This document shows positions 1 to 64,000 of a stretch of DNA of 64,000 bases, one piece after another (the stretch's first letter is position 1; the number at the start of each line of letters is the position of its first letter). The notes beneath the pieces are model-generated. The model did not search any database. It had not been told where the DNA came from and worked only from the letters and a program-made list of their open reading frames with translations. The position numbers and the translations under genes are program-made. This DNA comes from Nitratireductor indicus C115 (lineage in GTDB: Bacteria > Pseudomonadota > Alphaproteobacteria > Rhizobiales > Rhizobiaceae). Where the stretch lies: assembly GCF_000300515.1 (NCBI RefSeq), contig NZ_AMSI01000007.1, positions 124,001 to 188,000 on the forward strand, written 5' to 3'.

Positions 1-2669
1 GCACTACGGGTTTGCGAGGGCTGTAGCCGCCAGGGCGTCAGCGGTGTCACGGGCAACGGCGCAGCAGCACCGAATCGCAGCGCTGAGGCTGTCGCACCGC
101 CTGGGTACTCGGTAAATCCCGCCTCTTCAGGCAGTTGCGTGATCCGCGCCGGGCAATCCACGCCATTGATGCGGAGGCTGCCCACCCCGATCTGCGGCGC
201 GCAAGTATCGGACAGGATATGAAACAGGTTCATAGCCTCGGGCGCGTCTTCTTCGCGGTCCTTCAGAAAACCCGGCCATTCCAGCACCAGCCGGTCACGG
301 GCACGGGTCAGGGCGACATAGAGAAGGTTTTTCGCATTGGCTTCAAAATCGGCGCGACGGTCTTCGATAAAACGGCGGGTCGCCTCGGGCGCGGCAAAGC
401 CAGGCGTGTGGATCAGGCTCGCGGACCCTAGCACCACCGCCATATCGTCGATGCGGTCCAAGGCATCGAAACGGGTCGCAGTGGTCCCCGCACGTTCCTC
501 GATACCATAGTCGAACTCTGCGACGACAGTGATCGGCCATTCCCGCCCTTTGGAGGCATGCCAGGTGACGATCTCCACGGCCTCGGCGCTGTTGGCGGAA
601 GGATCGGGATGACGGTCGAAATCGCGCTCGCCTCCACGGGCGTCGAGCCAGCCGAGAAAGACCTTGGCAGTCTCGCCGTGGAACCCCGAGGCGGATTTGA
701 GATCGCGATGCGCGGCTTCGAACTCACCCGCCTCAGCCTCTAGCCGCATAAGATCGGCGCGGGATTGGGCGGCGTCAGGCTGACGTTCGGCCCAGAGGCG
801 CAGGCCGGCGGCATCCAACACCAGATCAAGGGCCGCACCCACCGGCAGGCGGGCCAAAAGGTTCGACAGAGCGGCGAGCCGCATCAGCACCGGGTCATCC
901 ACCAACCGCCCTTCCATTTGGGCGGATAGCGCCTCCTGCAAGGACAGTGGGTCCGGGCCAAGCGTGCGCAAGAGTAGCCCAGCATGGATATCCGCCGGAT
1001 TGGCGGCAAAGGCCAGCGCGGCGCGGGCGGCAACAATCACCGGACTTTTCGCCCAGCCATCCTCGGCGATCCGCACCGGAACGCCGCGCGCGCGCAGTTC
1101 CTCGGCATAGCGGGCGGCGGTGGTGTGGCGACAGACCAACAGCGCGATATCCGAGGGCCGAGCCGGTCGGGCGGCCTTCGTGTGGCGGTCGGTGATAGTC
1201 TCAGTATCAGTCAGGATACGGGCGATGCGCTCGGCGATGTGTTCTGGGGGCTGCGAATACTTTTGTGAGCGCCGTCCCTGCGTAGCGTTCAGCACCTCGA
1301 TCGCGGGACCTGCGACCGCATCGCGGGTCGGCACCAGCGGGTTATAGGCCTGCCCAAAGAGGCCAGCCCCCATCGCATTGACGAATTGCATGATGGCTGG
1401 GGTCGAGCGCCAGTTGCGGTCCAAAGGCTGGGTCGCATCGGGATTTGCCGCCGCCAGCGCTGTCGATAGGCGCGGATCGGCGCCCTGAAACCCCATGATC
1501 GACTGTTTGACATCGCCCACCAGCAGTGTGCGCGGCGCGTGCTGGCCCAGCTGCCACAAAAGCGCGAATTGCACGGGGTTGGTGTCCTGGAATTCGTCGA
1601 TGATGACGCAGTCGATCTCGTCCAGCACCGCTTGCCGCACGGCGAGGTCGGTGCGGAGCAGGTGCTCAGCCCCGGTGATCATGTCAGCAAAGTCGATCAG
1701 GCCGAGCGCCTTCTTGCGGGTCTCATAGGCCGCCATCACCTCTTGCGCGCAGGCGATTAGGCAGGACAGGTGCAGCTTAGCATCGGCCAGCGGGCCGGGA
1801 TGGCAGGGCAGCACATCCGCCGCCGCCATGATCGCCGTGGCAAGGTCGTCATATCCCGCAGGCGTCTTGCTGGAGCGGTTAGAGATGAACAGGCTGCGCA
1901 GATCGTTCCAGACCTGCCAATCCCGATCCAGAAGATCGGGCGCGCGATCAACACGTTTGAAAAGCGCGAGGTTTTTCTCCAGCTTCTCGACATTGGTTTT
2001 GGCGGTGATCCCGGCCATGCCTCCCTCGGGAAAGGCTGCGATCATGACCTGCACGGCCGTCTGCAACGCGGTGGTCGCGGCGATAGGGTCATCCAGAACC
2101 GGCCCGTAAACCGCATCCAGCCGCGTCAGTGCCGGAGCGATCAGGCCAGCGTCACGCCCCTTGTCCCCAAGGCCGCGCAAGAGGTCGATCATCGATAGCA
2201 CCCGGGCGCGCAAACTGTCTTCGACCGTCTCGCCCTTCACGAAGTTCGGGGCGTAACCGAACCGCTCGGGCGCGGCCTTGATCGGGTCCAGCGCCTTGGC
2301 ATGTGCCAGTGCCTGACGGATCAGCAGATCCCGCTCGGCATCGCCCAGATGGCGCGGCTGCGGCGAGGCGCCAGCCGCCAGAGCATGTTCGGTCAAAAGC
2401 CGCAGGCCCAGTCCATGTATGGTCGAGACATAGGCGCGCTCGACCGCCATCGCCTCGGCGACCAGTCCATCGGCCAGAAGGCCGGCACGGATCCTTTCGC
2501 GCAACTCGCCAGCCGCGGCCTCGGTAAAGGTGACGGCAAGGATACGTTCGGGCCGGACAATGCCGCGTTTCACCCAATCGGACAGCTGGGTCTTGATGCG
2601 GTGGGTCTTGCCCGCGCCGGCACCCGCGGGAACGATGACCAGACCTTGATCTGCATTGACGGGGGCCAT
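1..2669 (-). CDS. UvrD/AddA-like superfamily 1 helicase, BREX-associated (3' end beyond window)
   Basis: This reading frame stays open from its start to the left edge, so the C-terminus is unseen. Superfamily 1 motifs are clear in the translation: Walker A PAGAGAGKTH near residues 10-20, DEFQDTN (motif II), GDVKQSIMGFQGAD (motif III), WHASKGREWP (motif V) and YVALTRARDRL (motif VI). This order is typical of UvrD, RecB and AddA helicases. Two starts are possible. ATG at 2675 overlaps the upstream stop as ATGA, while ATG at 2669 has GAGGAGG seven bases upstream and is preferred. The gene is coupled to the AddB-like nuclease before it and follows a BREX operon in the same direction. I infer that the pair is a helicase-nuclease complex processing DNA ends, probably for defence. 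It could instead be a housekeeping addAB, but the partner is short and the context argues against that. Confidence 0.85.
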   Translation of the reverse strand, partial: MAPVNADQGLVIVPAGAGAGKTHRIKTQLSDWVKRGIVRPERILAVTFTEAAAGELRERIRAGLLADGLVAEAMAVERAYVSTIHGLGLRLLTEHALAAGASPQPRHLGDAERDLLIRQALAHAKALDPIKAAPERFGYAPNFVKGETVEDSLRARVLSMIDLLRGLGDKGRDAGLIAPALTRLDAVYGPVLDDPIAATTALQTAVQVMIAAFPEGGMAGITAKTNVEKLEKNLALFKRVDRAPDLLDRDWQVWNDLRSLFISNRSSKTPAGYDDLATAIMAAADVLPCHPGPLADAKLHLSCLIACAQEVMAAYETRKKALGLIDFADMITGAEHLLRTDLAVRQAVLDEIDCVIIDEFQDTNPVQFALLWQLGQHAPRTLLVGDVKQSIMGFQGADPRLSTALAAANPDATQPLDRNWRSTPAIMQFVNAMGAGLFGQAYNPLVPTRDAVAGPAIEVLNATQGRRSQKYSQPPEHIAERIARILTDTETITDRHTKAARPARPSDIALLVCRHTTAARYAEELRARGVPVRIAEDGWAKSPVIVAARAALAFAANPADIHAGLLLRTLGPDPLSLQEALSAQMEGRLVDDPVLMRLAALSNLLARLPVGAALDLVLDAAGLRLWAERQPDAAQSRADLMRLEAEAGEFEAAHRDLKSASGFHGETAKVFLGWLDARGGERDFDRHPDPSANSAEAVEIVTWHASKGREWPITVVAEFDYGIEERAGTTATRFDALDRIDDMAVVLGSASLIHTPGFAAPEATRRFIEDRRADFEANAKNLLYVALTRARDRLVLEWPGFLKDREEDAPEAMNLFHILSDTCAPQIGVGSLRINGVDCPARITQLPEEAGFTEYPGGATASALRFGAAAPLPVTPLTPWRLQPSQTRS

Positions 2670-2671
2670 GG

Positions 2672-5218
2672 TCATTCCTCCTCGAGCGTGCGGATGAAGG
2701 CGGTGACCAGGGCCGAGCCATCGGTCAGCGCATAGGGGGTGAAGCCGGCTTCTTTCTTGAAGAAGGCCGCATCCTCAGAGGTGTTCAGCACGACCCGGCC
2801 TGCACCAAGTTCGGCCAAGCGTTCCGCCAGCTTGGCTACCGCCCCTGCATTCACCGCATCGCCCATGTCGCGAGCGGGCGAGCCCTCGGGCAAGACCAGA
2901 CCCGAAGTCAGCAACCCGCCATCATTCATCAGGTGATAGGCGACCGCCACCTTGCGGCCGATCAGCGGGTCCATGCCGTCACCCTCGCGCCGCATGGGCC
3001 GCGCTATCATATCGGCGTAAAGCCCTGCCTGCAGATCCCAGCCCGCCTCCATCCGCTGCCGTCGGCCCTTGGTGCCGCTTTTCTTGTGATCGATGATCAA
3101 GAGCGCACCATCAGGCAGTTCAAGGATCGCGTCGGCCTTGCCATGCAGATTGATGCCATGCGCCTCACCGGCCAGCCAGATTTCATTGCCGATGATCTTG
3201 GCATTGAGCGCCAGCAAGTGGTCGCGCCAGCGCAGGGCCGCCGCCATGATCTCACGCTCCAAACCGCGGCGCTCCATCTCCCATGACGGGCTGCGCAGAT
3301 AGCCCGCATGACGGGTGAGCGCGCGGTCATAGGCCTCGGGGATCAGTTCTGCCAGCGCCTCGGTTTCCGGGAACGGCTGATCCTTCAGGAAGACATGCTC
3401 AAAGACATCATGGGCGATATTGCCCCTTGCCATCACGTCGAGTTCTTCGGTCGACCAAGACATATCCTCGGCCCCAACCTCAGCCAGAAGCCAGGCGAGC
3501 GGGCTGACAAGCAGCGTCTCGAGCCGTGAGGGCGATTGCGGTTTGGCGGTGCCGTCATCGCGCCGACGAAGGGACAGAAGGTCATGCCCCGGGAAAGCAA
3601 GCTCCTCAGGCAATTCCGCGGGTTCCGGCACCGGCATCAGATGGTGATACGCAATCGGCCATTCCGCAGGGCTCTGACGCGACAGATCGGTGATCAGATC
3701 GCTGGCATCCTCAACGCCCGCCACCGCCCGCGCCACCAGCGACAACCCGGCCGAAGGTTGCAAGCGCCCGCCCGCCAGATCGCGCCATGGGATGAGGAAG
3801 GTGACGCTGCCGGAAACCGCCTGAAGCTGTTGATCAAGTAACGCGAGGCTTTGCGCCAGCCCCTCGGCCCGACCGCGAAGATGAACGCCGGTTCCCGCGT
3901 GTATCGCAGCGATCTCGCTGTCAAGAAACAGCGGATTGGCACGCGGGCGAGTCGGGTAAAGCCCGTCGGTGAAATCGCTGACGATCAGATGGCGGCATGG
4001 GCGCCACGGGCTTTCATGCGCGGACCAGAGGCTGACGCCTTCAAGATTGCGGTCGGGGTCCGCAACCATGGGCGGCGCGATCTGAATGCCACGCAGGATT
4101 ATCTCCCAATCCGGCGTGCCTTCGCCGGGGGGGACAGTCAGCCGCGCGCGGACCTGATCGCCTTTTCCGATCCGCTCGCAGATCCGGTCCAGCAGGAATC
4201 GCAGCTGCGGCAAGCTGCCGGCCGAGGCGCGGATATCGTCCCACAGTTCCTTATGTGCGGGCGTGTCCGTGAGGATGGCGCCTCGGAAATCGCCACCCAT
4301 GAGGCTTTCGGCAAGATCGCGCCCGGTCTGTGCCGCCCAGGGCATCAAGGGAGAAAGCGCGAGGCTCGCCAAGACCATAGCCGGAGTTGGCGGTCGCTTG
4401 GCCAGCGCCAGATGTAGCGCGGTCTCGCCAATGACATCTCGCTCGGGTAATTGGCCCGGAAGGCCCGAGAGCGGCACTCCCTGGGCTGAGAAAGCGCGCG
4501 CGATCTGGCGCAGATCATCGCCCGACAGCACGGCAATTTCACAGGCCGAAACGCCGGACTCAATCAGCGCCCGGGCTTGGGCGGCGGCGAAATCGGCGCA
4601 GGCGGCAGGATCGCGCAGACCATAGAACGCGAGGCTGTCATCCAGAACCCCGGCCTCGATATCCTGTGCCGAAACACCGCCCTGCAGCGCGTGCAGGCAG
4701 CTGCCGATTGCGGCCCGGGGCGTATAGGCGCTTGCGGGAACAGTGCCGAACTCGTCCCGCAACCGGGCAAAAAGCGCCTGCAGCGCCGCAGGAGCTAGAG
4801 GATCCAGCGAACCTTCAACCACCGGCAACGAGCCCAGGAACGCCCCATGCGGCAGGGCCAACACATGGGAAATCGGTGCCAGCCCCTCTGGCAGCGCATC
4901 CCCCAACCTTTGCCACAACGCGACCAGCGCCAAGAGATGCCGCTTGGCGCGACTGTCTGGCAGGTGATCGACATTCGGCACCTTCAGATCCGGCGTGGCC
5001 AGCACAAGATCCGTCAGCGCGGCAGTCACCGCCGAGATCGTCTCGACAGGCGCATTGGCAAGACTTTCGGCCCAGACCGGGTCAGGCGTCTCGGCAATGG
5101 CACGCCCCGGCGCCCATTCGGCAGAAATGGGGGCAAGGGACAATTCGGCAAGACCGGTATCGGTTAGGCGGTATTGCAGGCCGGAGCGCGGATCAATGAC
5201 GAGGAAGGGGTAGTGCAT
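2672..5218 (-). CDS. AddB-like protein with C-terminal PD-(D/E)XK (RecB-type) nuclease
   Basis: The 848-aa protein ends with a RecB-family nuclease core: GNIAHDVFEH (conserved His), then GKADAILE, IIDHKKS and an LQAGLYAD helix near residues 605-745. These match the H, D, D-x-K and Q-x-x-x-Y motifs of the family. The middle, including DGLYPTRPRANPLFLD, resembles the inactivated helicase half of AddB. No Walker A motif is visible at the N-terminus, and the protein is shorter than the roughly 1000 aa usual for chromosomal AddB. It precedes the AddA-like helicase with an ATGA-type overlap and lies 124 bp after brxL, read in the same direction. The probable role is the nuclease subunit of a two-subunit end-processing enzyme attached to BREX. 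That role is an inference from gene order. Confidence 0.8.
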   Translation of the reverse strand: MHYPFLVIDPRSGLQYRLTDTGLAELSLAPISAEWAPGRAIAETPDPVWAESLANAPVETISAVTAALTDLVLATPDLKVPNVDHLPDSRAKRHLLALVALWQRLGDALPEGLAPISHVLALPHGAFLGSLPVVEGSLDPLAPAALQALFARLRDEFGTVPASAYTPRAAIGSCLHALQGGVSAQDIEAGVLDDSLAFYGLRDPAACADFAAAQARALIESGVSACEIAVLSGDDLRQIARAFSAQGVPLSGLPGQLPERDVIGETALHLALAKRPPTPAMVLASLALSPLMPWAAQTGRDLAESLMGGDFRGAILTDTPAHKELWDDIRASAGSLPQLRFLLDRICERIGKGDQVRARLTVPPGEGTPDWEIILRGIQIAPPMVADPDRNLEGVSLWSAHESPWRPCRHLIVSDFTDGLYPTRPRANPLFLDSEIAAIHAGTGVHLRGRAEGLAQSLALLDQQLQAVSGSVTFLIPWRDLAGGRLQPSAGLSLVARAVAGVEDASDLITDLSRQSPAEWPIAYHHLMPVPEPAELPEELAFPGHDLLSLRRRDDGTAKPQSPSRLETLLVSPLAWLLAEVGAEDMSWSTEELDVMARGNIAHDVFEHVFLKDQPFPETEALAELIPEAYDRALTRHAGYLRSPSWEMERRGLEREIMAAALRWRDHLLALNAKIIGNEIWLAGEAHGINLHGKADAILELPDGALLIIDHKKSGTKGRRQRMEAGWDLQAGLYADMIARPMRREGDGMDPLIGRKVAVAYHLMNDGGLLTSGLVLPEGSPARDMGDAVNAGAVAKLAERLAELGAGRVVLNTSEDAAFFKKEAGFTPYALTDGSALVTAFIRTLEEE

Positions 5219-5342
5219 GAATGGCCTGCAATCTGCTGATCAGGAAAACTGTAACGAGGATGAGGGCTTGGGAATCGAGGTCGACTTCTCGCTTCCCGCC
5301 GAGCGCGTAGCCGGACCTGCGCGGCCAACACGACCGACGAAG

Positions 5343-7424
5343 CTAAAGGTTCTCGACATAAGTCACGTAGAAACCACGGACCATCCGGTGCTCCTGCATC
5401 CGTTCTCCGAGCGAGAAACCGTTCATCTTGCGAGGCGTTGGCTGGAAAATATCCAATCCGCGATCCAGAACCATCTTCCAGCCGGTATCCGTCGTGATGT
5501 CGCGTGCATGGAGAGTGCCGCTCCCATCAAAGGCCCATGTGAAATCGACGCCCGTGCCTGTGCAGGCTTCAGCAATCCCGTCCAGGCACTCTCGCTGCTC
5601 CTGGATGTTGCCATCGTCCGGAGCCGTGACAAGATGCACCGCAACCTGGTCTTCGGGTTGCTTGCGCCTGATCAGCATTTCGATCAGTTCCATCACGTTG
5701 CGCGCCTGATGATACTTCCGGATGTACGGGTCGGTGATGATGATCCGTGTCGCCCCATCCGTCCACGGACCAAAGATCTTGTCGAAGCTGATGCCTTTGC
5801 GGTTTTCCGTGAAAACGACATGTCCAGGCTTTGGTACGAACGCAGGGGTAACGATATCAGCAGGTGCGTCAGAGGCGGCCGGTGTTGAGGACGGCTGCGC
5901 CGGGATCGGCGTGATCTCGGGTTGATCCTTACTGCCATCCCCATCTCTGGCAGATCGGCGATGGTAGAACTGAGGAAACTCCTCTTCCTCTAGGGTGGAG
6001 ACAGCGCGCTTTGCGCCATCCGAGGTGATGTAATGGAAGTCCGCTTCCTCGAAGGTGCTGTCGATCCGCAGGAGCTGGTCTTTCACCCGCTTGCGGCATT
6101 CAATCGCAAACCGCAGCAACTCTTCAACTTCGGCTTCTGTCTCGCCACCATTCGGGAAGATCAGCTTCAAAAGGCCTGACATGGTCTTGTTGATCGCTGC
6201 GCGGTCCCGGATATGGGTCTGAACTGGGACGGTAAAATAGCGATCCGGCCGGTGTGAGAAGTCCTCGGCACGCAGATGGCGCAGGATTTCGGCGAGATAA
6301 TCAACAATGAACCCATAGCCAGATGTGAACATCTCACCCCGGATGATGTCGACCTCCCATCCGGGCAAATAGGCATGCAATCGATCAATAAAGGCGCTGT
6401 CGTGGAACTGCGGCGGCAGAGCTTCGAAGAGGTCGGTATTTTTCAGCATCCAAGGCACGTTATGGTCCGTGTTGCCGACAAAGGCGAAGCTGGCCTCGGC
6501 GCCCATCGGATTTACACCACGAGAGAACTGCTTGTTCGCCATGTAGTTCTTCATGATATCTACGAGCGCCTTGTTGGCCGTCTTCTCGCGGCCGGCAAAT
6601 TCGTCAAAGGCCACGACATCCCAAAAGCCGACCAATCCGATCCGGCCATTGGAATTGTTCACGAAAAGCTTGGGAACCGTGATTTCACCGCCCGAGATCA
6701 GCTGACCATGTGGTGAAAATTCGGAATAAATATGAGATTTTCCTGTCCCCTTGGGACCAAGCTCGATGAGGTTGTAGTTGCGCTCAACAAATGGGACCAG
6801 GCGCAACAGTTGCAAAAGTTTTGACCGGCGCCCGAACAGTGACGGGTCAAAGCCGATGCTCTGCATCAGCAGATCGATCCATTCCTCAGTGGTGAACTTG
6901 TCCCGCGTCTCGCGATAGCCGTCATAGTCCACACGGGCGATCTGGATCGGCTTCAACGTGTCGATGATCCAGGGGGAGATCCGGCTGTCTTCCGAAAATT
7001 CGTACTGCACATCGGCGATGCACCAAATACCCGTAACCAGCAGTTTCGGGTGCGCCTTTACCGTGGCGCTGTCGATGGCAACCCGCTTGATACCGAGGTT
7101 CTCAAAGACCGCCTCATAGGCATCGGTCTTTTCATTCAGCGCCACGCTGACCTGATCGATGACCTTGTAGCGGCCACGCTCCTTGATCGTCGACTGGACT
7201 AGCCCCGCTTCCGAGCGATGGACATAATGTTTGCGCAGGATGTCCTTGACCGTCTCGATGCCTGTCGCGATCGAGGCTTCGTCGTCGGTGGCGCAATATT
7301 GGCCAAGCAGATATTCAAGAACATAGGTCGGGACGATGGCATTGCCCTTCACCGCCTTCACCAGGTCCTTGCGAACCACGAAACCGGCAAAATGCTCGTT
7401 GATCTTGTCATCAAGGGTCGACAT
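5343..7424 (-). CDS. brxL: BREX AAA+ protein BrxL with a MITD1-like C-terminal domain
   Basis: The N-terminal and central parts match BrxL, the AAA+ component of type 1 BREX, with Walker A GPKGTGKSH near residue 222 and AFDEFAGREK as the acidic motif. Canonical BrxL carries a Lon-protease-like fold at the C-terminus. Here, after a proline-rich linker near residues 500-535, the last 150 residues instead carry GISFDKIFG, DPYIRKYHQ, EMLIRR, HLVT, GWKM, RGLDIF and FSLGERM. These correspond in order to the phospholipase-D-like C-terminal domain of eukaryotic MITD1. I see no S16 serine-lysine dyad. ATG at 7424 is chosen because GAGG lies five bases upstream; a GTG at 7430 would add two residues. 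The gene begins seven bases after the pglZ stop. BrxL is needed for phage exclusion in characterised systems. Confidence 0.88.
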   Translation of the reverse strand: MSTLDDKINEHFAGFVVRKDLVKAVKGNAIVPTYVLEYLLGQYCATDDEASIATGIETVKDILRKHYVHRSEAGLVQSTIKERGRYKVIDQVSVALNEKTDAYEAVFENLGIKRVAIDSATVKAHPKLLVTGIWCIADVQYEFSEDSRISPWIIDTLKPIQIARVDYDGYRETRDKFTTEEWIDLLMQSIGFDPSLFGRRSKLLQLLRLVPFVERNYNLIELGPKGTGKSHIYSEFSPHGQLISGGEITVPKLFVNNSNGRIGLVGFWDVVAFDEFAGREKTANKALVDIMKNYMANKQFSRGVNPMGAEASFAFVGNTDHNVPWMLKNTDLFEALPPQFHDSAFIDRLHAYLPGWEVDIIRGEMFTSGYGFIVDYLAEILRHLRAEDFSHRPDRYFTVPVQTHIRDRAAINKTMSGLLKLIFPNGGETEAEVEELLRFAIECRKRVKDQLLRIDSTFEEADFHYITSDGAKRAVSTLEEEEFPQFYHRRSARDGDGSKDQPEITPIPAQPSSTPAASDAPADIVTPAFVPKPGHVVFTENRKGISFDKIFGPWTDGATRIIITDPYIRKYHQARNVMELIEMLIRRKQPEDQVAVHLVTAPDDGNIQEQRECLDGIAEACTGTGVDFTWAFDGSGTLHARDITTDTGWKMVLDRGLDIFQPTPRKMNGFSLGERMQEHRMVRGFYVTYVENL

Positions 7425-7431
7425 CGGCACC

Positions 7432-9939
7432 TCAGAAATCGAAATCTGTGCTGATCCCGCGCTTCAGCATCAGGGGCTGCGACGCGTGATCTTCGAAATG
7501 ACGGGTCTTGCCGATGCGCGTTTGCAGCTTCAGGAAGACTGTCTGATTGTTGTAGGTGTCTGCGGCCCGCGACAGCAGGAAGCTGTGCGACTGCTCGCGT
7601 TCGCGCGGGTTCTCGGATGCGAAATCAAACTCCAGCTCGGCTTCGTCAGAGATGAGCGTTCCATCGGCGGCAAAGATCGCAGCATGCACCTGTCGAGGCT
7701 GCTGCTTCTCGGTAACGGGCTCTGCCTGATAGAAGGTGACCTGAATCTGGCCCGTGGTGATCTGGGCACGAGCTGGCGGAATGATCTGCACCGACACTTG
7801 CCCGACATCCTCCTTGCGCTGCTTGCCGACTCGCAGAACCGGCAGGACAATCTCCTGCAGGCTCGCACCGCCATGGACAAAGCGGCTGCCTGATCCTTTC
7901 ACGCGCAGACGGTTGATCGAGTTCGGGATCAGGATGTCCTGATCACCGCCCAGCCCAAGCTGCGTGGCTGTGAACTTCTTCATGCCACCGCTGCTGCTGA
8001 GGCCCCGTCCGATCACATAGCGCCGGTTGCGCGTAACGATGTCTCCTTCCGGCTCGCTCAGCGCGAAGCCGCTCTCTTCCAAAGCCTTGTGCTGCCACAG
8101 GAAGCCATGGTCGGCAGTGATCAGGATGTTCGAGAAATTGGCCGAGGTCAGCTTACGCACCAGCTTCACCAGATCCTCGATGGCGGTCTCTGCGGCCGCA
8201 GGAACATTTTCCTCGGTGGCGAGCTTGTCGCCAATCGCGTCGATCTGATTGTGGTAGAGATAGAGGATATCATGATCCCGGAAGAGGTCCTTGCCCTCTG
8301 ATGAGCCGAGATTCATGAAATCCTTCGCCGCCAGAACCTTCACCCGGTCCCCTGCGCGGCCAGCGGCCAGCGCCTTTTCGCGGGCGGCAGCGCCCATGGT
8401 GCTTTCACCGTCCAGCAGCACCAGATCATTGTCATCGCGGATCGCCAGTTGCCGATGCGGCAAAAGCGCCGCCATGCCAAGCTGGGTATAGCTGGGCAAA
8501 GCCCCGACCATCGGCTTCAGTTCGGCGTCGAAGCGGTTCAGCTTGCGGATCTCGCGCAGCGCCTCTTCGGCCACCTCATAGCGCAGCGCGTCCGAGATGA
8601 TGACGACGACTTTCTGGTCCTTGCGGCGGAACTCCGCCGCCTGTTCCCGATAGAAATCCATCTGGCGCGGAAAGCCCGGAACCGCCCAGTCCGTCAGGCG
8701 CGATACCTGATCCTGCCAGGCATCGTTCAGCTTCAACACGAAATTCGTGGTATAGCGGTTCTCGACTGCTTCATAGAGCGCGGACAACAGCCCCGACTGC
8801 CCGCTTTTCTGCATGTGATAGATGAACTTGCGATAGAGCTGGTCCAGCCGGAACCAGCTTGCGGAATAGCGTTTTACCCCGTCTGACACGCTGGTCATGG
8901 TCAGGTCCGCTTCGGCCAGCGCCTGCTGGAACTCAGTCGCAAAGCCGATGGCCTGATAGACGTCCTCGTAACGGCCAAACCAATGGCTCTGGCGGCGGTC
9001 GCGCACCCATTTCAGCACATCTGTTCCTGCCAGGCTCTGCTGCGCCAGCCCTTCAACCAGGGCGACGACGATCCGCCGGTCCACTTCTTCGAAATGGTCA
9101 TGCGGGATCAGCTTGCGGAAATCGCGGGACGCCAGATCGTCCCTGATCTTCAGTACATCCTGATAGTTGCCCGACAGAGTCTCGAATGCCTCACCCCATC
9201 GGCGCGAGGCGCTCCAGCGGCGGAACATCAGCGCGGCATCGCTGTTCAGCCGCCCTTCCTCTCCCATCGCGCGCGCCCAGGCGCTGGAAAACAGCGTGAT
9301 GGCGAAATCCTGAAAATCCGGCTCGGCAGCCGTATAGCCATAGCGCGCGGAAACCTCTTTCCAGAAGAAGTCCGTCAGACCGGCCCGGTCCATCAGGCGC
9401 AGCGCATCATCATGGCCATCGGCGAGCTCCGCCAGCAACGCCTCGATCACCGTATCCAGATCGCCATCCGCACCGGCGCAGACGGCCAGCATCTTGCGGC
9501 GGACATCATTGGCGCTTTGCGACGGGCGCTCGCGCTCCATTAGCCGCAGCGCATCCAGCCGTTTGCCCGAACGGTAGAAATCGGCATGGTCGCGCACGGC
9601 GGCTTCGTATTTTGCCGGAATGCCCAGATCGGCCACCCAGATTGCCGCCTGATCGGCGCGGAAGACGGCACTGGCCAGTTGCACATCCAGCAGCCAGTTC
9701 TCAGGCATCGGCGGCTCGGGGCCGTCCTTGTAGAGCAGGAACCGCCCCTTCGGCTCCTGCCGCAGCATGCGGTATTTCAAGCCGAATTCGTTGTTGGCGA
9801 TCTCCACCTTTGTCACGCCGGGCAGGTCAACCGCATCGAACGCCCCGCGGAGATCACGGGCGGCGTCATACCAGAAGACAATGCGGTGCCCCTGATCCTC
9901 GTAGAGCCGCATCAGGCCGGAGGTGATGCGGTCAGTCAT
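7432..9939 (-). CDS. pglZ: BREX alkaline-phosphatase-like protein PglZ
   Basis: This 835-aa protein is the hallmark of BREX. It belongs to the alkaline phosphatase superfamily, seen here as VVVIISDALRYEV near residue 447 and ITADHGFLW near residue 608, which supply metal-binding Asp and His residues. The N-terminal part matches the BREX-1 'type A' architecture. The start overlaps the end of pglX by eight bases, showing translational coupling, and brxL follows immediately. In characterised type 1 systems PglZ is required for both host methylation and phage exclusion, although its biochemical reaction is not settled. Confidence 0.93.
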   Translation of the reverse strand: MTDRITSGLMRLYEDQGHRIVFWYDAARDLRGAFDAVDLPGVTKVEIANNEFGLKYRMLRQEPKGRFLLYKDGPEPPMPENWLLDVQLASAVFRADQAAIWVADLGIPAKYEAAVRDHADFYRSGKRLDALRLMERERPSQSANDVRRKMLAVCAGADGDLDTVIEALLAELADGHDDALRLMDRAGLTDFFWKEVSARYGYTAAEPDFQDFAITLFSSAWARAMGEEGRLNSDAALMFRRWSASRRWGEAFETLSGNYQDVLKIRDDLASRDFRKLIPHDHFEEVDRRIVVALVEGLAQQSLAGTDVLKWVRDRRQSHWFGRYEDVYQAIGFATEFQQALAEADLTMTSVSDGVKRYSASWFRLDQLYRKFIYHMQKSGQSGLLSALYEAVENRYTTNFVLKLNDAWQDQVSRLTDWAVPGFPRQMDFYREQAAEFRRKDQKVVVIISDALRYEVAEEALREIRKLNRFDAELKPMVGALPSYTQLGMAALLPHRQLAIRDDNDLVLLDGESTMGAAAREKALAAGRAGDRVKVLAAKDFMNLGSSEGKDLFRDHDILYLYHNQIDAIGDKLATEENVPAAAETAIEDLVKLVRKLTSANFSNILITADHGFLWQHKALEESGFALSEPEGDIVTRNRRYVIGRGLSSSGGMKKFTATQLGLGGDQDILIPNSINRLRVKGSGSRFVHGGASLQEIVLPVLRVGKQRKEDVGQVSVQIIPPARAQITTGQIQVTFYQAEPVTEKQQPRQVHAAIFAADGTLISDEAELEFDFASENPREREQSHSFLLSRAADTYNNQTVFLKLQTRIGKTRHFEDHASQPLMLKRGISTDFDF

Positions 9940-12900
9940 CCGCAGCCTCCAGCCCCTTGATCGGCTTTAGCGCGCCGGCGAACAGCGGATAGTTGCGCTT
10001 CACGCCGTCATCCAGATCGATGGCGATCTTCTGCTGCGCCATCGGATAGACGACATCGCGTTCCCATTCGGTCAGCTCGGCGATCTGCTTGATGACCGTG
10101 GCGGTTTCCTTCTGCGCCCTTGTTTGCTGGGCGGGCGTAGCGGCGGGATCGACGGCCAGCTTTTCCAGCCGGGCGCGCTCGACTTCCAGCTTGTGGATGA
10201 ATTCGCGAACATATTGGTTCAGCACGACCGAGACCGTGTCGGGCCGATAGCGATGCATATAGATCAGTGCGTTGAAGCTGCCCCTGGGGCTGGAGAACAT
10301 CCAGTAGATCGGGCGCTTTTTATAGCGGCGGACGTGATAGTCGAAGAAGTCCTTGGTGAACCATTTGCGCAGATCCTTGCCGAGCGCAGATTCGATGAAG
10401 GCGAGGTTTTCACGAAACTTCGCCTCGCCAAAGGTCACGCGCAGGAAATCACGGGTGCGGGTGACGATGTCATCGGCGAACCAGTCGGCATCCAGCACCG
10501 GGATAACATTGTCGCGGTCGGGGGCGAAGCTGGGCTCGGGCACACGGGCCAGATACTCCTCGATCCCCTCGCCCTGATTGGCAAGGATCAGGCCGGGCGC
10601 GTCGAGGCTGTAGCGCCCGAACATGCAGCCCACGGCAAAATGGAGGAATTCGGCCACCGTATCCTGCAAGAGCCGCGCCTCGCGTTCTTCTTCCGCGCCT
10701 TTCACGCCATAGCGATAGGCCGGGTTGCAGGTGAGGGTGATTTCCTCGACCGGCACTTCGGGCGTGAGTTCGTCCTGCAGGCCATAGGCGTCGATGAAGA
10801 TGCGGTTGTTCTCCTGTTCCAGCTGCTGCATCTCATCCGTCATACCCTGCCAATGGACCCGGAGATTGGCGTAGCTAGCCGCCAGTGTCTCTTCCCGGTG
10901 ATCGGGCGACAGCAATGGAAGCGTGGTAAAATCCCACGACGTTTCATAGGCGTCCCAGTCGGATTTCGTTAGATTGATGCAGCTTATCGCATTAGCGCTC
11001 GTCGAAGCTGAGTCAGCGACCTCGATCGGAATTACTGGAAATTTCGCAACATCCCCGGGCTGTAGCGATACAGTTGGATTAATTTGATACAGAATACTGA
11101 CGAAAATCTTCGTATTTAGTAGAGCAGCAAGGTATTGCTGCATGATGTCAGAGACAAAAATGCAGGCCCCCTTGTTGTCGAAGAGGAATCCATTGCCGAA
11201 GTAACGAAAACCAATATCGTTTGTCGAAATTGTTGACCACGTAAGGCCGGGTGAGAAATAGCTTCTCTCGTTGGCAATTACCGAGTGCGGAATTGCCTTT
11301 ATTTCACATCCATTTTTATACCAATTTACTACTGAATCATTTTGCCCAAACCAACGGCGAGATCCGCCGCCTTTGTTATAAGGTGCCCACTTCTTATTAT
11401 CTGCGTTAAATTTTTCGGCGCTTTCATAATCTAGACCTAGGGAATCTTTGGAAATTTCTGGCCAAAGCCGAACGAATTTTTCGTTATCTGTAGTGGTATT
11501 TCCTTGGCGTGGAACACTGATTGATCGGAGAGCTTCGAAGCTACCAAAAGCGTCTCGCACCCCTTTGCTCAACCAGTATGCGATTGGTGACCCAGGGACA
11601 CCGACAAGCTCTTTTTGTGAGATATGGAAGAGGCAGTCGGTCGATCTACCATCGGCTACACCTAACAAAATTTCTTGTTTTTCAGCCTCATTTCGACCTC
11701 CTACCGCACGGATGAATGCCCCTGCATAATTGTCCTTGCTTCCATTTCGACAGACGAAGGCAGTGGTCGACACGACGGCGCCACTAATGGTATCAAAAGC
11801 GCGTTCTCCAAGATGTGCCATAGTAAGAATGGTGCCCTTGGAGAGAATGGTAGCCCTCAACTTTTCGAACGAAGACAGGAACATCCAAGACTGCATGTTG
11901 ATCATGGCCATGTAGCCGCTTTTCATGCATGCAGCCAACGAACGCTCCATGAAAAGTGCAAAGAGATCCGTTCGGCTATCTGGATAGGTTTTGTCTGTCC
12001 ATTTCTTGAGAACAGGGTTCATGTTGCGCGCGCCCATATACGGCGGGTTCGCAACCACTACGTGATAGTTCGGCGACAACACCTCGGCCATGCGTAGCAC
12101 TGCCACGACCCGTTCCTGCACCTCCTTCAGCAGGAGGTCTGAACCAAAATCCCGCGCCTCGACCACTCGCAGCGTCTCGGCCGGGTCGCGCAGTTTCGGC
12201 ACGATCAGCGACCCGAAGTTCTTGGCCTGCTCGAACTGTCCCAGCGTTTCGCGCAGTTCATCGGTGAACAAATCCTTGCCCACCACGGCGGCCACGTCCT
12301 GCATCTCGGCAGGGGTGAAGCGCACATCCTGCAGCACGACGATGTCGGGTTTCGCCTCCATCCGCAGGAACCGCCGCCGTCCCAGCATTGCCGCGGCCTT
12401 CATCGACAACGCGAACGCCGCCAGCGCCCCGGCGCGGTCGTCAATCTCAATCCCTGTCAGGTTATGCTTCAGGATCAGGCCAGGAATCTCGGCCGCGTCA
12501 TGGCCTTCCTCGGCATAGATTTCATAGAGCAGGTCAAAGGCGTAGGTCAGCATATGGCCTGAGCCGCAGGCCGGATCGCAGATGCGAATATTCTCGGGCC
12601 GAGTGATCTTCAGGAAATCCGTCTCGGGCTCCTCCGGCGCGATGTAATAATCCATCTTCGCCGCCAGCTTCGATTGCGGGCGGTTCAGCAGCCACAACCG
12701 CCCCAACGAGTTTTCCACCAGATAGCGGACGATCCAGTGCGGGGTGAAGAGCTGCGTCGCGGCGGGAATGTTTTCCGCCGTAATCTTCTGGTTCTTCTTC
12801 AGGCCCGCAAAGACCTGATCCTTCTTCTCGCTGATGTAGAACTGGTAAAGCCAGCCGATGATCTCGACATCCTGGCAGGCCTCTTCCGTCATCACCTCGC

Positions 12901-13447
12901 GCAGGCGTGCAAGGATGCTGTCCGGCGACAGGAGATCATCGGGCATCAGCAGTTCGGTATAATCCTCGGCCCGGTCGAGCATATCGGCGCGCTCGAACAT
13001 ATAGGGCATCGCGCCGTGCCATTCGTTGCAGGCATGGATCACCAGCAACCGATAGGCCTCCGCCTGCCCGTCATGGGCGGGACGGGTGCCGTTCAGATAT
13101 TCGGCAATCTCCGGCCGTGCACGATCCGGCAGGTTGCCGGCCATCGCCTCGGCCAGAATTTCAGGCCGGGTCGCGCCATCGGCGGGCGACACCACGCGCG
13201 GGTTGGTCAGGCCGGTCGCGTCCATGAAGCGCAGCGCGGTGAAGCGGTTGAACCATGTATAGGCTGCTTGCTCGATCACCTGCTGGCGGTTGCTGTTGGC
13301 GGCGGCTTCCAGTCTGGCGACTGCCTTGGGATGCTCCCGGCGACCCGCCGCTCCTTCGGCCAGCACCATATCCAGCCGGGCGGTAACCTGATCGATCAAC
13401 AGGTTGCGCGCGCTTTGGGCAAATTTCTTCAGGGCGTTGGTATCCAT
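9932..13447 (-). CDS. pglX: BREX adenine-specific DNA methyltransferase PglX
   Basis: At 1171 aa this has the normal length for BREX type 1 PglX. The AdoMet-binding motif DPACGSGHML lies near residue 293 and the catalytic NPPY near residue 467, as in N6-adenine methyltransferases. PglX modifies one strand of a non-palindromic site on host DNA and gives the system its specificity. DNA from about 10,960 to 12,060 is clearly AT-richer than both flanks. It encodes the segment after NPPY, where the target recognition region is expected, suggesting exchange of that domain by recombination. The start overlaps the brxC stop by one base (TGATG) and the end overlaps pglZ. Confidence 0.93.
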   Translation of the reverse strand: MDTNALKKFAQSARNLLIDQVTARLDMVLAEGAAGRREHPKAVARLEAAANSNRQQVIEQAAYTWFNRFTALRFMDATGLTNPRVVSPADGATRPEILAEAMAGNLPDRARPEIAEYLNGTRPAHDGQAEAYRLLVIHACNEWHGAMPYMFERADMLDRAEDYTELLMPDDLLSPDSILARLREVMTEEACQDVEIIGWLYQFYISEKKDQVFAGLKKNQKITAENIPAATQLFTPHWIVRYLVENSLGRLWLLNRPQSKLAAKMDYYIAPEEPETDFLKITRPENIRICDPACGSGHMLTYAFDLLYEIYAEEGHDAAEIPGLILKHNLTGIEIDDRAGALAAFALSMKAAAMLGRRRFLRMEAKPDIVVLQDVRFTPAEMQDVAAVVGKDLFTDELRETLGQFEQAKNFGSLIVPKLRDPAETLRVVEARDFGSDLLLKEVQERVVAVLRMAEVLSPNYHVVVANPPYMGARNMNPVLKKWTDKTYPDSRTDLFALFMERSLAACMKSGYMAMINMQSWMFLSSFEKLRATILSKGTILTMAHLGERAFDTISGAVVSTTAFVCRNGSKDNYAGAFIRAVGGRNEAEKQEILLGVADGRSTDCLFHISQKELVGVPGSPIAYWLSKGVRDAFGSFEALRSISVPRQGNTTTDNEKFVRLWPEISKDSLGLDYESAEKFNADNKKWAPYNKGGGSRRWFGQNDSVVNWYKNGCEIKAIPHSVIANERSYFSPGLTWSTISTNDIGFRYFGNGFLFDNKGACIFVSDIMQQYLAALLNTKIFVSILYQINPTVSLQPGDVAKFPVIPIEVADSASTSANAISCINLTKSDWDAYETSWDFTTLPLLSPDHREETLAASYANLRVHWQGMTDEMQQLEQENNRIFIDAYGLQDELTPEVPVEEITLTCNPAYRYGVKGAEEEREARLLQDTVAEFLHFAVGCMFGRYSLDAPGLILANQGEGIEEYLARVPEPSFAPDRDNVIPVLDADWFADDIVTRTRDFLRVTFGEAKFRENLAFIESALGKDLRKWFTKDFFDYHVRRYKKRPIYWMFSSPRGSFNALIYMHRYRPDTVSVVLNQYVREFIHKLEVERARLEKLAVDPAATPAQQTRAQKETATVIKQIAELTEWERDVVYPMAQQKIAIDLDDGVKRNYPLFAGALKPIKGLEAADD

Positions 13448-16400
13448 CAGACAATCACTTTCTTGCCCGCACCGATCTCGGCCAGCAGGGTCTTTTTCAT
13501 CGCATCAAGATAGCGGGTCACATCGTCCGCATCTTCGAGATAGGCTTTCCCGATAGAGACGGTGATCGACTGGGCGTTGACATATTGGGGCTTTGCCGGC
13601 GCCGGCGGCACATAGGGCGCTGGCTGAGGTTCGGCTACGCCACCGGCAGGCTGCGGCTGTGGTGCAGCAGCGGGAGCCGGTGCAGGCGTCAGTTCGGCGA
13701 TCCGAGTCAGCGTGTTAGCCAGAAGGTTGGACCGCGCCTCGGCTGCAAGATTGCGCAAGGCCGGGATCAGGCTCTGTGCGGCAAGGCCGGATTTCCGCGT
13801 GGCAAGCCCGTCGCGGATACGCGTCTGCTGTTCCGGCGGCAGCGCACGGAATTCGGAAGTCTGGGCGATTTTATCCGCCACCTCGTCAATCGCCGTGATG
13901 ACGGCGTTGCGCTCAGCCAGAACCGTTTGTTCGATGCGTTCCTTCAGGGCGTAGAAATCCGCCTTCAGTTCCTGAATGGCATTGCCCTTGAAGCAGTGCG
14001 GATCGGCCAGCGCCTGACGCAGCTTGTCGGCCGCAGAATCTCCGGCATAGGCAAGGTTCTGGTCCTGCGCGGCAAGGAAAGCGCGCACCTCATCGTAGAT
14101 GCCCTTCTGCGGCCCGGACATGAAGCTGCGGACCTTGTCGAGGATATCTTCCTTCGCATCGAGAAGCTGGTCTTCATGGCCCACCGGGCCGGTAATGAAC
14201 CAGGTCGCCGATTGATCGCGCATGTTGTCAAGTAAGGTCCGCAGCGGATCGAGAGCCGCGACGAAAGGATAGCCCGTCGCCTGCCGACCGAGCGTTTCCA
14301 GTTCGCTGGTCAGCTTGCGCAGCTGCGCCTGCCACTCCGCCCCCAGACTGCGGGCGTCATTGCCCGAGGCGGGCAGATCGAACAGTTCCTGAAACAGCTC
14401 GCGCGATTTGCGGATCTGGGCGGCGGTGAACTCGATCTGCGGGGAGAGCAGGATATTGCCAAGGGCATGGCTATTGCGCAGCTGCTGCACCAATGCATCG
14501 CCCTCCAGCAAAGCGCTGTCGGACCGGGCTTCCAGCTTGCCGCGCGCAACAAGGCTTGCGGTCAGGCAAAGCACCGCGATGGTAGGCCAGCCATAGGGTT
14601 TTGCGCCGAACTTCTCGACCAGAGCCTTGGCCGACACCCGCGTCCCAAGACGCATCTGGGCCTGTGCATGGTTGAACACATCCTGCTCGGCTTCGGTCAG
14701 GCCACTGCCTTCGCCGCCGAAAAGCCCGCCATCGACGCGGCCCGCGCGGCCAAGATCAGCTTCGGTGTATGTGGCGCCGCGCAGCACGGGCAGGCTGGTG
14801 TAGACCTTGTCCACCAGGACCTGGAATCCCTTGACCAGCCGCTCTTGTGGGTCTTCCCCGCCGATTTCCAGCTCGGTCCCCCGCACGAACAGCCGCGCAT
14901 CTGCGATCAGGCTGCGCAGGCGTTGGACCAGTTCCGTTTCACGTCGCGTATTCTGATCGCGCTTTTCCGCAATGATGCGATCGCGGCCGGGCTGGGCATC
15001 GCCACTGGTGACCTGACGGGCAAATTTTACGGTCTGCAGCCAGAGGACAAGATCGCGCGTGAAGCGCACGTCCCGCCCCAGCAGAACCACCATTTCATCG
15101 CTCGCCATGCTGTTGGAGCGGACCACATCCGGCGCGTCGGAATCATCGCTGAAGGGCGAGATGATGTTTACCGACAGCTCATACTCCCGGTTCAGGCTGT
15201 GCCCATCGAGCTTGCGGGTAAACGCATAATCGATGCCCGTGCCGGCATGCTTGATCTTGCCGTGACGGAGGATCGTTCCAAACGCCAGTTCATCGAGCTG
15301 TCGTTCGATCTCGGCGGGGTCAACCGCAATTGCCTTGATCTCGGCCTCGACGTCCTTTTCCTCATTGGTGAGGAATTCGTAGACCTCACCATTGCGCTGA
15401 ATCAGCGTCTGGCGCTCCAGCAGCGATAAAGCCTCTTCGATATTGCGGCGCTGCTCGGTCTGGTCCGCCTCGAACCGGGACAATAGCAGGATCGCAATGT
15501 TGCGGGCGGTCGGCTTGAATTCCTTGACGTATTTGACAAGGAACAGCGCCTTCAGCACTCGCACGGCAAAATCGTCGCCAAGGTTTCTTTCAGCCAGTTG
15601 GATCGACTGCTGAACCGAGGATTTGAGGGCGGTGCGGATGCCTTCAAACATCAGATCAAAGGTCGCCAGGCCTCCGACCGGCGCATCGGCCAGCTTTTTG
15701 GCCACCTCCTGAAACACGCCCAGCATGGAGCGTTCACCGACCGAGCTGTGCTTGCCCTCGAACGCGTTATGCTGGGAGAGGCCCATGATCGCACGCTGAA
15801 ACAGGTCGTACTGGTAGTTCGGGAACGGGTAGCTTGCGACGAACTGTTCTTTTCCGGAGAAATTCCTGAACTTGAAGGAATTGTCGCCAAAGTCGAACAG
15901 CGTGCGCAGGTTATTCTCCTCGGCATCGTACAGATTGCCAAGGGTGATCTGGCCCGCTTCGGTCTTGGCTAGCAGACGGCGCTGGATGACCTCGGCCACG
16001 TCCTGGGAGTTCAGCGGCATCCGGTTGGCGAAGCGCGCCTGAATTTTCGAGAAGTCATTCTCTTGTTGCGCCGTCAGATCTCCGATGACGGAACCCATGT
16101 CCTGCTGCGCGGTGACAACAATCCACGCCTGCCCCTTGCATTTGGTGTTCAGGCTTTCGGCAATGGTCTGCAGGTTCGTCATGAGCTTGACGTTGTCGGC
16201 GATATACTGCCCCACTTCGTCGACGAAGAAGTTCAGCCGGAATTTTGGACCCTGCGCATCGATCCAGGCTTTCACCATATTGGCGAAATCCTCGATCGAG
16301 ACCTTTGTGTCCTTGCGGTACTGGCCAAGAACATCCTTGACCTCATCACCGGTAACCTGTGCGAAGGCTGAAGCAATATGCTTGCCTTCCATCAGAGCCT

Positions 16401-16986
16401 GTTCGCGCCCCCGCTCCCAAGGCTTACCAGAGGCCTGAGCAAAGGCCTCCTTGAAGGCCTCCAGCTTGCCGCGACTGTCCAGATCTCGCTCGAACTGCGC
16501 GATATGCGGGAGCTTGCCATAATAGCCGCACATCTCGTCAAAGACCTTCTGGAAGACGGCGAGCAGCGCATCGACATCCGTCTTCGAGATCACATCCGCC
16601 TTCTGGTCAATATTGAACAAGACAGACCAGGAGGGAATCGACACAGCCTTACGCAGCGCGCCGGCCAGCATCGGATTGCCCTCGAGCTTGCGCTCAAAGA
16701 TTTCGACGGGGCGCTGCCCCTCGACCTCAGCATTTTCCAGCAGAAGGGCGAGCATCTTCAGGAGGTGTGATTTACCCGACCCGAAGAAGCCGGAAATCCA
16801 CACGCCATTCGCGGTGTCGTAGTTGTTGTAGGCGTCGAGGAATTGCTCCAGCCGGGCGCCGATCTCATTGGTGATGACATATTCATCGAGCTCGGTCAGG
16901 AGGCTGGCCTTATCGTCGGCCTTGATGACACCATCGATCGAACGGTCGACCGGCTTGGCGAAGATATCACGTAGTAGAGTAGCCAT
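13447..16986 (-). CDS. brxC: BREX P-loop ATPase BrxC
   Basis: This 1179-aa ATPase begins with the typical BrxC/PglY N-terminus and carries Walker A GFFGSGKSH at residues 66-74. A Walker B-like NFFVDEVGQY lies near residue 252. The protein is rich in charged helices, and a proline/alanine-rich linker near residues 1110-1145 precedes a small C-terminal domain. BrxC is an essential component of BREX methylation and exclusion complexes. The gene lies three bases downstream of brxB and shares one base with pglX, so it belongs to the same operon. Length and motif positions are normal and no disruption is seen. Confidence 0.93.
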   Translation of the reverse strand: MATLLRDIFAKPVDRSIDGVIKADDKASLLTELDEYVITNEIGARLEQFLDAYNNYDTANGVWISGFFGSGKSHLLKMLALLLENAEVEGQRPVEIFERKLEGNPMLAGALRKAVSIPSWSVLFNIDQKADVISKTDVDALLAVFQKVFDEMCGYYGKLPHIAQFERDLDSRGKLEAFKEAFAQASGKPWERGREQALMEGKHIASAFAQVTGDEVKDVLGQYRKDTKVSIEDFANMVKAWIDAQGPKFRLNFFVDEVGQYIADNVKLMTNLQTIAESLNTKCKGQAWIVVTAQQDMGSVIGDLTAQQENDFSKIQARFANRMPLNSQDVAEVIQRRLLAKTEAGQITLGNLYDAEENNLRTLFDFGDNSFKFRNFSGKEQFVASYPFPNYQYDLFQRAIMGLSQHNAFEGKHSSVGERSMLGVFQEVAKKLADAPVGGLATFDLMFEGIRTALKSSVQQSIQLAERNLGDDFAVRVLKALFLVKYVKEFKPTARNIAILLLSRFEADQTEQRRNIEEALSLLERQTLIQRNGEVYEFLTNEEKDVEAEIKAIAVDPAEIERQLDELAFGTILRHGKIKHAGTGIDYAFTRKLDGHSLNREYELSVNIISPFSDDSDAPDVVRSNSMASDEMVVLLGRDVRFTRDLVLWLQTVKFARQVTSGDAQPGRDRIIAEKRDQNTRRETELVQRLRSLIADARLFVRGTELEIGGEDPQERLVKGFQVLVDKVYTSLPVLRGATYTEADLGRAGRVDGGLFGGEGSGLTEAEQDVFNHAQAQMRLGTRVSAKALVEKFGAKPYGWPTIAVLCLTASLVARGKLEARSDSALLEGDALVQQLRNSHALGNILLSPQIEFTAAQIRKSRELFQELFDLPASGNDARSLGAEWQAQLRKLTSELETLGRQATGYPFVAALDPLRTLLDNMRDQSATWFITGPVGHEDQLLDAKEDILDKVRSFMSGPQKGIYDEVRAFLAAQDQNLAYAGDSAADKLRQALADPHCFKGNAIQELKADFYALKERIEQTVLAERNAVITAIDEVADKIAQTSEFRALPPEQQTRIRDGLATRKSGLAAQSLIPALRNLAAEARSNLLANTLTRIAELTPAPAPAAAPQPQPAGGVAEPQPAPYVPPAPAKPQYVNAQSITVSIGKAYLEDADDVTRYLDAMKKTLLAEIGAGKKVIV

Positions 16987-16989
16987 CGG

Positions 16990-17592
16990 TCAGACCTCGT
17001 AATTCATGATATTGAATGCACGATAATATTTGTCGTCTTGAAGCAAGCCGAACAATTCCAGCGAAGCTCCCGTCGCCAACGCATGCGTATATTTTCCCGG
17101 AAAGAATAGAACCGTCGGCCGATCCTTTGCGGTGCTTTGCAGGTTGTTGAGCACGTTATGAGACCGCAGGTAGGGGTAAACTTCGCCGACGCCCGACAGG
17201 AAGATCACATCATGCGGGGTCTCTTTAATGCGCCGCGCGATCTCGGGAATCAGATGGTCCTGCGGATCCAGAACACCCTGCAGGAGCTCCTTGAGTTCCG
17301 CCTTTTCCGTCTCGGCTTCGACCTCGAGAATCTGCTCAAGGATCCCTCTATCCTCCAATATTCCGAGTGAAAGGTCATAGAGGTCGATATCGAGCACGCG
17401 TACGCCAGCATGCCCCAGCCGGGCGATCAGATCCTCGCGGTCTTCGCCGAGGCTGAGCCCGTCCTCTGCATCAAAAGCGCAGATGAAAAATGGAACCTCG
17501 TTACCCAGCCCCCGCTTCTGCAGGAACCGCTCACTGGAAATCACCTTGAACAGGTGCTCGGCGCGCGCGCGCCGATCCGTCTTTGTACCCAC
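16990..17592 (-). CDS. brxB: BREX protein BrxB (DUF1788)
   Basis: The 200-aa protein matches the DUF1788 family by length and by landmarks such as FFICAFDAEDGLSL near the N-terminus and VLFFPGKYTH near residue 165. It begins with GTG two bases after the brxA stop and ends three bases before brxC. BrxB is a conserved small subunit of type 1 BREX. Its biochemical role is unknown, but its place between brxA and brxC is diagnostic. Confidence 0.9.
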   Translation of the reverse strand: MGTKTDRRARAEHLFKVISSERFLQKRGLGNEVPFFICAFDAEDGLSLGEDREDLIARLGHAGVRVLDIDLYDLSLGILEDRGILEQILEVEAETEKAELKELLQGVLDPQDHLIPEIARRIKETPHDVIFLSGVGEVYPYLRSHNVLNNLQSTAKDRPTVLFFPGKYTHALATGASLELFGLLQDDKYYRAFNIMNYEV

Positions 17593-17594
17593 AA

Positions 17595-18197
17595 TTACCC
17601 CCCATTTCCGGGAAAGACCCGTAGATCCGCCGGATTATTCTCCTCAATCAGCCGCTTCATGCGCCCCGACAACCAAATTGGCTGAATTCTGCCCTCGGTG
17701 TTTCTCAATCCGGCTTCACGCAAAATCCGAAACAAGACCTGACGCAATTTCGCGCATGTCGATGACGAAAGCTCAGCAAGACTCGGATCACTTTCCGCCT
17801 TGTCTGCGAGAAATCGGTCAAAGACCTCATGGCCCAGATCAAGCCGCCAGGACTGGTAACGCTCGCCGATCACCTCGACGGCGAATTCATGGACAAAAGG
17901 ATAGGTCCGGCAGACCGCCAGCCACATCATCGCCTGCTGCTCGGCGCGGTCAGCCTCTACCGACAGGTAATGACGTTCGGCATCGGAGAGATGGCCTATC
18001 CGGTCGTACACTTCACGAAGCGCGCGGGTTTGCGAGGCCAGTTTGGGTAAGGATGACGCGCCCTGGGCCAGCAAACGCTCACGAGCAGATGCCCAGTTCT
18101 CACCGGGTTGATAAGCTTGAGCAATCACGATGCTCTCATTGAGCATCAGCCCGCCCACACTGAAGGACATGCGGTATTTCGCTGCGGCCACCATCAT
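17595..18197 (-). CDS. brxA: BREX protein BrxA (DUF1819)
   Basis: This 200-aa protein is DUF1819/BrxA, recognised from KYRMSFSVGGLMLNES at the start, the central WLAVCRTYPFVHEF and the ending IWLSGRMKRLIEE. BrxA proteins are small DNA-binding helical proteins. The start overlaps the end of brxR (AAATGATG), so it is translationally coupled to the regulator. Two adjacent ATG codons (18197 and 18194) are both possible. It is the first structural gene of the operon. Confidence 0.9.
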   Translation of the reverse strand: MMVAAAKYRMSFSVGGLMLNESIVIAQAYQPGENWASARERLLAQGASSLPKLASQTRALREVYDRIGHLSDAERHYLSVEADRAEQQAMMWLAVCRTYPFVHEFAVEVIGERYQSWRLDLGHEVFDRFLADKAESDPSLAELSSSTCAKLRQVLFRILREAGLRNTEGRIQPIWLSGRMKRLIEENNPADLRVFPGNGG

Positions 18198-19096
18198 TTA
18201 GGTACCGCCCCGCTTGCTGTGTCAGCCTCATCGAACTCATGTTGCGCACGCTCAAGGGCGGCGGCAACCTCGTCTTCGTCAGCGGCAACGATATGCTGAG
18301 TCCGGGGATCGCGCAGCCTAGCCCCGTCAAGGAGTCCTAGCCGCTTGAGCACATAGAACAGCATGGCGTAGCGAACTGTCAGCACAGCGCGCCCGTCCGC
18401 CATGTTGTAATCCTTTGCGACCACCGCCTGCTGACCGACCGACAGATCAGGATGCGGCACAAGGGTGATATCGAAGGTTTCCTGCCACAGCCGGTCCTGT
18501 GCCGCAGCAGCACCTGGCTCGCCGAACTCGCCGAATCCAAGGACACGCGAGAGCAGGAAATCCTTGAAGCGCTCCGTCTCATGGCACCAGGCCCGCACAT
18601 GCCAGCGCAGGCCATCAAAGCCGAAGGCATGCGGGGTAATCCGCCGCCATGCCGGATCGGGCCGATCGCGGTTCATGGATTGGTAGTGAAGGTCCAGCGA
18701 CCTTTCCTCCCGCACCGCCGCCAGAACTGAACGCAGAACTTCGGTATCGACCTTACGGCGCAAAGTCAGAGCGATATCCATGTCAGGCGGGGCAGCGAGC
18801 CAATTCGCCCCCGCGTCGGCGAAACCTTCCGCCATCGACCGGAGCCGCATGAGATAGGCGTCCGGGTCCGGGTCTAGAAACACCGGCTGAAATTCCGGGC
18901 CGGCTACGTAGCGACGAGCGCTTTTGTCATAGACCGCATTCTGCGGCGCACGCTCCTGATAATGGGTCAAGTCCTTTGACGCCTGCGGAACGGAGACGCC
19001 AAACGTATCGATCAGGTCAGAGCGATTGACACCCCCCTCCCAGAACAGGCGGAATTCGATGAACTCCAACCGCCTCTCGACACCCCATTTCAACAT
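18194..19096 (-). CDS. brxR: BREX transcriptional regulator BrxR (winged HTH plus WYL domain)
   Basis: The product has an N-terminal winged helix (residues 1-70, with RLEFIEFRLFWEGGVNRSDL and FGVSVPQASKDL). A WYL-type ligand-sensing domain follows, where LDLHYQSMNR and WHVRAWCHE are recognisable, and then a C-terminal WCX-like part. This is the BrxR/PaaX-like architecture known to repress BREX operons. ATG at 19096 is chosen because the N-terminus then begins just before the first helix; a frame extending to 19174 runs through the promoter. It is the first gene of the BREX operon and overlaps brxA. Autoregulation is likely, given the inverted repeat just upstream. Confidence 0.85.
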   Translation of the reverse strand: MLKWGVERRLEFIEFRLFWEGGVNRSDLIDTFGVSVPQASKDLTHYQERAPQNAVYDKSARRYVAGPEFQPVFLDPDPDAYLMRLRSMAEGFADAGANWLAAPPDMDIALTLRRKVDTEVLRSVLAAVREERSLDLHYQSMNRDRPDPAWRRITPHAFGFDGLRWHVRAWCHETERFKDFLLSRVLGFGEFGEPGAAAAQDRLWQETFDITLVPHPDLSVGQQAVVAKDYNMADGRAVLTVRYAMLFYVLKRLGLLDGARLRDPRTQHIVAADEDEVAAALERAQHEFDEADTASGAVPK

Positions 19097-19129
19097 TGCT
19101 CGTCCCGCCGCACTTGAAAGGATAGAAAG

Positions 19130-19189
19130 TATATGGGACACCTTACGATGTCCGTATATTTTGTATTCTAACAAACCTCAAACTGTCAA
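19130..19189 (-). promoter_or_regulatory. brxR promoter with overlapping inverted-repeat operator
   Basis: On the minus strand TTGACA (19189-19184) and TACAAA (19165-19160) are separated by 18 bases, a good sigma-70 promoter. Immediately downstream, where transcription would begin, lies an inverted repeat. Arms GGACA/TGTCC, extended by TATA on the outer sides, occupy 19130-19140 and 19149-19158 with an eight-base spacer. A repressor bound there would block initiation. BrxR proteins are known to bind inverted repeats upstream of their own gene, so autoregulation is the likely function. Binding is inferred. Confidence 0.6.
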
Positions 19190-19362
19190 GCCCGAGGAAG
19201 GCCGGATGCGCACCGTGTCACCGTGCACAAACACGGCGGGGCAAAAGCGCTATCGAAGTCGGTCAGCCTAGACGTGGGCAGGGCCACGACATCTTCGATA
19301 CCGACACGGTCGACGTCGATTGCAGCCAATGCTACGGCGTGATTGTACAGTGCCGCCAAACC

Positions 19363-20334
19363 CTATTTTCGCCGGGCCAGCCCTGTCAGTGATCGTGCCA
19401 GGCTCAACAACCGCCGAAACGCCGGATTGTCGTTTTGCGCTGACCAGACCATGCTGAACGGCAGCACCTCATCCGCAAGTTCCCGGTAGGTGATCCCTGG
19501 AAACTGGGCGACGGTCGTTGCTTCGCTCGTCAGAGTGAGGCCGCGACCGAGAGCGACCAGCGATAGGATATTGTCGCGGCCGACCTGCTGAGACTGAATA
19601 TCGAGGTGGCGGCCGAGACCGGCAAGGTGAGCAACCAAATAGTCGTGGATCTCCTGACCCGGCGCAACGTCACTCACAATGAACCGCTCGGTGACCAAAT
19701 CGCCCCATCCAAGTTCCGGCTTGCCCGTCAAAGGGTGGTTATCGGGCAGCACCACGAAAACCTTCTCGCACCATAAATGCTCCGCCTCACAGCCATCCCA
19801 TGCCCCGGTTCCCGTGATGAATGCGACGTCCAGCCAAAGTTTCCGGACAGCCGCGATGTGCTCGGGCGGATTGCCGTCAATAAGGTCGACCTGCACGTTC
19901 GGGTGTTGCGTGCCGAAGGCACGCAACAGATCGAACAAAAATCCTGACGCAAGGGACGAAAATATCCCGACCTTGATCAGCCCTTGCTCCGCCCGGCCAA
20001 CCGCCGCCACCTTGGTCACCCCAATGTGGATCTGGCGAAGAGCGTGGCGAGCGTTGCGCAGGAATTCCCGCCCGGCAACAGTCAACCGCACCCCGCCAGC
20101 ATGACGCATGAAAAGCGACGCCCCGAGTTCATCTTCGAGATCACGGATTCGTCGGCTGATGGAGGATTCCTGCACAGAAAGCGCGGCAGCAGCCTTGCGA
20201 AAACTCCCATAATCGACGGCGGCAACAAAATATCGCAACTGGTTCAGCCGGACCGCAGATGTGCCGGGTTTCCCCTCAACGGCCTTCGTGAGGCTATCAT
20301 CAGGCGAGGTCTGATTGTTCCCGGTCACAGCCAT
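19363..20334 (-). CDS. LysR-family transcriptional regulator
   Basis: This 323-aa protein has the LysR winged HTH at residues 28-90, with LNQLRYFVAAVDYGSFRKAA and ESSISRRIRDLEDELG. A periplasmic-binding-protein-like effector domain follows from about residue 115. The N-terminal 27 residues precede the usual LysR start and are probably disordered. It is divergent from the TetR gene, with 207 bp between them. Tn4371-type elements also carry a LysR-like gene, but I cannot tell whether this regulator controls transfer, BREX or neither. Confidence 0.88.
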   Translation of the reverse strand: MAVTGNNQTSPDDSLTKAVEGKPGTSAVRLNQLRYFVAAVDYGSFRKAAAALSVQESSISRRIRDLEDELGASLFMRHAGGVRLTVAGREFLRNARHALRQIHIGVTKVAAVGRAEQGLIKVGIFSSLASGFLFDLLRAFGTQHPNVQVDLIDGNPPEHIAAVRKLWLDVAFITGTGAWDGCEAEHLWCEKVFVVLPDNHPLTGKPELGWGDLVTERFIVSDVAPGQEIHDYLVAHLAGLGRHLDIQSQQVGRDNILSLVALGRGLTLTSEATTVAQFPGITYRELADEVLPFSMVWSAQNDNPAFRRLLSLARSLTGLARRK

Positions 20335-20435
20335 GGTGCATCATCCGAAACAGCGTTCGGTTTCTGACGGGCAGCCCGCCATCATCAACGCGAAAATCGA
20401 TCTGGGTGCGTTCATCAGCTCTCCGCACATCCTCA

Positions 20436-20454
20436 AACTAAACGACGTTCAGTT
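20436..20454. promoter_or_regulatory. TetR-type operator candidate 1
   Basis: The 19 bases AACTAAACGACGTTCAGTT form a near-perfect palindrome of the form AACTnAACGnCGTTnAGTT, with only the central base and the two variable positions departing. Length and symmetry suit a TetR-family dimer. The site lies between the divergent lysR and tetR genes and could act on both promoters. Confidence 0.55.
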
Positions 20455-20494
20455 ACCGAATGCTGCTTCTTGACTTCCGGCCCGTCAACGAAAA

Positions 20495-20513
20495 AAGTAA
20501 ATGTCGTTTAGTT
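20495..20513. promoter_or_regulatory. TetR-type operator candidate 2
   Basis: AAGTAAATGTCGTTTAGTT matches the palindrome at 20436-20454, with one intact half site (CGTTTAGTT) and one degenerate half. It ends 28 bases before the tetR start codon, as expected for an autorepressor operator. Confidence 0.5.
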
Positions 20514-20541
20514 TTTACGACAAGTTACAACAGGCATCCGA

Positions 20542-21171
20542 ATGGCTCGTCCCCGGAAAGAGCAAGAACTTGATATTGCTCGTCGTGCGATCGACGAAAC
20601 GATCCGGCTTCTGTCAGAGCGTGGCGACCTCGACGTACCTCTGACTGCGGTCGCGCATGCCATCGGTTGCACAGCGCCAGCGCTTTACGGCCATTTCAGC
20701 AACAAAAGCGCCTTGCTGCGCGCCGTTCGAGACGAAGGTTTCAACCAGCTCTACAGAGAAAAGCTGGCCGTCTTCCAGCAGATGCGCGGCAATCCATTCG
20801 GCTATTTGCGTGATGGCAGTTATGCCTATGTCCGCTTTGCCTTGGAAAACCCCACCCTGTACAGGCTGATGTTCACACCGCCGCCACGGCTCGGAGTCAG
20901 CGATGATCCATGGTCGAGCGAAGCTGGAAGACAGATACTAAATCTATTGCTGACGGGACTTCGCTGCTCTCAGAACCAAGGCTTTTTGCCCGGCATGGAT
21001 CTGAGCCGTTACAGCTTTATGTTCTGGTCAACGGTACATGGTGCGGTAAGCCTCACCCTTCAGAACCGGGAAATGGATCAGACCCCCAAATGGGATGCGA
21101 CACGAAAGGCCGTCGATACGTTGATGGAAATCATCGCCGCGACGCGCCATGACTCGCTCGGCACCTCATGA
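20542..21171 (+). CDS. TetR/AcrR-family transcriptional regulator
   Basis: The 209-aa product begins with a TetR HTH (residues 10-60, with LTAVAHAIGCTAPALYGHFSNKSALL). The C-terminal ligand domain carries YVRFALENPTLYRLMF, a pattern common in TetR proteins with the WHG-type C-terminal domain. The start ATG follows two operator-like palindromes, suggesting autorepression. The 3' end overlaps the convergent DUF2274 gene by six bases, leaving no room for a terminator between them. No neighbouring enzyme or transporter suggests its ligand. Confidence 0.88.
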   Translation: MARPRKEQELDIARRAIDETIRLLSERGDLDVPLTAVAHAIGCTAPALYGHFSNKSALLRAVRDEGFNQLYREKLAVFQQMRGNPFGYLRDGSYAYVRFALENPTLYRLMFTPPPRLGVSDDPWSSEAGRQILNLLLTGLRCSQNQGFLPGMDLSRYSFMFWSTVHGAVSLTLQNREMDQTPKWDATRKAVDTLMEIIAATRHDSLGTS

Positions 21172-21387
21172 GCCAGACCTTCGGGCGCTGGCAAAACCCC
21201 GATCTGTCGCAATGAATCGTTCAAGCATCGGCACAATCAGTCTGACAGGATCGGCAGCGGGCTGGCCGGTTTCGCGAGCCAGCACTTCTGCATAGGCGGC
21301 AAGATCGCGGTGCAGCGGTGCCGGCAGTTCCACCGTCACCTTCACGGGCTTGTCTTCGATGAGGGGGCCGAGTTTCAGCTTCGTCAT
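21166..21387 (-). CDS. DUF2274 protein, companion of trbI
   Basis: This 73-aa protein has the short DUF2274 pattern (KLKLGPLIEDKPVKVTVELP), which resembles a small ribbon-helix-helix fold. Genes of this family usually follow trbI in alphaproteobacterial and related conjugative elements. It lies two bases after trbI and closes the trb operon. No function has been shown for the family. Confidence 0.8.
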   Translation of the reverse strand: MTKLKLGPLIEDKPVKVTVELPAPLHRDLAAYAEVLARETGQPAADPVRLIVPMLERFIATDRGFASARRSGS

Positions 21388-21389
21388 GG

Positions 21390-22523
21390 TCAGTTCCTAT
21401 AAGGTTCGAGTACGAGATCGCGGGTAACGATGACCCTGACCGGGTAGCCCGGCCGGATCGTCAGGGTCGGCGCGACCTGCAACTGGCGCTGGACGATCTG
21501 TTGCCCGGCCTGATTGATGGTATCCTGTGCTCCGTCGCGGATGGCGCGGATCAGACGATCCTCGTCGTCGGTCGCCAGTTCCGTGCCGATGCCGAGCAGA
21601 GTGGACAGCCCCGCCGCCTTCATCAGATCCCACCAGTGGTAATCAACGCCATCTTCCAGCCCGGCATAGCCGGAAGCGTCCGCACCGGGCTGACGCTCCA
21701 GCACGATGGAGCGGCCATTGGGCAGGATCAGGCGGTTCCAGACCAGCAGCACGCGGCGCTGACCGAATTGCACGCCCGCATCATACTGGCCGATGATGCG
21801 GGTTCCTTGCGGGATCAGCAGCAGACTGCCGGTCGGACTGTCATAGACATTCTCCGTCACCTGCGCGGTGATCTGCCCCGGCAGATCAGAGCGGATGCCG
21901 GTCATCATCGCCGCCGGAATCACTGCCCCGGCCTGCAGGATGTAGGGCGAGGCAGGCGCCATGATCCGATCCATGGCAACGGTCTGCCGATCCACAGGAC
22001 CATTGAGGAAAGCTGTGTGCCGGTCCTGCGTTTCAGGTTGGGCACCAAGGTCCGGCCCCACAAGCCCCGGAATCGTTGAGCCAGCTGTCGTCGCCACTCT
22101 TGGCCCGGACTGGAAGAACACGGTGCTAAGACGTGCGGCTTCTTCCTCGGCAAGCCGGCGCTCTTCGGCAGGATCGCGGACAGGCGTCGCCATGGCGGGC
22201 GGCGTGACGGGCTGACCCCGGTTCTGGGCATCCAGGATCGGGCCACCGAGATCGCCCGGCAATGCCGGCCCCAGGACCGGCCCGGTATAATCCTTCGGCA
22301 GACCCGCCAGTCCATCTGCCGTGGCGCGATTCTCGGTCGAATAGAGTTCTTCACCGTTTCCGCTCATGTCGCGCGTCTGGAGCGCATAGATCAGCGCCCC
22401 GCCGATGCCGAGGAGCGCAACAGCCCCGGCACCGGCCAGCATCTTGCGCGACAGGCGCGTGACGCGCGGCGGCTCGGCACGCAAACGCATCGGCGTTGGG
22501 TTGGTGGTAGCCTCTTCACTCAT
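21390..22523 (-). CDS. trbI: Conjugal transfer protein TrbI (VirB10-like)
   Basis: The 377-aa protein has a cytoplasmic N-terminus, one transmembrane segment near residues 30-48, a proline-rich periplasmic stretch and a C-terminal TrbI/VirB10 domain. That domain includes YILQAGAVIPAAMMTG and GTRIIGQYDAGV. It links the inner-membrane ATPases to the outer-membrane core of the mating channel. The start overlaps the end of trbG as ATGA, and DUF2274 follows two bases later. Confidence 0.93.
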   Translation of the reverse strand: MSEEATTNPTPMRLRAEPPRVTRLSRKMLAGAGAVALLGIGGALIYALQTRDMSGNGEELYSTENRATADGLAGLPKDYTGPVLGPALPGDLGGPILDAQNRGQPVTPPAMATPVRDPAEERRLAEEEAARLSTVFFQSGPRVATTAGSTIPGLVGPDLGAQPETQDRHTAFLNGPVDRQTVAMDRIMAPASPYILQAGAVIPAAMMTGIRSDLPGQITAQVTENVYDSPTGSLLLIPQGTRIIGQYDAGVQFGQRRVLLVWNRLILPNGRSIVLERQPGADASGYAGLEDGVDYHWWDLMKAAGLSTLLGIGTELATDDEDRLIRAIRDGAQDTINQAGQQIVQRQLQVAPTLTIRPGYPVRVIVTRDLVLEPYRN

Positions 22524-23533
22524 GACGGTTGCTCCCCGGTTTTGGCGGGCTGGGCAGCTTGCCTTTGCTCGATGCGAACGATCCTGACCGTCTGCTGCTG
22601 CTTGCCGCTACCAAGACGCAGCTCAGCCGCTCCGAACAGCCGATCGACGATCAAGATGTTCTGGTGAACACGGGAATTGACGATCTGAGTCTCGCCCTCG
22701 GAACCGATGACGAAGATCGGCGGCATCTCTCCCTGCACAATGCCGCGCGGGAAAACGACATAGACACGGCGGCCATCGTCGAAGACGGAAATCGGCCGCC
22801 ATGGCGGCGTATCTCCGGTCAGGCCGTAACGATAGTTGCGTGCCGCCTCGACCGGGATGATGGGTGCTGCGGGAACGGTCTGGCGCTGACCGGCAGGCAG
22901 CGCCGGATAAGACCAAGATACGGACGGCATATAGAGCGCCTCGCGGGCGCGCAGCTCGATCATATAGGTGCGCCGATCGGTCGTCACCACGAGATTGGTT
23001 GAGATGTCGGATCGGGATGGTTTGACGAGAATATGGACCCGGCGCGACGTACCGCTCCCGCTCTCGGTATCGCCAATGATCCAGCGGGCGGTGTCTCCCG
23101 CCGCGATCGGTCCCGCGCCGGTCAGGCTTTCGCCCGGCTCCAGCGCGATATTGGTGATCTGTCCTGGTGCTGCATAGACCTGATAGAGCGCGCCTTCCGA
23201 CCAAGGATAGATCTGGATGGCGTTATAGTAACCCTCGCGGCGCGGTTCGACGCGGGCGGCGGCATTGGCATTCTCGACCCGGCCTGCCGGTGTTCCCGCT
23301 GCGGTCCCACCACGCGCAACCGTCCAGGCTGGCGGCGTGTGAAGCGGTCGGGGCCGATCATCCGTAACGGTGGCCTGCACGGTCGGTAGAGCCGGAACAT
23401 TGGCATCATAGCTGAACTGCGGCGTCTTGTTGGTGGCGCAGCCCGCAAGCATGGTGGCCGAGAGCATCAAAGCCGCGAGGGCGGGCTTACGGAAAACCGG
23501 CAAGGCGGAATTGCGGGAAAACACGATGGTCAT
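22520..23533 (-). CDS. trbG: Conjugal transfer protein TrbG (VirB9-like lipoprotein)
   Basis: The 337-aa product starts with a signal sequence ending in a lipobox (ATMLAGC, Cys near residue 30). The TrbG/VirB9 domain follows, with VYAAPGQITNIALEPGE and the C-terminal PPWRPISVFDDGRRVYVVFP. It belongs to the outer-membrane core complex together with TrbI. The ATG at 23533 overlaps the trbF stop as ATGA and gives a normal signal peptide; an upstream start at 23554 would extend it into trbF. Confidence 0.92.
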   Translation of the reverse strand: MTIVFSRNSALPVFRKPALAALMLSATMLAGCATNKTPQFSYDANVPALPTVQATVTDDRPRPLHTPPAWTVARGGTAAGTPAGRVENANAAARVEPRREGYYNAIQIYPWSEGALYQVYAAPGQITNIALEPGESLTGAGPIAAGDTARWIIGDTESGSGTSRRVHILVKPSRSDISTNLVVTTDRRTYMIELRAREALYMPSVSWSYPALPAGQRQTVPAAPIIPVEAARNYRYGLTGDTPPWRPISVFDDGRRVYVVFPRGIVQGEMPPIFVIGSEGETQIVNSRVHQNILIVDRLFGAAELRLGSGKQQQTVRIVRIEQRQAAQPAKTGEQPS

Positions 23534-24219
23534 TGGCTCATCTCCCGCGACCATGAAATTGCATTGACGTAGATGCCGAGCGGATTGGCGCGCAGACGCT
23601 CGGCATCGCGCGGAGTCTGGATCACGATGGTCAGGATCGCGGTCCAGCGCTCGGTCGTGGAAAGCTGCCCGTTCTCGTAGTGGCGCTCGGTCCAGGCGAC
23701 TCGGAAGCTGTCGTTCGAGGCGCGGATGACGCTGGAAACCTCGACTGCGATCTGCTGGCGGCCGACACGGGTGAACGGATCATTGGCGCGGGCATAGTCG
23801 TTGAGCGCGGCTGCTCCTCTATCCGTGGTGAACTCATAGGCGCGCAGCCAGTTCTGGCGCACGATGATGGCGTCCGCCGGGATCGAGCGCGTCTGCTCGA
23901 TGAAGCGGCCAAGATGGAAGGCGATCTGCGGATCGGTCGGACGGTAATCGGCCGTGGCTGAGGCGACGGTCTGGGCCTGGCCGAGATTATCGACCTGCAC
24001 CACCCAGGGCACGACGGTCCCTCGCGCCGATTGCAGAACGAGCGCGGCAGCGAAGCCCGCAGAGAGGATCAGCGAGCCGAAGGCCATATAGCGCCAGTTC
24101 TTGGCCTGCACGCGAGCCGTGCCAATACGCTCGTCCCATACTTGCGCGGCTTTCTGGTAAGGCGTCTCGGGTTCGGGCGATTTGCCGTAATGGGTCGCTG
24201 GACGTCTGAAGATGTTCAT
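23530..24219 (-). CDS. trbF: Conjugal transfer protein TrbF (VirB8-like)
   Basis: The 229-aa protein has a short cytoplasmic tail, one transmembrane helix near residues 45-67 and a periplasmic VirB8-type domain with WVVQVDNLGQ and the ending NPLGIYVNAISWSREM. VirB8-like proteins nucleate assembly of the secretion channel. The gene is coupled to trbL and trbG by four-base overlaps. Confidence 0.92.
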   Translation of the reverse strand: MNIFRRPATHYGKSPEPETPYQKAAQVWDERIGTARVQAKNWRYMAFGSLILSAGFAAALVLQSARGTVVPWVVQVDNLGQAQTVASATADYRPTDPQIAFHLGRFIEQTRSIPADAIIVRQNWLRAYEFTTDRGAAALNDYARANDPFTRVGRQQIAVEVSSVIRASNDSFRVAWTERHYENGQLSTTERWTAILTIVIQTPRDAERLRANPLGIYVNAISWSREMSQ

Positions 24220-25577
24220 GAGCGGTCACTTTCGGAAATGTTGACGGAAGAGCCGCCGCCGTGGCTGTCACCGGAGCGGACGGCATGGGCGGCCATGGTC
24301 GTGCCGTGATTGAGCGCCTGGCGGCGGTGCATCTGCTGCGCCCATGCAGGCGGTCCGCCCGCCGGTGCGGAGGCGGGTGCGGCACCGGCCACGCTCGCAC
24401 CACCAATGGTTCCAAGCGAGGCCGATCCACCGGTGACGCCGAGCCCGGCGCGCGCGCCATCGGAGAAGCTGGATTTGACGCTTTCCGCTGCTTTCGAGGT
24501 CGCTCGTTTCAGGGGCGATGCGGCGGCGGAGCCTGCCGCGCGGGCAACACCGCCGAGGCCGGAGGCAACACCGGCAGCCCCTGACTGGCCGAGCGATCCG
24601 ACACTATAGGCGGCGCTCGCCGCACCTGCGGCAGCAGCACCGCCACGGACAGCCGCAGCTCCACCCGATAGCGCCGCTGCCCCTCCCTTCGCGGCCATGC
24701 CTGCGGCAGCGCCGCCGGCAAGCATCATGCCGCCAGCGGCGAGACCGGTTCCGACTGCTGCACCTGCACCAAGCTGCGGGCCGCCAGAAACCAGACCGGA
24801 AGCGATGCCGGGACCGAAGATGCCGAGGCCGAGAAGGGAAAGTGCGGCCAGCACGATCGCCATGGCGTCGTCGATGGTCGGCGTCACGCCGCCGAAACCG
24901 ACCGTAAACTGCGAGAACAATGTCGAGCCGATGCCGATGATGACGGCGAGCACCAGCACCTTGATGCCGGAGGAGACGACATTGCCAAGAACGCGCTCGG
25001 CCATGAAGGCGGTCTTGCCGAAGAGGCCGAAGGGAATGAGGACAAAGCCCGCCAGCGTGGTCAGCTTGAACTCGATCAGCGTGACGAAGAGCTGCACGGC
25101 GAGAATGAAGAAGGCCAGCAGTACCAGCGCCCAGGCGAACATCAGGCAGGCGATCTGGATGAAGTTCTCGAAGAACGACCAATAACCCATCATGTCCGAG
25201 ATGGATTCGAGCAGCGGGCGACCGGCATCGAGGCCGGTCTGCGCCACCTTGCCGGGCCGCAGCAGATCGGCGGCGGAAAAGCTGGTGCCCGAACCTTTCA
25301 GGCCAAGACCGGCGAAGCTGTCGAAGATGATCTGGGCGAGATTGTTCCAGTTGCCGATCAGGTATGCGAAGACCCCGACGAAGAGCGTCTTCTTGACCAG
25401 CCGGGCGATGACGTCGTCATCCGCACCCCAGGACCAGAACAGTGCCGCAAGCGTCACGTCTATGACGATCAGGGTGGTGGCGATGAAGGCGACCTCGCCG
25501 CCAAGCAGGCCGAAGCCGCTGTCGATGTAACTGGTGAAAACACCCAGAAAGTTGTCGATGACGCCGGTGCCGCCCAT
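24216..25577 (-). CDS. trbL: Conjugal transfer protein TrbL (VirB6-like polytopic membrane protein)
   Basis: The 453-aa protein has about six membrane segments in residues 20-290, consistent with TrbL/VirB6. It then has a low-complexity Ala/Gly/Ser-rich C-terminal tail with runs such as GGAAAVRGGAAAAGAA. TrbL forms part of the inner-membrane channel. The repetitive tail is usual for the family in this clade. It overlaps trbF by four bases and starts three bases after trbK. Confidence 0.92.
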   Translation of the reverse strand: MGGTGVIDNFLGVFTSYIDSGFGLLGGEVAFIATTLIVIDVTLAALFWSWGADDDVIARLVKKTLFVGVFAYLIGNWNNLAQIIFDSFAGLGLKGSGTSFSAADLLRPGKVAQTGLDAGRPLLESISDMMGYWSFFENFIQIACLMFAWALVLLAFFILAVQLFVTLIEFKLTTLAGFVLIPFGLFGKTAFMAERVLGNVVSSGIKVLVLAVIIGIGSTLFSQFTVGFGGVTPTIDDAMAIVLAALSLLGLGIFGPGIASGLVSGGPQLGAGAAVGTGLAAGGMMLAGGAAAGMAAKGGAAALSGGAAAVRGGAAAAGAASAAYSVGSLGQSGAAGVASGLGGVARAAGSAAASPLKRATSKAAESVKSSFSDGARAGLGVTGGSASLGTIGGASVAGAAPASAPAGGPPAWAQQMHRRQALNHGTTMAAHAVRSGDSHGGGSSVNISESDRS

Positions 25578-25580
25578 GGT

Positions 25581-25868
25581 TCACTGTCCCCCGTTCTGAT
25601 GCGGAGCGGCGGGCACCGGCGTCCGGCCGAGGAACCGGTCGCGGTTCTCGGCCCAAGTGGCGAGGCAGCCGGGATCGTTCACGGCGGCCTCGCCTAACTG
25701 CTGGCAGTGGCGCAGGCTCTGGCGCGGCGGATCGGCAGGCGCCTGAAGCGCCGGGGCCGGTCGGGGCTGCGCTGGTTCGTACTCGCGTGTCATTTCGATC
25801 ACCGTTGCGGTGATGGCGATGGCCACGAATATGATCGCGCCCAGCCGGGCCAGCATCTTGCCGTCCAT
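25581..25868 (-). CDS. trbK: Putative entry exclusion protein TrbK-alt
   Basis: This small protein (95 aa) has a single N-terminal transmembrane helix (LGAIIFVAIAITATVIEM) and a periplasmic part with two cysteines (CQQLGEAA and DPGCLATWAENRDRFL). Position between trbJ and trbL and the size fit the TrbK-alt family. In related elements TrbK proteins block entry of a second copy. Function here is by analogy only. Confidence 0.75.
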   Translation of the reverse strand: MDGKMLARLGAIIFVAIAITATVIEMTREYEPAQPRPAPALQAPADPPRQSLRHCQQLGEAAVNDPGCLATWAENRDRFLGRTPVPAAPHQNGGQ

Positions 25869-25888
25869 GTCGCGCCCCTCCTGTCCGG

Positions 25889-26671
25889 TCAGTTGTTGCC
25901 GTTGCCGAACATCCGGGCATTGCCGGGCTGATAGCCCGATCCAGGCGTCAGAAAGCGCTCGCGCTGGATGCGGCCCTGTTCGGCAGCAGTGGCGCGCTCG
26001 GCTTCGATCAGGGCTTCGGAGCGACCATTGGCGGACATCAGCGCGATCAGGTCGGAAAGCTGCTGCGACTGGAGCGCGAGAAGCTGATTGCCCGCCTGTG
26101 TCGCCTGCAACGCGCCGGTCGCGTTCTGGCTCTGCCCGACAAGGGCGGACATTTCAGCGCGGTTGGTGTCGATATTTCCGACGACACCAGCCTGCACGCG
26201 CATGGCGTCCTGCAAACCGCCGACCGTATTCTGCCAGCGGGACCGCGCATCGGCGACGAGTTGGGCGTCGGTCGCGGACAGCGAAACCTTGCCGTATTTC
26301 TGTTGGAACATTTGATCGACATTCTGCACGTCGAAGGCAATGTTCTGCGCCTGGGCCAGAAGCTGCTGCGTGCGCTGGACATTCTGCTGCAAAGTCTGGA
26401 GCGAGGAATATGGCAGACTGGCGAGATTCTTCGCCTGATTGATGAGCATCTGCGCTTCATTCTGAAGCGAGGTGATCTGGTGGTTGATCTGCTCCAGTGT
26501 GCGTGCGGCGGTCAGAAGGTTCTGCGCATAGTTGGTCGGATCATAGACGATGCGGCCGAAGCCAAAAGCGTGAGCGGGGCTTGCCAGCATGGGCGACAGT
26601 GCAACAGGCATGGCGAGCGTCAGCGCCAGCACGGATGCACTGACATATCGGGAAACGGGGATACGGATCAT
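25889..26671 (-). CDS. trbJ: Conjugal transfer protein TrbJ (VirB5-like)
   Basis: The 260-aa protein has a Sec signal peptide (cleavage likely after ASPAHA near residue 35). Long helices follow with many Gln and Asn residues, typical of the TrbJ/VirB5 minor pilus component. The motif FGFGRIVYDPTNYAQN just after cleavage is characteristic. The start overlaps the trbE stop as ATGA, and the trbK gene lies 20 bases downstream. Confidence 0.92.
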   Translation of the reverse strand: MIRIPVSRYVSASVLALTLAMPVALSPMLASPAHAFGFGRIVYDPTNYAQNLLTAARTLEQINHQITSLQNEAQMLINQAKNLASLPYSSLQTLQQNVQRTQQLLAQAQNIAFDVQNVDQMFQQKYGKVSLSATDAQLVADARSRWQNTVGGLQDAMRVQAGVVGNIDTNRAEMSALVGQSQNATGALQATQAGNQLLALQSQQLSDLIALMSANGRSEALIEAERATAAEQGRIQRERFLTPGSGYQPGNARMFGNGNN

Positions 26672-29175
26672 GGCAGGGTCTCCTTTTCTTGGCTGTCATC
26701 TGGATGGATTTGATCTGGCGCGACCGACCGAGCGGGCTCTGTCCGTTCGACAAGATTGGTGAGGTTCGGGATCAGATCGACGGCCCATTCGACGCCGCGA
26801 TCGCGCAGCCAGGCCGCGAGAAAACCGTCCTGCCCATGCTCGGCGATGAGTTCGGCGATACGGGTCTGATCGGATTTGGATGATGCGGCGCAGAGCGCGA
26901 GACCGACTTCGGAAAGGCCAAGCTCGAACAGGCGATTGCCGCGCCGCGATTGGCAGTAGTAGTCCCGCTTGGGCGTGGCCCGCGCGAGGATCTCGATTTG
27001 CCGGTCATTGAGGCCGAAGCGGCGGTAGATTGCCGTGATCTGCGGCTCGATGGCGCGTTCATTCGGGAGAAGCAGCCGCGTCGGGCAGCTTTCGATGATG
27101 GCGGGCGCGATATTGCTGCCGTCAATGTCCGAGAGCGACTGCGTGGCGAAGATGACGGACGCGTTCTTCTTCCTGAGTGTCTTCAGCCATTCGCGGAGCT
27201 GATTGGCGAACCCCTCATCATCGAGCGCCAGCCAGCCTTCGTCGATGATGAGCAGGGTTGGCCGACCATCGAGCCGGTCGCCGATCCGATGAAACAGATA
27301 GGACAGGACGGCAGGCGCAGCCCCAGTGCCGACCAGCCCCTCGATCTCGAAGGCCTGTACATCGGCTGATCCGAGATGTTCGGCCTCGGCGTCGAGCAAC
27401 CGGCCATAGGCGCCGCCAATGCAGTATGGGCGCAACGCCTGTTTCAGATCGTTGGATTGCAGCAGCACGGCAAGGCCGGTGATGGTCCGTTCCCCCGCCG
27501 GGGCGGATGCCAGCGATGTCAGTGCCGTCCAGATGTGCTCCTTCACCTCCGGCGTGATGGTCATGCCTTCACGCATCAGGATCGCGGCGATCCAGTCAGC
27601 GGCCCATGACCGCTCATAGGCATCATCGATCTGCGCCAGCGGTTGCAGGGAAACGGAAACCTCCGATCCCTCGGTCAACCCACCGCCAAGATCATGCCAG
27701 TCGCCCCCCATGGCGAGCGCGGATGCCCGGATCGATCCCCCGAAATCGAAAGCGAAAATCTGGCTGCGATCATAGCGGCGAAATTGCAACGCCATCAGCG
27801 CCAGCAGCACGGACTTGCCCGCGCCGGTCGGGCCGACGACGAGGGTATGGCCCACGTCGCCGACATGAAGGGAAAGCCGGAACGGAGTCGAACCTTCGGT
27901 CTTGCCGTACAGCAAGGGGGGCGCTCCGAGATGTTCGTTCCGTTCCGGCCCCGCCCACACGGCCGATAGAGGGATCATGTGGGCGAGGTTGAGCGTCGAG
28001 ATCGGCGGCTGCCGGACATTGGCGTAGGCATGTCCCGGGATCGAGCCTAGCCAGGCATCGACGGCATTGACAGTTTCCGGCATGGCCGTGAAGTCACGGC
28101 CCTGAATGATCTTCTCGACCAGACGCAGCTTCTCGTCGGCGATACGGGGGTCGGCGTCCCAGACGGTGACGGTTGCTGTGACATAGGCCATGCCGGCGAC
28201 GTCAGCGCCCAGTTCCTGCAAGGCCATGTCGGCATCGAGCGCCTTGTTGGACGCATCGGTGTCCACCAGCGCCGATTGCTCGTTGGTCATCACCTCCTTG
28301 AGGATCGCGGCGATTGATTTTCTCTTGGCGAACCATTGACGGCGGATTTTGGTGAGGAGTTTCGTCGCGTCCGTCTTGTCCATCAGGATGGCGCGGGTGG
28401 ACCAGCGATACGGGAACGCGAGCCGGTTCATCTCGTCGAGCAGGCCGGGCGTGATCGCTGTCGGAAAGCCGATAATGGTCAGGACGCGCAGATGCTTGTC
28501 ACCAAGGCGCGGTTCCAGACCGCCAGTCAGCGGCTGATCGGCCAGCAGCGCATCGAGGTGCATGGGCACTTCGGGCACGCGGACACGATGGCGGTTCGTG
28601 GAAATCGTGGAATGGAGATAGGTCAGCGTGCCCGCGTCATCGATCCAGTGGCATTCGGGCATGAAGCCGTCGAGTAGCGCCAGCACGCGGTCGGTGCGGT
28701 CGATGAAGCCGCGCATCAGCTCCCATGGATTGACGCCGGATTGCTCACGGCCCTCGTAGAGCCAGGTCTCGGCGCGAGCTGCATCTTCGGCGGGTGGCAG
28801 CCAGAGGAAGGTCAGGAAGTAACCTGACACGAAATGCGTGCCCGCTTCCTCAAAGGCAGCCTTGCGCTCGGCATCGACCAGAGCGGAAGCCGGATCAGGA
28901 AATTGGCTGCCGGGATAGATCGCGGCTTCGCTTCGTTGAGCCTCAACAAAGATCGACCAGCCGGAGCCGAGGCGGCGCACGGCGTTGTTGATGCGCCCGG
29001 CGACCGCGACCAGCTCGGCGGCGATAGCGGAATCCAGATCCGGCCCGCGAAACTTCGCTGTCCTCTGGAAACTGCCGTCCTTGTTCAGCACGACGCCCGA
29101 GCCAACGAGCGCGGCCCAGGGCAGGAAATCCGCGAGGCGGGTGGCGGTACGGCGATATTCGGTGAGGTTCATCAT
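26668..29175 (-). CDS. trbE: Conjugal transfer ATPase TrbE (VirB4-like)
   Basis: The product is an 835-aa VirB4-family ATPase with Walker A VVGPTGAGKSVLL near residue 449 and Walker B TLLIIDEGWLALDD near residue 640. It energises pilus assembly and substrate transfer. The start is placed at ATG 29175 (or the adjacent ATG 29172), where MNLTEYRRTATRLADFLP begins; an upstream extension would run through trbD in another frame. It starts ten bases after trbD and overlaps trbJ. Confidence 0.94.
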   Translation of the reverse strand: MMNLTEYRRTATRLADFLPWAALVGSGVVLNKDGSFQRTAKFRGPDLDSAIAAELVAVAGRINNAVRRLGSGWSIFVEAQRSEAAIYPGSQFPDPASALVDAERKAAFEEAGTHFVSGYFLTFLWLPPAEDAARAETWLYEGREQSGVNPWELMRGFIDRTDRVLALLDGFMPECHWIDDAGTLTYLHSTISTNRHRVRVPEVPMHLDALLADQPLTGGLEPRLGDKHLRVLTIIGFPTAITPGLLDEMNRLAFPYRWSTRAILMDKTDATKLLTKIRRQWFAKRKSIAAILKEVMTNEQSALVDTDASNKALDADMALQELGADVAGMAYVTATVTVWDADPRIADEKLRLVEKIIQGRDFTAMPETVNAVDAWLGSIPGHAYANVRQPPISTLNLAHMIPLSAVWAGPERNEHLGAPPLLYGKTEGSTPFRLSLHVGDVGHTLVVGPTGAGKSVLLALMALQFRRYDRSQIFAFDFGGSIRASALAMGGDWHDLGGGLTEGSEVSVSLQPLAQIDDAYERSWAADWIAAILMREGMTITPEVKEHIWTALTSLASAPAGERTITGLAVLLQSNDLKQALRPYCIGGAYGRLLDAEAEHLGSADVQAFEIEGLVGTGAAPAVLSYLFHRIGDRLDGRPTLLIIDEGWLALDDEGFANQLREWLKTLRKKNASVIFATQSLSDIDGSNIAPAIIESCPTRLLLPNERAIEPQITAIYRRFGLNDRQIEILARATPKRDYYCQSRRGNRLFELGLSEVGLALCAASSKSDQTRIAELIAEHGQDGFLAAWLRDRGVEWAVDLIPNLTNLVERTEPARSVAPDQIHPDDSQEKETLP

Positions 29176-29185
29176 GGGCGCGCCT

Positions 29186-29467
29186 TCACACCGACAGATG
29201 ACCGGGGATGCGCAGATGCCTGCGGCCCACCTCGACAAAAAGCGGATCGCGTTTGGCAGCCCATACCGCGAGGAAATGTCCCACCGCCCAGATGGCGATG
29301 CCAACCAGCCAGAGACGAAGGCCGAGGCCGACGGCGCCGGCCAGCGTGCCGTTGACGATGGCAATCGAACGCGGTGCGCCGCCGAGCAGGATATGCTCGG
29401 TCAGCGCCCGGTGAACCGGGATAGAGAAGCCCGGCACCGCATCGAGCTGTTCAAACCCGCCCGCCAT
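29186..29467 (-). CDS. trbD: Conjugal transfer protein TrbD (VirB3-like)
   Basis: This 93-aa inner-membrane protein begins at the ATG that shares a base with the trbC stop (TGATG) and has the VirB3 pattern GFSIPVHRALTEHILLGGAP. A hydrophobic region at residues 33-70 probably forms two membrane helices. It helps to stabilise the TrbE ATPase and the pilus base. A longer in-frame extension upstream (to 29935) is not coding. Confidence 0.9.
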   Translation of the reverse strand: MAGGFEQLDAVPGFSIPVHRALTEHILLGGAPRSIAIVNGTLAGAVGLGLRLWLVGIAIWAVGHFLAVWAAKRDPLFVEVGRRHLRIPGHLSV

Positions 29468-29799
29468 CAGATGAGCGCCCCGCCGCCGAACGAGAAGAAC
29501 GACAGGAAGAAGCTCGACGCAGCGAAGGCGATGGACAGGCCGAAGACGATCTGGATCAGGCGGCGGAAGCCGCCGGAGGTATCGCCAAAGGCCAGCGCCA
29601 GGCCGGTGGCGATGATGACGATGACGGCGATGATCTTGGCGACAGGACCTTCTATCGACTGGAGGATCGACTGAAGCGGGGCCTCCCAGGGCATGGAGGA
29701 GCCGGAGGCGTGTGCGGCAGGCGCCAGCATCAGACTGATGGAAACAGTGGCAGCGGCGGTTGCCATGATGCGGCAGCCGCGTGAAATCGTGCGGATCAT
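29467..29799 (-). CDS. trbC: Conjugal transfer pilin TrbC (VirB2-like)
   Basis: The 110-aa prepilin has a long signal sequence ending near residues 30-33 (APAAHASGSS) and two hydrophobic segments (IIAVIVIIATGLALAFG and VFGLSIAFAASSFFLSFF), the standard VirB2/TrbC layout. It is the pilus subunit. Maturation may involve the TraF-type peptidase encoded at 37047-37592. It overlaps trbB by four bases and trbD by one. Confidence 0.92.
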   Translation of the reverse strand: MIRTISRGCRIMATAAATVSISLMLAPAAHASGSSMPWEAPLQSILQSIEGPVAKIIAVIVIIATGLALAFGDTSGGFRRLIQIVFGLSIAFAASSFFLSFFSFGGGALI

Positions 29800-30788
29800 G
29801 AAGGGTTTCCTTTCGGGGTGGTTGCCAAAGTAATGAGATGCGTGATGGCGTAGTCGCCGTCCGGTCCCAGCCCATCGACGCGGGCGAGTTCGACCAGGCG
29901 GCGGGACGATCCACGTCCGGCAAGAACGGCGACAAGGTCGATAGTCTCGGCGATCAGGGCGCGCGGGACAGTGATGACGGCTTCCTGGATGAGCTGCTCG
30001 AGGCGTCGCAGCGCGCCAATGCCGGAACCGGCATGGATGGTGCCGATCCCGCCCGGATGGCCGGTGCCCCAGGCTTTAAGGAGGTCGAGAGCTTCGGACC
30101 CGCGAACCTCGCCGACCGGGATGCGATCCGGGCGCAGGCGTAGCGACGAGCGCACCAGATCGGAGAGCGTCGCCACGCCATCTTTGGTGCGCATCGCGAC
30201 CAGATTGGGCGCGGCGCATTGCAGTTCGCGCGTGTCTTCAATGATCACGACGCGATCCGAAGTCTTGGCGACTTCTGCCAGCAGCGCGTTGATCAGCGTG
30301 GTCTTGCCAGTGGAGGTGCCGCCCGCGACGAGGATATTGGCCCGCGTGGCGACGTTCAGGCGCAACACCTCGGCCTGATGGCTGGTCATGATCCCAGCGT
30401 TTACATAGTCGTCGAGCGTGAACACCGCGACGGCGGGCTTGCGGATGGCAAAGGTTGGCGCCGTGACGACAGGCGGCAGCAACCCTTCGAAGCGCTCTCC
30501 GGTCTCAGGCAGTTCGGCCGATACACGCGGACTTCGGGAATGAACTTCGACGCCAACATGATGGGCGACCAGCCTGACGATCCGCTCGCCATCAGCCGCA
30601 GACAGCCTGTCTCCCGTATCGGCCAGACCTTCGGAGAGCCGATCCACCCAGATGCGGCCATCGGGATTCAGCATCACCTCGACCACACCGGGATCTTCCA
30701 GAAACCGGGCAATCGATGCCCCGAGCGCGGTGCGCAGCATCCGCGCACCACGCGCAATCGTCTCGGGTTTCTGATGTGATGCGGTCAT
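29796..30788 (-). CDS. trbB: Conjugal transfer ATPase TrbB (VirB11-like)
   Basis: This VirB11-family hexameric ATPase of 330 aa carries Walker [10 protein letters not shown] near residue 153, [10 protein letters not shown] and the VirB11 signature [13 protein letters not shown]. It powers pilus assembly and substrate transfer from the cytoplasmic face. It is the first gene of the trb operon. ATG 30788 and ATG 30803 (five extra residues) are both possible, and neither has a strong Shine-Dalgarno. The 131 bp upstream separate it from the CopG-like gene. Confidence 0.93.
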
Positions 30789-30934
30789 GGCGGCCCCGTT
30801 CATGGCGGGACGCGCAAAAGACGGACCCCGGATTGGGGTCGATTAAAAGAACCTGATTTAGGGCCGTTTCAACAGATGTTTGTGCGCGTGCGGGCATCGG
30901 CGGCGCAGGGCGGCAAATAGGATGGATCGAAAGT

Positions 30935-31396
30935 TCAGAGCTGGTTTCCATCCGCTTCGGACTGGCCTTGTGACGAAAGATCGTGAAGCGAATCCATATC
31001 CCGCGACAACTCTTTCAGGAATCTGTCGCCGGAAGCCAGGCGCTTGCCCAGCGTCTGCATGAAGCCTTCGAAGCGCTCGTTGCCCTTGATGCGCGCCGAC
31101 TGTTTCGCGCTATCTGACAGCGGCGGCGTCATGGTGAGCCAGAATTGTACGAACAGCGAAAGCGTCTCGCCGAGGATGGCCACATCTTCGTCCAGCATAT
31201 CGAACTGGCGGCCAAGCTTATCCAGGCGTCGCGACATTGCGGCTTCCAGCCGTTCGGTCGTGTCACCAGACAGGAAGGATGCTACCGCAGCCTCGATCAC
31301 TGCGGATTTTGAAACATTGCGGCGCAGCGCCAAGCCTTCGACCTGCTTCAGTAGATCCGGGGAGAAGTAGACATTCATGCGGGTGCGGCTCGTCAT
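30935..31396 (-). CDS. CopG-family ribbon-helix-helix protein of the tra/trb cluster
   Basis: The N-terminus (SRTRMNVYFSPDLLKQVEG) has the beta-strand plus helix pattern of ribbon-helix-helix DNA-binding proteins. The rest of the 153 aa is helical and uncharacterised. The ATG at 31396 is chosen because GAAGGA lies about eight bases upstream; a TTG at 31414 would overlap traG. A CopG-like gene between traG and trbB is typical of Tn4371-like elements and may regulate transfer or assist DNA processing. Confidence 0.82.
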   Translation of the reverse strand: MTSRTRMNVYFSPDLLKQVEGLALRRNVSKSAVIEAAVASFLSGDTTERLEAAMSRRLDKLGRQFDMLDEDVAILGETLSLFVQFWLTMTPPLSDSAKQSARIKGNERFEGFMQTLGKRLASGDRFLKELSRDMDSLHDLSSQGQSEADGNQL

Positions 31397-31410
31397 GCCT
31401 GCCTTCCTTC

Positions 31411-33399
31411 TCAAAGGTCGATGCCGTCATTGGGGTCGAGAGATGCCTGCCGCGCGACCATGCGCATCCGCTGACGCATAGCGCGGGCCTTGGCGGCATC
31501 GACGTCGGGCTCATCATCGAGAAAGTCGAATTCTTGCGATGGCGGCGGTGGTGCCGGGATGATTTCCTCATGCTCGGGAAGCTCCGGCTCACGACGGATA
31601 CCGGCATCGGCAGGATCGCCGTCGGACGTGTTCGACGCGGGTCCGTGGCCAACCGTGGGCGTAACAACACGGCTCGTCCAGTCGTCTGGTGCCGATGTTT
31701 CCATCTTCACCGACTGCTTGCGTAGATCGGGCGGCGGCAGCACCCGTTCCTGAAGCCGCGCATCGGCATAGTAGCGCGCCTTGGCGGCGCGGATGGGCGG
31801 CACACCCGCTACCATGACGATCTCGTCGGTTGGCGGAAGCTGCATGATTTCGCCGGGCGTCAGGAGTGGCCGCGCCGTTTCCTGCCGCGACACCATGAGG
31901 TGCCCCAGCCATGGCGCGAGGCGATGACCGGCATAGTTGGTGGAATCGCGCATTTCCGTGGCCGTGCCGAGCGCATCACTGATCCGCTTGGCGGTGCGTT
32001 CATCATTGGCAGCAAAGGCGACACGCACATGGCAGTTGTCGAGAATGGCGTTGTTCTGCCCATAGGCGCGCTCGATCTGGTTGAGCGACTGCGCGATCAG
32101 GAACGCTTTGAGGCCATAACCGGCCATGAAGGCGAGTGCCGATTCAAAGAAGTCCAACCGCCCGAGCGCGGGGAACTCGTCCAGCATCAACAGCAGGCGA
32201 TGGCGCTTGCCGGAGGTTTCCAACTCCTCGGTCAGCCGCCGCCCGACCTGATTGAGGATGAGGCGGATCAGCGGTTTTGTGCGATTGATGTCCGATGGCG
32301 GTACGACGAGGTAGAGGCTGACGGGTTCTTTTGCTTCGACCAGATCAGCAATGCGCCAGTCGCAGCGGGCCGTCACGCAGGTCACGACCGGATCTCGGTA
32401 GAGGCCGAGAAAAGACATCGCTGTGGACAGAACACCGGAGCGTTCGTTCTCGGATTTGTTCAACAGCTCGCGTGCCGACGAAGCGATGACGGGATGCACA
32501 CCGGCTTCGCCCAGATGCGGTGTGTCCATCATGGCGCGCAAGGTTGCCTCGACCGGACGGCGGGGATCGGACAGAAAACTCGCGACGCCGGCCAGCGTCT
32601 TGTCCTTCTCGGCATAGAGTACATGCAGGATGGCGCCGACCAGTAGCGAATGGCTGGTCTTTTCCCAGTGGTTGCGCTTGTCGAGACTGCCCTCGGGATC
32701 GACCAGAATATCCGCGATGTTCTGGACATCGCGGACTTCCCACTCCCCCTGACGGACTTCCAGCAGCGGGTTGTAAGCTGCGGAATGCACATTGGTCGGA
32801 TCGAACAGCAGGACGCGGCCGTGATGGGACCGGAAGCCGGCCGTCAGATTCCAGTTCTCACCCTTGATGTCGTGCACGATGCAACTTCCCGGCCAGGTCA
32901 GCAGCGTCGGCACAACGAGACCGACGCCTTTGCCTGATCGGGTGGGCGCGAAACAAAGGACATGCTCGGGGCCGTCGTGCCGGAGATAGTCCTTGCTGTG
33001 CCTGCCAAGGACCACGCCATCGGGACCGAGCAGTCCGGCAACATGGATTTCCTTGTTCTCGGCCCATCGCGCCGAACCGTAGGTGGCGACGTTGCGCGCC
33101 TCGCGCGCCCGGATGATCGACATGAAAAAAGCGGCGGCGATAGCGAACAACGCCCCGGACGTGGCGATTAACGCGCCCTCGGTGAAAATGTCGGGCGCAT
33201 AGGCGTCATAGGAAAACCACCACCAGAAAAAGGCCGGAGGATAATAGACCGGCCATCCCGCAACATCGAACCATGGATTGCCGAGCTGGGGCTGAAAGCC
33301 AAGGCGGAAGGCCACCCATTGTGTCGAAGTCCAGACCATCACCAGGACAATGGTGAATACGACAATGATCTGGCCCCAGAGTATTCGGCCACCACGCAT
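31411..33399 (-). CDS. traG: Type IV coupling protein TraG (VirD4-like)
   Basis: The 662-aa protein has N-terminal membrane helices (two or three in residues 1-115) and a cytoplasmic ATPase domain. The domain carries Walker A APTRSGKGVG near residue 150, the VirD4 Walker B region LLLMLDEFPALGR and AYGLKAFLIAQSLNQI. It brings the relaxosome to the mating channel. ATG 33399 has GGAG six bases upstream. It lies between the relaxase gene (175 bp upstream) and the CopG-like gene, as in Tn4371-family elements. Confidence 0.94.
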   Translation of the reverse strand: MRGGRILWGQIIVVFTIVLVMVWTSTQWVAFRLGFQPQLGNPWFDVAGWPVYYPPAFFWWWFSYDAYAPDIFTEGALIATSGALFAIAAAFFMSIIRAREARNVATYGSARWAENKEIHVAGLLGPDGVVLGRHSKDYLRHDGPEHVLCFAPTRSGKGVGLVVPTLLTWPGSCIVHDIKGENWNLTAGFRSHHGRVLLFDPTNVHSAAYNPLLEVRQGEWEVRDVQNIADILVDPEGSLDKRNHWEKTSHSLLVGAILHVLYAEKDKTLAGVASFLSDPRRPVEATLRAMMDTPHLGEAGVHPVIASSARELLNKSENERSGVLSTAMSFLGLYRDPVVTCVTARCDWRIADLVEAKEPVSLYLVVPPSDINRTKPLIRLILNQVGRRLTEELETSGKRHRLLLMLDEFPALGRLDFFESALAFMAGYGLKAFLIAQSLNQIERAYGQNNAILDNCHVRVAFAANDERTAKRISDALGTATEMRDSTNYAGHRLAPWLGHLMVSRQETARPLLTPGEIMQLPPTDEIVMVAGVPPIRAAKARYYADARLQERVLPPPDLRKQSVKMETSAPDDWTSRVVTPTVGHGPASNTSDGDPADAGIRREPELPEHEEIIPAPPPPSQEFDFLDDEPDVDAAKARAMRQRMRMVARQASLDPNDGIDL

Positions 33400-33574
33400 A
33401 CAGGCTCCAATCGGCAAGAGAGTCGGAGCCGATCAAAGAATAGACGTTTTCGAAAGCGGCAACAGGAAAAGCAGGGGTGCCGTGTTGCCGGATACTATCG
33501 GCGGCACATCGGACAGGCCCTTTCAGATGCCGATGTCGACAGAACAATTTGCGAGGTGCCAGATCGGCAAAGGC

Positions 33575-35650
33575 TCAAATCCCGAGCCCTCGTGTTCGCC
33601 CCATTTGCCACGATACCGATCCACCCTGCACGATGCCCGCAACCTCGCGGCCGAGCTGGCGGTCGATCACTGGCCGCCATGGGACAAGAGTGAACTCGTG
33701 GCTCTTTTCGACAATGGCGAACTTGCCGCTCGATAGATGTGCGGTCCCGGTGAACTTGCCGCTGATATTTTCGCCATCTGCAGCCGCCCGGAACGGCAAG
33801 CCTTTGCTGCTGGCCATTTCCGCACCGACGCGGGCCACTTCCCTTTCTCGCAGATTGGCGAGCAGGTTGCGCCGATAGAGGATGCGTCCATTCTGCTGCC
33901 GCGTGGCATCGCCCTGTGCGATATGGTGTTCACGCCGCTGGTCCATAGCCTCGCGCACCTGCTGGCCGAACCCTGCCGGGGTAAGGTCCGAGGCGTCCGG
34001 TGTGACCAATCGTCGGTCCAGCCAGGTCGCGCCATCGGCGCCGATCTGTTTTTCCAGATCGAAGGTCGAGACGACACGGATGCTGGCCTGCCGGTTGCGA
34101 CCGGCATCATAGGCGGTGGCGCGGCTCTCGAAGTCTTCGGGGATGCGCCACTGGTCGGCGTCGATCCGCTCGGCAATCCCGGCCCGGCGTAGCGACTCCA
34201 ATCGCCGGACATGGGCATCGACATAGCCCTCATAATCGCCACCCGGCACACGTCCCTCGAACTTCGCCTGTTCGAGGTGGCGGCTCGGTCGGTAGATACC
34301 ATTCTCCGAGATCGCAGAGATGGTGCGATCAGAGGGACGTTGCGCCGTGTCGGCGGGGCCGACTTCCACGATGCTGCCGATTCGGGCATCTTCGACGCGG
34401 GCCGGATCAATGCCGGGAAGATGGTGTGTTCGCCCGTCGATACCGTCCACCACGAGCGTCAGGTTTTCGCCCATCTCGTCGGTGAGATATTTGTCCACGA
34501 CGCGGCCGATGATGGGCGCCGCGGGTGCGGCATCGTGAAGCTGGAAGGTCATCGGATCACGTTCCTGCCCATCGGCCTTCAGCGCCTTGTGCATGTTGCG
34601 GATGATGTCACCGCGCTCACCGAGTTCACGCAGCGCCGGTTCCATCTTCGCGCCAAGCTCCCAGACGCCGGGTGCATGTTCCATAGCCAGCCCCATCTTT
34701 TCCAGCTTGGCGAGACGGCGCAGGCGAAGTGTGCGGTTGAACTGGCGGCGTGCATCTGCTGGTTCGTGGCGCAGATCGAGGAACCTTTCGTCGGCTTCCT
34801 CGGTCATGGCGCGGTCGATGCGCGTGAAGCGGTCCTGATCGATTTCGGCAGACAGCTTGCGGCTCTGCTCGATCTCGGTCACGGGGCCGAGTTCCAGCGT
34901 GGTCAGTTCGCTCGCCCGCTCACGAATACCATTGGCGAGATAGTCGCCATTGATAACCAGGTTCTCGCCCAGATCGTCCTTCCCCCGAACAATGACGTGG
35001 ACATGGGGATGGCCGGTATTGTGGTGATTGACAGCCACCCAATCGAGTTTCGTGCCAAGGTCGGCCTCGATGCGGTTCATCAGATCGCGGGTGTGGTCGG
35101 TGAGATCGGAAAGATCGGCGGCATCCTCGGGCGAGACGATGAAGCGGAACTGGTGGCGATCATCCTTGCTGCGATCAAGGAAGGCATCTCCATCAGCGCG
35201 GTCCTCGGTCGCCGAATAGAGCTGGCCACGTTCGCCATCGCGCGAGGTGCCGTCGCGCTGGATGTAGCGCAGATGGGCAGCCCCTTTGCCATTCTTCCCC
35301 GCGCTCTGGGCATAACGGGTCTTGACAACGACGCGGCGCACGCCGGCCGTACTGTGCCGCCAGCCGCCCGACAGCATTCGGACGCGGACAAAGGCCGCAC
35401 CACGACCACGCTTGACGCCCGGACCTTTGCCGGCCGGCGATGCCTTCCCACTCTTTCCGGCCGAACCAGATGAAGGCGACGAGTAGGTCCGTGATGCGAA
35501 TGATGATGATCTGCCGGGGCGGTTGCTATGCTGACGCGCCAGCTTCTTTGCCTGCGTCAGAAAGCTCTTCGCCTTGCCCGCCTTCGGCACGTCCGACCTG
35601 ATGCGGCCAGGCTTTGGGAGAAAGCGGCTCTCGTCGTCGCCACTCATCAT
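33575..35650 (-). CDS. Relaxase/mobilisation nuclease with DUF3363
   Basis: The 691-aa product has an N-terminal relaxase domain with the HUH-type triad in GHPHVHVIVRG near residue 210, preceded by basic residues around KTRYAQSAGKNGKG. The C-terminal half matches DUF3363, including the conserved ending region FTGTAHLSSGKFAIVE. It should nick oriT and pilot the strand through the channel. An ATG pair at 35650/35647 offers two starts three bases apart. The candidate nic site lies about 200 bp upstream of the start. Confidence 0.92.
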   Translation of the reverse strand: MMSGDDESRFLPKPGRIRSDVPKAGKAKSFLTQAKKLARQHSNRPGRSSSFASRTYSSPSSGSAGKSGKASPAGKGPGVKRGRGAAFVRVRMLSGGWRHSTAGVRRVVVKTRYAQSAGKNGKGAAHLRYIQRDGTSRDGERGQLYSATEDRADGDAFLDRSKDDRHQFRFIVSPEDAADLSDLTDHTRDLMNRIEADLGTKLDWVAVNHHNTGHPHVHVIVRGKDDLGENLVINGDYLANGIRERASELTTLELGPVTEIEQSRKLSAEIDQDRFTRIDRAMTEEADERFLDLRHEPADARRQFNRTLRLRRLAKLEKMGLAMEHAPGVWELGAKMEPALRELGERGDIIRNMHKALKADGQERDPMTFQLHDAAPAAPIIGRVVDKYLTDEMGENLTLVVDGIDGRTHHLPGIDPARVEDARIGSIVEVGPADTAQRPSDRTISAISENGIYRPSRHLEQAKFEGRVPGGDYEGYVDAHVRRLESLRRAGIAERIDADQWRIPEDFESRATAYDAGRNRQASIRVVSTFDLEKQIGADGATWLDRRLVTPDASDLTPAGFGQQVREAMDQRREHHIAQGDATRQQNGRILYRRNLLANLREREVARVGAEMASSKGLPFRAAADGENISGKFTGTAHLSSGKFAIVEKSHEFTLVPWRPVIDRQLGREVAGIVQGGSVSWQMGRTRGLGI

Positions 35651-35960
35651 CGTATCCGAAGCCGTGACGGCGGAAAATCGGCCGATATTCGGTTAGAGTG
35701 CCGGTCAAAACCCCGCAACGCCAAGGCTTTGCGCCATATCGCGGCACGCGAGGCCCAAAAGCAGGGTGCCGTGCGCCGCGTCCCAAAACAGTGTGCAGGC
35801 AAGGGCTTGCCCAGAAACCGCCCCGACAGGGTGCCGGTTTCCTTTATCTTGCCCTCCGCCTTTCTTCCCCTTTTTGCCCTTCCTGCCGGGAATGCAGCCA
35901 GGCGACCCCTTGCCTGACTGCACACCGGAAGCGGACCGAAAGTGCGTGGAGACACCATGC
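35651..35960 (+). other. oriT: Candidate origin of transfer (oriT) upstream of the relaxase gene
   Basis: This 310-bp gap between the relaxase and the lytic transglycosylase has no convincing gene. At 35845-35854 TATCTTGCCC resembles the RP4-type nick core TATCCTGCCC, and the general MOBP pattern YATCYTG/Y would put the nick after 35851. Just upstream, GGCAA and TTGCC form an inverted repeat (35798-35802 and 35807-35811), and a larger imperfect GC-rich repeat lies around 35745-35780. Position next to the relaxase is standard for oriT. Nicking is not demonstrated. Confidence 0.45.
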
Positions 35961-36671
35961 TCATGGCTCGTCTCCATTGCCCGCACGGGCCACGAATATG
36001 CCGCCGTCCTGCGGCTCCTGATCGACGGAAACGCGCATAGGAACGGTTGCGCGGACGTCGTTCGACGGTTGATTGGCCGTCGCCGAATGGCCGCTGGATT
36101 GCACAACGAAGAGCGGAGCTTCGCGCCAATCCGGCGGTGGCGGCGGCACGATCGTCGGCACATCAGGCGCAGTCGCCCTGCCAAGAACAGGTGCGAGCGT
36201 GGCGACATAGGCGCGCGTTTCAGCGGGCAAAGTGCGGCCCGTCGCCAGATGCTCGTCATAGCGACCGGGACCAGCATTGTAGGCGGCAAGCATGGCCGCA
36301 ACATTGCCATAGCGGTCCCACATCTCGCGCAGATACGCCGTGCCTGCGAAGATGTTATCGCGCGGATCGTAAGGGTCGCGCCCGAGACCATGGCGGCGGC
36401 GCAGGCCCGCCCAGGTATCGGGCATGACCTGCATCAGTCCCATCGCGCCCGCCGATGAAATTGCGCGCACATCGCCCGCGCTTTCCACGCGCAGCACGGC
36501 TCGAATCCAGTGCTCTGGAATGCCGAAACGCTGTGACGCCTCGGCAATGAACGCAGCATGGGGATGCGCGGTGACAGGCGCAGGTTGCAGCGTGACCTGC
36601 GCCATGGCCGGCATCGAGCCGCTGCCAGCCGACAGCAGGGCCGTGAAGAGAAGAAAGGTGCGGGATCGCAT
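35961..36671 (-). CDS. Lytic transglycosylase (VirB1-like)
   Basis: The product has a signal peptide (residues 1-25, MRSRTFLLFT to PAMAQ) and a soluble lytic transglycosylase domain. The catalytic Glu lies in RVESAGDVRA near residue 62, with GAMGLMQVMPDTW and AMLAAYNAGPGRYDE following. It opens peptidoglycan locally for the mating channel. A proline-rich, probably disordered tail follows residue 175. The ATG at 36671 is fixed by the signal peptide; reading further upstream enters the DUF736 gene. It begins four bases after DUF736. Confidence 0.92.
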   Translation of the reverse strand: MRSRTFLLFTALLSAGSGSMPAMAQVTLQPAPVTAHPHAAFIAEASQRFGIPEHWIRAVLRVESAGDVRAISSAGAMGLMQVMPDTWAGLRRRHGLGRDPYDPRDNIFAGTAYLREMWDRYGNVAAMLAAYNAGPGRYDEHLATGRTLPAETRAYVATLAPVLGRATAPDVPTIVPPPPPDWREAPLFVVQSSGHSATANQPSNDVRATVPMRVSVDQEPQDGGIFVARAGNGDEP

Positions 36672-36675
36672 GATC

Positions 36676-37011
36676 TCAGTCGCGATCTTCGCGGGGCCGC
36701 GGGCGGCTCCAGTGCAGCGACCATGACGAGCCTGCATCGTCGTCGCGGAACAGGTTGGCGCGGATCGGGTGCGGTAAGGCCGGATCGTCGAGCAGCACCG
36801 AGAGATATTCGCCAGCCTTTTCGCCGGTGCGTTTCCATGCAGCACCGACCTCGGGACCGTCATGCTCAATGTAATGGACGCGATAGTCCGGCGCATTCTC
36901 CGCATCGGAATGTTCAGCGGGCACGATGACGAGATCGCGCTTCATGGTGAGCGTGACGAGCTGACCGGCGAAGCCGGATGCGTCACGCGCAAATTGACCG
37001 ATCTGTGGCAT
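36676..37011 (-). CDS. DUF736 protein (copy 1)
   Basis: This 111-aa protein matches DUF736, a beta-rich family almost confined to conjugative elements of proteobacteria, with MPQIGQFARDASGFAGQLVTL at the start and SWSLHWSRPRPR at the end. ATG 37011 has GGAG seven bases upstream. Its place between traF and the transglycosylase is conserved in such elements. Function is unknown. A second, diverged copy lies at 44038-44364. Confidence 0.88.
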   Translation of the reverse strand: MPQIGQFARDASGFAGQLVTLTMKRDLVIVPAEHSDAENAPDYRVHYIEHDGPEVGAAWKRTGEKAGEYLSVLLDDPALPHPIRANLFRDDDAGSSWSLHWSRPRPREDRD

Positions 37012-37046
37012 GGTATGTCTCCTGTGTTGGTGGGTTTGGCGTGGGT

Positions 37047-37592
37047 TCAATGCGTGACCGCCCGCCATTCGTAGCGGCCATCGCCTTCCTCATCGGTCCA
37101 GAGCGGAAGCGCCCGGCCGATGACGGAACTGGCGGGAACAGGTCCGAAGTAACGGCCGTCGAGGCTGTCCCGGATTTCCCAATTCATGAGGAAGAGTTCG
37201 CCGTCGCGGATGATGCGGCAGCCCTGCCAGACCGGCAGATCGCGTCCCATCCGGTCGCGCTCCAGTGCATCGCCCATCTCGACGTTATCGACGGTGATCG
37301 TCGCACCGCTGCGGCAGACGCGCTGTCCCGGCAAGCCGAGGACGCGTTTCAGCAGCGGCACGCCCCGCCCGATATAGCCGCGCTCGACCATGAACCGCTC
37401 CAGCGGTTCGGGCGGCGCGATGACGACGAGTTCAGGAACTTCGACCACATCGGCAGGAACAACTGTGTAGAAGCCGATGGGCGCGCTGGCGGTCGCATTC
37501 CAGATCAGCCTGGTTGGCGGATCGGCAACGGCCGTGGCGACAAGCGTACCGACGGCCAACATGGACACGGCGAGGATATGACGGCGGCTCAT
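37047..37592 (-). CDS. traF: S26-family signal peptidase, conjugal transfer protein TraF
   Basis: The 181-aa protein has an N-terminal membrane segment (residues 5-23) and the S26C/TraF peptidase fold. The presumed catalytic Ser is in ATASAPIGFYTV (S36) and the Lys in PLLKRVLGLPGQ (K82). TraF of RP4 processes and cyclises the TrbC pilin, so trbC at 29467 is the probable substrate. The start overlaps the DUF2840 stop as ATGA. Confidence 0.9.
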   Translation of the reverse strand: MSRRHILAVSMLAVGTLVATAVADPPTRLIWNATASAPIGFYTVVPADVVEVPELVVIAPPEPLERFMVERGYIGRGVPLLKRVLGLPGQRVCRSGATITVDNVEMGDALERDRMGRDLPVWQGCRIIRDGELFLMNWEIRDSLDGRYFGPVPASSVIGRALPLWTDEEGDGRYEWRAVTH

Positions 37593-38107
37593 GGTGCGAT
37601 CCTCCGGCGGCTGACCCATGCGGCATGGCGTTCCGGCGTGTAGGGGTTGGGGTCCTGACCGGCGATCATGCGGTTGTGGACGTGCCGCCAATGGTCCGGC
37701 GCAGCATCCGCAGGATCGACGCCAAGCGCGTCCACGGCGTCGATGGCGGCCAGCGCTTGCTGCACCTTTGGCCAGCCATCAATACGCAGCAGGATCTCGC
37801 CGCCGGGGCGAACGAAGGGCACGGTCTGGAACGGCTCGCCACGCCCGACAGCGCGCAGTATGTCGAGCCGCGAGACGATGGTGCCGTAGTCGTTGGAGGC
37901 CCAGCGGACGAAGGCGAAGATGCTTTCGGGTGCGAAGCCGACGAGACTGCGGCGGCGGTCGATGATCTGCTCAAAGCTCTTGTGGCCGAAGCGTATCCAG
38001 TGCTCAACCTTCCGCTTCTGGAAGGCCAGTTCGACAAGTGTGGTGAAGGGCGCTGGACCGTCCGCCAGCGGATGTTCATGCGCACCACGCCCGGTTTTGC
38101 CGGTCAT
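37589..38107 (-). CDS. DUF2840 protein
   Basis: The 172-aa protein is DUF2840, recognised by LVELAFQKRKVEHWIRFG and FVRWASNDYGTIVSRLDI. The family is found next to traF and parA in alphaproteobacterial conjugative elements. No catalytic motif or membrane segment is seen. It is coupled by four-base overlaps to the ribbon-helix-helix gene and to traF. The function is unknown. Confidence 0.85.
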   Translation of the reverse strand: MTGKTGRGAHEHPLADGPAPFTTLVELAFQKRKVEHWIRFGHKSFEQIIDRRRSLVGFAPESIFAFVRWASNDYGTIVSRLDILRAVGRGEPFQTVPFVRPGGEILLRIDGWPKVQQALAAIDAVDALGVDPADAAPDHWRHVHNRMIAGQDPNPYTPERHAAWVSRRRIAP

Positions 38108-38358
38108 GGCCGGTCTCCTTCGGTGGGTGGAAACTCGCGGCCCAGCAGCTCGCGCAGCATCACGGCGACGGTGACGCCGCGCCGGAAAGCGGCCACCTTG
38201 ATGCGCCCGCGCAGTTCGGGTGTGATGTCGATGGTCAGGCGGGCGGTAAACGCCTCGGCAGCCATCTTTCCGGTTGCCGGCGCATCGGCGGCCCTGACCC
38301 AGCTATCGGGATTACCCGGACGCGATGCGAAGCCGGATTTGGCGGGTGGACGTGTCAT
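38104..38358 (-). CDS. Ribbon-helix-helix protein following parA
   Basis: The 84-aa protein has a disordered basic N-terminus and a C-terminal ribbon-helix-helix motif (ARLTIDITPELRGRIKVAAFRRG). Placement immediately after parA, with an ATGA overlap, suggests that it is the centromere-binding partner or regulator in a small type Ib-like partition cassette. That role is inferred from position. Confidence 0.78.
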   Translation of the reverse strand: MTRPPAKSGFASRPGNPDSWVRAADAPATGKMAAEAFTARLTIDITPELRGRIKVAAFRRGVTVAVMLRELLGREFPPTEGDRP

Positions 38359-39008
38359 CGCACAATCCTCCCGATCCCGAGGCTATCGATCTCGGCCACC
38401 AGCGCTGTGACCTCATGTGCAGCCCGTTCGCCGCCATCGGTCTCTGAGACCAGTCGCCCAGTTTGTGCGGCTTCAGCAAAGGCGACGCGCTGGCCGATGG
38501 TCGTGGCCAGCAACGGCGGATCTTGGTCCGCCAGTGTCTCAGCCGTTTCGCGGGCGATGACGGTGCGCGCAGCGCATCGGTTCAGCAGAAAACGGGCGGC
38601 CAGTTCAGGACGATAGATGCGTGCTTCGTTCAGAAGCGCCAGCATCTCGGCGGAGGCCCAGCCGTCGAAAGGAGATGGCTGCACCGGGACCAGCACCAGA
38701 TCGGCTGCAAGCAGCGCTGAGCGCATCAGACCAGCGACACGGGGCGGACCATCGATGACGACATGGTCGGCGTCACGCGCCAGCTCCGGCGCTTCCCGGT
38801 GCAGCGTATCGCGGGCCAGGCCGATGACACTGAACAGCCTTGGCAGCCCTTCATGGCCACGCCGCTGCGACCAGTCGAGTGCGGAGCCTTGCGGATCGGC
38901 GTCGATCAGGATGACGCGTTTGCCTTCCGCAGCCCACGCACCGGCGAGATGCAGCGCCAACGTGGTTTTTCCGACACCGCCTTTCTGATTGAGGAGAGCG
39001 ACGATCAT
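38355..39008 (-). CDS. parA: ParA-family partition ATPase
   Basis: The 217-aa protein is a short ParA with the deviant Walker A motif KGGVGKTT at residues 9-16, LIDADPQGSALDW and VVIDGPP as the Walker B-like site. It has no N-terminal HTH, which fits type Ib partition ATPases and the ParA of Tn4371-like elements. It overlaps repA and the ribbon-helix-helix gene by four bases each, forming a replication/partition operon. Confidence 0.93.
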   Translation of the reverse strand: MIVALLNQKGGVGKTTLALHLAGAWAAEGKRVILIDADPQGSALDWSQRRGHEGLPRLFSVIGLARDTLHREAPELARDADHVVIDGPPRVAGLMRSALLAADLVLVPVQPSPFDGWASAEMLALLNEARIYRPELAARFLLNRCAARTVIARETAETLADQDPPLLATTIGQRVAFAEAAQTGRLVSETDGGERAAHEVTALVAEIDSLGIGRIVR

Positions 39009-40150
39009 CGCTGTCCTCCCGGCTTGCCGAGAGGAAGTTCAGGCGTGCTTGTTGACGCGGGCGATCCTTGCTTTGGGGGTGTCAGCTTGCCTTTATGGGC
39101 ACCCGATCTGAGGGCCGCACCAGCCTTCGCGATGAGCTTTTCCACATCGCGCCGCCGCTCTTCAAAGTTAGATTCTGTGTTAGACTCTAAGTTAAGGGCG
39201 CGATTTTCGCTTTTGTTACCGAAGGATAGGAGGTGTTTGGGTTCCCGATAGCACGAGCCTCCGGTTCCTGATGGCACGATAGTCCGGGTTCCCGATAGCA
39301 CGAGACTATCCACAGGTTTTCCACAGGCCGGGACAGGCTCGAAAGCGAGCAGCATCCGGCCGCCGGTTTCGACCTCGGCGAACAGGGTGTAGCCGGGCAG
39401 TGGCTGGCGGCGGATAATGTCGCGCAGCTCGAAGGCGAAGCGCTTGAACGGCGACAGACTGCCCGATTTCTGGTGCAGGTGACGGAAGTCGAACCGCCAA
39501 CCGTTTTTCTGTCGCCCACCATGCTTGCGCACCAGGCGATAGAGCCAGCGATCCAACCCGCCGGTCAGATTGAAATAGGCCCGGTCGATGGTGAGGATCA
39601 GGGCGTCATCCAGAACCGCACTGTAGAACCAGTCGGGCACGATCATCTCGATGCCGTCCGGACGGCCATTGGCATCGGTCCGCTCGTGCCATTCGTTGAT
39701 CCACGAAAAACGATGTCGCCGTCCATTCGCGCGCTGGCGGATCGAGGTTGCAACCGTGGTCGATTGCAGCCGGTCCAGCGCCGCCTTCAGGCGCTGATAG
39801 TCCCTCAGGGAGGTTCCGCGCCCTGTGAATGTCAGGATTTCATAAGGCGTTGCCGCCATCAGGCGCGACGTGCGCAGACCGGCGTCCCGCGCTTCCACGA
39901 TCTGGCTGGCCGCCCAGATCAGTATATCGGCGTCCCAGATCGTCGCCATACCGTGATCGGGAACAGCTTCGACACGGATCGAGACGTTGCCCAAGGCAAA
40001 GTCAATCGGGCGGATACGGTGCGATTTGGAAAGGGAAAAGAAAGGATAGGCCATGAGATCCTGCGCGTCTCGTGGTGCGAATTCCCCGGGAAGCGCCCGA
40101 AACAGATCGAGTTGTCCGCGTTCCGAGGCGGATGGATGCTGCGCTGCCAT
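39005..40150 (-). CDS. repA: Replication initiator protein A (RPA family)
   Basis: The 381-aa product matches the 'replication initiator protein A' family, with DLMAYPFFSLSKSHRIRP, ATIWDADILIWAASQI and a winged-helix core containing SWINEWHERT and LYRLVRKHGGRQKNGW. ATG 40150 gives the usual N-terminus; an extension to 40309 would cover the neighbouring HTH gene. Its 3' third contains iteron-like repeats and DnaA-box-like sites and encodes low-complexity protein there. In integrative elements such genes may support transient plasmid replication after excision. Confidence 0.9.
   Translation of the reverse strand: MAAQHPSASERGQLDLFRALPGEFAPRDAQDLMAYPFFSLSKSHRIRPIDFALGNVSIRVEAVPDHGMATIWDADILIWAASQIVEARDAGLRTSRLMAATPYEILTFTGRGTSLRDYQRLKAALDRLQSTTVATSIRQRANGRRHRFSWINEWHERTDANGRPDGIEMIVPDWFYSAVLDDALILTIDRAYFNLTGGLDRWLYRLVRKHGGRQKNGWRFDFRHLHQKSGSLSPFKRFAFELRDIIRRQPLPGYTLFAEVETGGRMLLAFEPVPACGKPVDSLVLSGTRTIVPSGTGGSCYREPKHLLSFGNKSENRALNLESNTESNFEERRRDVEKLIAKAGAALRSGAHKGKLTPPKQGSPASTSTPELPLGKPGGQR
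39138..39325. repeat. oriV: Candidate replication origin inside repA: iterons, DnaA-like boxes, AT-rich stretch
   Basis: Three 18-bp direct repeats related to GGTTCCCGATAGCACGAG lie at 39240-39257, 39263-39280 and 39287-39304, starting 23 and 24 bases apart. The second differs at two internal positions and in its last base. Flanking them are DnaA-box-like sites with one mismatch to TTATNCACA: CTATCCACA (39306), TTTTCCACA (39317) and TTTTCCACA (39138). An AT-rich stretch at 39160-39225 contains two related ten-base repeats, GTTAGATTCT and GTTAGACTCT. The 23-base step changes reading frame, so the repeats are conserved as DNA and not as protein. Confidence 0.6.
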
Positions 40151-40169
40151 CAGGGGGTGACAACCACGT

Positions 40170-40451
40170 TCAGCGCGTGATGCGCTTGGGCGAGGTGAAC
40201 GCGGTCGGGGGCAAAGGTTTCGCCGGGAGAACCTGTCCACGCGGGTCCGACGTGGAAGTGACTGATCCGCGCGCAACCCAGGCTGCGAGATCCTCGACCG
40301 AATAGACAACGCGGCCGCCGAGCTTGTGATAGGCAGGTCCGGTTCCGTAGGTTCTGTGCTTTTCCAGCGTGCGCGCGGACAGGCTGAGGAAATCGGCAGC
40401 TTCCTTGGTGCGCAGGTAGCGTGGCGGCAAGGCGGCGAGATCAGGTCGCAT
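40170..40451 (-). CDS. AlpA-like helix-turn-helix regulator upstream of repA
   Basis: The 93-aa protein has an excisionase/AlpA-type winged HTH (RYLRTKEAADFLSLSARTL and YHKLGGRVVYSVEDLAAWV). It starts at ATG 40451 and ends 19 bases before repA. Genes of this type at this position may regulate the replication operon or act as a recombination directionality factor. No integrase lies nearby to favour the latter. Confidence 0.82.
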   Translation of the reverse strand: MRPDLAALPPRYLRTKEAADFLSLSARTLEKHRTYGTGPAYHKLGGRVVYSVEDLAAWVARGSVTSTSDPRGQVLPAKPLPPTAFTSPKRITR

Positions 40452-40587
40452 GGGGTGGCCTCCGTGGTTGTGCAGGATGCCGCTGACGATCAACGGCATG
40501 ACATGCGCACGGTGGCGAAGGCGCGGCGGCATGGGGGATGAGGAAGATCGAAGGGGTAAAATCCTCACCCTCGATCAGGCGTCAGCG

Positions 40588-41353
40588 TCAGGGTTTGCGA
40601 CGATGACGCAGAAGGTCACGGTAGCCGCCGTCGATCAGAGTGGCGGCAGATCGGACAAGGGCGATAACAGAGGCGCGCAAAGCCGATGTCTTCCACGGTT
40701 CGGCCCGAACGCGCGCCTCTCCGTAGATGGCGATGGCAATCTCACGATAAGTCGCGTGGTTGGTGTTTCCGTCGGCGGCTTGCATCATCAGGCGGAACCG
40801 CCGGCGCTGATACGGCGTCATTCTGGGGTCGCGGCGCGCGGGTTTCCCGGCCAGCATGTGCCAGAGCCTGAGAATGGCTTCGAGCCGATCCGGCAGATTT
40901 TGGTCAATTGGCAGGATGATCGCCGGCTGCGAATTGGCATCGGTGTCGGCGAGGATCAGATATTGAATGCCGTCTCTGGCGTCAAAGACACCATATGTCC
41001 CCTCTGGTCCGCAGATGGCATCAGCAAGATCGACCGATAAGGCGGACGGAGAAGGCGGAAGAAAATCGGGCGCCGCCCCGAGCATCAGCACGTCCGGATT
41101 GGCAGCAGGCGACCAGATGACCGGTTGGTCGAGCGCGGAAAAGCAGGGGTCTGCCGGAAAATCGCAACCCCCAGCGATGTTGGACATCATCCGCAAAGGG
41201 AAGATGCCCGGTGCCTTGCGCTACAAGATCATCGAAACTGGCCTGATAGGAGGCGTTACGGCGCAGGCATTCCCAGGCGACGCCCTCAACGGGCAGCGCA
41301 TCGTAGAATTCATACTGGTCCTGGTCTCGCCAGCGGGATGTATCCGGCTTCAT
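40588..41353 (-). pseudogene. DUF2285 regulator, frameshifted in the middle
   Basis: The N-terminal part begins at ATG 41353 with RDQDQYEFYDALPVEG and WECLRRNASYQ, the usual opening of DUF2285 proteins. It continues to HRWGLRF in one frame. The rest (FPADPCFSALDQPVIWSPAA and the C-terminal DUF2285 core with RLMMQAADG) is in the next frame. The break coincides with a run of four A residues (four T on the coding strand) at 41158-41161; removing one T restores a continuous protein of about 254 aa. It could be a real mutation, a sequencing error or a slippage site. DUF2285 proteins are common regulators in conjugative elements. Confidence 0.72.
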
Positions 41354-41481
41354 TGCTCCGCTCCTGGTTGAAACTGCACAGGTGGAGCGTGAAAGAATTG
41401 CGGCACCTCTACCGAGATGGAAGCCGGAACGAAGACATGGGGGGATGCTCTGAGGGCATCACTGGTGCGACGGCGGCGAGG

Positions 41482-41757
41482 TCAGGTCCGATCTGTTGGA
41501 TGACGCAGCAGCTGACGATAGCCGCTCCGTGTCATCCAGCGCGCCCGTGCCAGATGGCTGTCATGGACCTGCCGGGCGCGTTCAGGTTCCCGAACAGGGT
41601 CAATTCCGAACAGAACATTAACGGCTTCGGTCCATTCCGCCCCATCATCGGCGGCATCGAGCAGCCGCATATAGAGCTTGATATGCGCGCGGTCATATTC
41701 GGTCAGCTCGCAGCTAACAGGTGCAATATCGTTGAAGGGGGGAAGCGGGGATGTCAT
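41482..41757 (-). CDS. Short DUF2285-domain protein
   Basis: The 91-aa product ends with ARARWMTRSGYRQLLRHP, the same terminal motif as the C-terminus of the neighbouring longer DUF2285 protein (DGGYRDLLRH). The first part (CELTEYDRAHIKLYMRLLDAADDGAEW) is helical. ATG 41757 is chosen over an upstream GTG at 41772; neither has a good Shine-Dalgarno. It lies 128 bp upstream of the frameshifted DUF2285 gene and could partly replace it, which is speculative. Confidence 0.72.
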   Translation of the reverse strand: MTSPLPPFNDIAPVSCELTEYDRAHIKLYMRLLDAADDGAEWTEAVNVLFGIDPVREPERARQVHDSHLARARWMTRSGYRQLLRHPTDRT

Positions 41758-41817
41758 GTCGAGGGTCGCCACAGAGCACAGGCGGCCGCAGCGGATCGAT
41801 GATGCCGCCCACGCCGG

Positions 41818-42084
41818 TCAGGCGTCTTGGTTCTGTCGGTGTCTCTTCTCGTCTTCCCCATGAACCAGCAATACTCCTTGCCCGCGATCCGTGGACAGGA
41901 GAACAATCCCTGCTGCTTCAAGCGCCCGGCGCACCTGATCCCGCGTTGTCTCATACACCTCGAGCCGGTTCTCGGACTCAAGGCGTTTCAGGGCAGTCAG
42001 CGATATTCGGGCCTTGTCAGCGAGCGTCTCCTGCGTCCAACCCAGCAACGCGCGTGCGGCCCGCGACTGTCGAGCGGTGATCAT
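41818..42084 (-). CDS. XRE-type helix-turn-helix regulator
   Basis: The 88-aa protein is a compact XRE/Cro-type repressor (ARALLGWTQETLADKARISLTALKRLE at residues 10-37). A Shine-Dalgarno (GGAGGTG) precedes the ATG by about nine bases. The start codon lies inside a perfect 20-bp palindrome, so the protein probably represses itself. It heads the minus-strand gene block that includes the DUF2285 genes and repA. Confidence 0.85.
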   Translation of the reverse strand: MITARQSRAARALLGWTQETLADKARISLTALKRLESENRLEVYETTRDQVRRALEAAGIVLLSTDRGQGVLLVHGEDEKRHRQNQDA

Positions 42085-42095
42085 GCATGATCACC
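42076..42095. promoter_or_regulatory. Perfect 20-bp palindrome over the start of the HTH gene
   Basis: GGTGATCATGCATGATCACC is its own reverse complement. It covers part of the Shine-Dalgarno and the ATG of the 88-aa HTH gene, whose frame begins at 42084. A dimeric repressor bound here would block expression, and the mRNA could also fold on itself. Binding by the adjacent regulator is inferred. Confidence 0.6.
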
Positions 42096-42403
42096 TCCCA
42101 TCGCGACCGGCGCGCATTCCAGAACTACGGCTATTTTAGTCGCCTTCGCCCGATACGCCATACGAAATCGTCGAATCTGGCCAGGGCGTTATCTGCACGG
42201 CTGAGCATGCAGCCCGACTGATTCGCCTGTATGCCGCAATTGCAGCACTTGTGCTGGCCGTAGCGCCGACCAGCACAAGATGATCCCCAAACGCTCCAAG
42301 AGGAATGATCGTGATATGTTTGGAGATCATTTTCTTTGCGTTCTGCGCTGGATATGATACCCATCCAGATCAGTGCAGCAAAAATGATCTGTAAAGGCGT
42401 CAC
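42096..42403. promoter_or_regulatory. Divergent control region of the HTH gene and hipBA, with two nested inverted repeats
   Basis: No convincing gene lies in this stretch. A 64-codon minus-strand frame at 42136-42330 has a weak start and no recognisable features. Two inverted repeats lie before hipB: AGATCATTTT/AAAATGATCT at 42324-42333 and 42381-42390, and inside it CTGGAT/ATCCAG at 42348-42353 and 42363-42368. The inner arms recall the GGAT/ATCC half sites bound by HipB proteins, so autoregulation of hipBA is likely. Confidence 0.45.
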
Positions 42404-42724
42404 ATGAAGGCGGAAGAAGAAACACTGAGGCTGATCGGCGACCATTTTCGCCGCGCGCGTCTTGCAGCGGGGTTGACCCAGGAGCAGGTGGCCGATCTTG
42501 CGGGCATTTCGCGCCCGCGCTACCGCGACATCGAGACGGGGGCGGCGGCTGCGCGCACCACGACATTGATCAACATTGCCAGGGCGCTTGGGCTGGAAAT
42601 GATGCTGGTCCCGCAGGCGATGGTGCCCGCCATCGAGGCGCTTCTGCGCCCCGAGGCCGAGGATGATCATCCGGCCTTCAGCCCGCAACCGGAGAGCGAC
42701 GATGACAGCCGTCCGTACCGCTGA
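42404..42724 (+). CDS. hipB: HipB-like antitoxin/repressor (XRE HTH)
   Basis: The 106-aa protein has an XRE HTH (FRRARLAAGLTQEQVADLAG, residues 15-35, then ISRPRYRDIETG). An acidic, probably disordered tail follows. It overlaps hipA by 23 bases in another frame, the usual tight coupling of a hipBA operon. HipB neutralises HipA and represses the operon through inverted repeats upstream. Confidence 0.85.
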   Translation: MKAEEETLRLIGDHFRRARLAAGLTQEQVADLAGISRPRYRDIETGAAAARTTTLINIARALGLEMMLVPQAMVPAIEALLRPEAEDDHPAFSPQPESDDDSRPYR

Positions 42725-43943
42725 GACCATCACCGCGCTGGACGTGTTCCTGAACAGTGCGAAGGTTGGCACGATCGTCAGGACGCCGGGTGATTTCAAC
42801 GCCTTCAGCCTTGATCCAGCCTATCGCGCGACCGGCGGCATTCCGGTTCTGAGCCTGTCGCTGCGCGCGGCATCAGGGGGCCTGCGCAAGGATCCGCGAC
42901 CTGTCGCAGGCAGCCTGCCGCCCTTCTTTGCCAACCTGCTGCCCGAAGACCGGCTGCGCGAGGCGATGGAAAAACACCATGCGGGCAATGTGCGGCCGGG
43001 GAATGATTTCGATCTCCTGGCCACCCTTGGTGCGGATTTGCCGGGGGCCGTTCGGGTGCTGCCCAGTGACGGCCAACCCGGCATCGGGGTGGCGCCACCC
43101 CAAGGACGGCCCAAGGCTCGCTTCTCGCTGGCAGGCGTGCAGATGAAGCTCTCGGTGATGAAGAACACCGGCAAAGGCGGCGGGCTGACCTTGCCGCTCG
43201 GGGATGACGAGGGCCAATATATTGCGAAATTCCCCTCGACCGCCTTTCCGGGCGTGTCCGAGAACGAGTTCGCGAACCTCGCGCTTGCCGAAGCCATCGG
43301 TATGAATGTGCCTGAGCGGGAACTGGTCAGCCGAGACCAGTTCGAGGGCATTCCCGAAGAGTTTGAAACACTTGCCGAGGGGCTGGTCCTGCTCGTGCGG
43401 CGTTTTGATCGCGGGGCAGACGGGGAGCGCATCCATATCGAGGATTTCGCGCAGGTTTTCGGCCTGTACCCGGCGCGCAAATATGATGGCGCCGCCTCCC
43501 ACGACATCGCCTCTGTGCTGAATGTGGCAATCTCGCCGTTCGCCGCGCTGGAGTTTGTCCGGCGGCTGACCTTCTCGGTGGTCATGGGCAATGGCGACAT
43601 GCACCTCAAGAACTGGTCACTGATCTATTCGGGCGACGGCGACACGCCCGCTCTTGCACCGATCTACGACATGCTTTCGACCATTCCCTATATTCCGGCA
43701 GATGGGCTGGCGCTGTCTCTGGGCGGCGAGCGGGCCTTCAAGGGCCTGGCCCCGGCCCGCTGGAAGACGTTTGCCAATCGGGCAAGGCTTCCCGAGCCTG
43801 CCGTGCTCAAGGCCGTTGTCGAGACGGTGAAACGCATCGATGCGAAATGGTGGACACTGCCGGAACGCGAGGTGGTCCCCCCGCCCGTGCTGGAACGGAT
43901 CGACGCCCATGTGAAAACCATGATCCCGATCCTGACCGGCTGA
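42702..43943 (+). CDS. hipA: HipA-family Ser/Thr kinase toxin
   Basis: The 413-aa product has the HipA N-terminal subdomain (VFLNSAKVGTIVRTP, PPFFANLLPEDRLREAM) and the kinase core with AGVQMKLSV near residue 142 and YIAKFPST. The catalytic loop is NGDMHLKNWSLIY near residue 296, and APIYDMLST is the metal-binding Asp motif. HipA kinases phosphorylate tRNA synthetases or other targets and cause growth arrest. All key motifs are present, so it is probably active. ATG 42702 is used; a frame opening at 42663 would lie deep inside hipB. A strong terminator follows. Confidence 0.92.
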   Translation: MTAVRTAETITALDVFLNSAKVGTIVRTPGDFNAFSLDPAYRATGGIPVLSLSLRAASGGLRKDPRPVAGSLPPFFANLLPEDRLREAMEKHHAGNVRPGNDFDLLATLGADLPGAVRVLPSDGQPGIGVAPPQGRPKARFSLAGVQMKLSVMKNTGKGGGLTLPLGDDEGQYIAKFPSTAFPGVSENEFANLALAEAIGMNVPERELVSRDQFEGIPEEFETLAEGLVLLVRRFDRGADGERIHIEDFAQVFGLYPARKYDGAASHDIASVLNVAISPFAALEFVRRLTFSVVMGNGDMHLKNWSLIYSGDGDTPALAPIYDMLSTIPYIPADGLALSLGGERAFKGLAPARWKTFANRARLPEPAVLKAVVETVKRIDAKWWTLPEREVVPPPVLERIDAHVKTMIPILTG

Positions 43944-44000
43944 GCAGTTCCAGCCCGGTCAGGTCACCGGGCCTGGCGGCTTTCCCGCGGGCACGGGAAA

Positions 44001-44030
44001 GGCCCCGACCTTGCGGTCGGAGCCTTTGTT
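44001..44030 (+). terminator. Rho-independent terminator after hipA
   Basis: GGCCCCGACC and GGTCGGAGCC pair around a TTGC loop and are followed by TTTGTT. A second hairpin (TTTCCC/GGGAAA, 43981-44000) lies just before. The structure is nearly symmetrical and may also help to end transcripts from the convergent DUF736 gene. Confidence 0.75.
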
Positions 44031-44037
44031 CCGCGCC

Positions 44038-44364
44038 TCAGTCGCCGCGGCGACCGTTGGGGCGGGACCAGATGAGGGAGAAGGTTTCGCCGTCTTCTTC
44101 GTCGAAGAGGTTGGCGTAGATCGGAGCGTTGAAGCTTGGATCGTCCAGCTTGAGGCCCAGATAGTCGCGGCCCTCGTTGGAGCGCTTGGACCAGGCGGCG
44201 CCGATTTCAGCGCGACCGACCAGAACGCGGTGGCTGGGGGCATTCTCGCCGGTGGCGCGCAGGTCGGGGATGATGCGCACGCCCTTGGCCTGGACGCTGA
44301 GGGTGACGATTTCGCCGGTGAATTCGTTCGAGCCGGTCTTCTTGAAGGTGCCGATGGTTGCCAT
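44038..44364 (-). CDS. DUF736 protein (copy 2)
   Basis: The 108-aa protein is DUF736, with ATIGTFKKTGSNEFTGEIVTL, DYLGLKLDDPSFNAPIYANLF and the ending SLIWSRPNGRRGD. It is related to, but clearly diverged from, copy 1 at 36676-37011. GGAG lies seven bases before the ATG. Conjugative elements of this type often carry one copy in the tra cluster and another near the replication or helicase genes. Its function is unknown. Confidence 0.88.
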   Translation of the reverse strand: MATIGTFKKTGSNEFTGEIVTLSVQAKGVRIIPDLRATGENAPSHRVLVGRAEIGAAWSKRSNEGRDYLGLKLDDPSFNAPIYANLFDEEDGETFSLIWSRPNGRRGD

Positions 44365-44930
44365 TTTAAGTCTCCGCTTTCCGTTTCCGAGCCCGCACCA
44401 TTGCGGCCTCTATGGCGATCGACCGGCCGGAGACGAACGCTGGCGCACCCCAAAGGGGCTGGACAGCACAGGAGGAACTTTCTTGTTCCGCGCGGAATGG
44501 CGGCTTTGCCGGCAGGGGAAGAAAGTTGTGACGACGCTGTTGCGCTAAAGCGGTCGAAGCGCATCGCGCTGTTCTTCGGCCAGATCAGGCCATTGAAGAG
44601 GCCGTTTGGAGCGGTCGAGACACGGGGGTGAACGGGGACGGTGGCAACCTCGAGGCTCCATCAGGATGACCAGACCGGCGCACCGGCTTGTCTGGTCCCC
44701 CGCGTTTCAGGTCGTGCACATCCTTTTCTCCGGCCTGTGCTATCGGCATTGCCCCAACCGGTTTTCGGTCAGTCCTCGAATGCTGGCACTGACCGTCCTG
44801 CGCTCCTATGGACCGTGCCTGTGCCTCACGCTGCCCTGGGATCCACACGCTATCTACCCACCCGCCTCCTGACGAAGACGGCAGATGATCCGTATCCGCT
44901 TCTGGTCCTGCCTCTACGGGTCACTCCAGT
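44365..44930. other. 566-bp stretch without a recognised gene
   Basis: No frame here has a credible start and recognisable features on either strand. The only structure noted is an 8-bp inverted repeat GACCAGAC/GTCTGGTC (44668-44675 and 44690-44697) with a 14-base spacer. The stretch probably contains the promoter of the DUF736 gene at its left end. Confidence 0.4.
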
Positions 44931-45371
44931 TCAGGTGCGTGCAAGGTTCCCGTCCGCAGGGCCGGTTGCCGCCATGCCTGCAACGCGCAGGAACGCCGTC
45001 ACGCCCACCGCGACCGCACCGACTACCGAAAAGATGATCTGCCACGTCTCGGACGGCATCATGTGTTTGACGATCCCGAGCGTAGCGTAAAACCCTGCCA
45101 CGCCCGCCGGGGCAACGAAGGTCAAAGCGATCAGCAGCCGTGCCCAGATCGGACGAACCAGCATGAGCAGGCCCTGACCGACCGCCACTGTCAGACCCGC
45201 AGCGATAAGACCGATGAGGATGCCGCCAAGCCAGCCAGCGCCCGTGCCATAGGCCCATATGCCTGCGTTCAGGCCGATAAAGAACGGCAGGGCAAAAACG
45301 GCGAGATTGAACAGCAGCCAGCACATGGTCCCGATGGCTGCAATGGAAACAATAATTCCGAGAACGATCAT
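44931..45371 (-). CDS. Small polytopic membrane protein of unknown function
   Basis: The 146-aa product is very hydrophobic, with about five predicted membrane helices (residues 1-20, 22-42, 47-70, 78-98, 105-130). The ATG at 45371 has GGAG eight bases upstream. No family was recognised. It stands alone between DUF736 and a plus-strand gene, and may be a cargo gene or a membrane component of the element. Confidence 0.65.
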   Translation of the reverse strand: MIVLGIIVSIAAIGTMCWLLFNLAVFALPFFIGLNAGIWAYGTGAGWLGGILIGLIAAGLTVAVGQGLLMLVRPIWARLLIALTFVAPAGVAGFYATLGIVKHMMPSETWQIIFSVVGAVAVGVTAFLRVAGMAATGPADGNLART

Positions 45372-45514
45372 GGTGGTGACTCCGTGCAAAAGGTCGGACG
45401 GCTGCGCCTTCCACCACCACCACCATGGCGCAATCACAGCATAGCAGCATTCCTCTCACCGCGCGAGAAGCGATGGCTTTCGAGGCCAGGCCTGTCCGAA
45501 AACTAGCAGGTTGA

Positions 45515-45598
45515 ATGAGAAACCTTATGCGTCTGGTGGACCAGTATCTGCTGCACCTCTACGATGACCATATCGTTGGGCGGAAGGATGCGGGTTAA
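45515..45598 (+). CDS. Possible 27-codon leader ORF
   Basis: The frame MRNLMRLVDQYLLHLYDDHI continues for seven more codons to TAA and ends five bases before the ATG of the DUF6998-like gene. The tight spacing would suit translational coupling, but the Shine-Dalgarno is weak and the peptide is not recognised. It may be a remnant of a longer gene. Confidence 0.25.
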   Translation: MRNLMRLVDQYLLHLYDDHIVGRKDAG

Positions 45599-45603
45599 AC
45601 TTT

Positions 45604-46104
45604 ATGGCAGAAGTCGATTGGTCAGATCGGGCATTTTACGACGATGGCGAATGGGTAAGCTGGTCAGACATTGACGAACAGCTTCGCCACAAGGAATGGG
45701 GAGCGAAGTATCCAAACGCCATCCGATCAATGATCCCGTATTTTGAGGACCTGATCTCACTCGCTGAGAGCTACCATCTGGAGACGGGCCTGCATTTGTC
45801 CGTGTATGGCGACATCGGTGAGCTGTTCGGTGCCATCACCTACGGCATCAAGTTGAACAAGACCTACGCGCAGGGTTCGGACGGCAGGCTCGAAAACGAT
45901 CATGTCGAAATCAAAACCATCACACCTTTCAAGACCAAGGACGTAGTGATGGTGGATACATCGAGGCATTTCAACAAGTTGCTCGTGGTCAAAATAAATG
46001 CGGAGTTCCAGGTCTCCGGGCGAATGGTCAGCCGCAAGCAATTGCCAAAGCGCTCAGGCCGTTATCTCCGGATTCGCTGGGAGGACCTGGCGCTCTTGCA
46101 GTAG
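45604..46104 (+). CDS. DUF6998-like protein with a nuclease-like E-x-K core
   Basis: The 166-aa protein has helices followed by YGDIGELFGAITYGIKL and HVEIKTITPFKTKDVVMV, and ends in a short beta-rich part (VSRKQLPKRSGRYLRIRW). The order Asp, beta strand, E-I-K-T resembles a minimal PD-(D/E)XK-like fold, as in DUF6998-type proteins. Whether it cuts DNA is unknown, and no partner methyltransferase or helicase lies beside it. It is the only plus-strand gene between 44 and 59 kb, suggesting separate acquisition. Confidence 0.6.
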   Translation: MAEVDWSDRAFYDDGEWVSWSDIDEQLRHKEWGAKYPNAIRSMIPYFEDLISLAESYHLETGLHLSVYGDIGELFGAITYGIKLNKTYAQGSDGRLENDHVEIKTITPFKTKDVVMVDTSRHFNKLLVVKINAEFQVSGRMVSRKQLPKRSGRYLRIRWEDLALLQ

Positions 46105-46136
46105 TGCGCAATGGTGTTATGCCGAACCGGCAGCGC

Positions 46137-47063
46137 TCACGCGCTGCCGGTCCCGAAGCGATAGACTGGGATGCCCATCTTGCGGGCCTTGTCGGCAAGG
46201 TTGTCCTGAATGCCGGTGCCGGGGAAGATGATGACCCCGATCGGCATGATGTCGAGCATCTGGTCGTTGCGCTTGAACGGTGCTGCCTTGGCATGTTTCG
46301 CCCAGTCAGGTTTGAAGGCGACCTGTGCGACCTTGCGGTTATTAGCCCATGTGGCCGCGATGCGTTCCGCGCCCTTGGGCGATCCGCCATGCATCAGCAC
46401 CATGTCCGGGTGCTTGGCGTGGACCTGATCGAGCTTGGCCCAGATCGTCCGGTGATCGGTGGTGTCACCGCCCGAGAAAGCGATTTTCGGTCCGGCGGGC
46501 AGCAGCACCTCGTTGTCGGCCCGGCGTTTTGCGGCGATGAAGTCGCGGCTGTCGATCATGGCCGAGGTCATCTGGCGATGGTTGACCCGTGAGCCGGAGC
46601 GTTGCGACCAGGGCGTCCCGGTGGTGCGCAGATAGATGTCGGCGGCGGTATCGCGGAAGGTTTCCATGCTGTCGCGGCGCTCGATCAGGCTTTGTCCCGC
46701 GCCGATCAGGGTTTCGAGCTGGACGGATTTGACCTCGCTGCCATCCTGTTCACGCTGAAGGCGCTTCTGTGCCTGCTCGTTATCGTCGAGTTTGGTCTCG
46801 ATCCGCTCGACAGCGCGGTGGAAGGTGTTGACGGTGGACCAGAGGATCTCGTCGAGGTCGAAATCGAGGCTGGTGTCGGCCATGGTGGAAATCAGGGCGT
46901 CGAAGATGTCGGAAACTGCGCCCTGGATGACGTGATCTTCGGGTGTAATCCGGGGATCGGCCTCGTCTTCGGAGGGACGGTAGCCGTAGAGTTCGAGTTC
47001 TTCGATGGCATGGCCGGTCGGGGACGTGCTGTGATCGGGTTCGAAATCGTCGTGCGCGTACAT
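46137..47063 (-). CDS. DUF2493 (SLOG-like) protein
   Basis: The 308-aa protein has an acidic N-terminus, a helical middle (VERIETKLDDNEQAQKRLQR) and a C-terminal DUF2493 domain with KIAFSGGDTTDHRTIWAKL, VLMHGGSPKGAERIAATWA and GVIIFPGTGIQDNL. The GGSPKG and PGTG loops fit the Rossmann-like SLOG superfamily, which binds nucleotide-derived ligands. Such proteins are common on conjugative elements and phages. The gene lies downstream of the Toprim gene with 306 bp between. Confidence 0.85.
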   Translation of the reverse strand: MYAHDDFEPDHSTSPTGHAIEELELYGYRPSEDEADPRITPEDHVIQGAVSDIFDALISTMADTSLDFDLDEILWSTVNTFHRAVERIETKLDDNEQAQKRLQREQDGSEVKSVQLETLIGAGQSLIERRDSMETFRDTAADIYLRTTGTPWSQRSGSRVNHRQMTSAMIDSRDFIAAKRRADNEVLLPAGPKIAFSGGDTTDHRTIWAKLDQVHAKHPDMVLMHGGSPKGAERIAATWANNRKVAQVAFKPDWAKHAKAAPFKRNDQMLDIMPIGVIIFPGTGIQDNLADKARKMGIPVYRFGTGSA

Positions 47064-47369
47064 GGGATGCTTCCGTCAGTTGGACCGCGACCGTCGCGGC
47101 CTTCATGGCGAGACACGCCCACGGGCGCTCCGGTCTGGCAGCGCGAGCCTCTGGCGAGGGCCTTGATGGCAAAGCCCGGCTGATTTGTTTCGCGCTGTAA
47201 AGGCGGGCTGCCCGCCGACGGAAATCAGTCGGGCGCCGCCATTGCCTGACCGGAGCGTTTGTGGGCCGATCGCCCTCTCGGAAGGCCAAGGCGCGGTCCT
47301 CTGCTGATGACAGGATGCAGCCTGCACGCATGACAGGATCGGAACGGTCCGATCACGGCCCCGTGCCGG
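47064..47369. other. 306-bp stretch between the Toprim and DUF2493 genes
   Basis: No gene is seen. Just after the Toprim stop, GATCGGA and TCCGATC form a perfect 7-bp inverted repeat around ACGG (47337-47354) with no T-run, so a terminator is not clear. ATGACAGGAT occurs twice (47308 and 47330). The DUF2493 promoter probably lies at the left end. Confidence 0.4.
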
Positions 47370-48407
47370 CTATGCAATTGAAGCCATGAAGCGGCTGACG
47401 TCCTCGGGAGCGATTTGCACCCGGATCTCTGTCCGAACGGCATCCAGTCCATGAGTTGTGAGATCTTCGTTGAAGTCCCCCATCATGGGGGAGAGCGTGA
47501 TGGTCTCGATCCCGACCTCGTGCGCCCGGTCCACCAGGCTATCGCGGGCGCTGTCACCTGCCGGATCGTTGTCGCGGACGATATAGAGCCTGCGCAGGTG
47601 CGGCGGGAACAGGATGGCAGCGAGATGCCCGGCCGAGAGTGCGGAAACCATTGGCATGGTGGGCAGAGCCTGACGCAGCGACAGGATGGTTTCGATACCT
47701 TCCCCCGCTGCCATGACATCCCGCACATCCCCGAAACGAACCGCATGTCCGAGCAGGTCGCCCATTGCCTTCCTCGGCGGATCGACAGGTGCCTTGCCGG
47801 AACCGTCAGGGGCCAGCCATGTGCGGTGCGCACCGGTAATCCTGCCACCGAAGTCGGTGACGGCGGCGATCATGGCGGGCCATGTTTCGGTCGGGCTATC
47901 GTCCTCGGGCCGCCAGTAGCAGCTGGGGTGGAAGCGCAGATTTGCGGTTTGGCGTAAATCCGTAATGCCGCGTCTGCGTAAATACGCTTCTGCGGTATTG
48001 CCGATTAGCGGCTGTGTCATGCACCAGAGACGACGTGCCGCCTCGGATGATCCCGATGGTGCAGGCGTTCGGGACGGACGGGATGGTGGCTGCGGTTCAG
48101 GATGCGGCAGGCTGAGGAAGTGCCGGGCTTCTTCGGCAACATCTGCGAAGTCGATCAAACCGAGCGAGTCCCGGATCACGTCGAGCAGATCGCCATATTC
48201 ACCCGTGGCCGAGTCCTGCCATTTCCCGGCAATGCCCTTCACGCTGTCGTGCAACCGGACGAACATCGAGCGGCCAGCCGTGTTTCGGACATCGCCAACC
48301 TGCCAGTAATTGCCCTGTTTGCGGCCATTGGAGAGATAGTGGCGGCACACCGCCTCGGCCTGTCGGCCGAGACGCTGCGCCAGTTCGGAAGCGTTGAGAC
48401 GCGCCAT
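47370..48407 (-). CDS. Toprim-domain (primase-like) protein
   Basis: The 345-aa protein has a DUF7146-like N-terminal region (FVRLHDSVKGIAGKWQDSATGEYGDLLDV). A Toprim domain follows, with GEGIETILSL near residue 232 (catalytic Glu) and YIVRDNDPAGDSA near residue 276 (Asp-x-Asp). No zinc-finger cysteine set is obvious. Such proteins accompany large helicases on conjugative elements and probably act in DNA processing or priming after transfer. It shares one base with the helicase gene (TAATG), so the two are coupled. Confidence 0.88.
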   Translation of the reverse strand: MARLNASELAQRLGRQAEAVCRHYLSNGRKQGNYWQVGDVRNTAGRSMFVRLHDSVKGIAGKWQDSATGEYGDLLDVIRDSLGLIDFADVAEEARHFLSLPHPEPQPPSRPSRTPAPSGSSEAARRLWCMTQPLIGNTAEAYLRRRGITDLRQTANLRFHPSCYWRPEDDSPTETWPAMIAAVTDFGGRITGAHRTWLAPDGSGKAPVDPPRKAMGDLLGHAVRFGDVRDVMAAGEGIETILSLRQALPTMPMVSALSAGHLAAILFPPHLRRLYIVRDNDPAGDSARDSLVDRAHEVGIETITLSPMMGDFNEDLTTHGLDAVRTEIRVQIAPEDVSRFMASIA

Positions 48408-51400
48408 TATGCGGCCTCCCGCTCACCGATGCGCAAGGCCGGGAAGCGGTCAAGCAGTTTGCCGATGATCTCCGACCCCGTTGCATCGACGGGCACGAAG
48501 AAGCGCAGTTTCCACGAGATGATCTCACTGAAGAGGCCATAGGCTCGCAGCCGGTCACGCATCGCATCGGTAAAGCCGGTCAGTTCGATCCGGTTGGCGC
48601 CCATGACGCGGACGCGGCGCAGTTTCAGCCCTTCGGCGAGATCAAGGATCGTGCGACCTTCGATCAGCGCGGCATAGGCGGCATCCGGTGTCAGGCTGTT
48701 GGTGACGCCACTGGTCGAAGCATTGGCGGCCCAGGCCGGCGATACCCGGCGACCGATGATGCGTTCGCCCTCGTCGGTCTGGAGCCGATAGACGCGGGCG
48801 GAGTCCTGCGGCAGGCGTTTCCAGATCGGCAGAAGCAGCCCTGTCACCATATGCAGGATGCTGTCGGTGAACTCCGGCACCTGGGCCAGTTCCGCCTTCC
48901 AGGCTGTGGTGAAGGCGGCACGGTCAGCCTCGATCCAATGGGTCTCGCCCATCGCCCGCACCGGAATGTTCATCGCTTCCATCGGCCGGATCAGCCGCAC
49001 GCGCCTTTCGATCTCACCATCATCCAGCATGACGCTGGTGGTCGGGACCTGAACGGCAGCGCGACCGGATCGCTCGTTGATGAGCAATCTTGCGCGGGGA
49101 TCATCCAGTTCCGCCAGGGCGGCATCGAGCGTAACCGGCTGATTGCGTTTGCGCTCGGTGAGCGTCAGGAGCCGGGTTTCCGCCCCGGTGCCGGGATGGG
49201 TGTGGATGACCTGCCGGTCTGTGACGATGAAGCTTTCGGCCTTCAGCGTCTCCAGCCCCATGTCATAGGTGCCAGATGCGATTGCTCCGTCGATCCGTGC
49301 CTGCAGAAGCTGCTCGAAGGCCGAGAACAGGATGCCCTGCAATTCGATGGTCAGCGCCAGCAGGCGGTTGAGGAAGGTGGTGATCGGCGGCAGTTCGTCC
49401 TTCACACCGGTGCTGTCCATCAGCTTCAGGCTGGTGGCGGATTCAAACCGTTCGAGCGAGCATCCCTCGACCTTCCCGCGCACGATGAGCAGATAGAGCT
49501 GGCGCAGCGCATCGCGGGCATAGGCGGATTCCAGATTGTCCTCGGGACGGAACAGCCCCTGACCGCCTGTCTGGCGCTGGCCGCGTGTAATCGCTCCCAG
49601 CGTGTCGAGGCGGCGGGCGATGGTCGAAAGGAAGCGCTTCTCGGCTTTGACATCCGTGGCAATCGGCCGAAACAGCGGCGGCTGCGCCTGATTGGTCCGG
49701 TTGGTGCGGCCCAGCCCCTGAATGGCGGCATCTGCCTTCCAGCCCGGCTCCAGCAGGTAATGCACGCGCAGCCGCTGGTTTTTCGCCGAGAGTTCGGCGT
49801 GATAGCTGCGCCCCGTACCACCCGCATCCGAGAAGATCAGGACGCGCTTCTGGTCATCCATGAAGGCCGAAGTCTCTGCAAGGTTGGCGGAAGGCGCACG
49901 GTTCTCGACCGCAAGGCGGGCCGATGCCCCGTCGCCCTTGCGCACGATCCGGCGTGAACGCCCTGTGACCTCTGCCACCATATCTGTGCCGAAACGCTGG
50001 ACGATCTGGTCGAGCGCACCGGGGACAGGCGGAAGCGAACCCAGCTGCTCCAGCATCTCGTCGCGCCGCGCCACCGCTTCGCGGCATTCCACCGGCTGAC
50101 CATCGCGGAAGACGGGGCGTGACGACAGGTTGCCCTCGCCATCGGTAAACGGCTCATAGAGCTGCACCGGGAAGGAATGCTGCAAATACGAGCCTACATA
50201 TTCCCTCGGCGTGACATCGACGGAAATATCGTTCCATTCCTCGGTGGGGATCTCGGATAGCCGGCGTTCCATCAGCGCTTCGCCGGTCGAGACGATCTGG
50301 ATGACGGCCGCATGGCCCGCTTCAAGATCGGCATCAATGGACCGGATCAGGGTCGGGGTTTTCATGGAGGTCAGCAGATGGCCAAAGAAGCGCTGCTTGG
50401 TGCTTTCAAAGGCCGAACGGGCGGCGGATTTGGCCTGCCGGTTCAGCGTCCCATCGCTGCCGGTGATGTTGGCGGCTTCCATCGCCGCGACCAGGTTTCC
50501 ATGAATGACAGCGAAGGCGGCAGCATATGAGTCGTAAATGTGCCGCTGTTCGTCCGTGAGCTGATGCTCGATCAGTTCATATTCGACGCCATCATAGGAG
50601 AGTGAGCGGGCGGTATAGAGGCCGAGAGATCGCAGGTCGCGGGCCAGGACCTCCATGGCCGCAACGCCACCGGATTCGATCGCCTCGACGAACTCGGCGC
50701 GGGTCTGGAACGGAAAGTCCTCACCGCCCCAGAGGCCGAGGCGCTGAGCATAGGCGAGATTATGGACGGTGGTGGCGCCAGTCGCCGAGACATAGACGAC
50801 GCGGGCGTCGGGCAGCGCGTGCTGAAGCCGCAGGCCCGCACGTCCCTGCTGCGAGGCGGCGACATCACCGCGTTCACCTTTTCCGCCACCGGCATTCTGC
50901 ATGGAATGGCTCTCGTCGAAGATAATGGCTCCATCGAAATCGGACCCCAACCATTCGACGATCTGCTTGACGCGGGAAACCTTCTCGCCCCGGTCGTCGG
51001 AGCGTAGCGTGGCATAGGTGGTAAAAAGGATGCCTTCCGACAGCGTGATCGGCTTGCCCTGCGGGAAGCGTGACAGAGGCGTGACCAGCAGCCGTTCCAT
51101 GCCGAGCGCCGACCAGTCGCGTTGCGCGTCCTCGATCAGCTTGTCGGATTTGGAGATCCAGATCGCCTTGCGCCGACCGCGAAGCCAGTTGTCGAGAATG
51201 ATGGCGGCGGACTGGCGACCCTTGCCAGCGCCGGTTCCATCACCGAGCATGAAGCCCCGGCGAAAGCGGATCGATCCGGCAGCATCCTCGGGCGCGGCAC
51301 TCACATTGTCGAAATGCTCGTCCACGGTCCATGCACCCGCGAGATGATCGGCATGGGCTTCACCAGCATAGATCACCGTTTCAAGCTGGGCGTCCGACAG

Positions 51401-52729
51401 ACGCGCGCAGATGTCAGCGGGCAGCAAAGGCCGGTAGGAGGGCTTCGGCGGTGCGACCGAGGCCATGGCTGCGGATTGCACAAGCTTGGTCGGATGCGGC
51501 TGCGCGCCAGCAATGCGTAGCGATTGCGGCGTATATTCCTCATAGATGGCGTCGGACAGGCGAGCGCCTTCCGGTTGCGTCCAGTCCACGGTCTCATAGG
51601 CGAGTTCGGCGCCCTCGGGATCGTTAGCGAGAGCAGCGGCAGGTCGTGCCGCTGTCGCGCGGGTCAGATAGCCCCGCACGGTTTTCGGCGCGGCGGTCGA
51701 AGCAGGCACCACGATCTTCGGCAATGATACCGGCGAACGCTGCGGGACATGCGCCTCGATCCAGCCGATCAGCGTGGCAACATCGGGAGCGATGCCCGGT
51801 GAGGCCGGAAAGATGCCAGGATCGTCGGCGGGCAGTTTGTCGATCACGGTCAGCCGCGTGTCGATCGTGGTGCCGTGCTTTGCATAGACCGCACCATCGA
51901 CGGCAGCGCTGAACACCACGCGGCCACGGGCCTGCAAGCGGATGAAGGCGTCTCGCCATGCCGGAGCTTCGGGGCCAAAGCCAGCGCCGGTGATCGCCAC
52001 GAGGCGGCCGCCGGGAGCAAGACGAGACAGTGCCGAGGCAACATGGCGGTACGCGGCATCGGCCATGCGACCGCTGACATTGGCCATGACCGAGAATGGC
52101 GGGTTCATCAGCACCACGGACGGGACAGCATCCGGAGCCAGATGATCATCGATCTGGGCGGCGTCGAAGCGGGTGACGGCAAAAGCCGGAAAGAGCTCGG
52201 CAAGCAGATCGGCGCGGGTCTCGGCCAGTTCGTTGAGGATCAGCGAGCCACCGATGGTCTGCGCCAGGATCGCCAGAAGGCCGGTGCCCGCCGATGGTTC
52301 CAGCACCCTGTCATCGGGCGTAATCGCGGCAGCCGTCAGAGCGGCAAGGCCGAGGGGGATCGGCGTCGAGAATTGCTGGAAGTTCTGGCTTTCCTCGGAA
52401 CGCCGGGTCTGCGTCGGCAATAGTCCGGCGATCTTTGCCAGCACGGAAATCCGTGCAGCCCGAGACGCTGCTTTACGGAAAAGCGCCTTTCCGTATTTGC
52501 GCAGGAAGAGAACTGTGGCGACCTCGCACGCCTCATAAGCCATCTTCCAGTCCCACGCGCCGGTAGCATCGGATGCGCCGAAGGCCGTTTCCATAGCACC
52601 GCGCAAGGTGGCGGCATCGACACGCTGACCCCGTTCGAGATGGGGGAGCAGGAGATTGGCCGCAGCCAGGATCGCAGGCGTGGCCGCCAACGGTGTGACC
52701 GGATCGGCTACGGGGAAAACCATGTTCAT
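48407..52729 (-). CDS. Adenine methyltransferase fused to a Strawberry-notch-type helicase
   Basis: The 1440-aa product has an N-terminal class I methyltransferase domain (EPSAGTGLLA near residue 142, NPPFS near 206). A Strawberry-notch (SNO) superfamily 2-like ATPase follows, with GDGTGAGKGRQ near residue 494 and IIFDESHSMQN near 604. Its C-terminal helicase lobe carries FSDAGGTGRSYHAELSAK and IQGLGRTNRTNQA. Such fusions occur on phages and conjugative plasmids, where methylation and remodelling may protect or process incoming DNA; that role is inferred. ATG 52729 is chosen because the frame upstream contains a terminator and no family sequence. It is coupled to the Toprim gene. Confidence 0.88.
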   Translation of the reverse strand: MNMVFPVADPVTPLAATPAILAAANLLLPHLERGQRVDAATLRGAMETAFGASDATGAWDWKMAYEACEVATVLFLRKYGKALFRKAASRAARISVLAKIAGLLPTQTRRSEESQNFQQFSTPIPLGLAALTAAAITPDDRVLEPSAGTGLLAILAQTIGGSLILNELAETRADLLAELFPAFAVTRFDAAQIDDHLAPDAVPSVVLMNPPFSVMANVSGRMADAAYRHVASALSRLAPGGRLVAITGAGFGPEAPAWRDAFIRLQARGRVVFSAAVDGAVYAKHGTTIDTRLTVIDKLPADDPGIFPASPGIAPDVATLIGWIEAHVPQRSPVSLPKIVVPASTAAPKTVRGYLTRATAARPAAALANDPEGAELAYETVDWTQPEGARLSDAIYEEYTPQSLRIAGAQPHPTKLVQSAAMASVAPPKPSYRPLLPADICARLSDAQLETVIYAGEAHADHLAGAWTVDEHFDNVSAAPEDAAGSIRFRRGFMLGDGTGAGKGRQSAAIILDNWLRGRRKAIWISKSDKLIEDAQRDWSALGMERLLVTPLSRFPQGKPITLSEGILFTTYATLRSDDRGEKVSRVKQIVEWLGSDFDGAIIFDESHSMQNAGGGKGERGDVAASQQGRAGLRLQHALPDARVVYVSATGATTVHNLAYAQRLGLWGGEDFPFQTRAEFVEAIESGGVAAMEVLARDLRSLGLYTARSLSYDGVEYELIEHQLTDEQRHIYDSYAAAFAVIHGNLVAAMEAANITGSDGTLNRQAKSAARSAFESTKQRFFGHLLTSMKTPTLIRSIDADLEAGHAAVIQIVSTGEALMERRLSEIPTEEWNDISVDVTPREYVGSYLQHSFPVQLYEPFTDGEGNLSSRPVFRDGQPVECREAVARRDEMLEQLGSLPPVPGALDQIVQRFGTDMVAEVTGRSRRIVRKGDGASARLAVENRAPSANLAETSAFMDDQKRVLIFSDAGGTGRSYHAELSAKNQRLRVHYLLEPGWKADAAIQGLGRTNRTNQAQPPLFRPIATDVKAEKRFLSTIARRLDTLGAITRGQRQTGGQGLFRPEDNLESAYARDALRQLYLLIVRGKVEGCSLERFESATSLKLMDSTGVKDELPPITTFLNRLLALTIELQGILFSAFEQLLQARIDGAIASGTYDMGLETLKAESFIVTDRQVIHTHPGTGAETRLLTLTERKRNQPVTLDAALAELDDPRARLLINERSGRAAVQVPTTSVMLDDGEIERRVRLIRPMEAMNIPVRAMGETHWIEADRAAFTTAWKAELAQVPEFTDSILHMVTGLLLPIWKRLPQDSARVYRLQTDEGERIIGRRVSPAWAANASTSGVTNSLTPDAAYAALIEGRTILDLAEGLKLRRVRVMGANRIELTGFTDAMRDRLRAYGLFSEIISWKLRFFVPVDATGSEIIGKLLDRFPALRIGEREAA

Positions 52730-52836
52730 GTCGGGAACCTCAGGAGAGCGGGAAGGACAAGCCCGGACAGCGCTCTCTCTCGACCACCCGGACCTGACCC
52801 TTTCCGGCCCACCTCTCACTCTCAAAGCGCAGCATG

Positions 52837-52866
52837 AAAAAGCGCCCCGACCGGACGGCGGGGCGC
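52837..52866 (-). terminator. Rho-independent terminator between the 214-aa gene and the helicase gene
   Basis: On the minus strand GCGCCCCG and CGGGGCGC form an 8-bp stem around a nine-base loop (52842-52866), followed by TTTTT (52841-52837). It lies just after the 214-aa gene, so the methyltransferase-helicase needs its own promoter in 52730-52836. Confidence 0.8.
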
Positions 52867-52886
52867 TTGTCAGTGTCTTCTCGGGA

Positions 52887-53531
52887 TCATCCGAAGCGGC
52901 GACCGGCTTCGGTGAACGTGTATTCATTGGCGGCGATGGTTTCATCGACCGCTTCGTCCGAGGACAGATAGTCATATTCGCGCTCAAGCTGGCGGTAGAG
53001 CCAGCGGGCCAGATCGCGCAACGCCTCGATGATCGTCTTCTCGGCATCAGCGGTCATGTCCTGCCAGGTCGGGCTGTCGCGCTCGACCGAGATCGACATG
53101 CAGTATTCGTGATAATAATGGCCGCGATGGCTCGCCTCTGCGCGAATCTGATAGAAGTTTCGGCGCTGGATCGCCTGAAGGGCATCGGCGATGCGGTGCA
53201 GTTCGGTGTCCTGCGGGGCGTATTCCCGGATCAGGTGCGGCGCCTGTTTGCGGTAGGAATAGAGAGATTCGAAGCAGGCACCGTCCCCTTGTGACCAGAA
53301 GCCCCGGAACCAGATGCACGGTTCCTGCCGTGTGCCGCCGTCCATCAACCGGACGGTGCGGGTCTTGAGGTTGAGCCCGAGGATTTCGGCGATGCGCTGG
53401 AAATCCTCATAGACGGCATCGTACCAGTCATAGTCGAAGCCGCCCTCACGATACCAGGCGCGGGCCTTGTCCTTCGCCGCGTCGGAAAGTTCTCCCAAGC
53501 GATAGACGGTGGTTTCGATGATCTCAGGCAT
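52887..53531 (-). CDS. Unknown 214-aa protein ('antitoxin of TA stability system' type)
   Basis: The protein starts at ATG 53531 with IIETTVYRLGELSDAAKDKA and has many aromatic residues in the middle (YDWYDAVYEDF, CIWFRGFWSQGDGACFES). Homologues on alphaproteobacterial elements are often labelled as antitoxins of a stability system, but I see no DNA-binding motif and no toxin beside it. Treat it as unknown. It overlaps the 138-aa gene by eight bases and is followed by a terminator. Confidence 0.7.
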   Translation of the reverse strand: MPEIIETTVYRLGELSDAAKDKARAWYREGGFDYDWYDAVYEDFQRIAEILGLNLKTRTVRLMDGGTRQEPCIWFRGFWSQGDGACFESLYSYRKQAPHLIREYAPQDTELHRIADALQAIQRRNFYQIRAEASHRGHYYHEYCMSISVERDSPTWQDMTADAEKTIIEALRDLARWLYRQLEREYDYLSSDEAVDETIAANEYTFTEAGRRFG

Positions 53532-53940
53532 AGGGATCTCTCCCTTCCAAAACTGAGGAAAGCCAGCCGTCAGTATAGATCCAGTCCACTGTTTCGCCGG
53601 TGGCAAGATCGAGGACATGCGCACCACCGCCGAAGCCGTCGATTCTCGGCCTGGAACAACTGTTTGCGTATTGAAGGCCCCATAGGCCCGTCAGGCGGAA
53701 TTCAGTGGCGCAGCGTTTGACGAACTGGATGACATGCTCGGGATCGCCGGTGACATCATCACGCATCCAGAGCTGTGTGCCACCATGTTCTGGCTGGATG
53801 GAGAGCAGGAAGCCATCCGAGGGCGGATCTTCGGCGGCATTGTCATCCGCCAGAGCGTTGTAGAGATCAAGCGCGCGGGCAGCGTTTTCGGGGGTGCCTA
53901 CGTCGAGGAGGCAAGAAAAATGCGTGTAATAGTCGGGCAT
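53524..53940 (-). CDS. Unknown 138-aa protein
   Basis: The product starts with MPDYYTHFSCLLDVGTPENA and is acidic, with QPEHGGTQLWMRDDVTGDP and HVLDLATGETVDWIYTDGWL. The pattern suggests a small alpha/beta protein, and no family is confidently recognised. It overlaps the downstream 214-aa gene, so the two are probably expressed together. ATG 53940 is preferred over 53961. Confidence 0.65.
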   Translation of the reverse strand: MPDYYTHFSCLLDVGTPENAARALDLYNALADDNAAEDPPSDGFLLSIQPEHGGTQLWMRDDVTGDPEHVIQFVKRCATEFRLTGLWGLQYANSCSRPRIDGFGGGAHVLDLATGETVDWIYTDGWLSSVLEGRDPYA

Positions 53941-54005
53941 GGCGGTCTCCAGACATGACATGGCCCGGCGTATGGCCGAGCCGAATGGGATGGAAAGGGT
54001 TAAGC

Positions 54006-54554
54006 TCAGGCGGCCTGCGGCAGGCGGAGCAGATCGGCCGAGGTTTCGCGCCAGAAGGGATCGACCAACCGGGCCTCCAGCGCAGCGGCGCGATAACGCA
54101 GCCGTCTCGCATCACCGGGGTCCGAGGCCCGGAATGCCATACCGCGCAAGCGGCTGGCCTCGGTCACGATCCTGCGTGCCTCGGCATCGGATGCGACTGG
54201 CTGTTGCCAGAGGATAATGCCGGCGCGGATTTCACCGGCGAGGACCAGGCGCTGATCTCGGTCCTGAATGAGCATGATGCGCGGCTGAAAATACGGAAAG
54301 CTGTCCGGCCCCGTGCGAATATCACCGCGCGACAGGCGCAAGGCTGCGGCCTGGATGGCCTCTTCCGGTGACGGGCATTCGCCAAGCGGGATCACGCGGT
54401 CAAAACCGTTCGCCGCGTCACTGGCGTCATAACTGGCCACGCCAAGGCATGAGATACGCAGCGGCAGCTTTTGCGACCGATAAAGCGCGGGCAGAACATC
54501 GGCAGCCAGAATCTGGCCGATGGAACGGAAGGTTTCGGAACGGGCAAAGGTCAT
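54006..54554 (-). CDS. Unknown 182-aa protein under the conserved leader
   Basis: The protein begins MTFARSETFRSIGQILAADV and has a helical, Arg/Ala-rich C-terminus (EASRLRGMAFRASDPGDARRL). No motif of known function is seen. The ATG at 54554 has GGAG eight bases upstream, at the end of a hairpin leader shared with the parB and ardC genes; GTG 54563 would fall inside the leader. A related expression programme with those genes is inferred. Confidence 0.65.
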   Translation of the reverse strand: MTFARSETFRSIGQILAADVLPALYRSQKLPLRISCLGVASYDASDAANGFDRVIPLGECPSPEEAIQAAALRLSRGDIRTGPDSFPYFQPRIMLIQDRDQRLVLAGEIRAGIILWQQPVASDAEARRIVTEASRLRGMAFRASDPGDARRLRYRAAALEARLVDPFWRETSADLLRLPQAA

Positions 54555-54564
54555 CGGGATCACT

Positions 54565-54614
54565 CCATGACGGGCGCCGGTGAGCCTCTCTCTCCGACCC
54601 TCAACCCGTCACGG
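54565..54614 (-). promoter_or_regulatory. Conserved 5' leader hairpin, copy A
   Basis: In the RNA, CCGUGACGGG (54614-54605) pairs with CCCGUCAUGG (54574-54565), ten pairs with one G-U. An inner stem GUCGG/CCGGC encloses a purine-rich loop. The last two bases of the outer stem are the first two of the Shine-Dalgarno GGAG of the 182-aa gene. Similarity to the other copies continues upstream to about 54642 and ends in a conserved GAAGAGTGCGGGC-like block. Confidence 0.65.
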
Positions 54615-54753
54615 CCGAACGGCCCGCACTCTTCCTCTCTGACCGGGCTCGTTCCCGGTTCCGCTGCCGGCGATGGGAACCATCGCGAGGCGCTGAAGGC
54701 CCGAAGCGCGGGCTGCCGCGCTCGGGCCGTCGGGGATGAGGCGCTTTCGCGCC

Positions 54754-54918
54754 TTATTCCCACGGGTCCAGCTCCAGCTTCACCATGTCGTCGTCGCCGT
54801 CGAACTCGGCGGCAGGGCACGCGGCGTGGGTGCCGTCTCCGGCCTGGAACACAACGATCGAAACCATCAGCGTGGCGGCAAGGCTGGCGGCGAAGGCGGT
54901 GGCATCTGCATAGGACAT
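54754..54918 (-). CDS. Small acidic protein (54 aa), unknown
   Basis: The frame starts at ATG 54918 with MSYADATAFAASLAATLMVS and ends in an acidic stretch (AEFDGDDDMVKLELDPWE). The first half could form a membrane helix (residues 6-25). GGAGCCGG lies shortly upstream, and a GGGGGA/TCCCCC hairpin lies about 30 bases before the start. No family is recognised, so confidence rests on codon texture and position. Confidence 0.5.
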   Translation of the reverse strand: MSYADATAFAASLAATLMVSIVVFQAGDGTHAACPAAEFDGDDDMVKLELDPWE

Positions 54919-55335
54919 GGGTTCCGGCTCCTGTCTTTGGGAGGCGGGGGACCATCCCCCGCGCGACAGGCGCCCGAAGTGTCTGACCGGATCTGCAATC
55001 ACCCGAGGGCGTTCGGACTTTTCCCGAATCCCCGAGGGCGGCACGCGCGCGTAAGCCGACCCCTTTGGGGTTGAATGTCAAAGAGACGGATCGGACCAAG
55101 GTTTGCGAATGGAAGCGGGGGTGGTTTTTCGCATCTGACAGGATGCCGGATACCCGTCGCAGATGCTCTGCCGCGTCAGCCTTGCCACCATGCTGGCATC
55201 AGGATCGTGTTCCTTCAGGCCAGAGATGGCTGCCGCTTGTCCTGATCGGGATGGCGGATTGCATGGTGAAGCCGGATTGGGCCCGTCCGGTGCAGACATC
55301 CCATCCTCACGGCCAGAGACCCTGCGATCGGGTCT
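54919..55335. other. 417-bp stretch without a recognised gene
   Basis: A 73-codon minus-strand frame at 55078-55299 has no recognisable features and is not called. Near the left end, GGGGGA and TCCCCC pair (about 54945-54960) upstream of the 54-aa gene. I see nothing else of note. Confidence 0.4.
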
Positions 55336-55641
55336 TCAGCTCCAAAGCCCATCGGCAATTTCGCGGGCAACCATCGCGCGGGCTTTCATCATCAGATCGT
55401 CGCCCGATGTATCGATGTGACCATAGAAGCGCGCACGGCCGCCATGGGCAGTCCATTCGGCATAGCGGCAGTATTCACGGGCATCGAGCCGGAAAACGCG
55501 CATATCTTCGGCCCAATGGGGCTTTGGCTCCACAACAACGGTCATGCCGTCGCGGCTTTCCTCCCAGGGCAGTGTACGCTCCAGCGGACGGTTTTCCCGA
55601 TCCTGAGCAAATATTTCATCAACGTCGATGCTGGCAGCCAT
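55336..55641 (-). CDS. Unknown 101-aa protein
   Basis: The product starts at ATG 55641 (GGAGAG seven bases upstream) with MAASIDVDEIFAQDRENRP. It includes VVVEPKPHWAEDMRVFRLD and ARFYGHIDTSGDDLMMKARA. No known domain is recognised. A terminator hairpin ends just before its Shine-Dalgarno, so it is either transcribed by read-through from parB or from a promoter hidden in that hairpin region. Confidence 0.65.
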   Translation of the reverse strand: MAASIDVDEIFAQDRENRPLERTLPWEESRDGMTVVVEPKPHWAEDMRVFRLDAREYCRYAEWTAHGGRARFYGHIDTSGDDLMMKARAMVAREIADGLWS

Positions 55642-55652
55642 GGCGGCTCTCC

Positions 55653-55682
55653 AAAGAAAAAGCCCGATCACGAGGATCGGGC
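55653..55682 (-). terminator. Rho-independent terminator after parB, next to a ribosome binding site
   Basis: On the minus strand GCCCGATC and GATCGGGC form a perfect 8-bp stem with a five-base loop (55682-55662), followed by TTTTTCTTT (55661-55653). The T-run ends two bases before the GGAGAG of the 101-aa gene, so the structure could work as a partial terminator or attenuator. Confidence 0.85.
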
Positions 55683-55738
55683 GAGTTACGGAAACGGAGC
55701 GGTTAGAACGGGGCGACCGAAGCCGCCCCGCATGAGTG

Positions 55739-57877
55739 CTATTCAGCAGCGACCATATGCTGTTCTTCCTCATCGTCAGCGGGGTCGTCCTCGCCATCGC
55801 CGGAGAGGAAATCGGGCAGATTGTCGGCTTCCGCCGCAGTGCCCGATGCCGGGTCGACTTCGATACCCTCGTCCGCCATGCGCAGCGGCTCAGGCAGCCA
55901 GCCGGTTTCCGCCAGCAGGCGTTCGGCTTCCTTGGCCATGTCGCCCTTCTTGAGATGTCCGATCAACTCGGCGGCCCGGTCTCCGGCCCCTTCACGTACA
56001 GCTTCAAGGATACGCGGCTTGGTCACGCGGCCGAGATAATTGCCGACCGTCGGCCGCCAGCCCACGGCCACCATGTCGAGGCCGGTCGAACGGGCCAGCC
56101 GGTCAGCCTGCGACAGGCGGATGTCCAGCCCGTGCTGGCTGACGCCCGTGCCGCTGTAAGGGTTCGGCTTCTCATAGAGCGCATTGACACCGAAGCTGAC
56201 GCAATGGGCGAGTAACTCCATGCGCGAACCATCGTCCAGATCGGTCAGCCAATCCCAGAGGGCGGCATCGTCTGCCGGGACATGATCGCACCAGCGTTCG
56301 TGGCGGTCAGCGATAGCCTTGGCCGACGCGCTGTCGCGCAGATCCTCGGCCTGTGCGGGCAGATGAACCTCCCGGACCTGGGCTTCGAGGCATCCCTTGC
56401 TGGAATGCGGCATGAAGCAATCCATGGCCAGCCTGTGCAGCAGTGCCGTCATAGCGACATGCGGGTTTACTGCCACCGCATCCCGCAGCGCCAGCGTGCG
56501 ATGCGCGGTCAGCTCGCTGACCAGGCGATCGGGCAGCGGCTTGATGATGTCGGCCTCGTCTTCCTCCTCAGTTTCGACCGCCTGGCCGCCCAGCGTGATA
56601 ACTGCACCCATGCGGCTTACCTCCGGTTCTGACCGCTGGATCACCTCGCCGGTTTCCGGGTCAACGATTTCAGCTTCCGGTTCCGCAGGCGTTTCATCTT
56701 CGGCGCGAACATAGCCGCGCTCGATCAGCAATGCGCCATCGGCGTCGATGCTGATGAAGACACCCGCCATGCTGATCTGGTCCGGCTCGAAGGTCATCGG
56801 ACGGCGCTCGAAGGTTTCCAGAGCCAGTTCGATCTCACCCAAGCGGGCGTCGATCTCGTCAGGCAGCTCGTCCGCCTCGCCATATTCGACTTCAAGCCGG
56901 TCATACTCGTCGCGCAATGCTTCGCGGGTGGCGCGTTCCTCTTCGCTCAGATCGACCGTGGTGCCGACAATCTGGCGTAGGCCATGGTCGTGACCATAGG
57001 GGAAGGTGATGGCGACCTCGATCCATTTCCAGCCCTCGGCGGCGATGGCTTCGCCCTCGGCCTTCAGTTTTTCGCCCACCAACCGGTCGAGCAGCACCGG
57101 ATCTTGCAGCCAGCCACCATTGTCCTGCTGAAAGAGATCACGCAGCACGCAGCCGCCAGCCTCTTCATAGGCATCGATACCAACGAACACCGCCCGTTTG
57201 TCGGCGGCGCGGACTGTGGTTTCGGTCAGCAGGCGTCGGATGTGGTAGGGTTCCTTCTGCCAGCCATCCCTGATCGCTTCCCAGACCTGCTCCTGACGGG
57301 CATGGTCAGAACTGACGCTGAAGGCCATGAGTTGTTCCAGCGTCATGCCGTCCTCGGCATAGACGTCGAGCAATGCCGGTGAGACGGAAACCAGACGCAG
57401 GCGCTGCTTCACCACCTTGGCATCCACAAAGAAGGCGGCGGCGATGGCTTCCTCGGTCATGCCCTTTTCGCGCATGGCCTGGAAAGCGCGGAACTGATCG
57501 AGCGGATGCAGCGGAGCGCGCTCGATATTCTCGGCGAGCGATACCTCGTCGATCAGCACATCGGCGCTGGCCTCCGACACCACGCACGGGACCGGCGCAC
57601 TTTTGGCGAGGCGCTTCTGCTTGACCAGCAGTTCCAGCGCCCGGAACCGGCGACCGCCGGCGGGCACCTCGAACATGCCGGTTTCCTTGCCCCCGGCATC
57701 CACCACCGGACGGACATGCAGGGACTGGATCAGGCCGCGGCGGGCGATGGACTCGGCCAGTTCCTCGACCGAGATGCCGGCCTTGACGCGCCGGACGTTG
57801 GACTGGCTGAGCACCAGCTTGTTGAAGGGAATGTCGCGCGAGGACGACAGGGTGATCTTCTGAACGGCAGTGGCCAT
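55739..57877 (-). CDS. ParB/Spo0J-like nuclease-domain protein (large)
   Basis: The 712-aa protein has a ParB N-terminal domain (IPFNKLVLSQSNVRRVKAG, and SLAENIERAPLHPLDQFRAF near residues 110-135). A central HTH follows (TEEAIAAAFFVDAKVVKQRL near residue 155), then a long acidic C-terminal part not found in chromosomal ParB. It is more than twice the usual length. Large ParB-like proteins of this kind are typical of conjugative elements and may bind DNA or modulate host functions. It is encoded about 17 kb from parA and is probably not its partition partner. The conserved leader lies immediately upstream. Confidence 0.88.
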   Translation of the reverse strand: MATAVQKITLSSSRDIPFNKLVLSQSNVRRVKAGISVEELAESIARRGLIQSLHVRPVVDAGGKETGMFEVPAGGRRFRALELLVKQKRLAKSAPVPCVVSEASADVLIDEVSLAENIERAPLHPLDQFRAFQAMREKGMTEEAIAAAFFVDAKVVKQRLRLVSVSPALLDVYAEDGMTLEQLMAFSVSSDHARQEQVWEAIRDGWQKEPYHIRRLLTETTVRAADKRAVFVGIDAYEEAGGCVLRDLFQQDNGGWLQDPVLLDRLVGEKLKAEGEAIAAEGWKWIEVAITFPYGHDHGLRQIVGTTVDLSEEERATREALRDEYDRLEVEYGEADELPDEIDARLGEIELALETFERRPMTFEPDQISMAGVFISIDADGALLIERGYVRAEDETPAEPEAEIVDPETGEVIQRSEPEVSRMGAVITLGGQAVETEEEDEADIIKPLPDRLVSELTAHRTLALRDAVAVNPHVAMTALLHRLAMDCFMPHSSKGCLEAQVREVHLPAQAEDLRDSASAKAIADRHERWCDHVPADDAALWDWLTDLDDGSRMELLAHCVSFGVNALYEKPNPYSGTGVSQHGLDIRLSQADRLARSTGLDMVAVGWRPTVGNYLGRVTKPRILEAVREGAGDRAAELIGHLKKGDMAKEAERLLAETGWLPEPLRMADEGIEVDPASGTAAEADNLPDFLSGDGEDDPADDEEEQHMVAAE

Positions 57878-57888
57878 GTCAGTGACTC

Positions 57889-57936
57889 CATGACGGACGC
57901 CGGTGAGCCTCTCTCTCCGGCTATCAGCCCGTCACG
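57889..57936 (-). promoter_or_regulatory. Conserved 5' leader hairpin, copy B (parB-like gene)
   Basis: In the RNA, CGUGACGGGC (57936-57927) pairs with GUCCGUCAUG (57898-57889) using two G-U pairs. The inner stem GCCGG/CCGGC (57921-57917 with 57903-57899) is perfect. The GGAG of parB starts at the end of the outer stem, eight bases before the ATG. The upstream conserved block reaches about 57964. Confidence 0.65.
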
Positions 57937-58001
57937 AAGCGAAGCGCCGCCCTCTTCCTCTGAAGAGAGCGACGCCAGCCGCAGAACCTGAAACCCGGAA
58001 A

Positions 58002-58397
58002 TCAGGCACTCCGGTTTTCTGTATCGGCGGATGTGCGGGAAAAGCTCGCGCCGACGCCGTAGAGCAAACGCTCGGCGGCGCGGATGCTGCCGGTCTCACG
58101 GGCGGCCTCGGCCCAGACCGAGATCGGGAAATCGCCGGTGAACAGCAGATCGCGCTCGATGACCATGCCAAATGGCAGCCGGACTGACTGCATCTCGCCA
58201 AGGCTCCACGAACCCAGTTCGGGATGGCCGAGATCCGCCAGGCCGAACATGATGTCGCCATCCTCATCCAGCTCGGTAGCGAGCCAGACGCCTTCACCGA
58301 GGGGATTGAAGAACTTCACGACCGGGATGTGATCTTGATCGCGCTGGCGACCATTGGCCAGCAGGCGGTCCTGCTGTGCGCCTGTCAGGAGGATCAT
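58002..58397 (-). CDS. DUF2958 protein
   Basis: The 131-aa protein is DUF2958, seen from MILLTGAQQDRLLANG, VVKFFNPLGEGVWLATELD and FGLADLGHPELGSW. The family occurs beside ArdC and ParB-like genes on conjugative elements, and its role is unknown. The start overlaps the ardC stop as ATGA, so it is co-translated with the antirestriction protein. Confidence 0.88.
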   Translation of the reverse strand: MILLTGAQQDRLLANGRQRDQDHIPVVKFFNPLGEGVWLATELDEDGDIMFGLADLGHPELGSWSLGEMQSVRLPFGMVIERDLLFTGDFPISVWAEAARETGSIRAAERLLYGVGASFSRTSADTENRSA

Positions 58398-59356
58398 GCC
58401 GCCGCCCTCCGGTCGGTTTCGCTCGCATCCGACTCCCCGGTGTCTTCGGCAAGCAGATGCGACAGCAGCCAGTCCGCCGCCTTGCTGGCCTGCGAGGCCG
58501 CGCGGACAATCGCGCGGGAATCCTCGCGCATGACCTCCAGCCACGACCCGATGTAATCGGCATGGCGGACGGTCGGCATGATCCCGAGCGCGGCGCAACT
58601 GAAGGCCGCGGTCTGTTCGGCAATCATTTCCTCGAAGGCGTATTTCTTCGAGCCGAACGAGCCGGTCAGATCGCGGTTGAGGCGGCTGTGATGGCCGCTG
58701 GCGTGCCCCAGCTCATGCAGGGCCGTCCTGTGCCAGTTGATCGGCTCGAAATAGGCTTGCGGAGGCGGCACCTGCACATAGTCGAGCGACGGCATATAGA
58801 AGGCGCGATTGCCGCCAATACGGAAGTCAATGCCGGTAGCCCGGATCAGCGCCTCGACCTGAGGTTCGATAAGGCCCGGCGGCGGTGGCGGCGCGACTGC
58901 CGTGATCTCATCGGGTAGGCCATCGCATTGCGCGGCGTTAAAGACCGTGAACCGCTTCAGGAACGGAATGGCATGCGCATCCTCACCCGTTTCGCGGGCA
59001 CGGCGCTTCTCGTCCTCGGGGGTGAAACGGTCGGCATAAACGACAGTCGTGCCACGCTCGCCCTTCCTGACATTGCCGCCAAGCGAAAGCGCCTGGCGGA
59101 ACGTCAGCCACGCCTGAGCGGGGAAACCATGCTGGATGACAGCCCCCCAGAGGATGAGAATATTGATGCCGGAATAGGACCGGCCGGTTGAAGCATTTCT
59201 CGGCAGGCCCAGCGGGGCGGTATCAGGCGACGCACCCCAAGGCTGGACCCATGGCAACCGCCCTTGCTCCAGCTCGGCGATGATCTTGTTGGTGATGTCG
59301 TCGTAAAGGTTGCTGCGCGCGCCACCTTCCGCGAGGTTACGACCCTGTCTGGCCAT
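58394..59356 (-). CDS. ardC: ArdC-like antirestriction protein (ssDNA-binding domain plus zincin)
   Basis: The 320-aa product has an N-terminal ArdC-type ssDNA-binding domain (NLYDDITNKIIAELEQGRLPW, SGINILILWG). A metallopeptidase-like domain follows, with HELGHASGHHSRL near residue 211 (HExxH, third ligand probably in the downstream helix). ArdC of plasmid pSa protects incoming single-stranded DNA against host defences. It is the first gene of a block with DUF2958, and its 5' leader carries the conserved hairpin. The C-terminal residues overlap DUF2958 by four bases. Confidence 0.9.
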   Translation of the reverse strand: MARQGRNLAEGGARSNLYDDITNKIIAELEQGRLPWVQPWGASPDTAPLGLPRNASTGRSYSGINILILWGAVIQHGFPAQAWLTFRQALSLGGNVRKGERGTTVVYADRFTPEDEKRRARETGEDAHAIPFLKRFTVFNAAQCDGLPDEITAVAPPPPPGLIEPQVEALIRATGIDFRIGGNRAFYMPSLDYVQVPPPQAYFEPINWHRTALHELGHASGHHSRLNRDLTGSFGSKKYAFEEMIAEQTAAFSCAALGIMPTVRHADYIGSWLEVMREDSRAIVRAASQASKAADWLLSHLLAEDTGESDASETDRRAAA

Positions 59357-59367
59357 CGGGATGATCT

Positions 59368-59415
59368 CCGCGACGGGTGCCGGAAGCCTCTCCTCCAGCT
59401 CTTAACCCGTCACGG
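59368..59415 (-). promoter_or_regulatory. Conserved 5' leader hairpin, copy C (ardC)
   Basis: In the RNA, CCGUGACGGGU (59415-59405) pairs with ACCCGUCGCGG (59378-59368), eleven pairs with one G-U at a different place from copy A. The inner stem GCUGG/CCGGC (59399-59395 with 59383-59379) also uses a G-U. The Shine-Dalgarno GGAG begins at the end of the outer stem and is nine bases from the ATG. The conserved upstream block reaches about 59438. Confidence 0.65.
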
Positions 59416-59501
59416 AAAATCCGCCCGCACTCTCACTCGGAAGGGGGCGTTGCGGGGATCTCCCCGCAGAAGGGGTAGGTAGAGACCAAGGCTCGGCCGC
59501 A

Positions 59502-59573
59502 GGGGAAGGCTTTCCCCCTATTCGGTATGTTCCCCTGCGCTTCCTTGAAAACTGTCAGAAACTCGCGTATATT
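59502..59573 (+). promoter_or_regulatory. Promoter and inverted repeat of the abiE operon
   Basis: TTGAAA (59545-59550) and TATATT (59568-59573) are 17 bases apart, a good sigma-70 promoter ending 18 bases before the abiEi ATG. Upstream, GGGGAA and TTCCCC (59502-59507 and 59512-59517) form an inverted repeat. AbiEi antitoxins repress their own operon through inverted repeats, so this is a candidate site, though it lies upstream of the -35. Confidence 0.55.
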
Positions 59574-59591
59574 TCCAACAGGAGAAAGACG

Positions 59592-60185
59592 ATGACACGG
59601 CTGACCGAACAGATTCTGGCACATGCGACGGGACTTCCCGAAGGGATGCCCGTGTCCGCCAAGGGCCTGCTCCACCTCGGAAACCGGGCGGCCGTGGATC
59701 AGGCATTGTCGCGTCTGTCCGAGCGCGGGCAGCTCATCCGCGCCGGTCGTGGCGTCTATCTGCGCCCCATCGCCAGTCGGTTTGGCACGCGCGCACCTTC
59801 GGTCGAGCAGGCTGTCGAGGCCCTCGCGACCCAAAAAGGGGAGATCATCGTCTCGAACGGAGCCGCCGCGGCGAACGCGCTTGGCTTGACGACGCAGGTG
59901 CCCGTCCGCTCGGTCTATCTGACCTCCGGACGCAGCCGAAAGATACACCTCGGCAAGCAGGTCGTCGAATTGCGGCACGCGCCGCGCTGGCAACTGGCCC
60001 TGGCCAACCGCCCCGCAGGCGAGGCCGTGCGGGCGCTGGCCTGGCTCGGCCCCGAAAAGGCGGAGGCCGCGCTCACGACCTTGAAGCGGAAGATGCCGCC
60101 CGGCGTGTTCGGCGAACTGGTCGCCGCCGCGCCGCAGCTTCCGACATGGCTCGCGCAGAGCGTCGGAAAGGCGGCCTATGGCTGA
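59592..60185 (+). CDS. AbiEi-type antitoxin (DUF6088-like)
   Basis: The 197-aa protein has an N-terminal winged HTH (VDQALSRLSERGQLIRAGRGVY) and a C-terminal domain typical of type IV AbiEi antitoxins (QKGEIIVSNGAAAANALGL, VELRHAPRWQLALANRPAG). AGGAG lies eight bases before the ATG. It overlaps abiEii by eight bases, as expected for the operon. AbiEi counteracts the toxin and represses transcription. Confidence 0.85.
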   Translation: MTRLTEQILAHATGLPEGMPVSAKGLLHLGNRAAVDQALSRLSERGQLIRAGRGVYLRPIASRFGTRAPSVEQAVEALATQKGEIIVSNGAAAANALGLTTQVPVRSVYLTSGRSRKIHLGKQVVELRHAPRWQLALANRPAGEAVRALAWLGPEKAEAALTTLKRKMPPGVFGELVAAAPQLPTWLAQSVGKAAYG

Positions 60186-61194
60186 CGTTTTCCTCCAGCT
60201 TTCGGCCGAGGATCGGCGTGACGCGTTGAGCGTCGTCGCCGACCGTTCGGGTCGTCCCACCCATCTTCTCGAAAAGGATGTGTGGGTGGTGTGGGCGCTG
60301 GCGACCCTCTACGCGGCACCGCTCGGCGAGCATCTGGTGTTCAAGGGCGGCACGTCGCTGTCGAAAGCCTATCAGGTCATTCGCCGGTTTTCGGAGGACG
60401 TGGATCTGACCTACGACATTCGGGCGATTGCGCCCGATCTGGTCGGGGACAATGGCGAGGGTCTGCCGAAGACACGAAGCGAGGAAAAGCGCTGGTCCAG
60501 CGAGGTCCGTCGGCGGTTACCGGCATGGGTCGCGGACACCGTGCAGCCTGTGATCGAGACCGCACTGGCCGTCGAAGGTCTGGCGGCGGCCGTCCGGGTC
60601 GAGGATGAGAAGCTCTTCATCGACTATGAGGCGACCGCAGCCGGGTCCGGCTATGTGGCTCCAAGCGTCATGCTGGAGTTCGGCGGGCGCTCGACGGGCG
60701 AACCCGCGAGCTTGCGCGACGTCGTCTGCGACGCGGCCGGCCTGATCGACGGCCTGGTGTTTCCGACGGCGCGGCCGCGCGTCATGCACGCGGAGCGGAC
60801 CTTCTGGGAGAAGGCGACCGCCATCCACGTCTTTTGCCTCCAGGAGCGGCTGCGCGGCGACCGCTTCGCGCGACATTGGCACGATGTTGTCCGACTGGAC
60901 GAAGCCGGCTTTGCGGAAGCCGCTTTTGCCGATCGCGACCTGGCCAACGCTGTCGCCCGGCACAAGTCGATGTTCTTCGCAGAGAAGGCTGCCGACCGCA
61001 CGCCGATCGACTATGCAGCGGCTGTCAGCGGCGGCTTGCAACTCGTGCCGGTCGGCGATGGCGCGAAGGCGTTGGAGGATGACTATGCCCGCATGGTTGA
61101 GGATGGACTGCTCTTCGACGACGAGGAGCCGTTCGAAGCGCTCATGGCGCGGTGCGCTGATATAGCCGCGCGCACGAACAGAGCAGCCAAGTAA
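60178..61194 (+). CDS. AbiEii/AbiGii-family nucleotidyltransferase toxin
   Basis: The 338-aa toxin has the nucleotidyltransferase core HLVFKGGTSLSKAYQVI near residue 57 and RFSEDVDLTYDI near 75, giving the G-S and D-x-D motifs. AERTFWEKATAIHVFCL and HWHDVVRLDEAGF follow. Family members transfer nucleotides to tRNA or otherwise stop growth, aborting phage infection or stabilising mobile DNA. It ends 20 bases before the IS3 transposase gene, with an apparently complete C-terminus. Confidence 0.9.
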   Translation: MADVFLQLSAEDRRDALSVVADRSGRPTHLLEKDVWVVWALATLYAAPLGEHLVFKGGTSLSKAYQVIRRFSEDVDLTYDIRAIAPDLVGDNGEGLPKTRSEEKRWSSEVRRRLPAWVADTVQPVIETALAVEGLAAAVRVEDEKLFIDYEATAAGSGYVAPSVMLEFGGRSTGEPASLRDVVCDAAGLIDGLVFPTARPRVMHAERTFWEKATAIHVFCLQERLRGDRFARHWHDVVRLDEAGFAEAAFADRDLANAVARHKSMFFAEKAADRTPIDYAAAVSGGLQLVPVGDGAKALEDDYARMVEDGLLFDDEEPFEALMARCADIAARTNRAAK

Positions 61195-61214
61195 GAAACT
61201 GGGAGGACCGGGGT

Positions 61215-61547
61215 GTGGTCAAAGACATCCGCCGGGCGACACGGCGGCACTTTTCATCGGAAGACAAGATCAGGATCGTGCTGGATGGCCTTCGTGGCGA
61301 AGACAGCATTGCCGAGTTGTGCCGCAAGGAGGGGATTGCGCAGAGCCTCTACTACACCTGGTCGAAGGAATTCCTGGAAGCCGGCAAGCGGCGACTGGCA
61401 GGCGACACGGCCCGTGCTGCGACGACCGGTGAAGTGCAGGACCTTCGTCGCGAGACCCGCGCGCTGAAGGAGGCAGTCGCCGACCTGACGCTGGAGAACC
61501 GTCTGCTCAAAAAAAGCATGATCGCGGATGGGGGCGACGACGAATGA
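61215..61547 (+). CDS. IS3-family transposase OrfA
   Basis: The 110-aa protein has an HTH of the IS3 OrfA type (FSSEDKIRIVLDGLRGEDSI, CRKEGIAQSLYYTWSKEF) and a leucine-rich helix at the end (LKEAVADLTLENRLLKKS). An A7 run at 61509-61515 lies before the stop. The orfB frame (-1) is open through this run, so a frameshift fusion OrfAB is possible. The GTG start at 61215 is preceded by GGAGG. Confidence 0.9.
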   Translation: MVKDIRRATRRHFSSEDKIRIVLDGLRGEDSIAELCRKEGIAQSLYYTWSKEFLEAGKRRLAGDTARAATTGEVQDLRRETRALKEAVADLTLENRLLKKSMIADGGDDE

Positions 61548-62524
61548 GATACCCCGCATCCGAAAAGCTCGAGATCATCAAGATCGTCGAGCAGTCGCAC
61601 CTTCCGGCGAAGAAGACGCTGGATCAGCTCGGCATTGCGCGGCGCACCTTCTACCGCTGGTATGACCGCTACGTCGAAGGCGGCCCGGAGGCGTTGGAGG
61701 ACCGTCCTTCCCGGCCGAACCGGGTGTGGAACCGCATCAGCGCCGAGGTCCAGAGCCAGATCATCGACATGGCGCTGGAACAGTCCGAGCTGTCACCACG
61801 TGAGCTGGCGGTGCGCTTCACCGATGAGAAGCGCTACTTCGTGTCCGAGGCGACCGTCTATCGCCTGCTCAAGGCCCATGACCTCATCACCAGCCCGGCC
61901 TTCGTGGTGATCAAGGCCGCCGACGAGTTCAGGGACAAGACCATGCGTCCCAATGAGATGTGGCAGACAGACTTCACCTACTTCAAGATCATCGGCTGGG
62001 GCTGGGTCTATCTGTCGACCGTGCTCGACGACTTCTCCCGTTACATCATCGCCTGGAAGCTGTGCACGACCATGCGGGCCCAGGACGTGACCGAAACGCT
62101 GGAACTGGGCCTTACGGCTTCAGGCTGTGACAGCGCCAGGGTGTTGCACAAGCCAAAACTGCTCAGCGACAACGGGCCGCCCTACATCGCCAGCGAACTC
62201 GCCGAATGGATCGACGCCAACGGCATGAGCCATGTCCGCGGCGCTCCGCTTCATCCGCAGACCCAGGGCAAGATCGAGCGCTGGCATCAGACGCTCAAGA
62301 ACCGCATCCTGCTGGAGAACTACTTCCTGCCGGGCGATCTCGAACGCCAGATCGAAGCCTTCGTCGAGTATTACAATCACCGACGCCACCACGAGAGCCT
62401 TGGCAACGTGACCCCGGCCGACGCCTACTTCGGCAGGGCCTCTGCTATCATCGAACAACGAGAAAGGATCAAACGACAGACGATCGAGCTCCGGCGCTTG
62501 CAGCACCGCAAACTCGCCGCTTAA
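61544..62524 (+). CDS. IS3-family transposase OrfB (DDE integrase)
   Basis: The 326-aa protein has an N-terminal HTH (KKTLDQLGIARRTFYRWYDR) and an rve-type DDE core: QTDFTYFKI (Asp), LSDNGPPYIA (Asp) and QGKIERWHQTLKNR (Glu). The catalytic triad is complete, so the enzyme is probably active. The start overlaps orfA as ATGA. Confidence 0.93.
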   Translation: MRYPASEKLEIIKIVEQSHLPAKKTLDQLGIARRTFYRWYDRYVEGGPEALEDRPSRPNRVWNRISAEVQSQIIDMALEQSELSPRELAVRFTDEKRYFVSEATVYRLLKAHDLITSPAFVVIKAADEFRDKTMRPNEMWQTDFTYFKIIGWGWVYLSTVLDDFSRYIIAWKLCTTMRAQDVTETLELGLTASGCDSARVLHKPKLLSDNGPPYIASELAEWIDANGMSHVRGAPLHPQTQGKIERWHQTLKNRILLENYFLPGDLERQIEAFVEYYNHRRHHESLGNVTPADAYFGRASAIIEQRERIKRQTIELRRLQHRKLAA

Positions 62525-62598
62525 CATCAACCAAAGATCGAGGCCGACACTCCGCTAAATCAAGCAGCCATCAGCGCCAAATGTTCTGACGACGGACA

Positions 62599-62654
62599 AG
62601 AGGCGGGTCACTTCTCGGCGAAAATCCCGGGTCAGCTCTCAGCGGAAATCAACA
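62599..62654 (-). mobile_element. Terminal remnant of an IS21-type element
   Basis: Read on the minus strand from 62654, TGTTGATTTCCGC is followed by GCTGAGAGCTGACCC and, about 20 bases on, GCCGAGAAGTGACCC. This TG start with tandem (C/G)TGACCC repeats is typical of IS21-family ends. No istA or istB gene is present; the IS3 element begins directly to the left. It seems that the body was deleted or replaced, leaving one end. Confidence 0.55.
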
Positions 62655-63101
62655 GACAGGCTAATCGAGCTGACCGCAGATGTCGTTTCGGCCTATGTGT
62701 CGAACAATCCTGTACCTGTCGCCGAATTGCCCGGCTTGATCTCCAGGGTGTATACGAGCCTGCTGCAGCAGACCGATGTCCCCACGGAAGTCGTATCAGA
62801 ATCCAAAAAGCCCGCAGTCCCAATCAAGAAGTCGGTGACGCCGGACTACATCGTCTGTCTCGAGGACGGAAAACAGTTCAAATCCCTGAAGCGCCACTTG
62901 TCGACCCACCATGGCCTCACCCCGGACGAATATCGTGCGAAATGGGGCCTGCCGGCAGACTATCCGCTGGTCGCGCCAAACTACGCCGCAGCGCGTTCCG
63001 CACTGGCAAAATCGATGGGATTAGGACGCAAGCCAAAGCCCGTCGAAGAACCGCCAGCGGCTCCTGCCAGACGGAAGAGACTCGGCCTCAAATTCTCATA
63101 G
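62655..63101 (+). pseudogene. mucR: mucR/ros-type regulator with its 5' end replaced
   Basis: Codons from 62655 read [20 protein letters not shown], which matches the internal N-terminus of MucR/Ros regulators. The zinc-finger region [19 protein letters not shown] and the conserved tail [18 protein letters not shown] are intact. Upstream the frame runs into the IS21-type terminus without an in-frame ATG, so the native start and first few residues are lost. GTG at 62697 could start a 134-aa protein that keeps the zinc finger. MucR proteins control surface polysaccharide, motility and cell-cycle genes in alphaproteobacteria. Confidence 0.8.
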
Positions 63102-63450
63102 GGCCTCTTTCGACCGTTCCCCAGGTTGCACCGGAACAACTCGCCGCCCCATTTGCGCGATTCAATAGATGCCGTCCTGAATGCACCGGCGCTTCTCCAT
63201 CGCGAACGGTGAGCAGGGTCAACGGCAGTTCGAAGAACAGACCACCGATGACCCGCACCACTACGGCACCGATGACGAATGTCAGATTCTGAAGGGCAAT
63301 CCCAGCCGTGCGGCAGGAAGGCCGGTGCGCATCGGGGTCTTCACGTCATCTCCTAGTAAAGAGCTGCCCTCTCGCGGTTCGGTGCGGGAGGGCAAGCAGG
63401 AACACCGTTCATGGATGTTGTCGCCGCAAGTCACTGCTTGCGCAACGGCG
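63102..63450. other. 349-bp stretch between mucR and the cupin gene
   Basis: No confident gene is seen. A minus-strand hydrophobic stretch can be read around 63240-63300, but only across frames, so it may be a decayed fragment. A hairpin GCCCTCTC/GGGAGGGC (63366-63393) lies downstream of the cupin gene and could be its terminator, though the following T-run is poor. Confidence 0.35.
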
Positions 63451-63846
63451 TTATTCGGTGGTCTTGCCGTCGAAGTGTTCATGCGCGGCGTCGGCTTCAG
63501 CCTTGGTTGGATGAACGACACCGTCGACGTGCTCGGGAGGGCTGTAGATCGTATAAAGCTTCAGCGGCTCATTCCCGGTGTTTTTGACGTTATGCCGCGC
63601 ACCGGCCGGTACGATCATGGCCATATCGGCCCTGATCCTGCTCACATTGCCGTCGATCAGGATTTCGCCTTCGCCGTCCTCGACACGGAAGAACTGATCG
63701 CCGTCGTCGTGAACCTCTTCGCCGATCTCCTCGCCGGGCTGAAGCGCCATCAGCACGAGCTGCATATTTCTTGCCGTATAAAGAACACGGCGAAAATCCG
63801 TGTTTCCTTCGGTCAGTTCCTCGATGTCATCAACAAATCCACGCAT
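63451..63846 (-). CDS. Small cupin-domain protein
   Basis: The 131-aa protein is a single cupin barrel, with GEEIGEEVHDDGDQFFRVEDG as the first metal-binding motif region and PAGARHNVKNTG as the second. The His, Glu and second His positions are mostly present. The ligand is unknown. ATG 63846 has GGAG six bases upstream. It lies 21 bases after the preceding partial gene on the same strand, suggesting an operon. Confidence 0.85.
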   Translation of the reverse strand: MRGFVDDIEELTEGNTDFRRVLYTARNMQLVLMALQPGEEIGEEVHDDGDQFFRVEDGEGEILIDGNVSRIRADMAMIVPAGARHNVKNTGNEPLKLYTIYSPPEHVDGVVHPTKAEADAAHEHFDGKTTE

Positions 63847-63867
63847 GATATGCTCCATTTCATTGGT

Positions 63868-64000
63868 TTATTGCAAAAATGTTAGCTCGTCGTTGATCTC
63901 ACTCAAGTCTCCCCATAAGACTTTCGCATATGGTCGTGTCGCCGATGCGACTTTGGTAAGAGTATCCTCAAGCTGTCCTTCCAGCAGCGGCGCGTCCACA
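63868..64000 (-). CDS. C-terminal end of an unidentified gene (5' part beyond window)
   Basis: The last 43 codons are open in one frame and end in TAA at 63868, with LEDTLTKVASATRPYAKVLW and GDLSEINDELTFLQ. No family is recognised from this fragment. Spacing to the cupin gene indicates that the two are co-transcribed. Confidence 0.55.
   Translation of the reverse strand, partial: VDAPLLEGQLEDTLTKVASATRPYAKVLWGDLSEINDELTFLQ

Follow-up and report, generated by a model that had tools for sequence, protein, structure and literature searches.

A BREX BrxL protein in which MIT_C, a phospholipase-D-fold module, replaces the Lon-like tail

Introduction

What is the C-terminal domain of the BrxL protein encoded in this window (the whole stretch of 64,000 nucleotides that was analysed), and what might it do in phage defence? 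A sequence-only reading had noticed features of MITD1 in this part of the protein, which adopts a Lon-like fold in the characterised members of the BrxL family, and had proposed that the terminal module was swapped in this BREX system. The mechanism by which BREX arrests phages is still debated. A published survey reported an "HKD-endoDNase" C-terminal domain in place of LonP in 1030 of the 2913 Type-1 taxa with BrxL, described an HRD motif in this BrxL-HKD fusion, and inferred DNA cleavage from it (PMC12839542). About one third of the Type-1 taxa bearing BrxL in print thus have such a tail, and at this frequency its His/Arg site bears directly on whether BrxL itself acts on DNA. MIT_C, MITD1, and the whole words MIT and ESCRT are absent from the portion of that paper's text available to us; we infer from the motif and its place that the "HKD-endoDNase" is MIT_C. 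PF16565 has also been listed with BREX (PMC12715929, in the portion available). No report of a link between MITD1 and BrxL, of the sub-clade result described below, or of repeated tail exchange was found in the open-licence literature.

Results

The brxL coding sequence occupies positions 5343..7430 of the reverse strand (−), on which all features of the operon described here lie, and encodes 695 amino acids from a GTG start at 7430; the alternative ATG at 7424 gives 693. The protein contains a BrxL_N domain (residues 12–143, 7002..7397; Pfam PF20442, E 3.6e-49) and a BrxL AAA+ ATPase domain (residues 154–465, 6036..6971; Pfam PF13337, E 4.9e-127). The sequence GPKGTGKS (residues 225–232, 6735..6758) is one that we take to be Walker A, and P226–S232 did not vary among 36 aligned BrxL proteins. 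These two domains with ATPase motifs place the protein in the BrxL family. It scored 609 bits with TIGR02688 (cut-off 329), a model that does not need a Lon-like tail, whereas the full model TIGR02653, which includes the Lon-like tail, aligned over positions 3–475 of 675 and gave 577 bits, below its cut-off of 628. The full-length PADLOC profile PDLC02508 spanned residues 3–694.

The ATPase domain is followed by an interdomain stretch (residues 466–545, 5796..6035), which includes a Pro/Ser/Ala-rich linker that is probably disordered, judging from the pLDDT of the full-length model, and by an MIT_C (PLD-like) domain (residues 546–692, 5355..5795). The match of this tail to MIT_C (PF16565) was highly significant (E 6.8e-38; 130.2 bits against a cut-off of 25) and covered profile positions 1–141 of 142, and the predicted model and the fold search gave the PLD fold. 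The homology of the window protein to the Acinetobacter BrxL ended at residue 476, and the Lon-tail profile had no match on L115, a copy of the window BrxL. These results confirm the MITD1-like features that had been pointed out in the C-terminal part: MIT_C, a phospholipase-D-fold module, replaces the Lon-like tail in this BrxL. The N-terminal MIT domain, which binds ESCRT-III in MITD1 proteins, was absent from the Pfam matches of the protein, and the genome of the window had one MIT_C match. No Lon-like chain appeared among the 50 VIA entries listed or the best 50 of 892 Foldseek rows, which was not counted as evidence.

Upstream of brxL on the same strand are pglZ (7432..9939), the methyltransferase gene pglX (9932..13447), brxC (13447..16986), brxB (16990..17592), and brxA (17595..18197), all identified with PADLOC and Pfam, followed by a gene for a WYL-domain protein (18194..19174; Pfam WYL), which by its position is probably a BrxR-like regulator. 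These neighbours indicate that brxL belongs to a BREX operon. Downstream lie a gene for an 848-residue PD-(D/E)XK protein and an ORF that runs past the window edge. By eye, this helicase and PD-(D/E)XK pair (3–5218), 3' of brxL, is AddAB-like, with a UvrD/AddA-like helicase. The pair also adjoins brxL downstream in 7 of 47 relatives longer than 20 kb, with 93–99% identity in seven alphaproteobacterial genera, which suggests that the whole island was recently transferred.

We surveyed BrxL tails to examine how widespread this form is. Among 398 genomes of the window's phylum, the BrxL ATPase exceeded the cut-off in 17 (an eighteenth match, under the cut-off, was left out), and the tails were MIT_C in 7 and Lon-like in 10. 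In 164 genomes from the phylum of an Opitutales contig, the 13 BrxL matches comprised 5 with MIT_C, 6 with a Lon-like tail, and 2 without a tail. The corresponding 163 genomes from the phylum of a Desulfobacteraceae contig gave 21 matches in 16 genomes: 4 with MIT_C, 10 Lon-like, 5 tail-less, broken, or partial, and 2 unclassed fragments. Searches of 398, 240, 369, and 247 genomes with the MIT_C profile, each set including a central genome known beforehand as positive, yielded 7, 7, 7, and 4 full-length matches and one fragment (L130), and all 25 full-length matches were on a BrxL core. A genome collection contained 356 stretches encoding MIT_C relatives, of which 80 were kept for analysis. 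The swap is therefore not peculiar to this BREX system but common, as the full-length PADLOC profile and the published count also indicate.

The BrxL core was matched in 102 of the 104 ORFs with an MIT_C tail match (103 loci; counted without L008–L011 and L118). L086, which had no core match, is a fragment of 72 residues from a broken gene. Every count excludes the weak MIT_C matches located at profile positions 57–127 (L008–L011, L131–L136) and also L143, which resembles them in score and place; L008–L011, L131, L132, L134, and L136 were dropped because they are ABC-transporter ATPases by eye, and L133, L135, and L143 by score and place rather than by inspection. All 47 MIT_C-tailed loci longer than 20 kb have a pglZ frame (partial in some, a piece only in L045), which in every case ends less than 200 bases from brxL. 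Among these loci, brxC was detected in 39 and pglX in 45; these lower numbers may be due in part to where the fetched flank stops.

Several loci depart from this arrangement. L045 (8544–10468) is apparently decayed, with a piece of the PglZ start overlapping a brxL frame that lacks the first 200 residues. L058 (3104–3775), apparently also decayed, encodes a linker and MIT_C tail corresponding to BrxL residues 494–692, either a leftover of brxL or a stand-alone tail, and no BrxL core was found anywhere in its 13.8 kb. On a plasmid of Hymenobacter sp. BRD67 (L120:10391–12432), an MIT_C-tailed brxL is annotated in several broken pieces. Plasmid pTs485 of Candidatus Thiodictyon syntrophicum (L119:9631–12474) encodes a 947-residue protein that combines a GTPase domain of the Dynamin_N family (2.8e-20) with MIT_C at its C-terminus (2.7e-21), the latter keeping HxRx4D and RGLD. 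No BREX genes are annotated within 12 kb on each side of it, no other plasmid record matched its first 770 residues at E ≤1e-5, and no relatives of the dynamin-fused domain were found in viral contigs. Phage records gave no MIT_C match at E ≤1; nine contigs of a viral collection (L092–L100) encode MIT_C relatives.

To describe the conserved site, we aligned the MIT_C domains. The domain was matched in 142 loci, of which L071, L086, and L119 covered fewer than 130 profile positions and were set aside; the other 139 gave 105 distinct sequences, near-copies and repeat fetches included, or 106 rows with the window. Ten residues did not vary in any row: Y569, R571, Q575, H641, G650, W651, R657, G658, L659, and D660. 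They include residues of DPYIR (residues 567–571, 5718..5732) and all of RGLD (residues 657–660, 5451..5462). R643 was present in 105 rows and D648 in 101 (Asn in 4, Ser in 1). The only row without the motif Arg, which has Cys, is from a Tenacibaculum plasmid (L195:1947–3953) and keeps the His and RGLD. Human MITD1 has all of the residues conserved in bacterial MIT_C, except for Asn at D648. This near-invariance indicates that the site, which the human protein also has, is strongly constrained in the defence protein.

The HxRx4D motif (H641, R643, D648; 5487..5510) has the spacing of the HKD motif with Arg in place of Lys. When the domain was aligned locally by hhalign with 10 HKD domains taken from four genomes, H/R/D fell on H/K/D, although not significantly (probability 0.9%, E 0.059), and the global alignment found nothing. 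GSxN is not kept, and MIT_C thus lacks the combination of HxKx4D and GSxN that marks catalytic HKD/PLD enzymes. The PLDc_2 matches of the window's genome (L190, L191) were rejected as comparators since a pattern scan found no HKD motif in them, and proteins of other genomes were used. The net charge of MIT_C was −4 in the window, −4 as the median of 25 main-clade domains, and −5 in human MITD1. A broad basic DNA-binding face is not expected on such a slightly acidic domain, and the net charge did not support a broad basic surface.

We constructed core trees from BrxL residues 1–476 only, a quick one of 62 rows and a careful one with 33 rows hand-picked from these. MIT_C-tailed cores occurred in three separate places: the clade of the window; clade 2 (L121, L122, L123, L124, and L137), nested among Lon-tailed cores, of which L166 is its closest neighbour in the tree as sister; and L176, which forms a long branch next to Type-4-like cores without a tail and whose position is unsure according to a warning of the tree program. 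A single grouping of all MIT_C cores was rejected (AU p 1.1e-5), also without the long-branch L176 (p 0.002), a row set picked after the tree was seen. These results indicate that the modules were exchanged more than once. The proposed swap of the terminal module is thereby supported as a real exchange between BrxL tails, for which the core tree gives no direction. Genome G399 has one MIT_C-tailed and one Lon-tailed BrxL, and genome G669 has two MIT_C lineages. L187 (G1083 contig 44, 1–20000) is BREX-4-like, with DUF4007/SspB-like, SspC/BrxC-like, and PglZ-like proteins, BrxL, an Eco57I-type methyltransferase, and a Schlafen protein; its BrxL has MIT_C, although Type-4 BrxL was described as having "no extension" (PMC12839542, in the portion available).

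Regarding human MITD1, a first domain tree grouped it with clade 2, L119, and L176 (support 99/97). This tree included the badly cut L065 and L167 and the very long L119, and was rebuilt without these rows and with five plasmid rows; the grouping, noticed on the first tree, was tested afterwards. When 37 tails were placed in a careful tree, a branch with support 100/98 set human MITD1 together with the five tails of clade 2 apart from the rest, and joining MITD1 to the window's clade was rejected (p 0.0009). Clade 2 without MITD1 had support of 72/36, which places MITD1 inside or beside clade 2 in a tree of a short domain with one eukaryote and no outgroup. The human domain shares 41–47% identity with clade 2, which is close to the level seen among the clade-2 tails themselves (38–71%, median 47). 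Clade 2 shares 24–37% (median 29) with 25 main rows, and the main rows share 26–36% (median 32) with human MITD1, the window's domain being at 32%. The clade-2 tails are bacterial and fused to BrxL, two are on sequenced plasmids, and all four clade-2 loci inspected (L121, L122, L123, L137) have a pglZ frame directly upstream.

The distance from the AAA+ end to the first tail column was 37–80 residues (median 69, n = 127) in MIT_C-tailed proteins and 15–16 residues (n = 29) in Lon-tailed proteins. Residues 493–529 of the window BrxL had pLDDT <50 in the full-length model, which was used for the linker only because residues 222–364 were poor. In the solved Lon-tailed BrxL, two rings are connected through their tails, which lie a long way from the DNA (PMC10164562). 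The long tether may let MIT_C reach DNA or another ring.

Discussion

The BrxL variant with an MIT_C tail is real, well supported, and previously described; the added interest is its evolution and a functionally unexplained site. Starting from the observed family, fold, replacement of the Lon-like domain, repeated exchange, linker length, and site conservation, we propose, with a probability of about 0.45, that MIT_C-tailed BrxL is a BREX ATPase carrying a phosphodiester-engaging effector tethered by a long flexible linker. Its ring would load on foreign DNA with ATP, as published for a Lon-tailed BrxL. The tethered MIT_C domains would then engage phosphodiester groups via H641, R643, D648, and RGLD, most likely to cut or hold the foreign DNA; nuclease activity of the tail is plausible. 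In single-motif PLD nucleases, the working site is formed by two domains together, and the site in BrxL would probably need two MIT_C domains brought together.

Several findings argue against an effector. Of the 106 rows, 105 have Arg where the HKD motif has Lys, and the remaining row has Cys; GSxN is missing, the profile match to true HKD enzymes did not reach significance, and the domain is slightly acidic. Human MITD1, whose C-terminal domain is described as a membrane binder (PMC6015221), has the same His, Arg, and RGLD; either MITD1 and the BrxL tail bind a phosphate group but do not cleave, or MITD1 has an activity that has gone unnoticed. Moreover, a Lon-like tail was reported without its catalytic dyad (PMC12839542), and thus an enzyme is not needed at this place in the protein. 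In the portions of the literature examined, we found neither a structure nor an activity for an MIT_C-tailed BrxL.

The Lon-like tail, besides lacking the dyad, joins two rings tail to tail (PMC10164562), and MIT_C could similarly be a non-catalytic structural module that pairs or binds a partner and joins rings, its site holding a phosphate or shaping an interface. The interchange of MIT_C and Lon-like tails on related cores and the change of Lys to Arg are consistent with this possible, if somewhat doubtful, role. MITD1 crystals, in the 2012 work attributed to Hadders, reportedly show a dimer. However, a pure dimer contact needs no near-universal His, Arg, GW, and RGLD, and a linker of 37–80 rather than 15–16 residues is easier to reconcile with a tethered arm than with a rigid contact between rings. 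We consider it unlikely that MIT_C is a membrane tether, which would bind acidic lipid as MITD1 does and recruit the BREX complex to the site of phage DNA entry at the inner membrane. The closest fold and family is the membrane-binding domain of MITD1, with which the site residues are shared and whose membrane binding is reported to be essential for abscission (PMC6015221), and in one bacterial protein MIT_C is joined to a GTPase of the dynamin type; yet the domain is net acidic, and BrxL has been shown on DNA, not on membrane (PMC10164562). A chance likeness of a Lon-like domain to MITD1 is extremely improbable: the profile E-values and the fold-search Z refute it, the matches listed (rows L101 and later) include no Lon-like profile match to MIT_C rows, and we found no points in its favour.

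The kinship of MITD1 with clade 2 suggests an origin to which we give even odds. The membrane-binding domain of MITD1 may have entered eukaryotes from a BREX BrxL tail of the clade-2 kind, its ancestor being a portable phosphate-engaging anti-phage module that BrxL lineages exchanged several times and that is seen once on a dynamin-type GTPase, and MITD1 would have kept the site residues. If this kinship holds with more eukaryotes, a cytokinesis factor would join the eukaryotic parts traced to bacterial immunity, and the unexplained HxR/RGLD conservation in MITD1 would become testable.

Among known systems, the published BrxL HKD-endoDNase shares with the window BrxL an N-terminal domain, an AAA+ core, and a PLD-superfamily domain with HRD in place of LonP (PMC12839542, in the portion available). 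The Acinetobacter BrxL (8EMC, 8EMH; PMC10164562) is homologous to the window protein over residues 5–476 (E 7.7e-140) but has a Lon-like tail, with a linker of 15–16 residues in Lon-tailed rows, whereas proteins of the window's type carry MIT_C on a linker of 37–80. Human MITD1 (4A5Z, 2YMB), unlike BrxL, has MIT_C fused to an MIT domain and works with ESCRT-III in cytokinesis. The PLD-fold restriction nucleases SauUSI, NgoAVII, and BfiI share 7–9% identity with the window tail, and differ from the BrxL tail in the HKD Lys, which is Arg in the latter.
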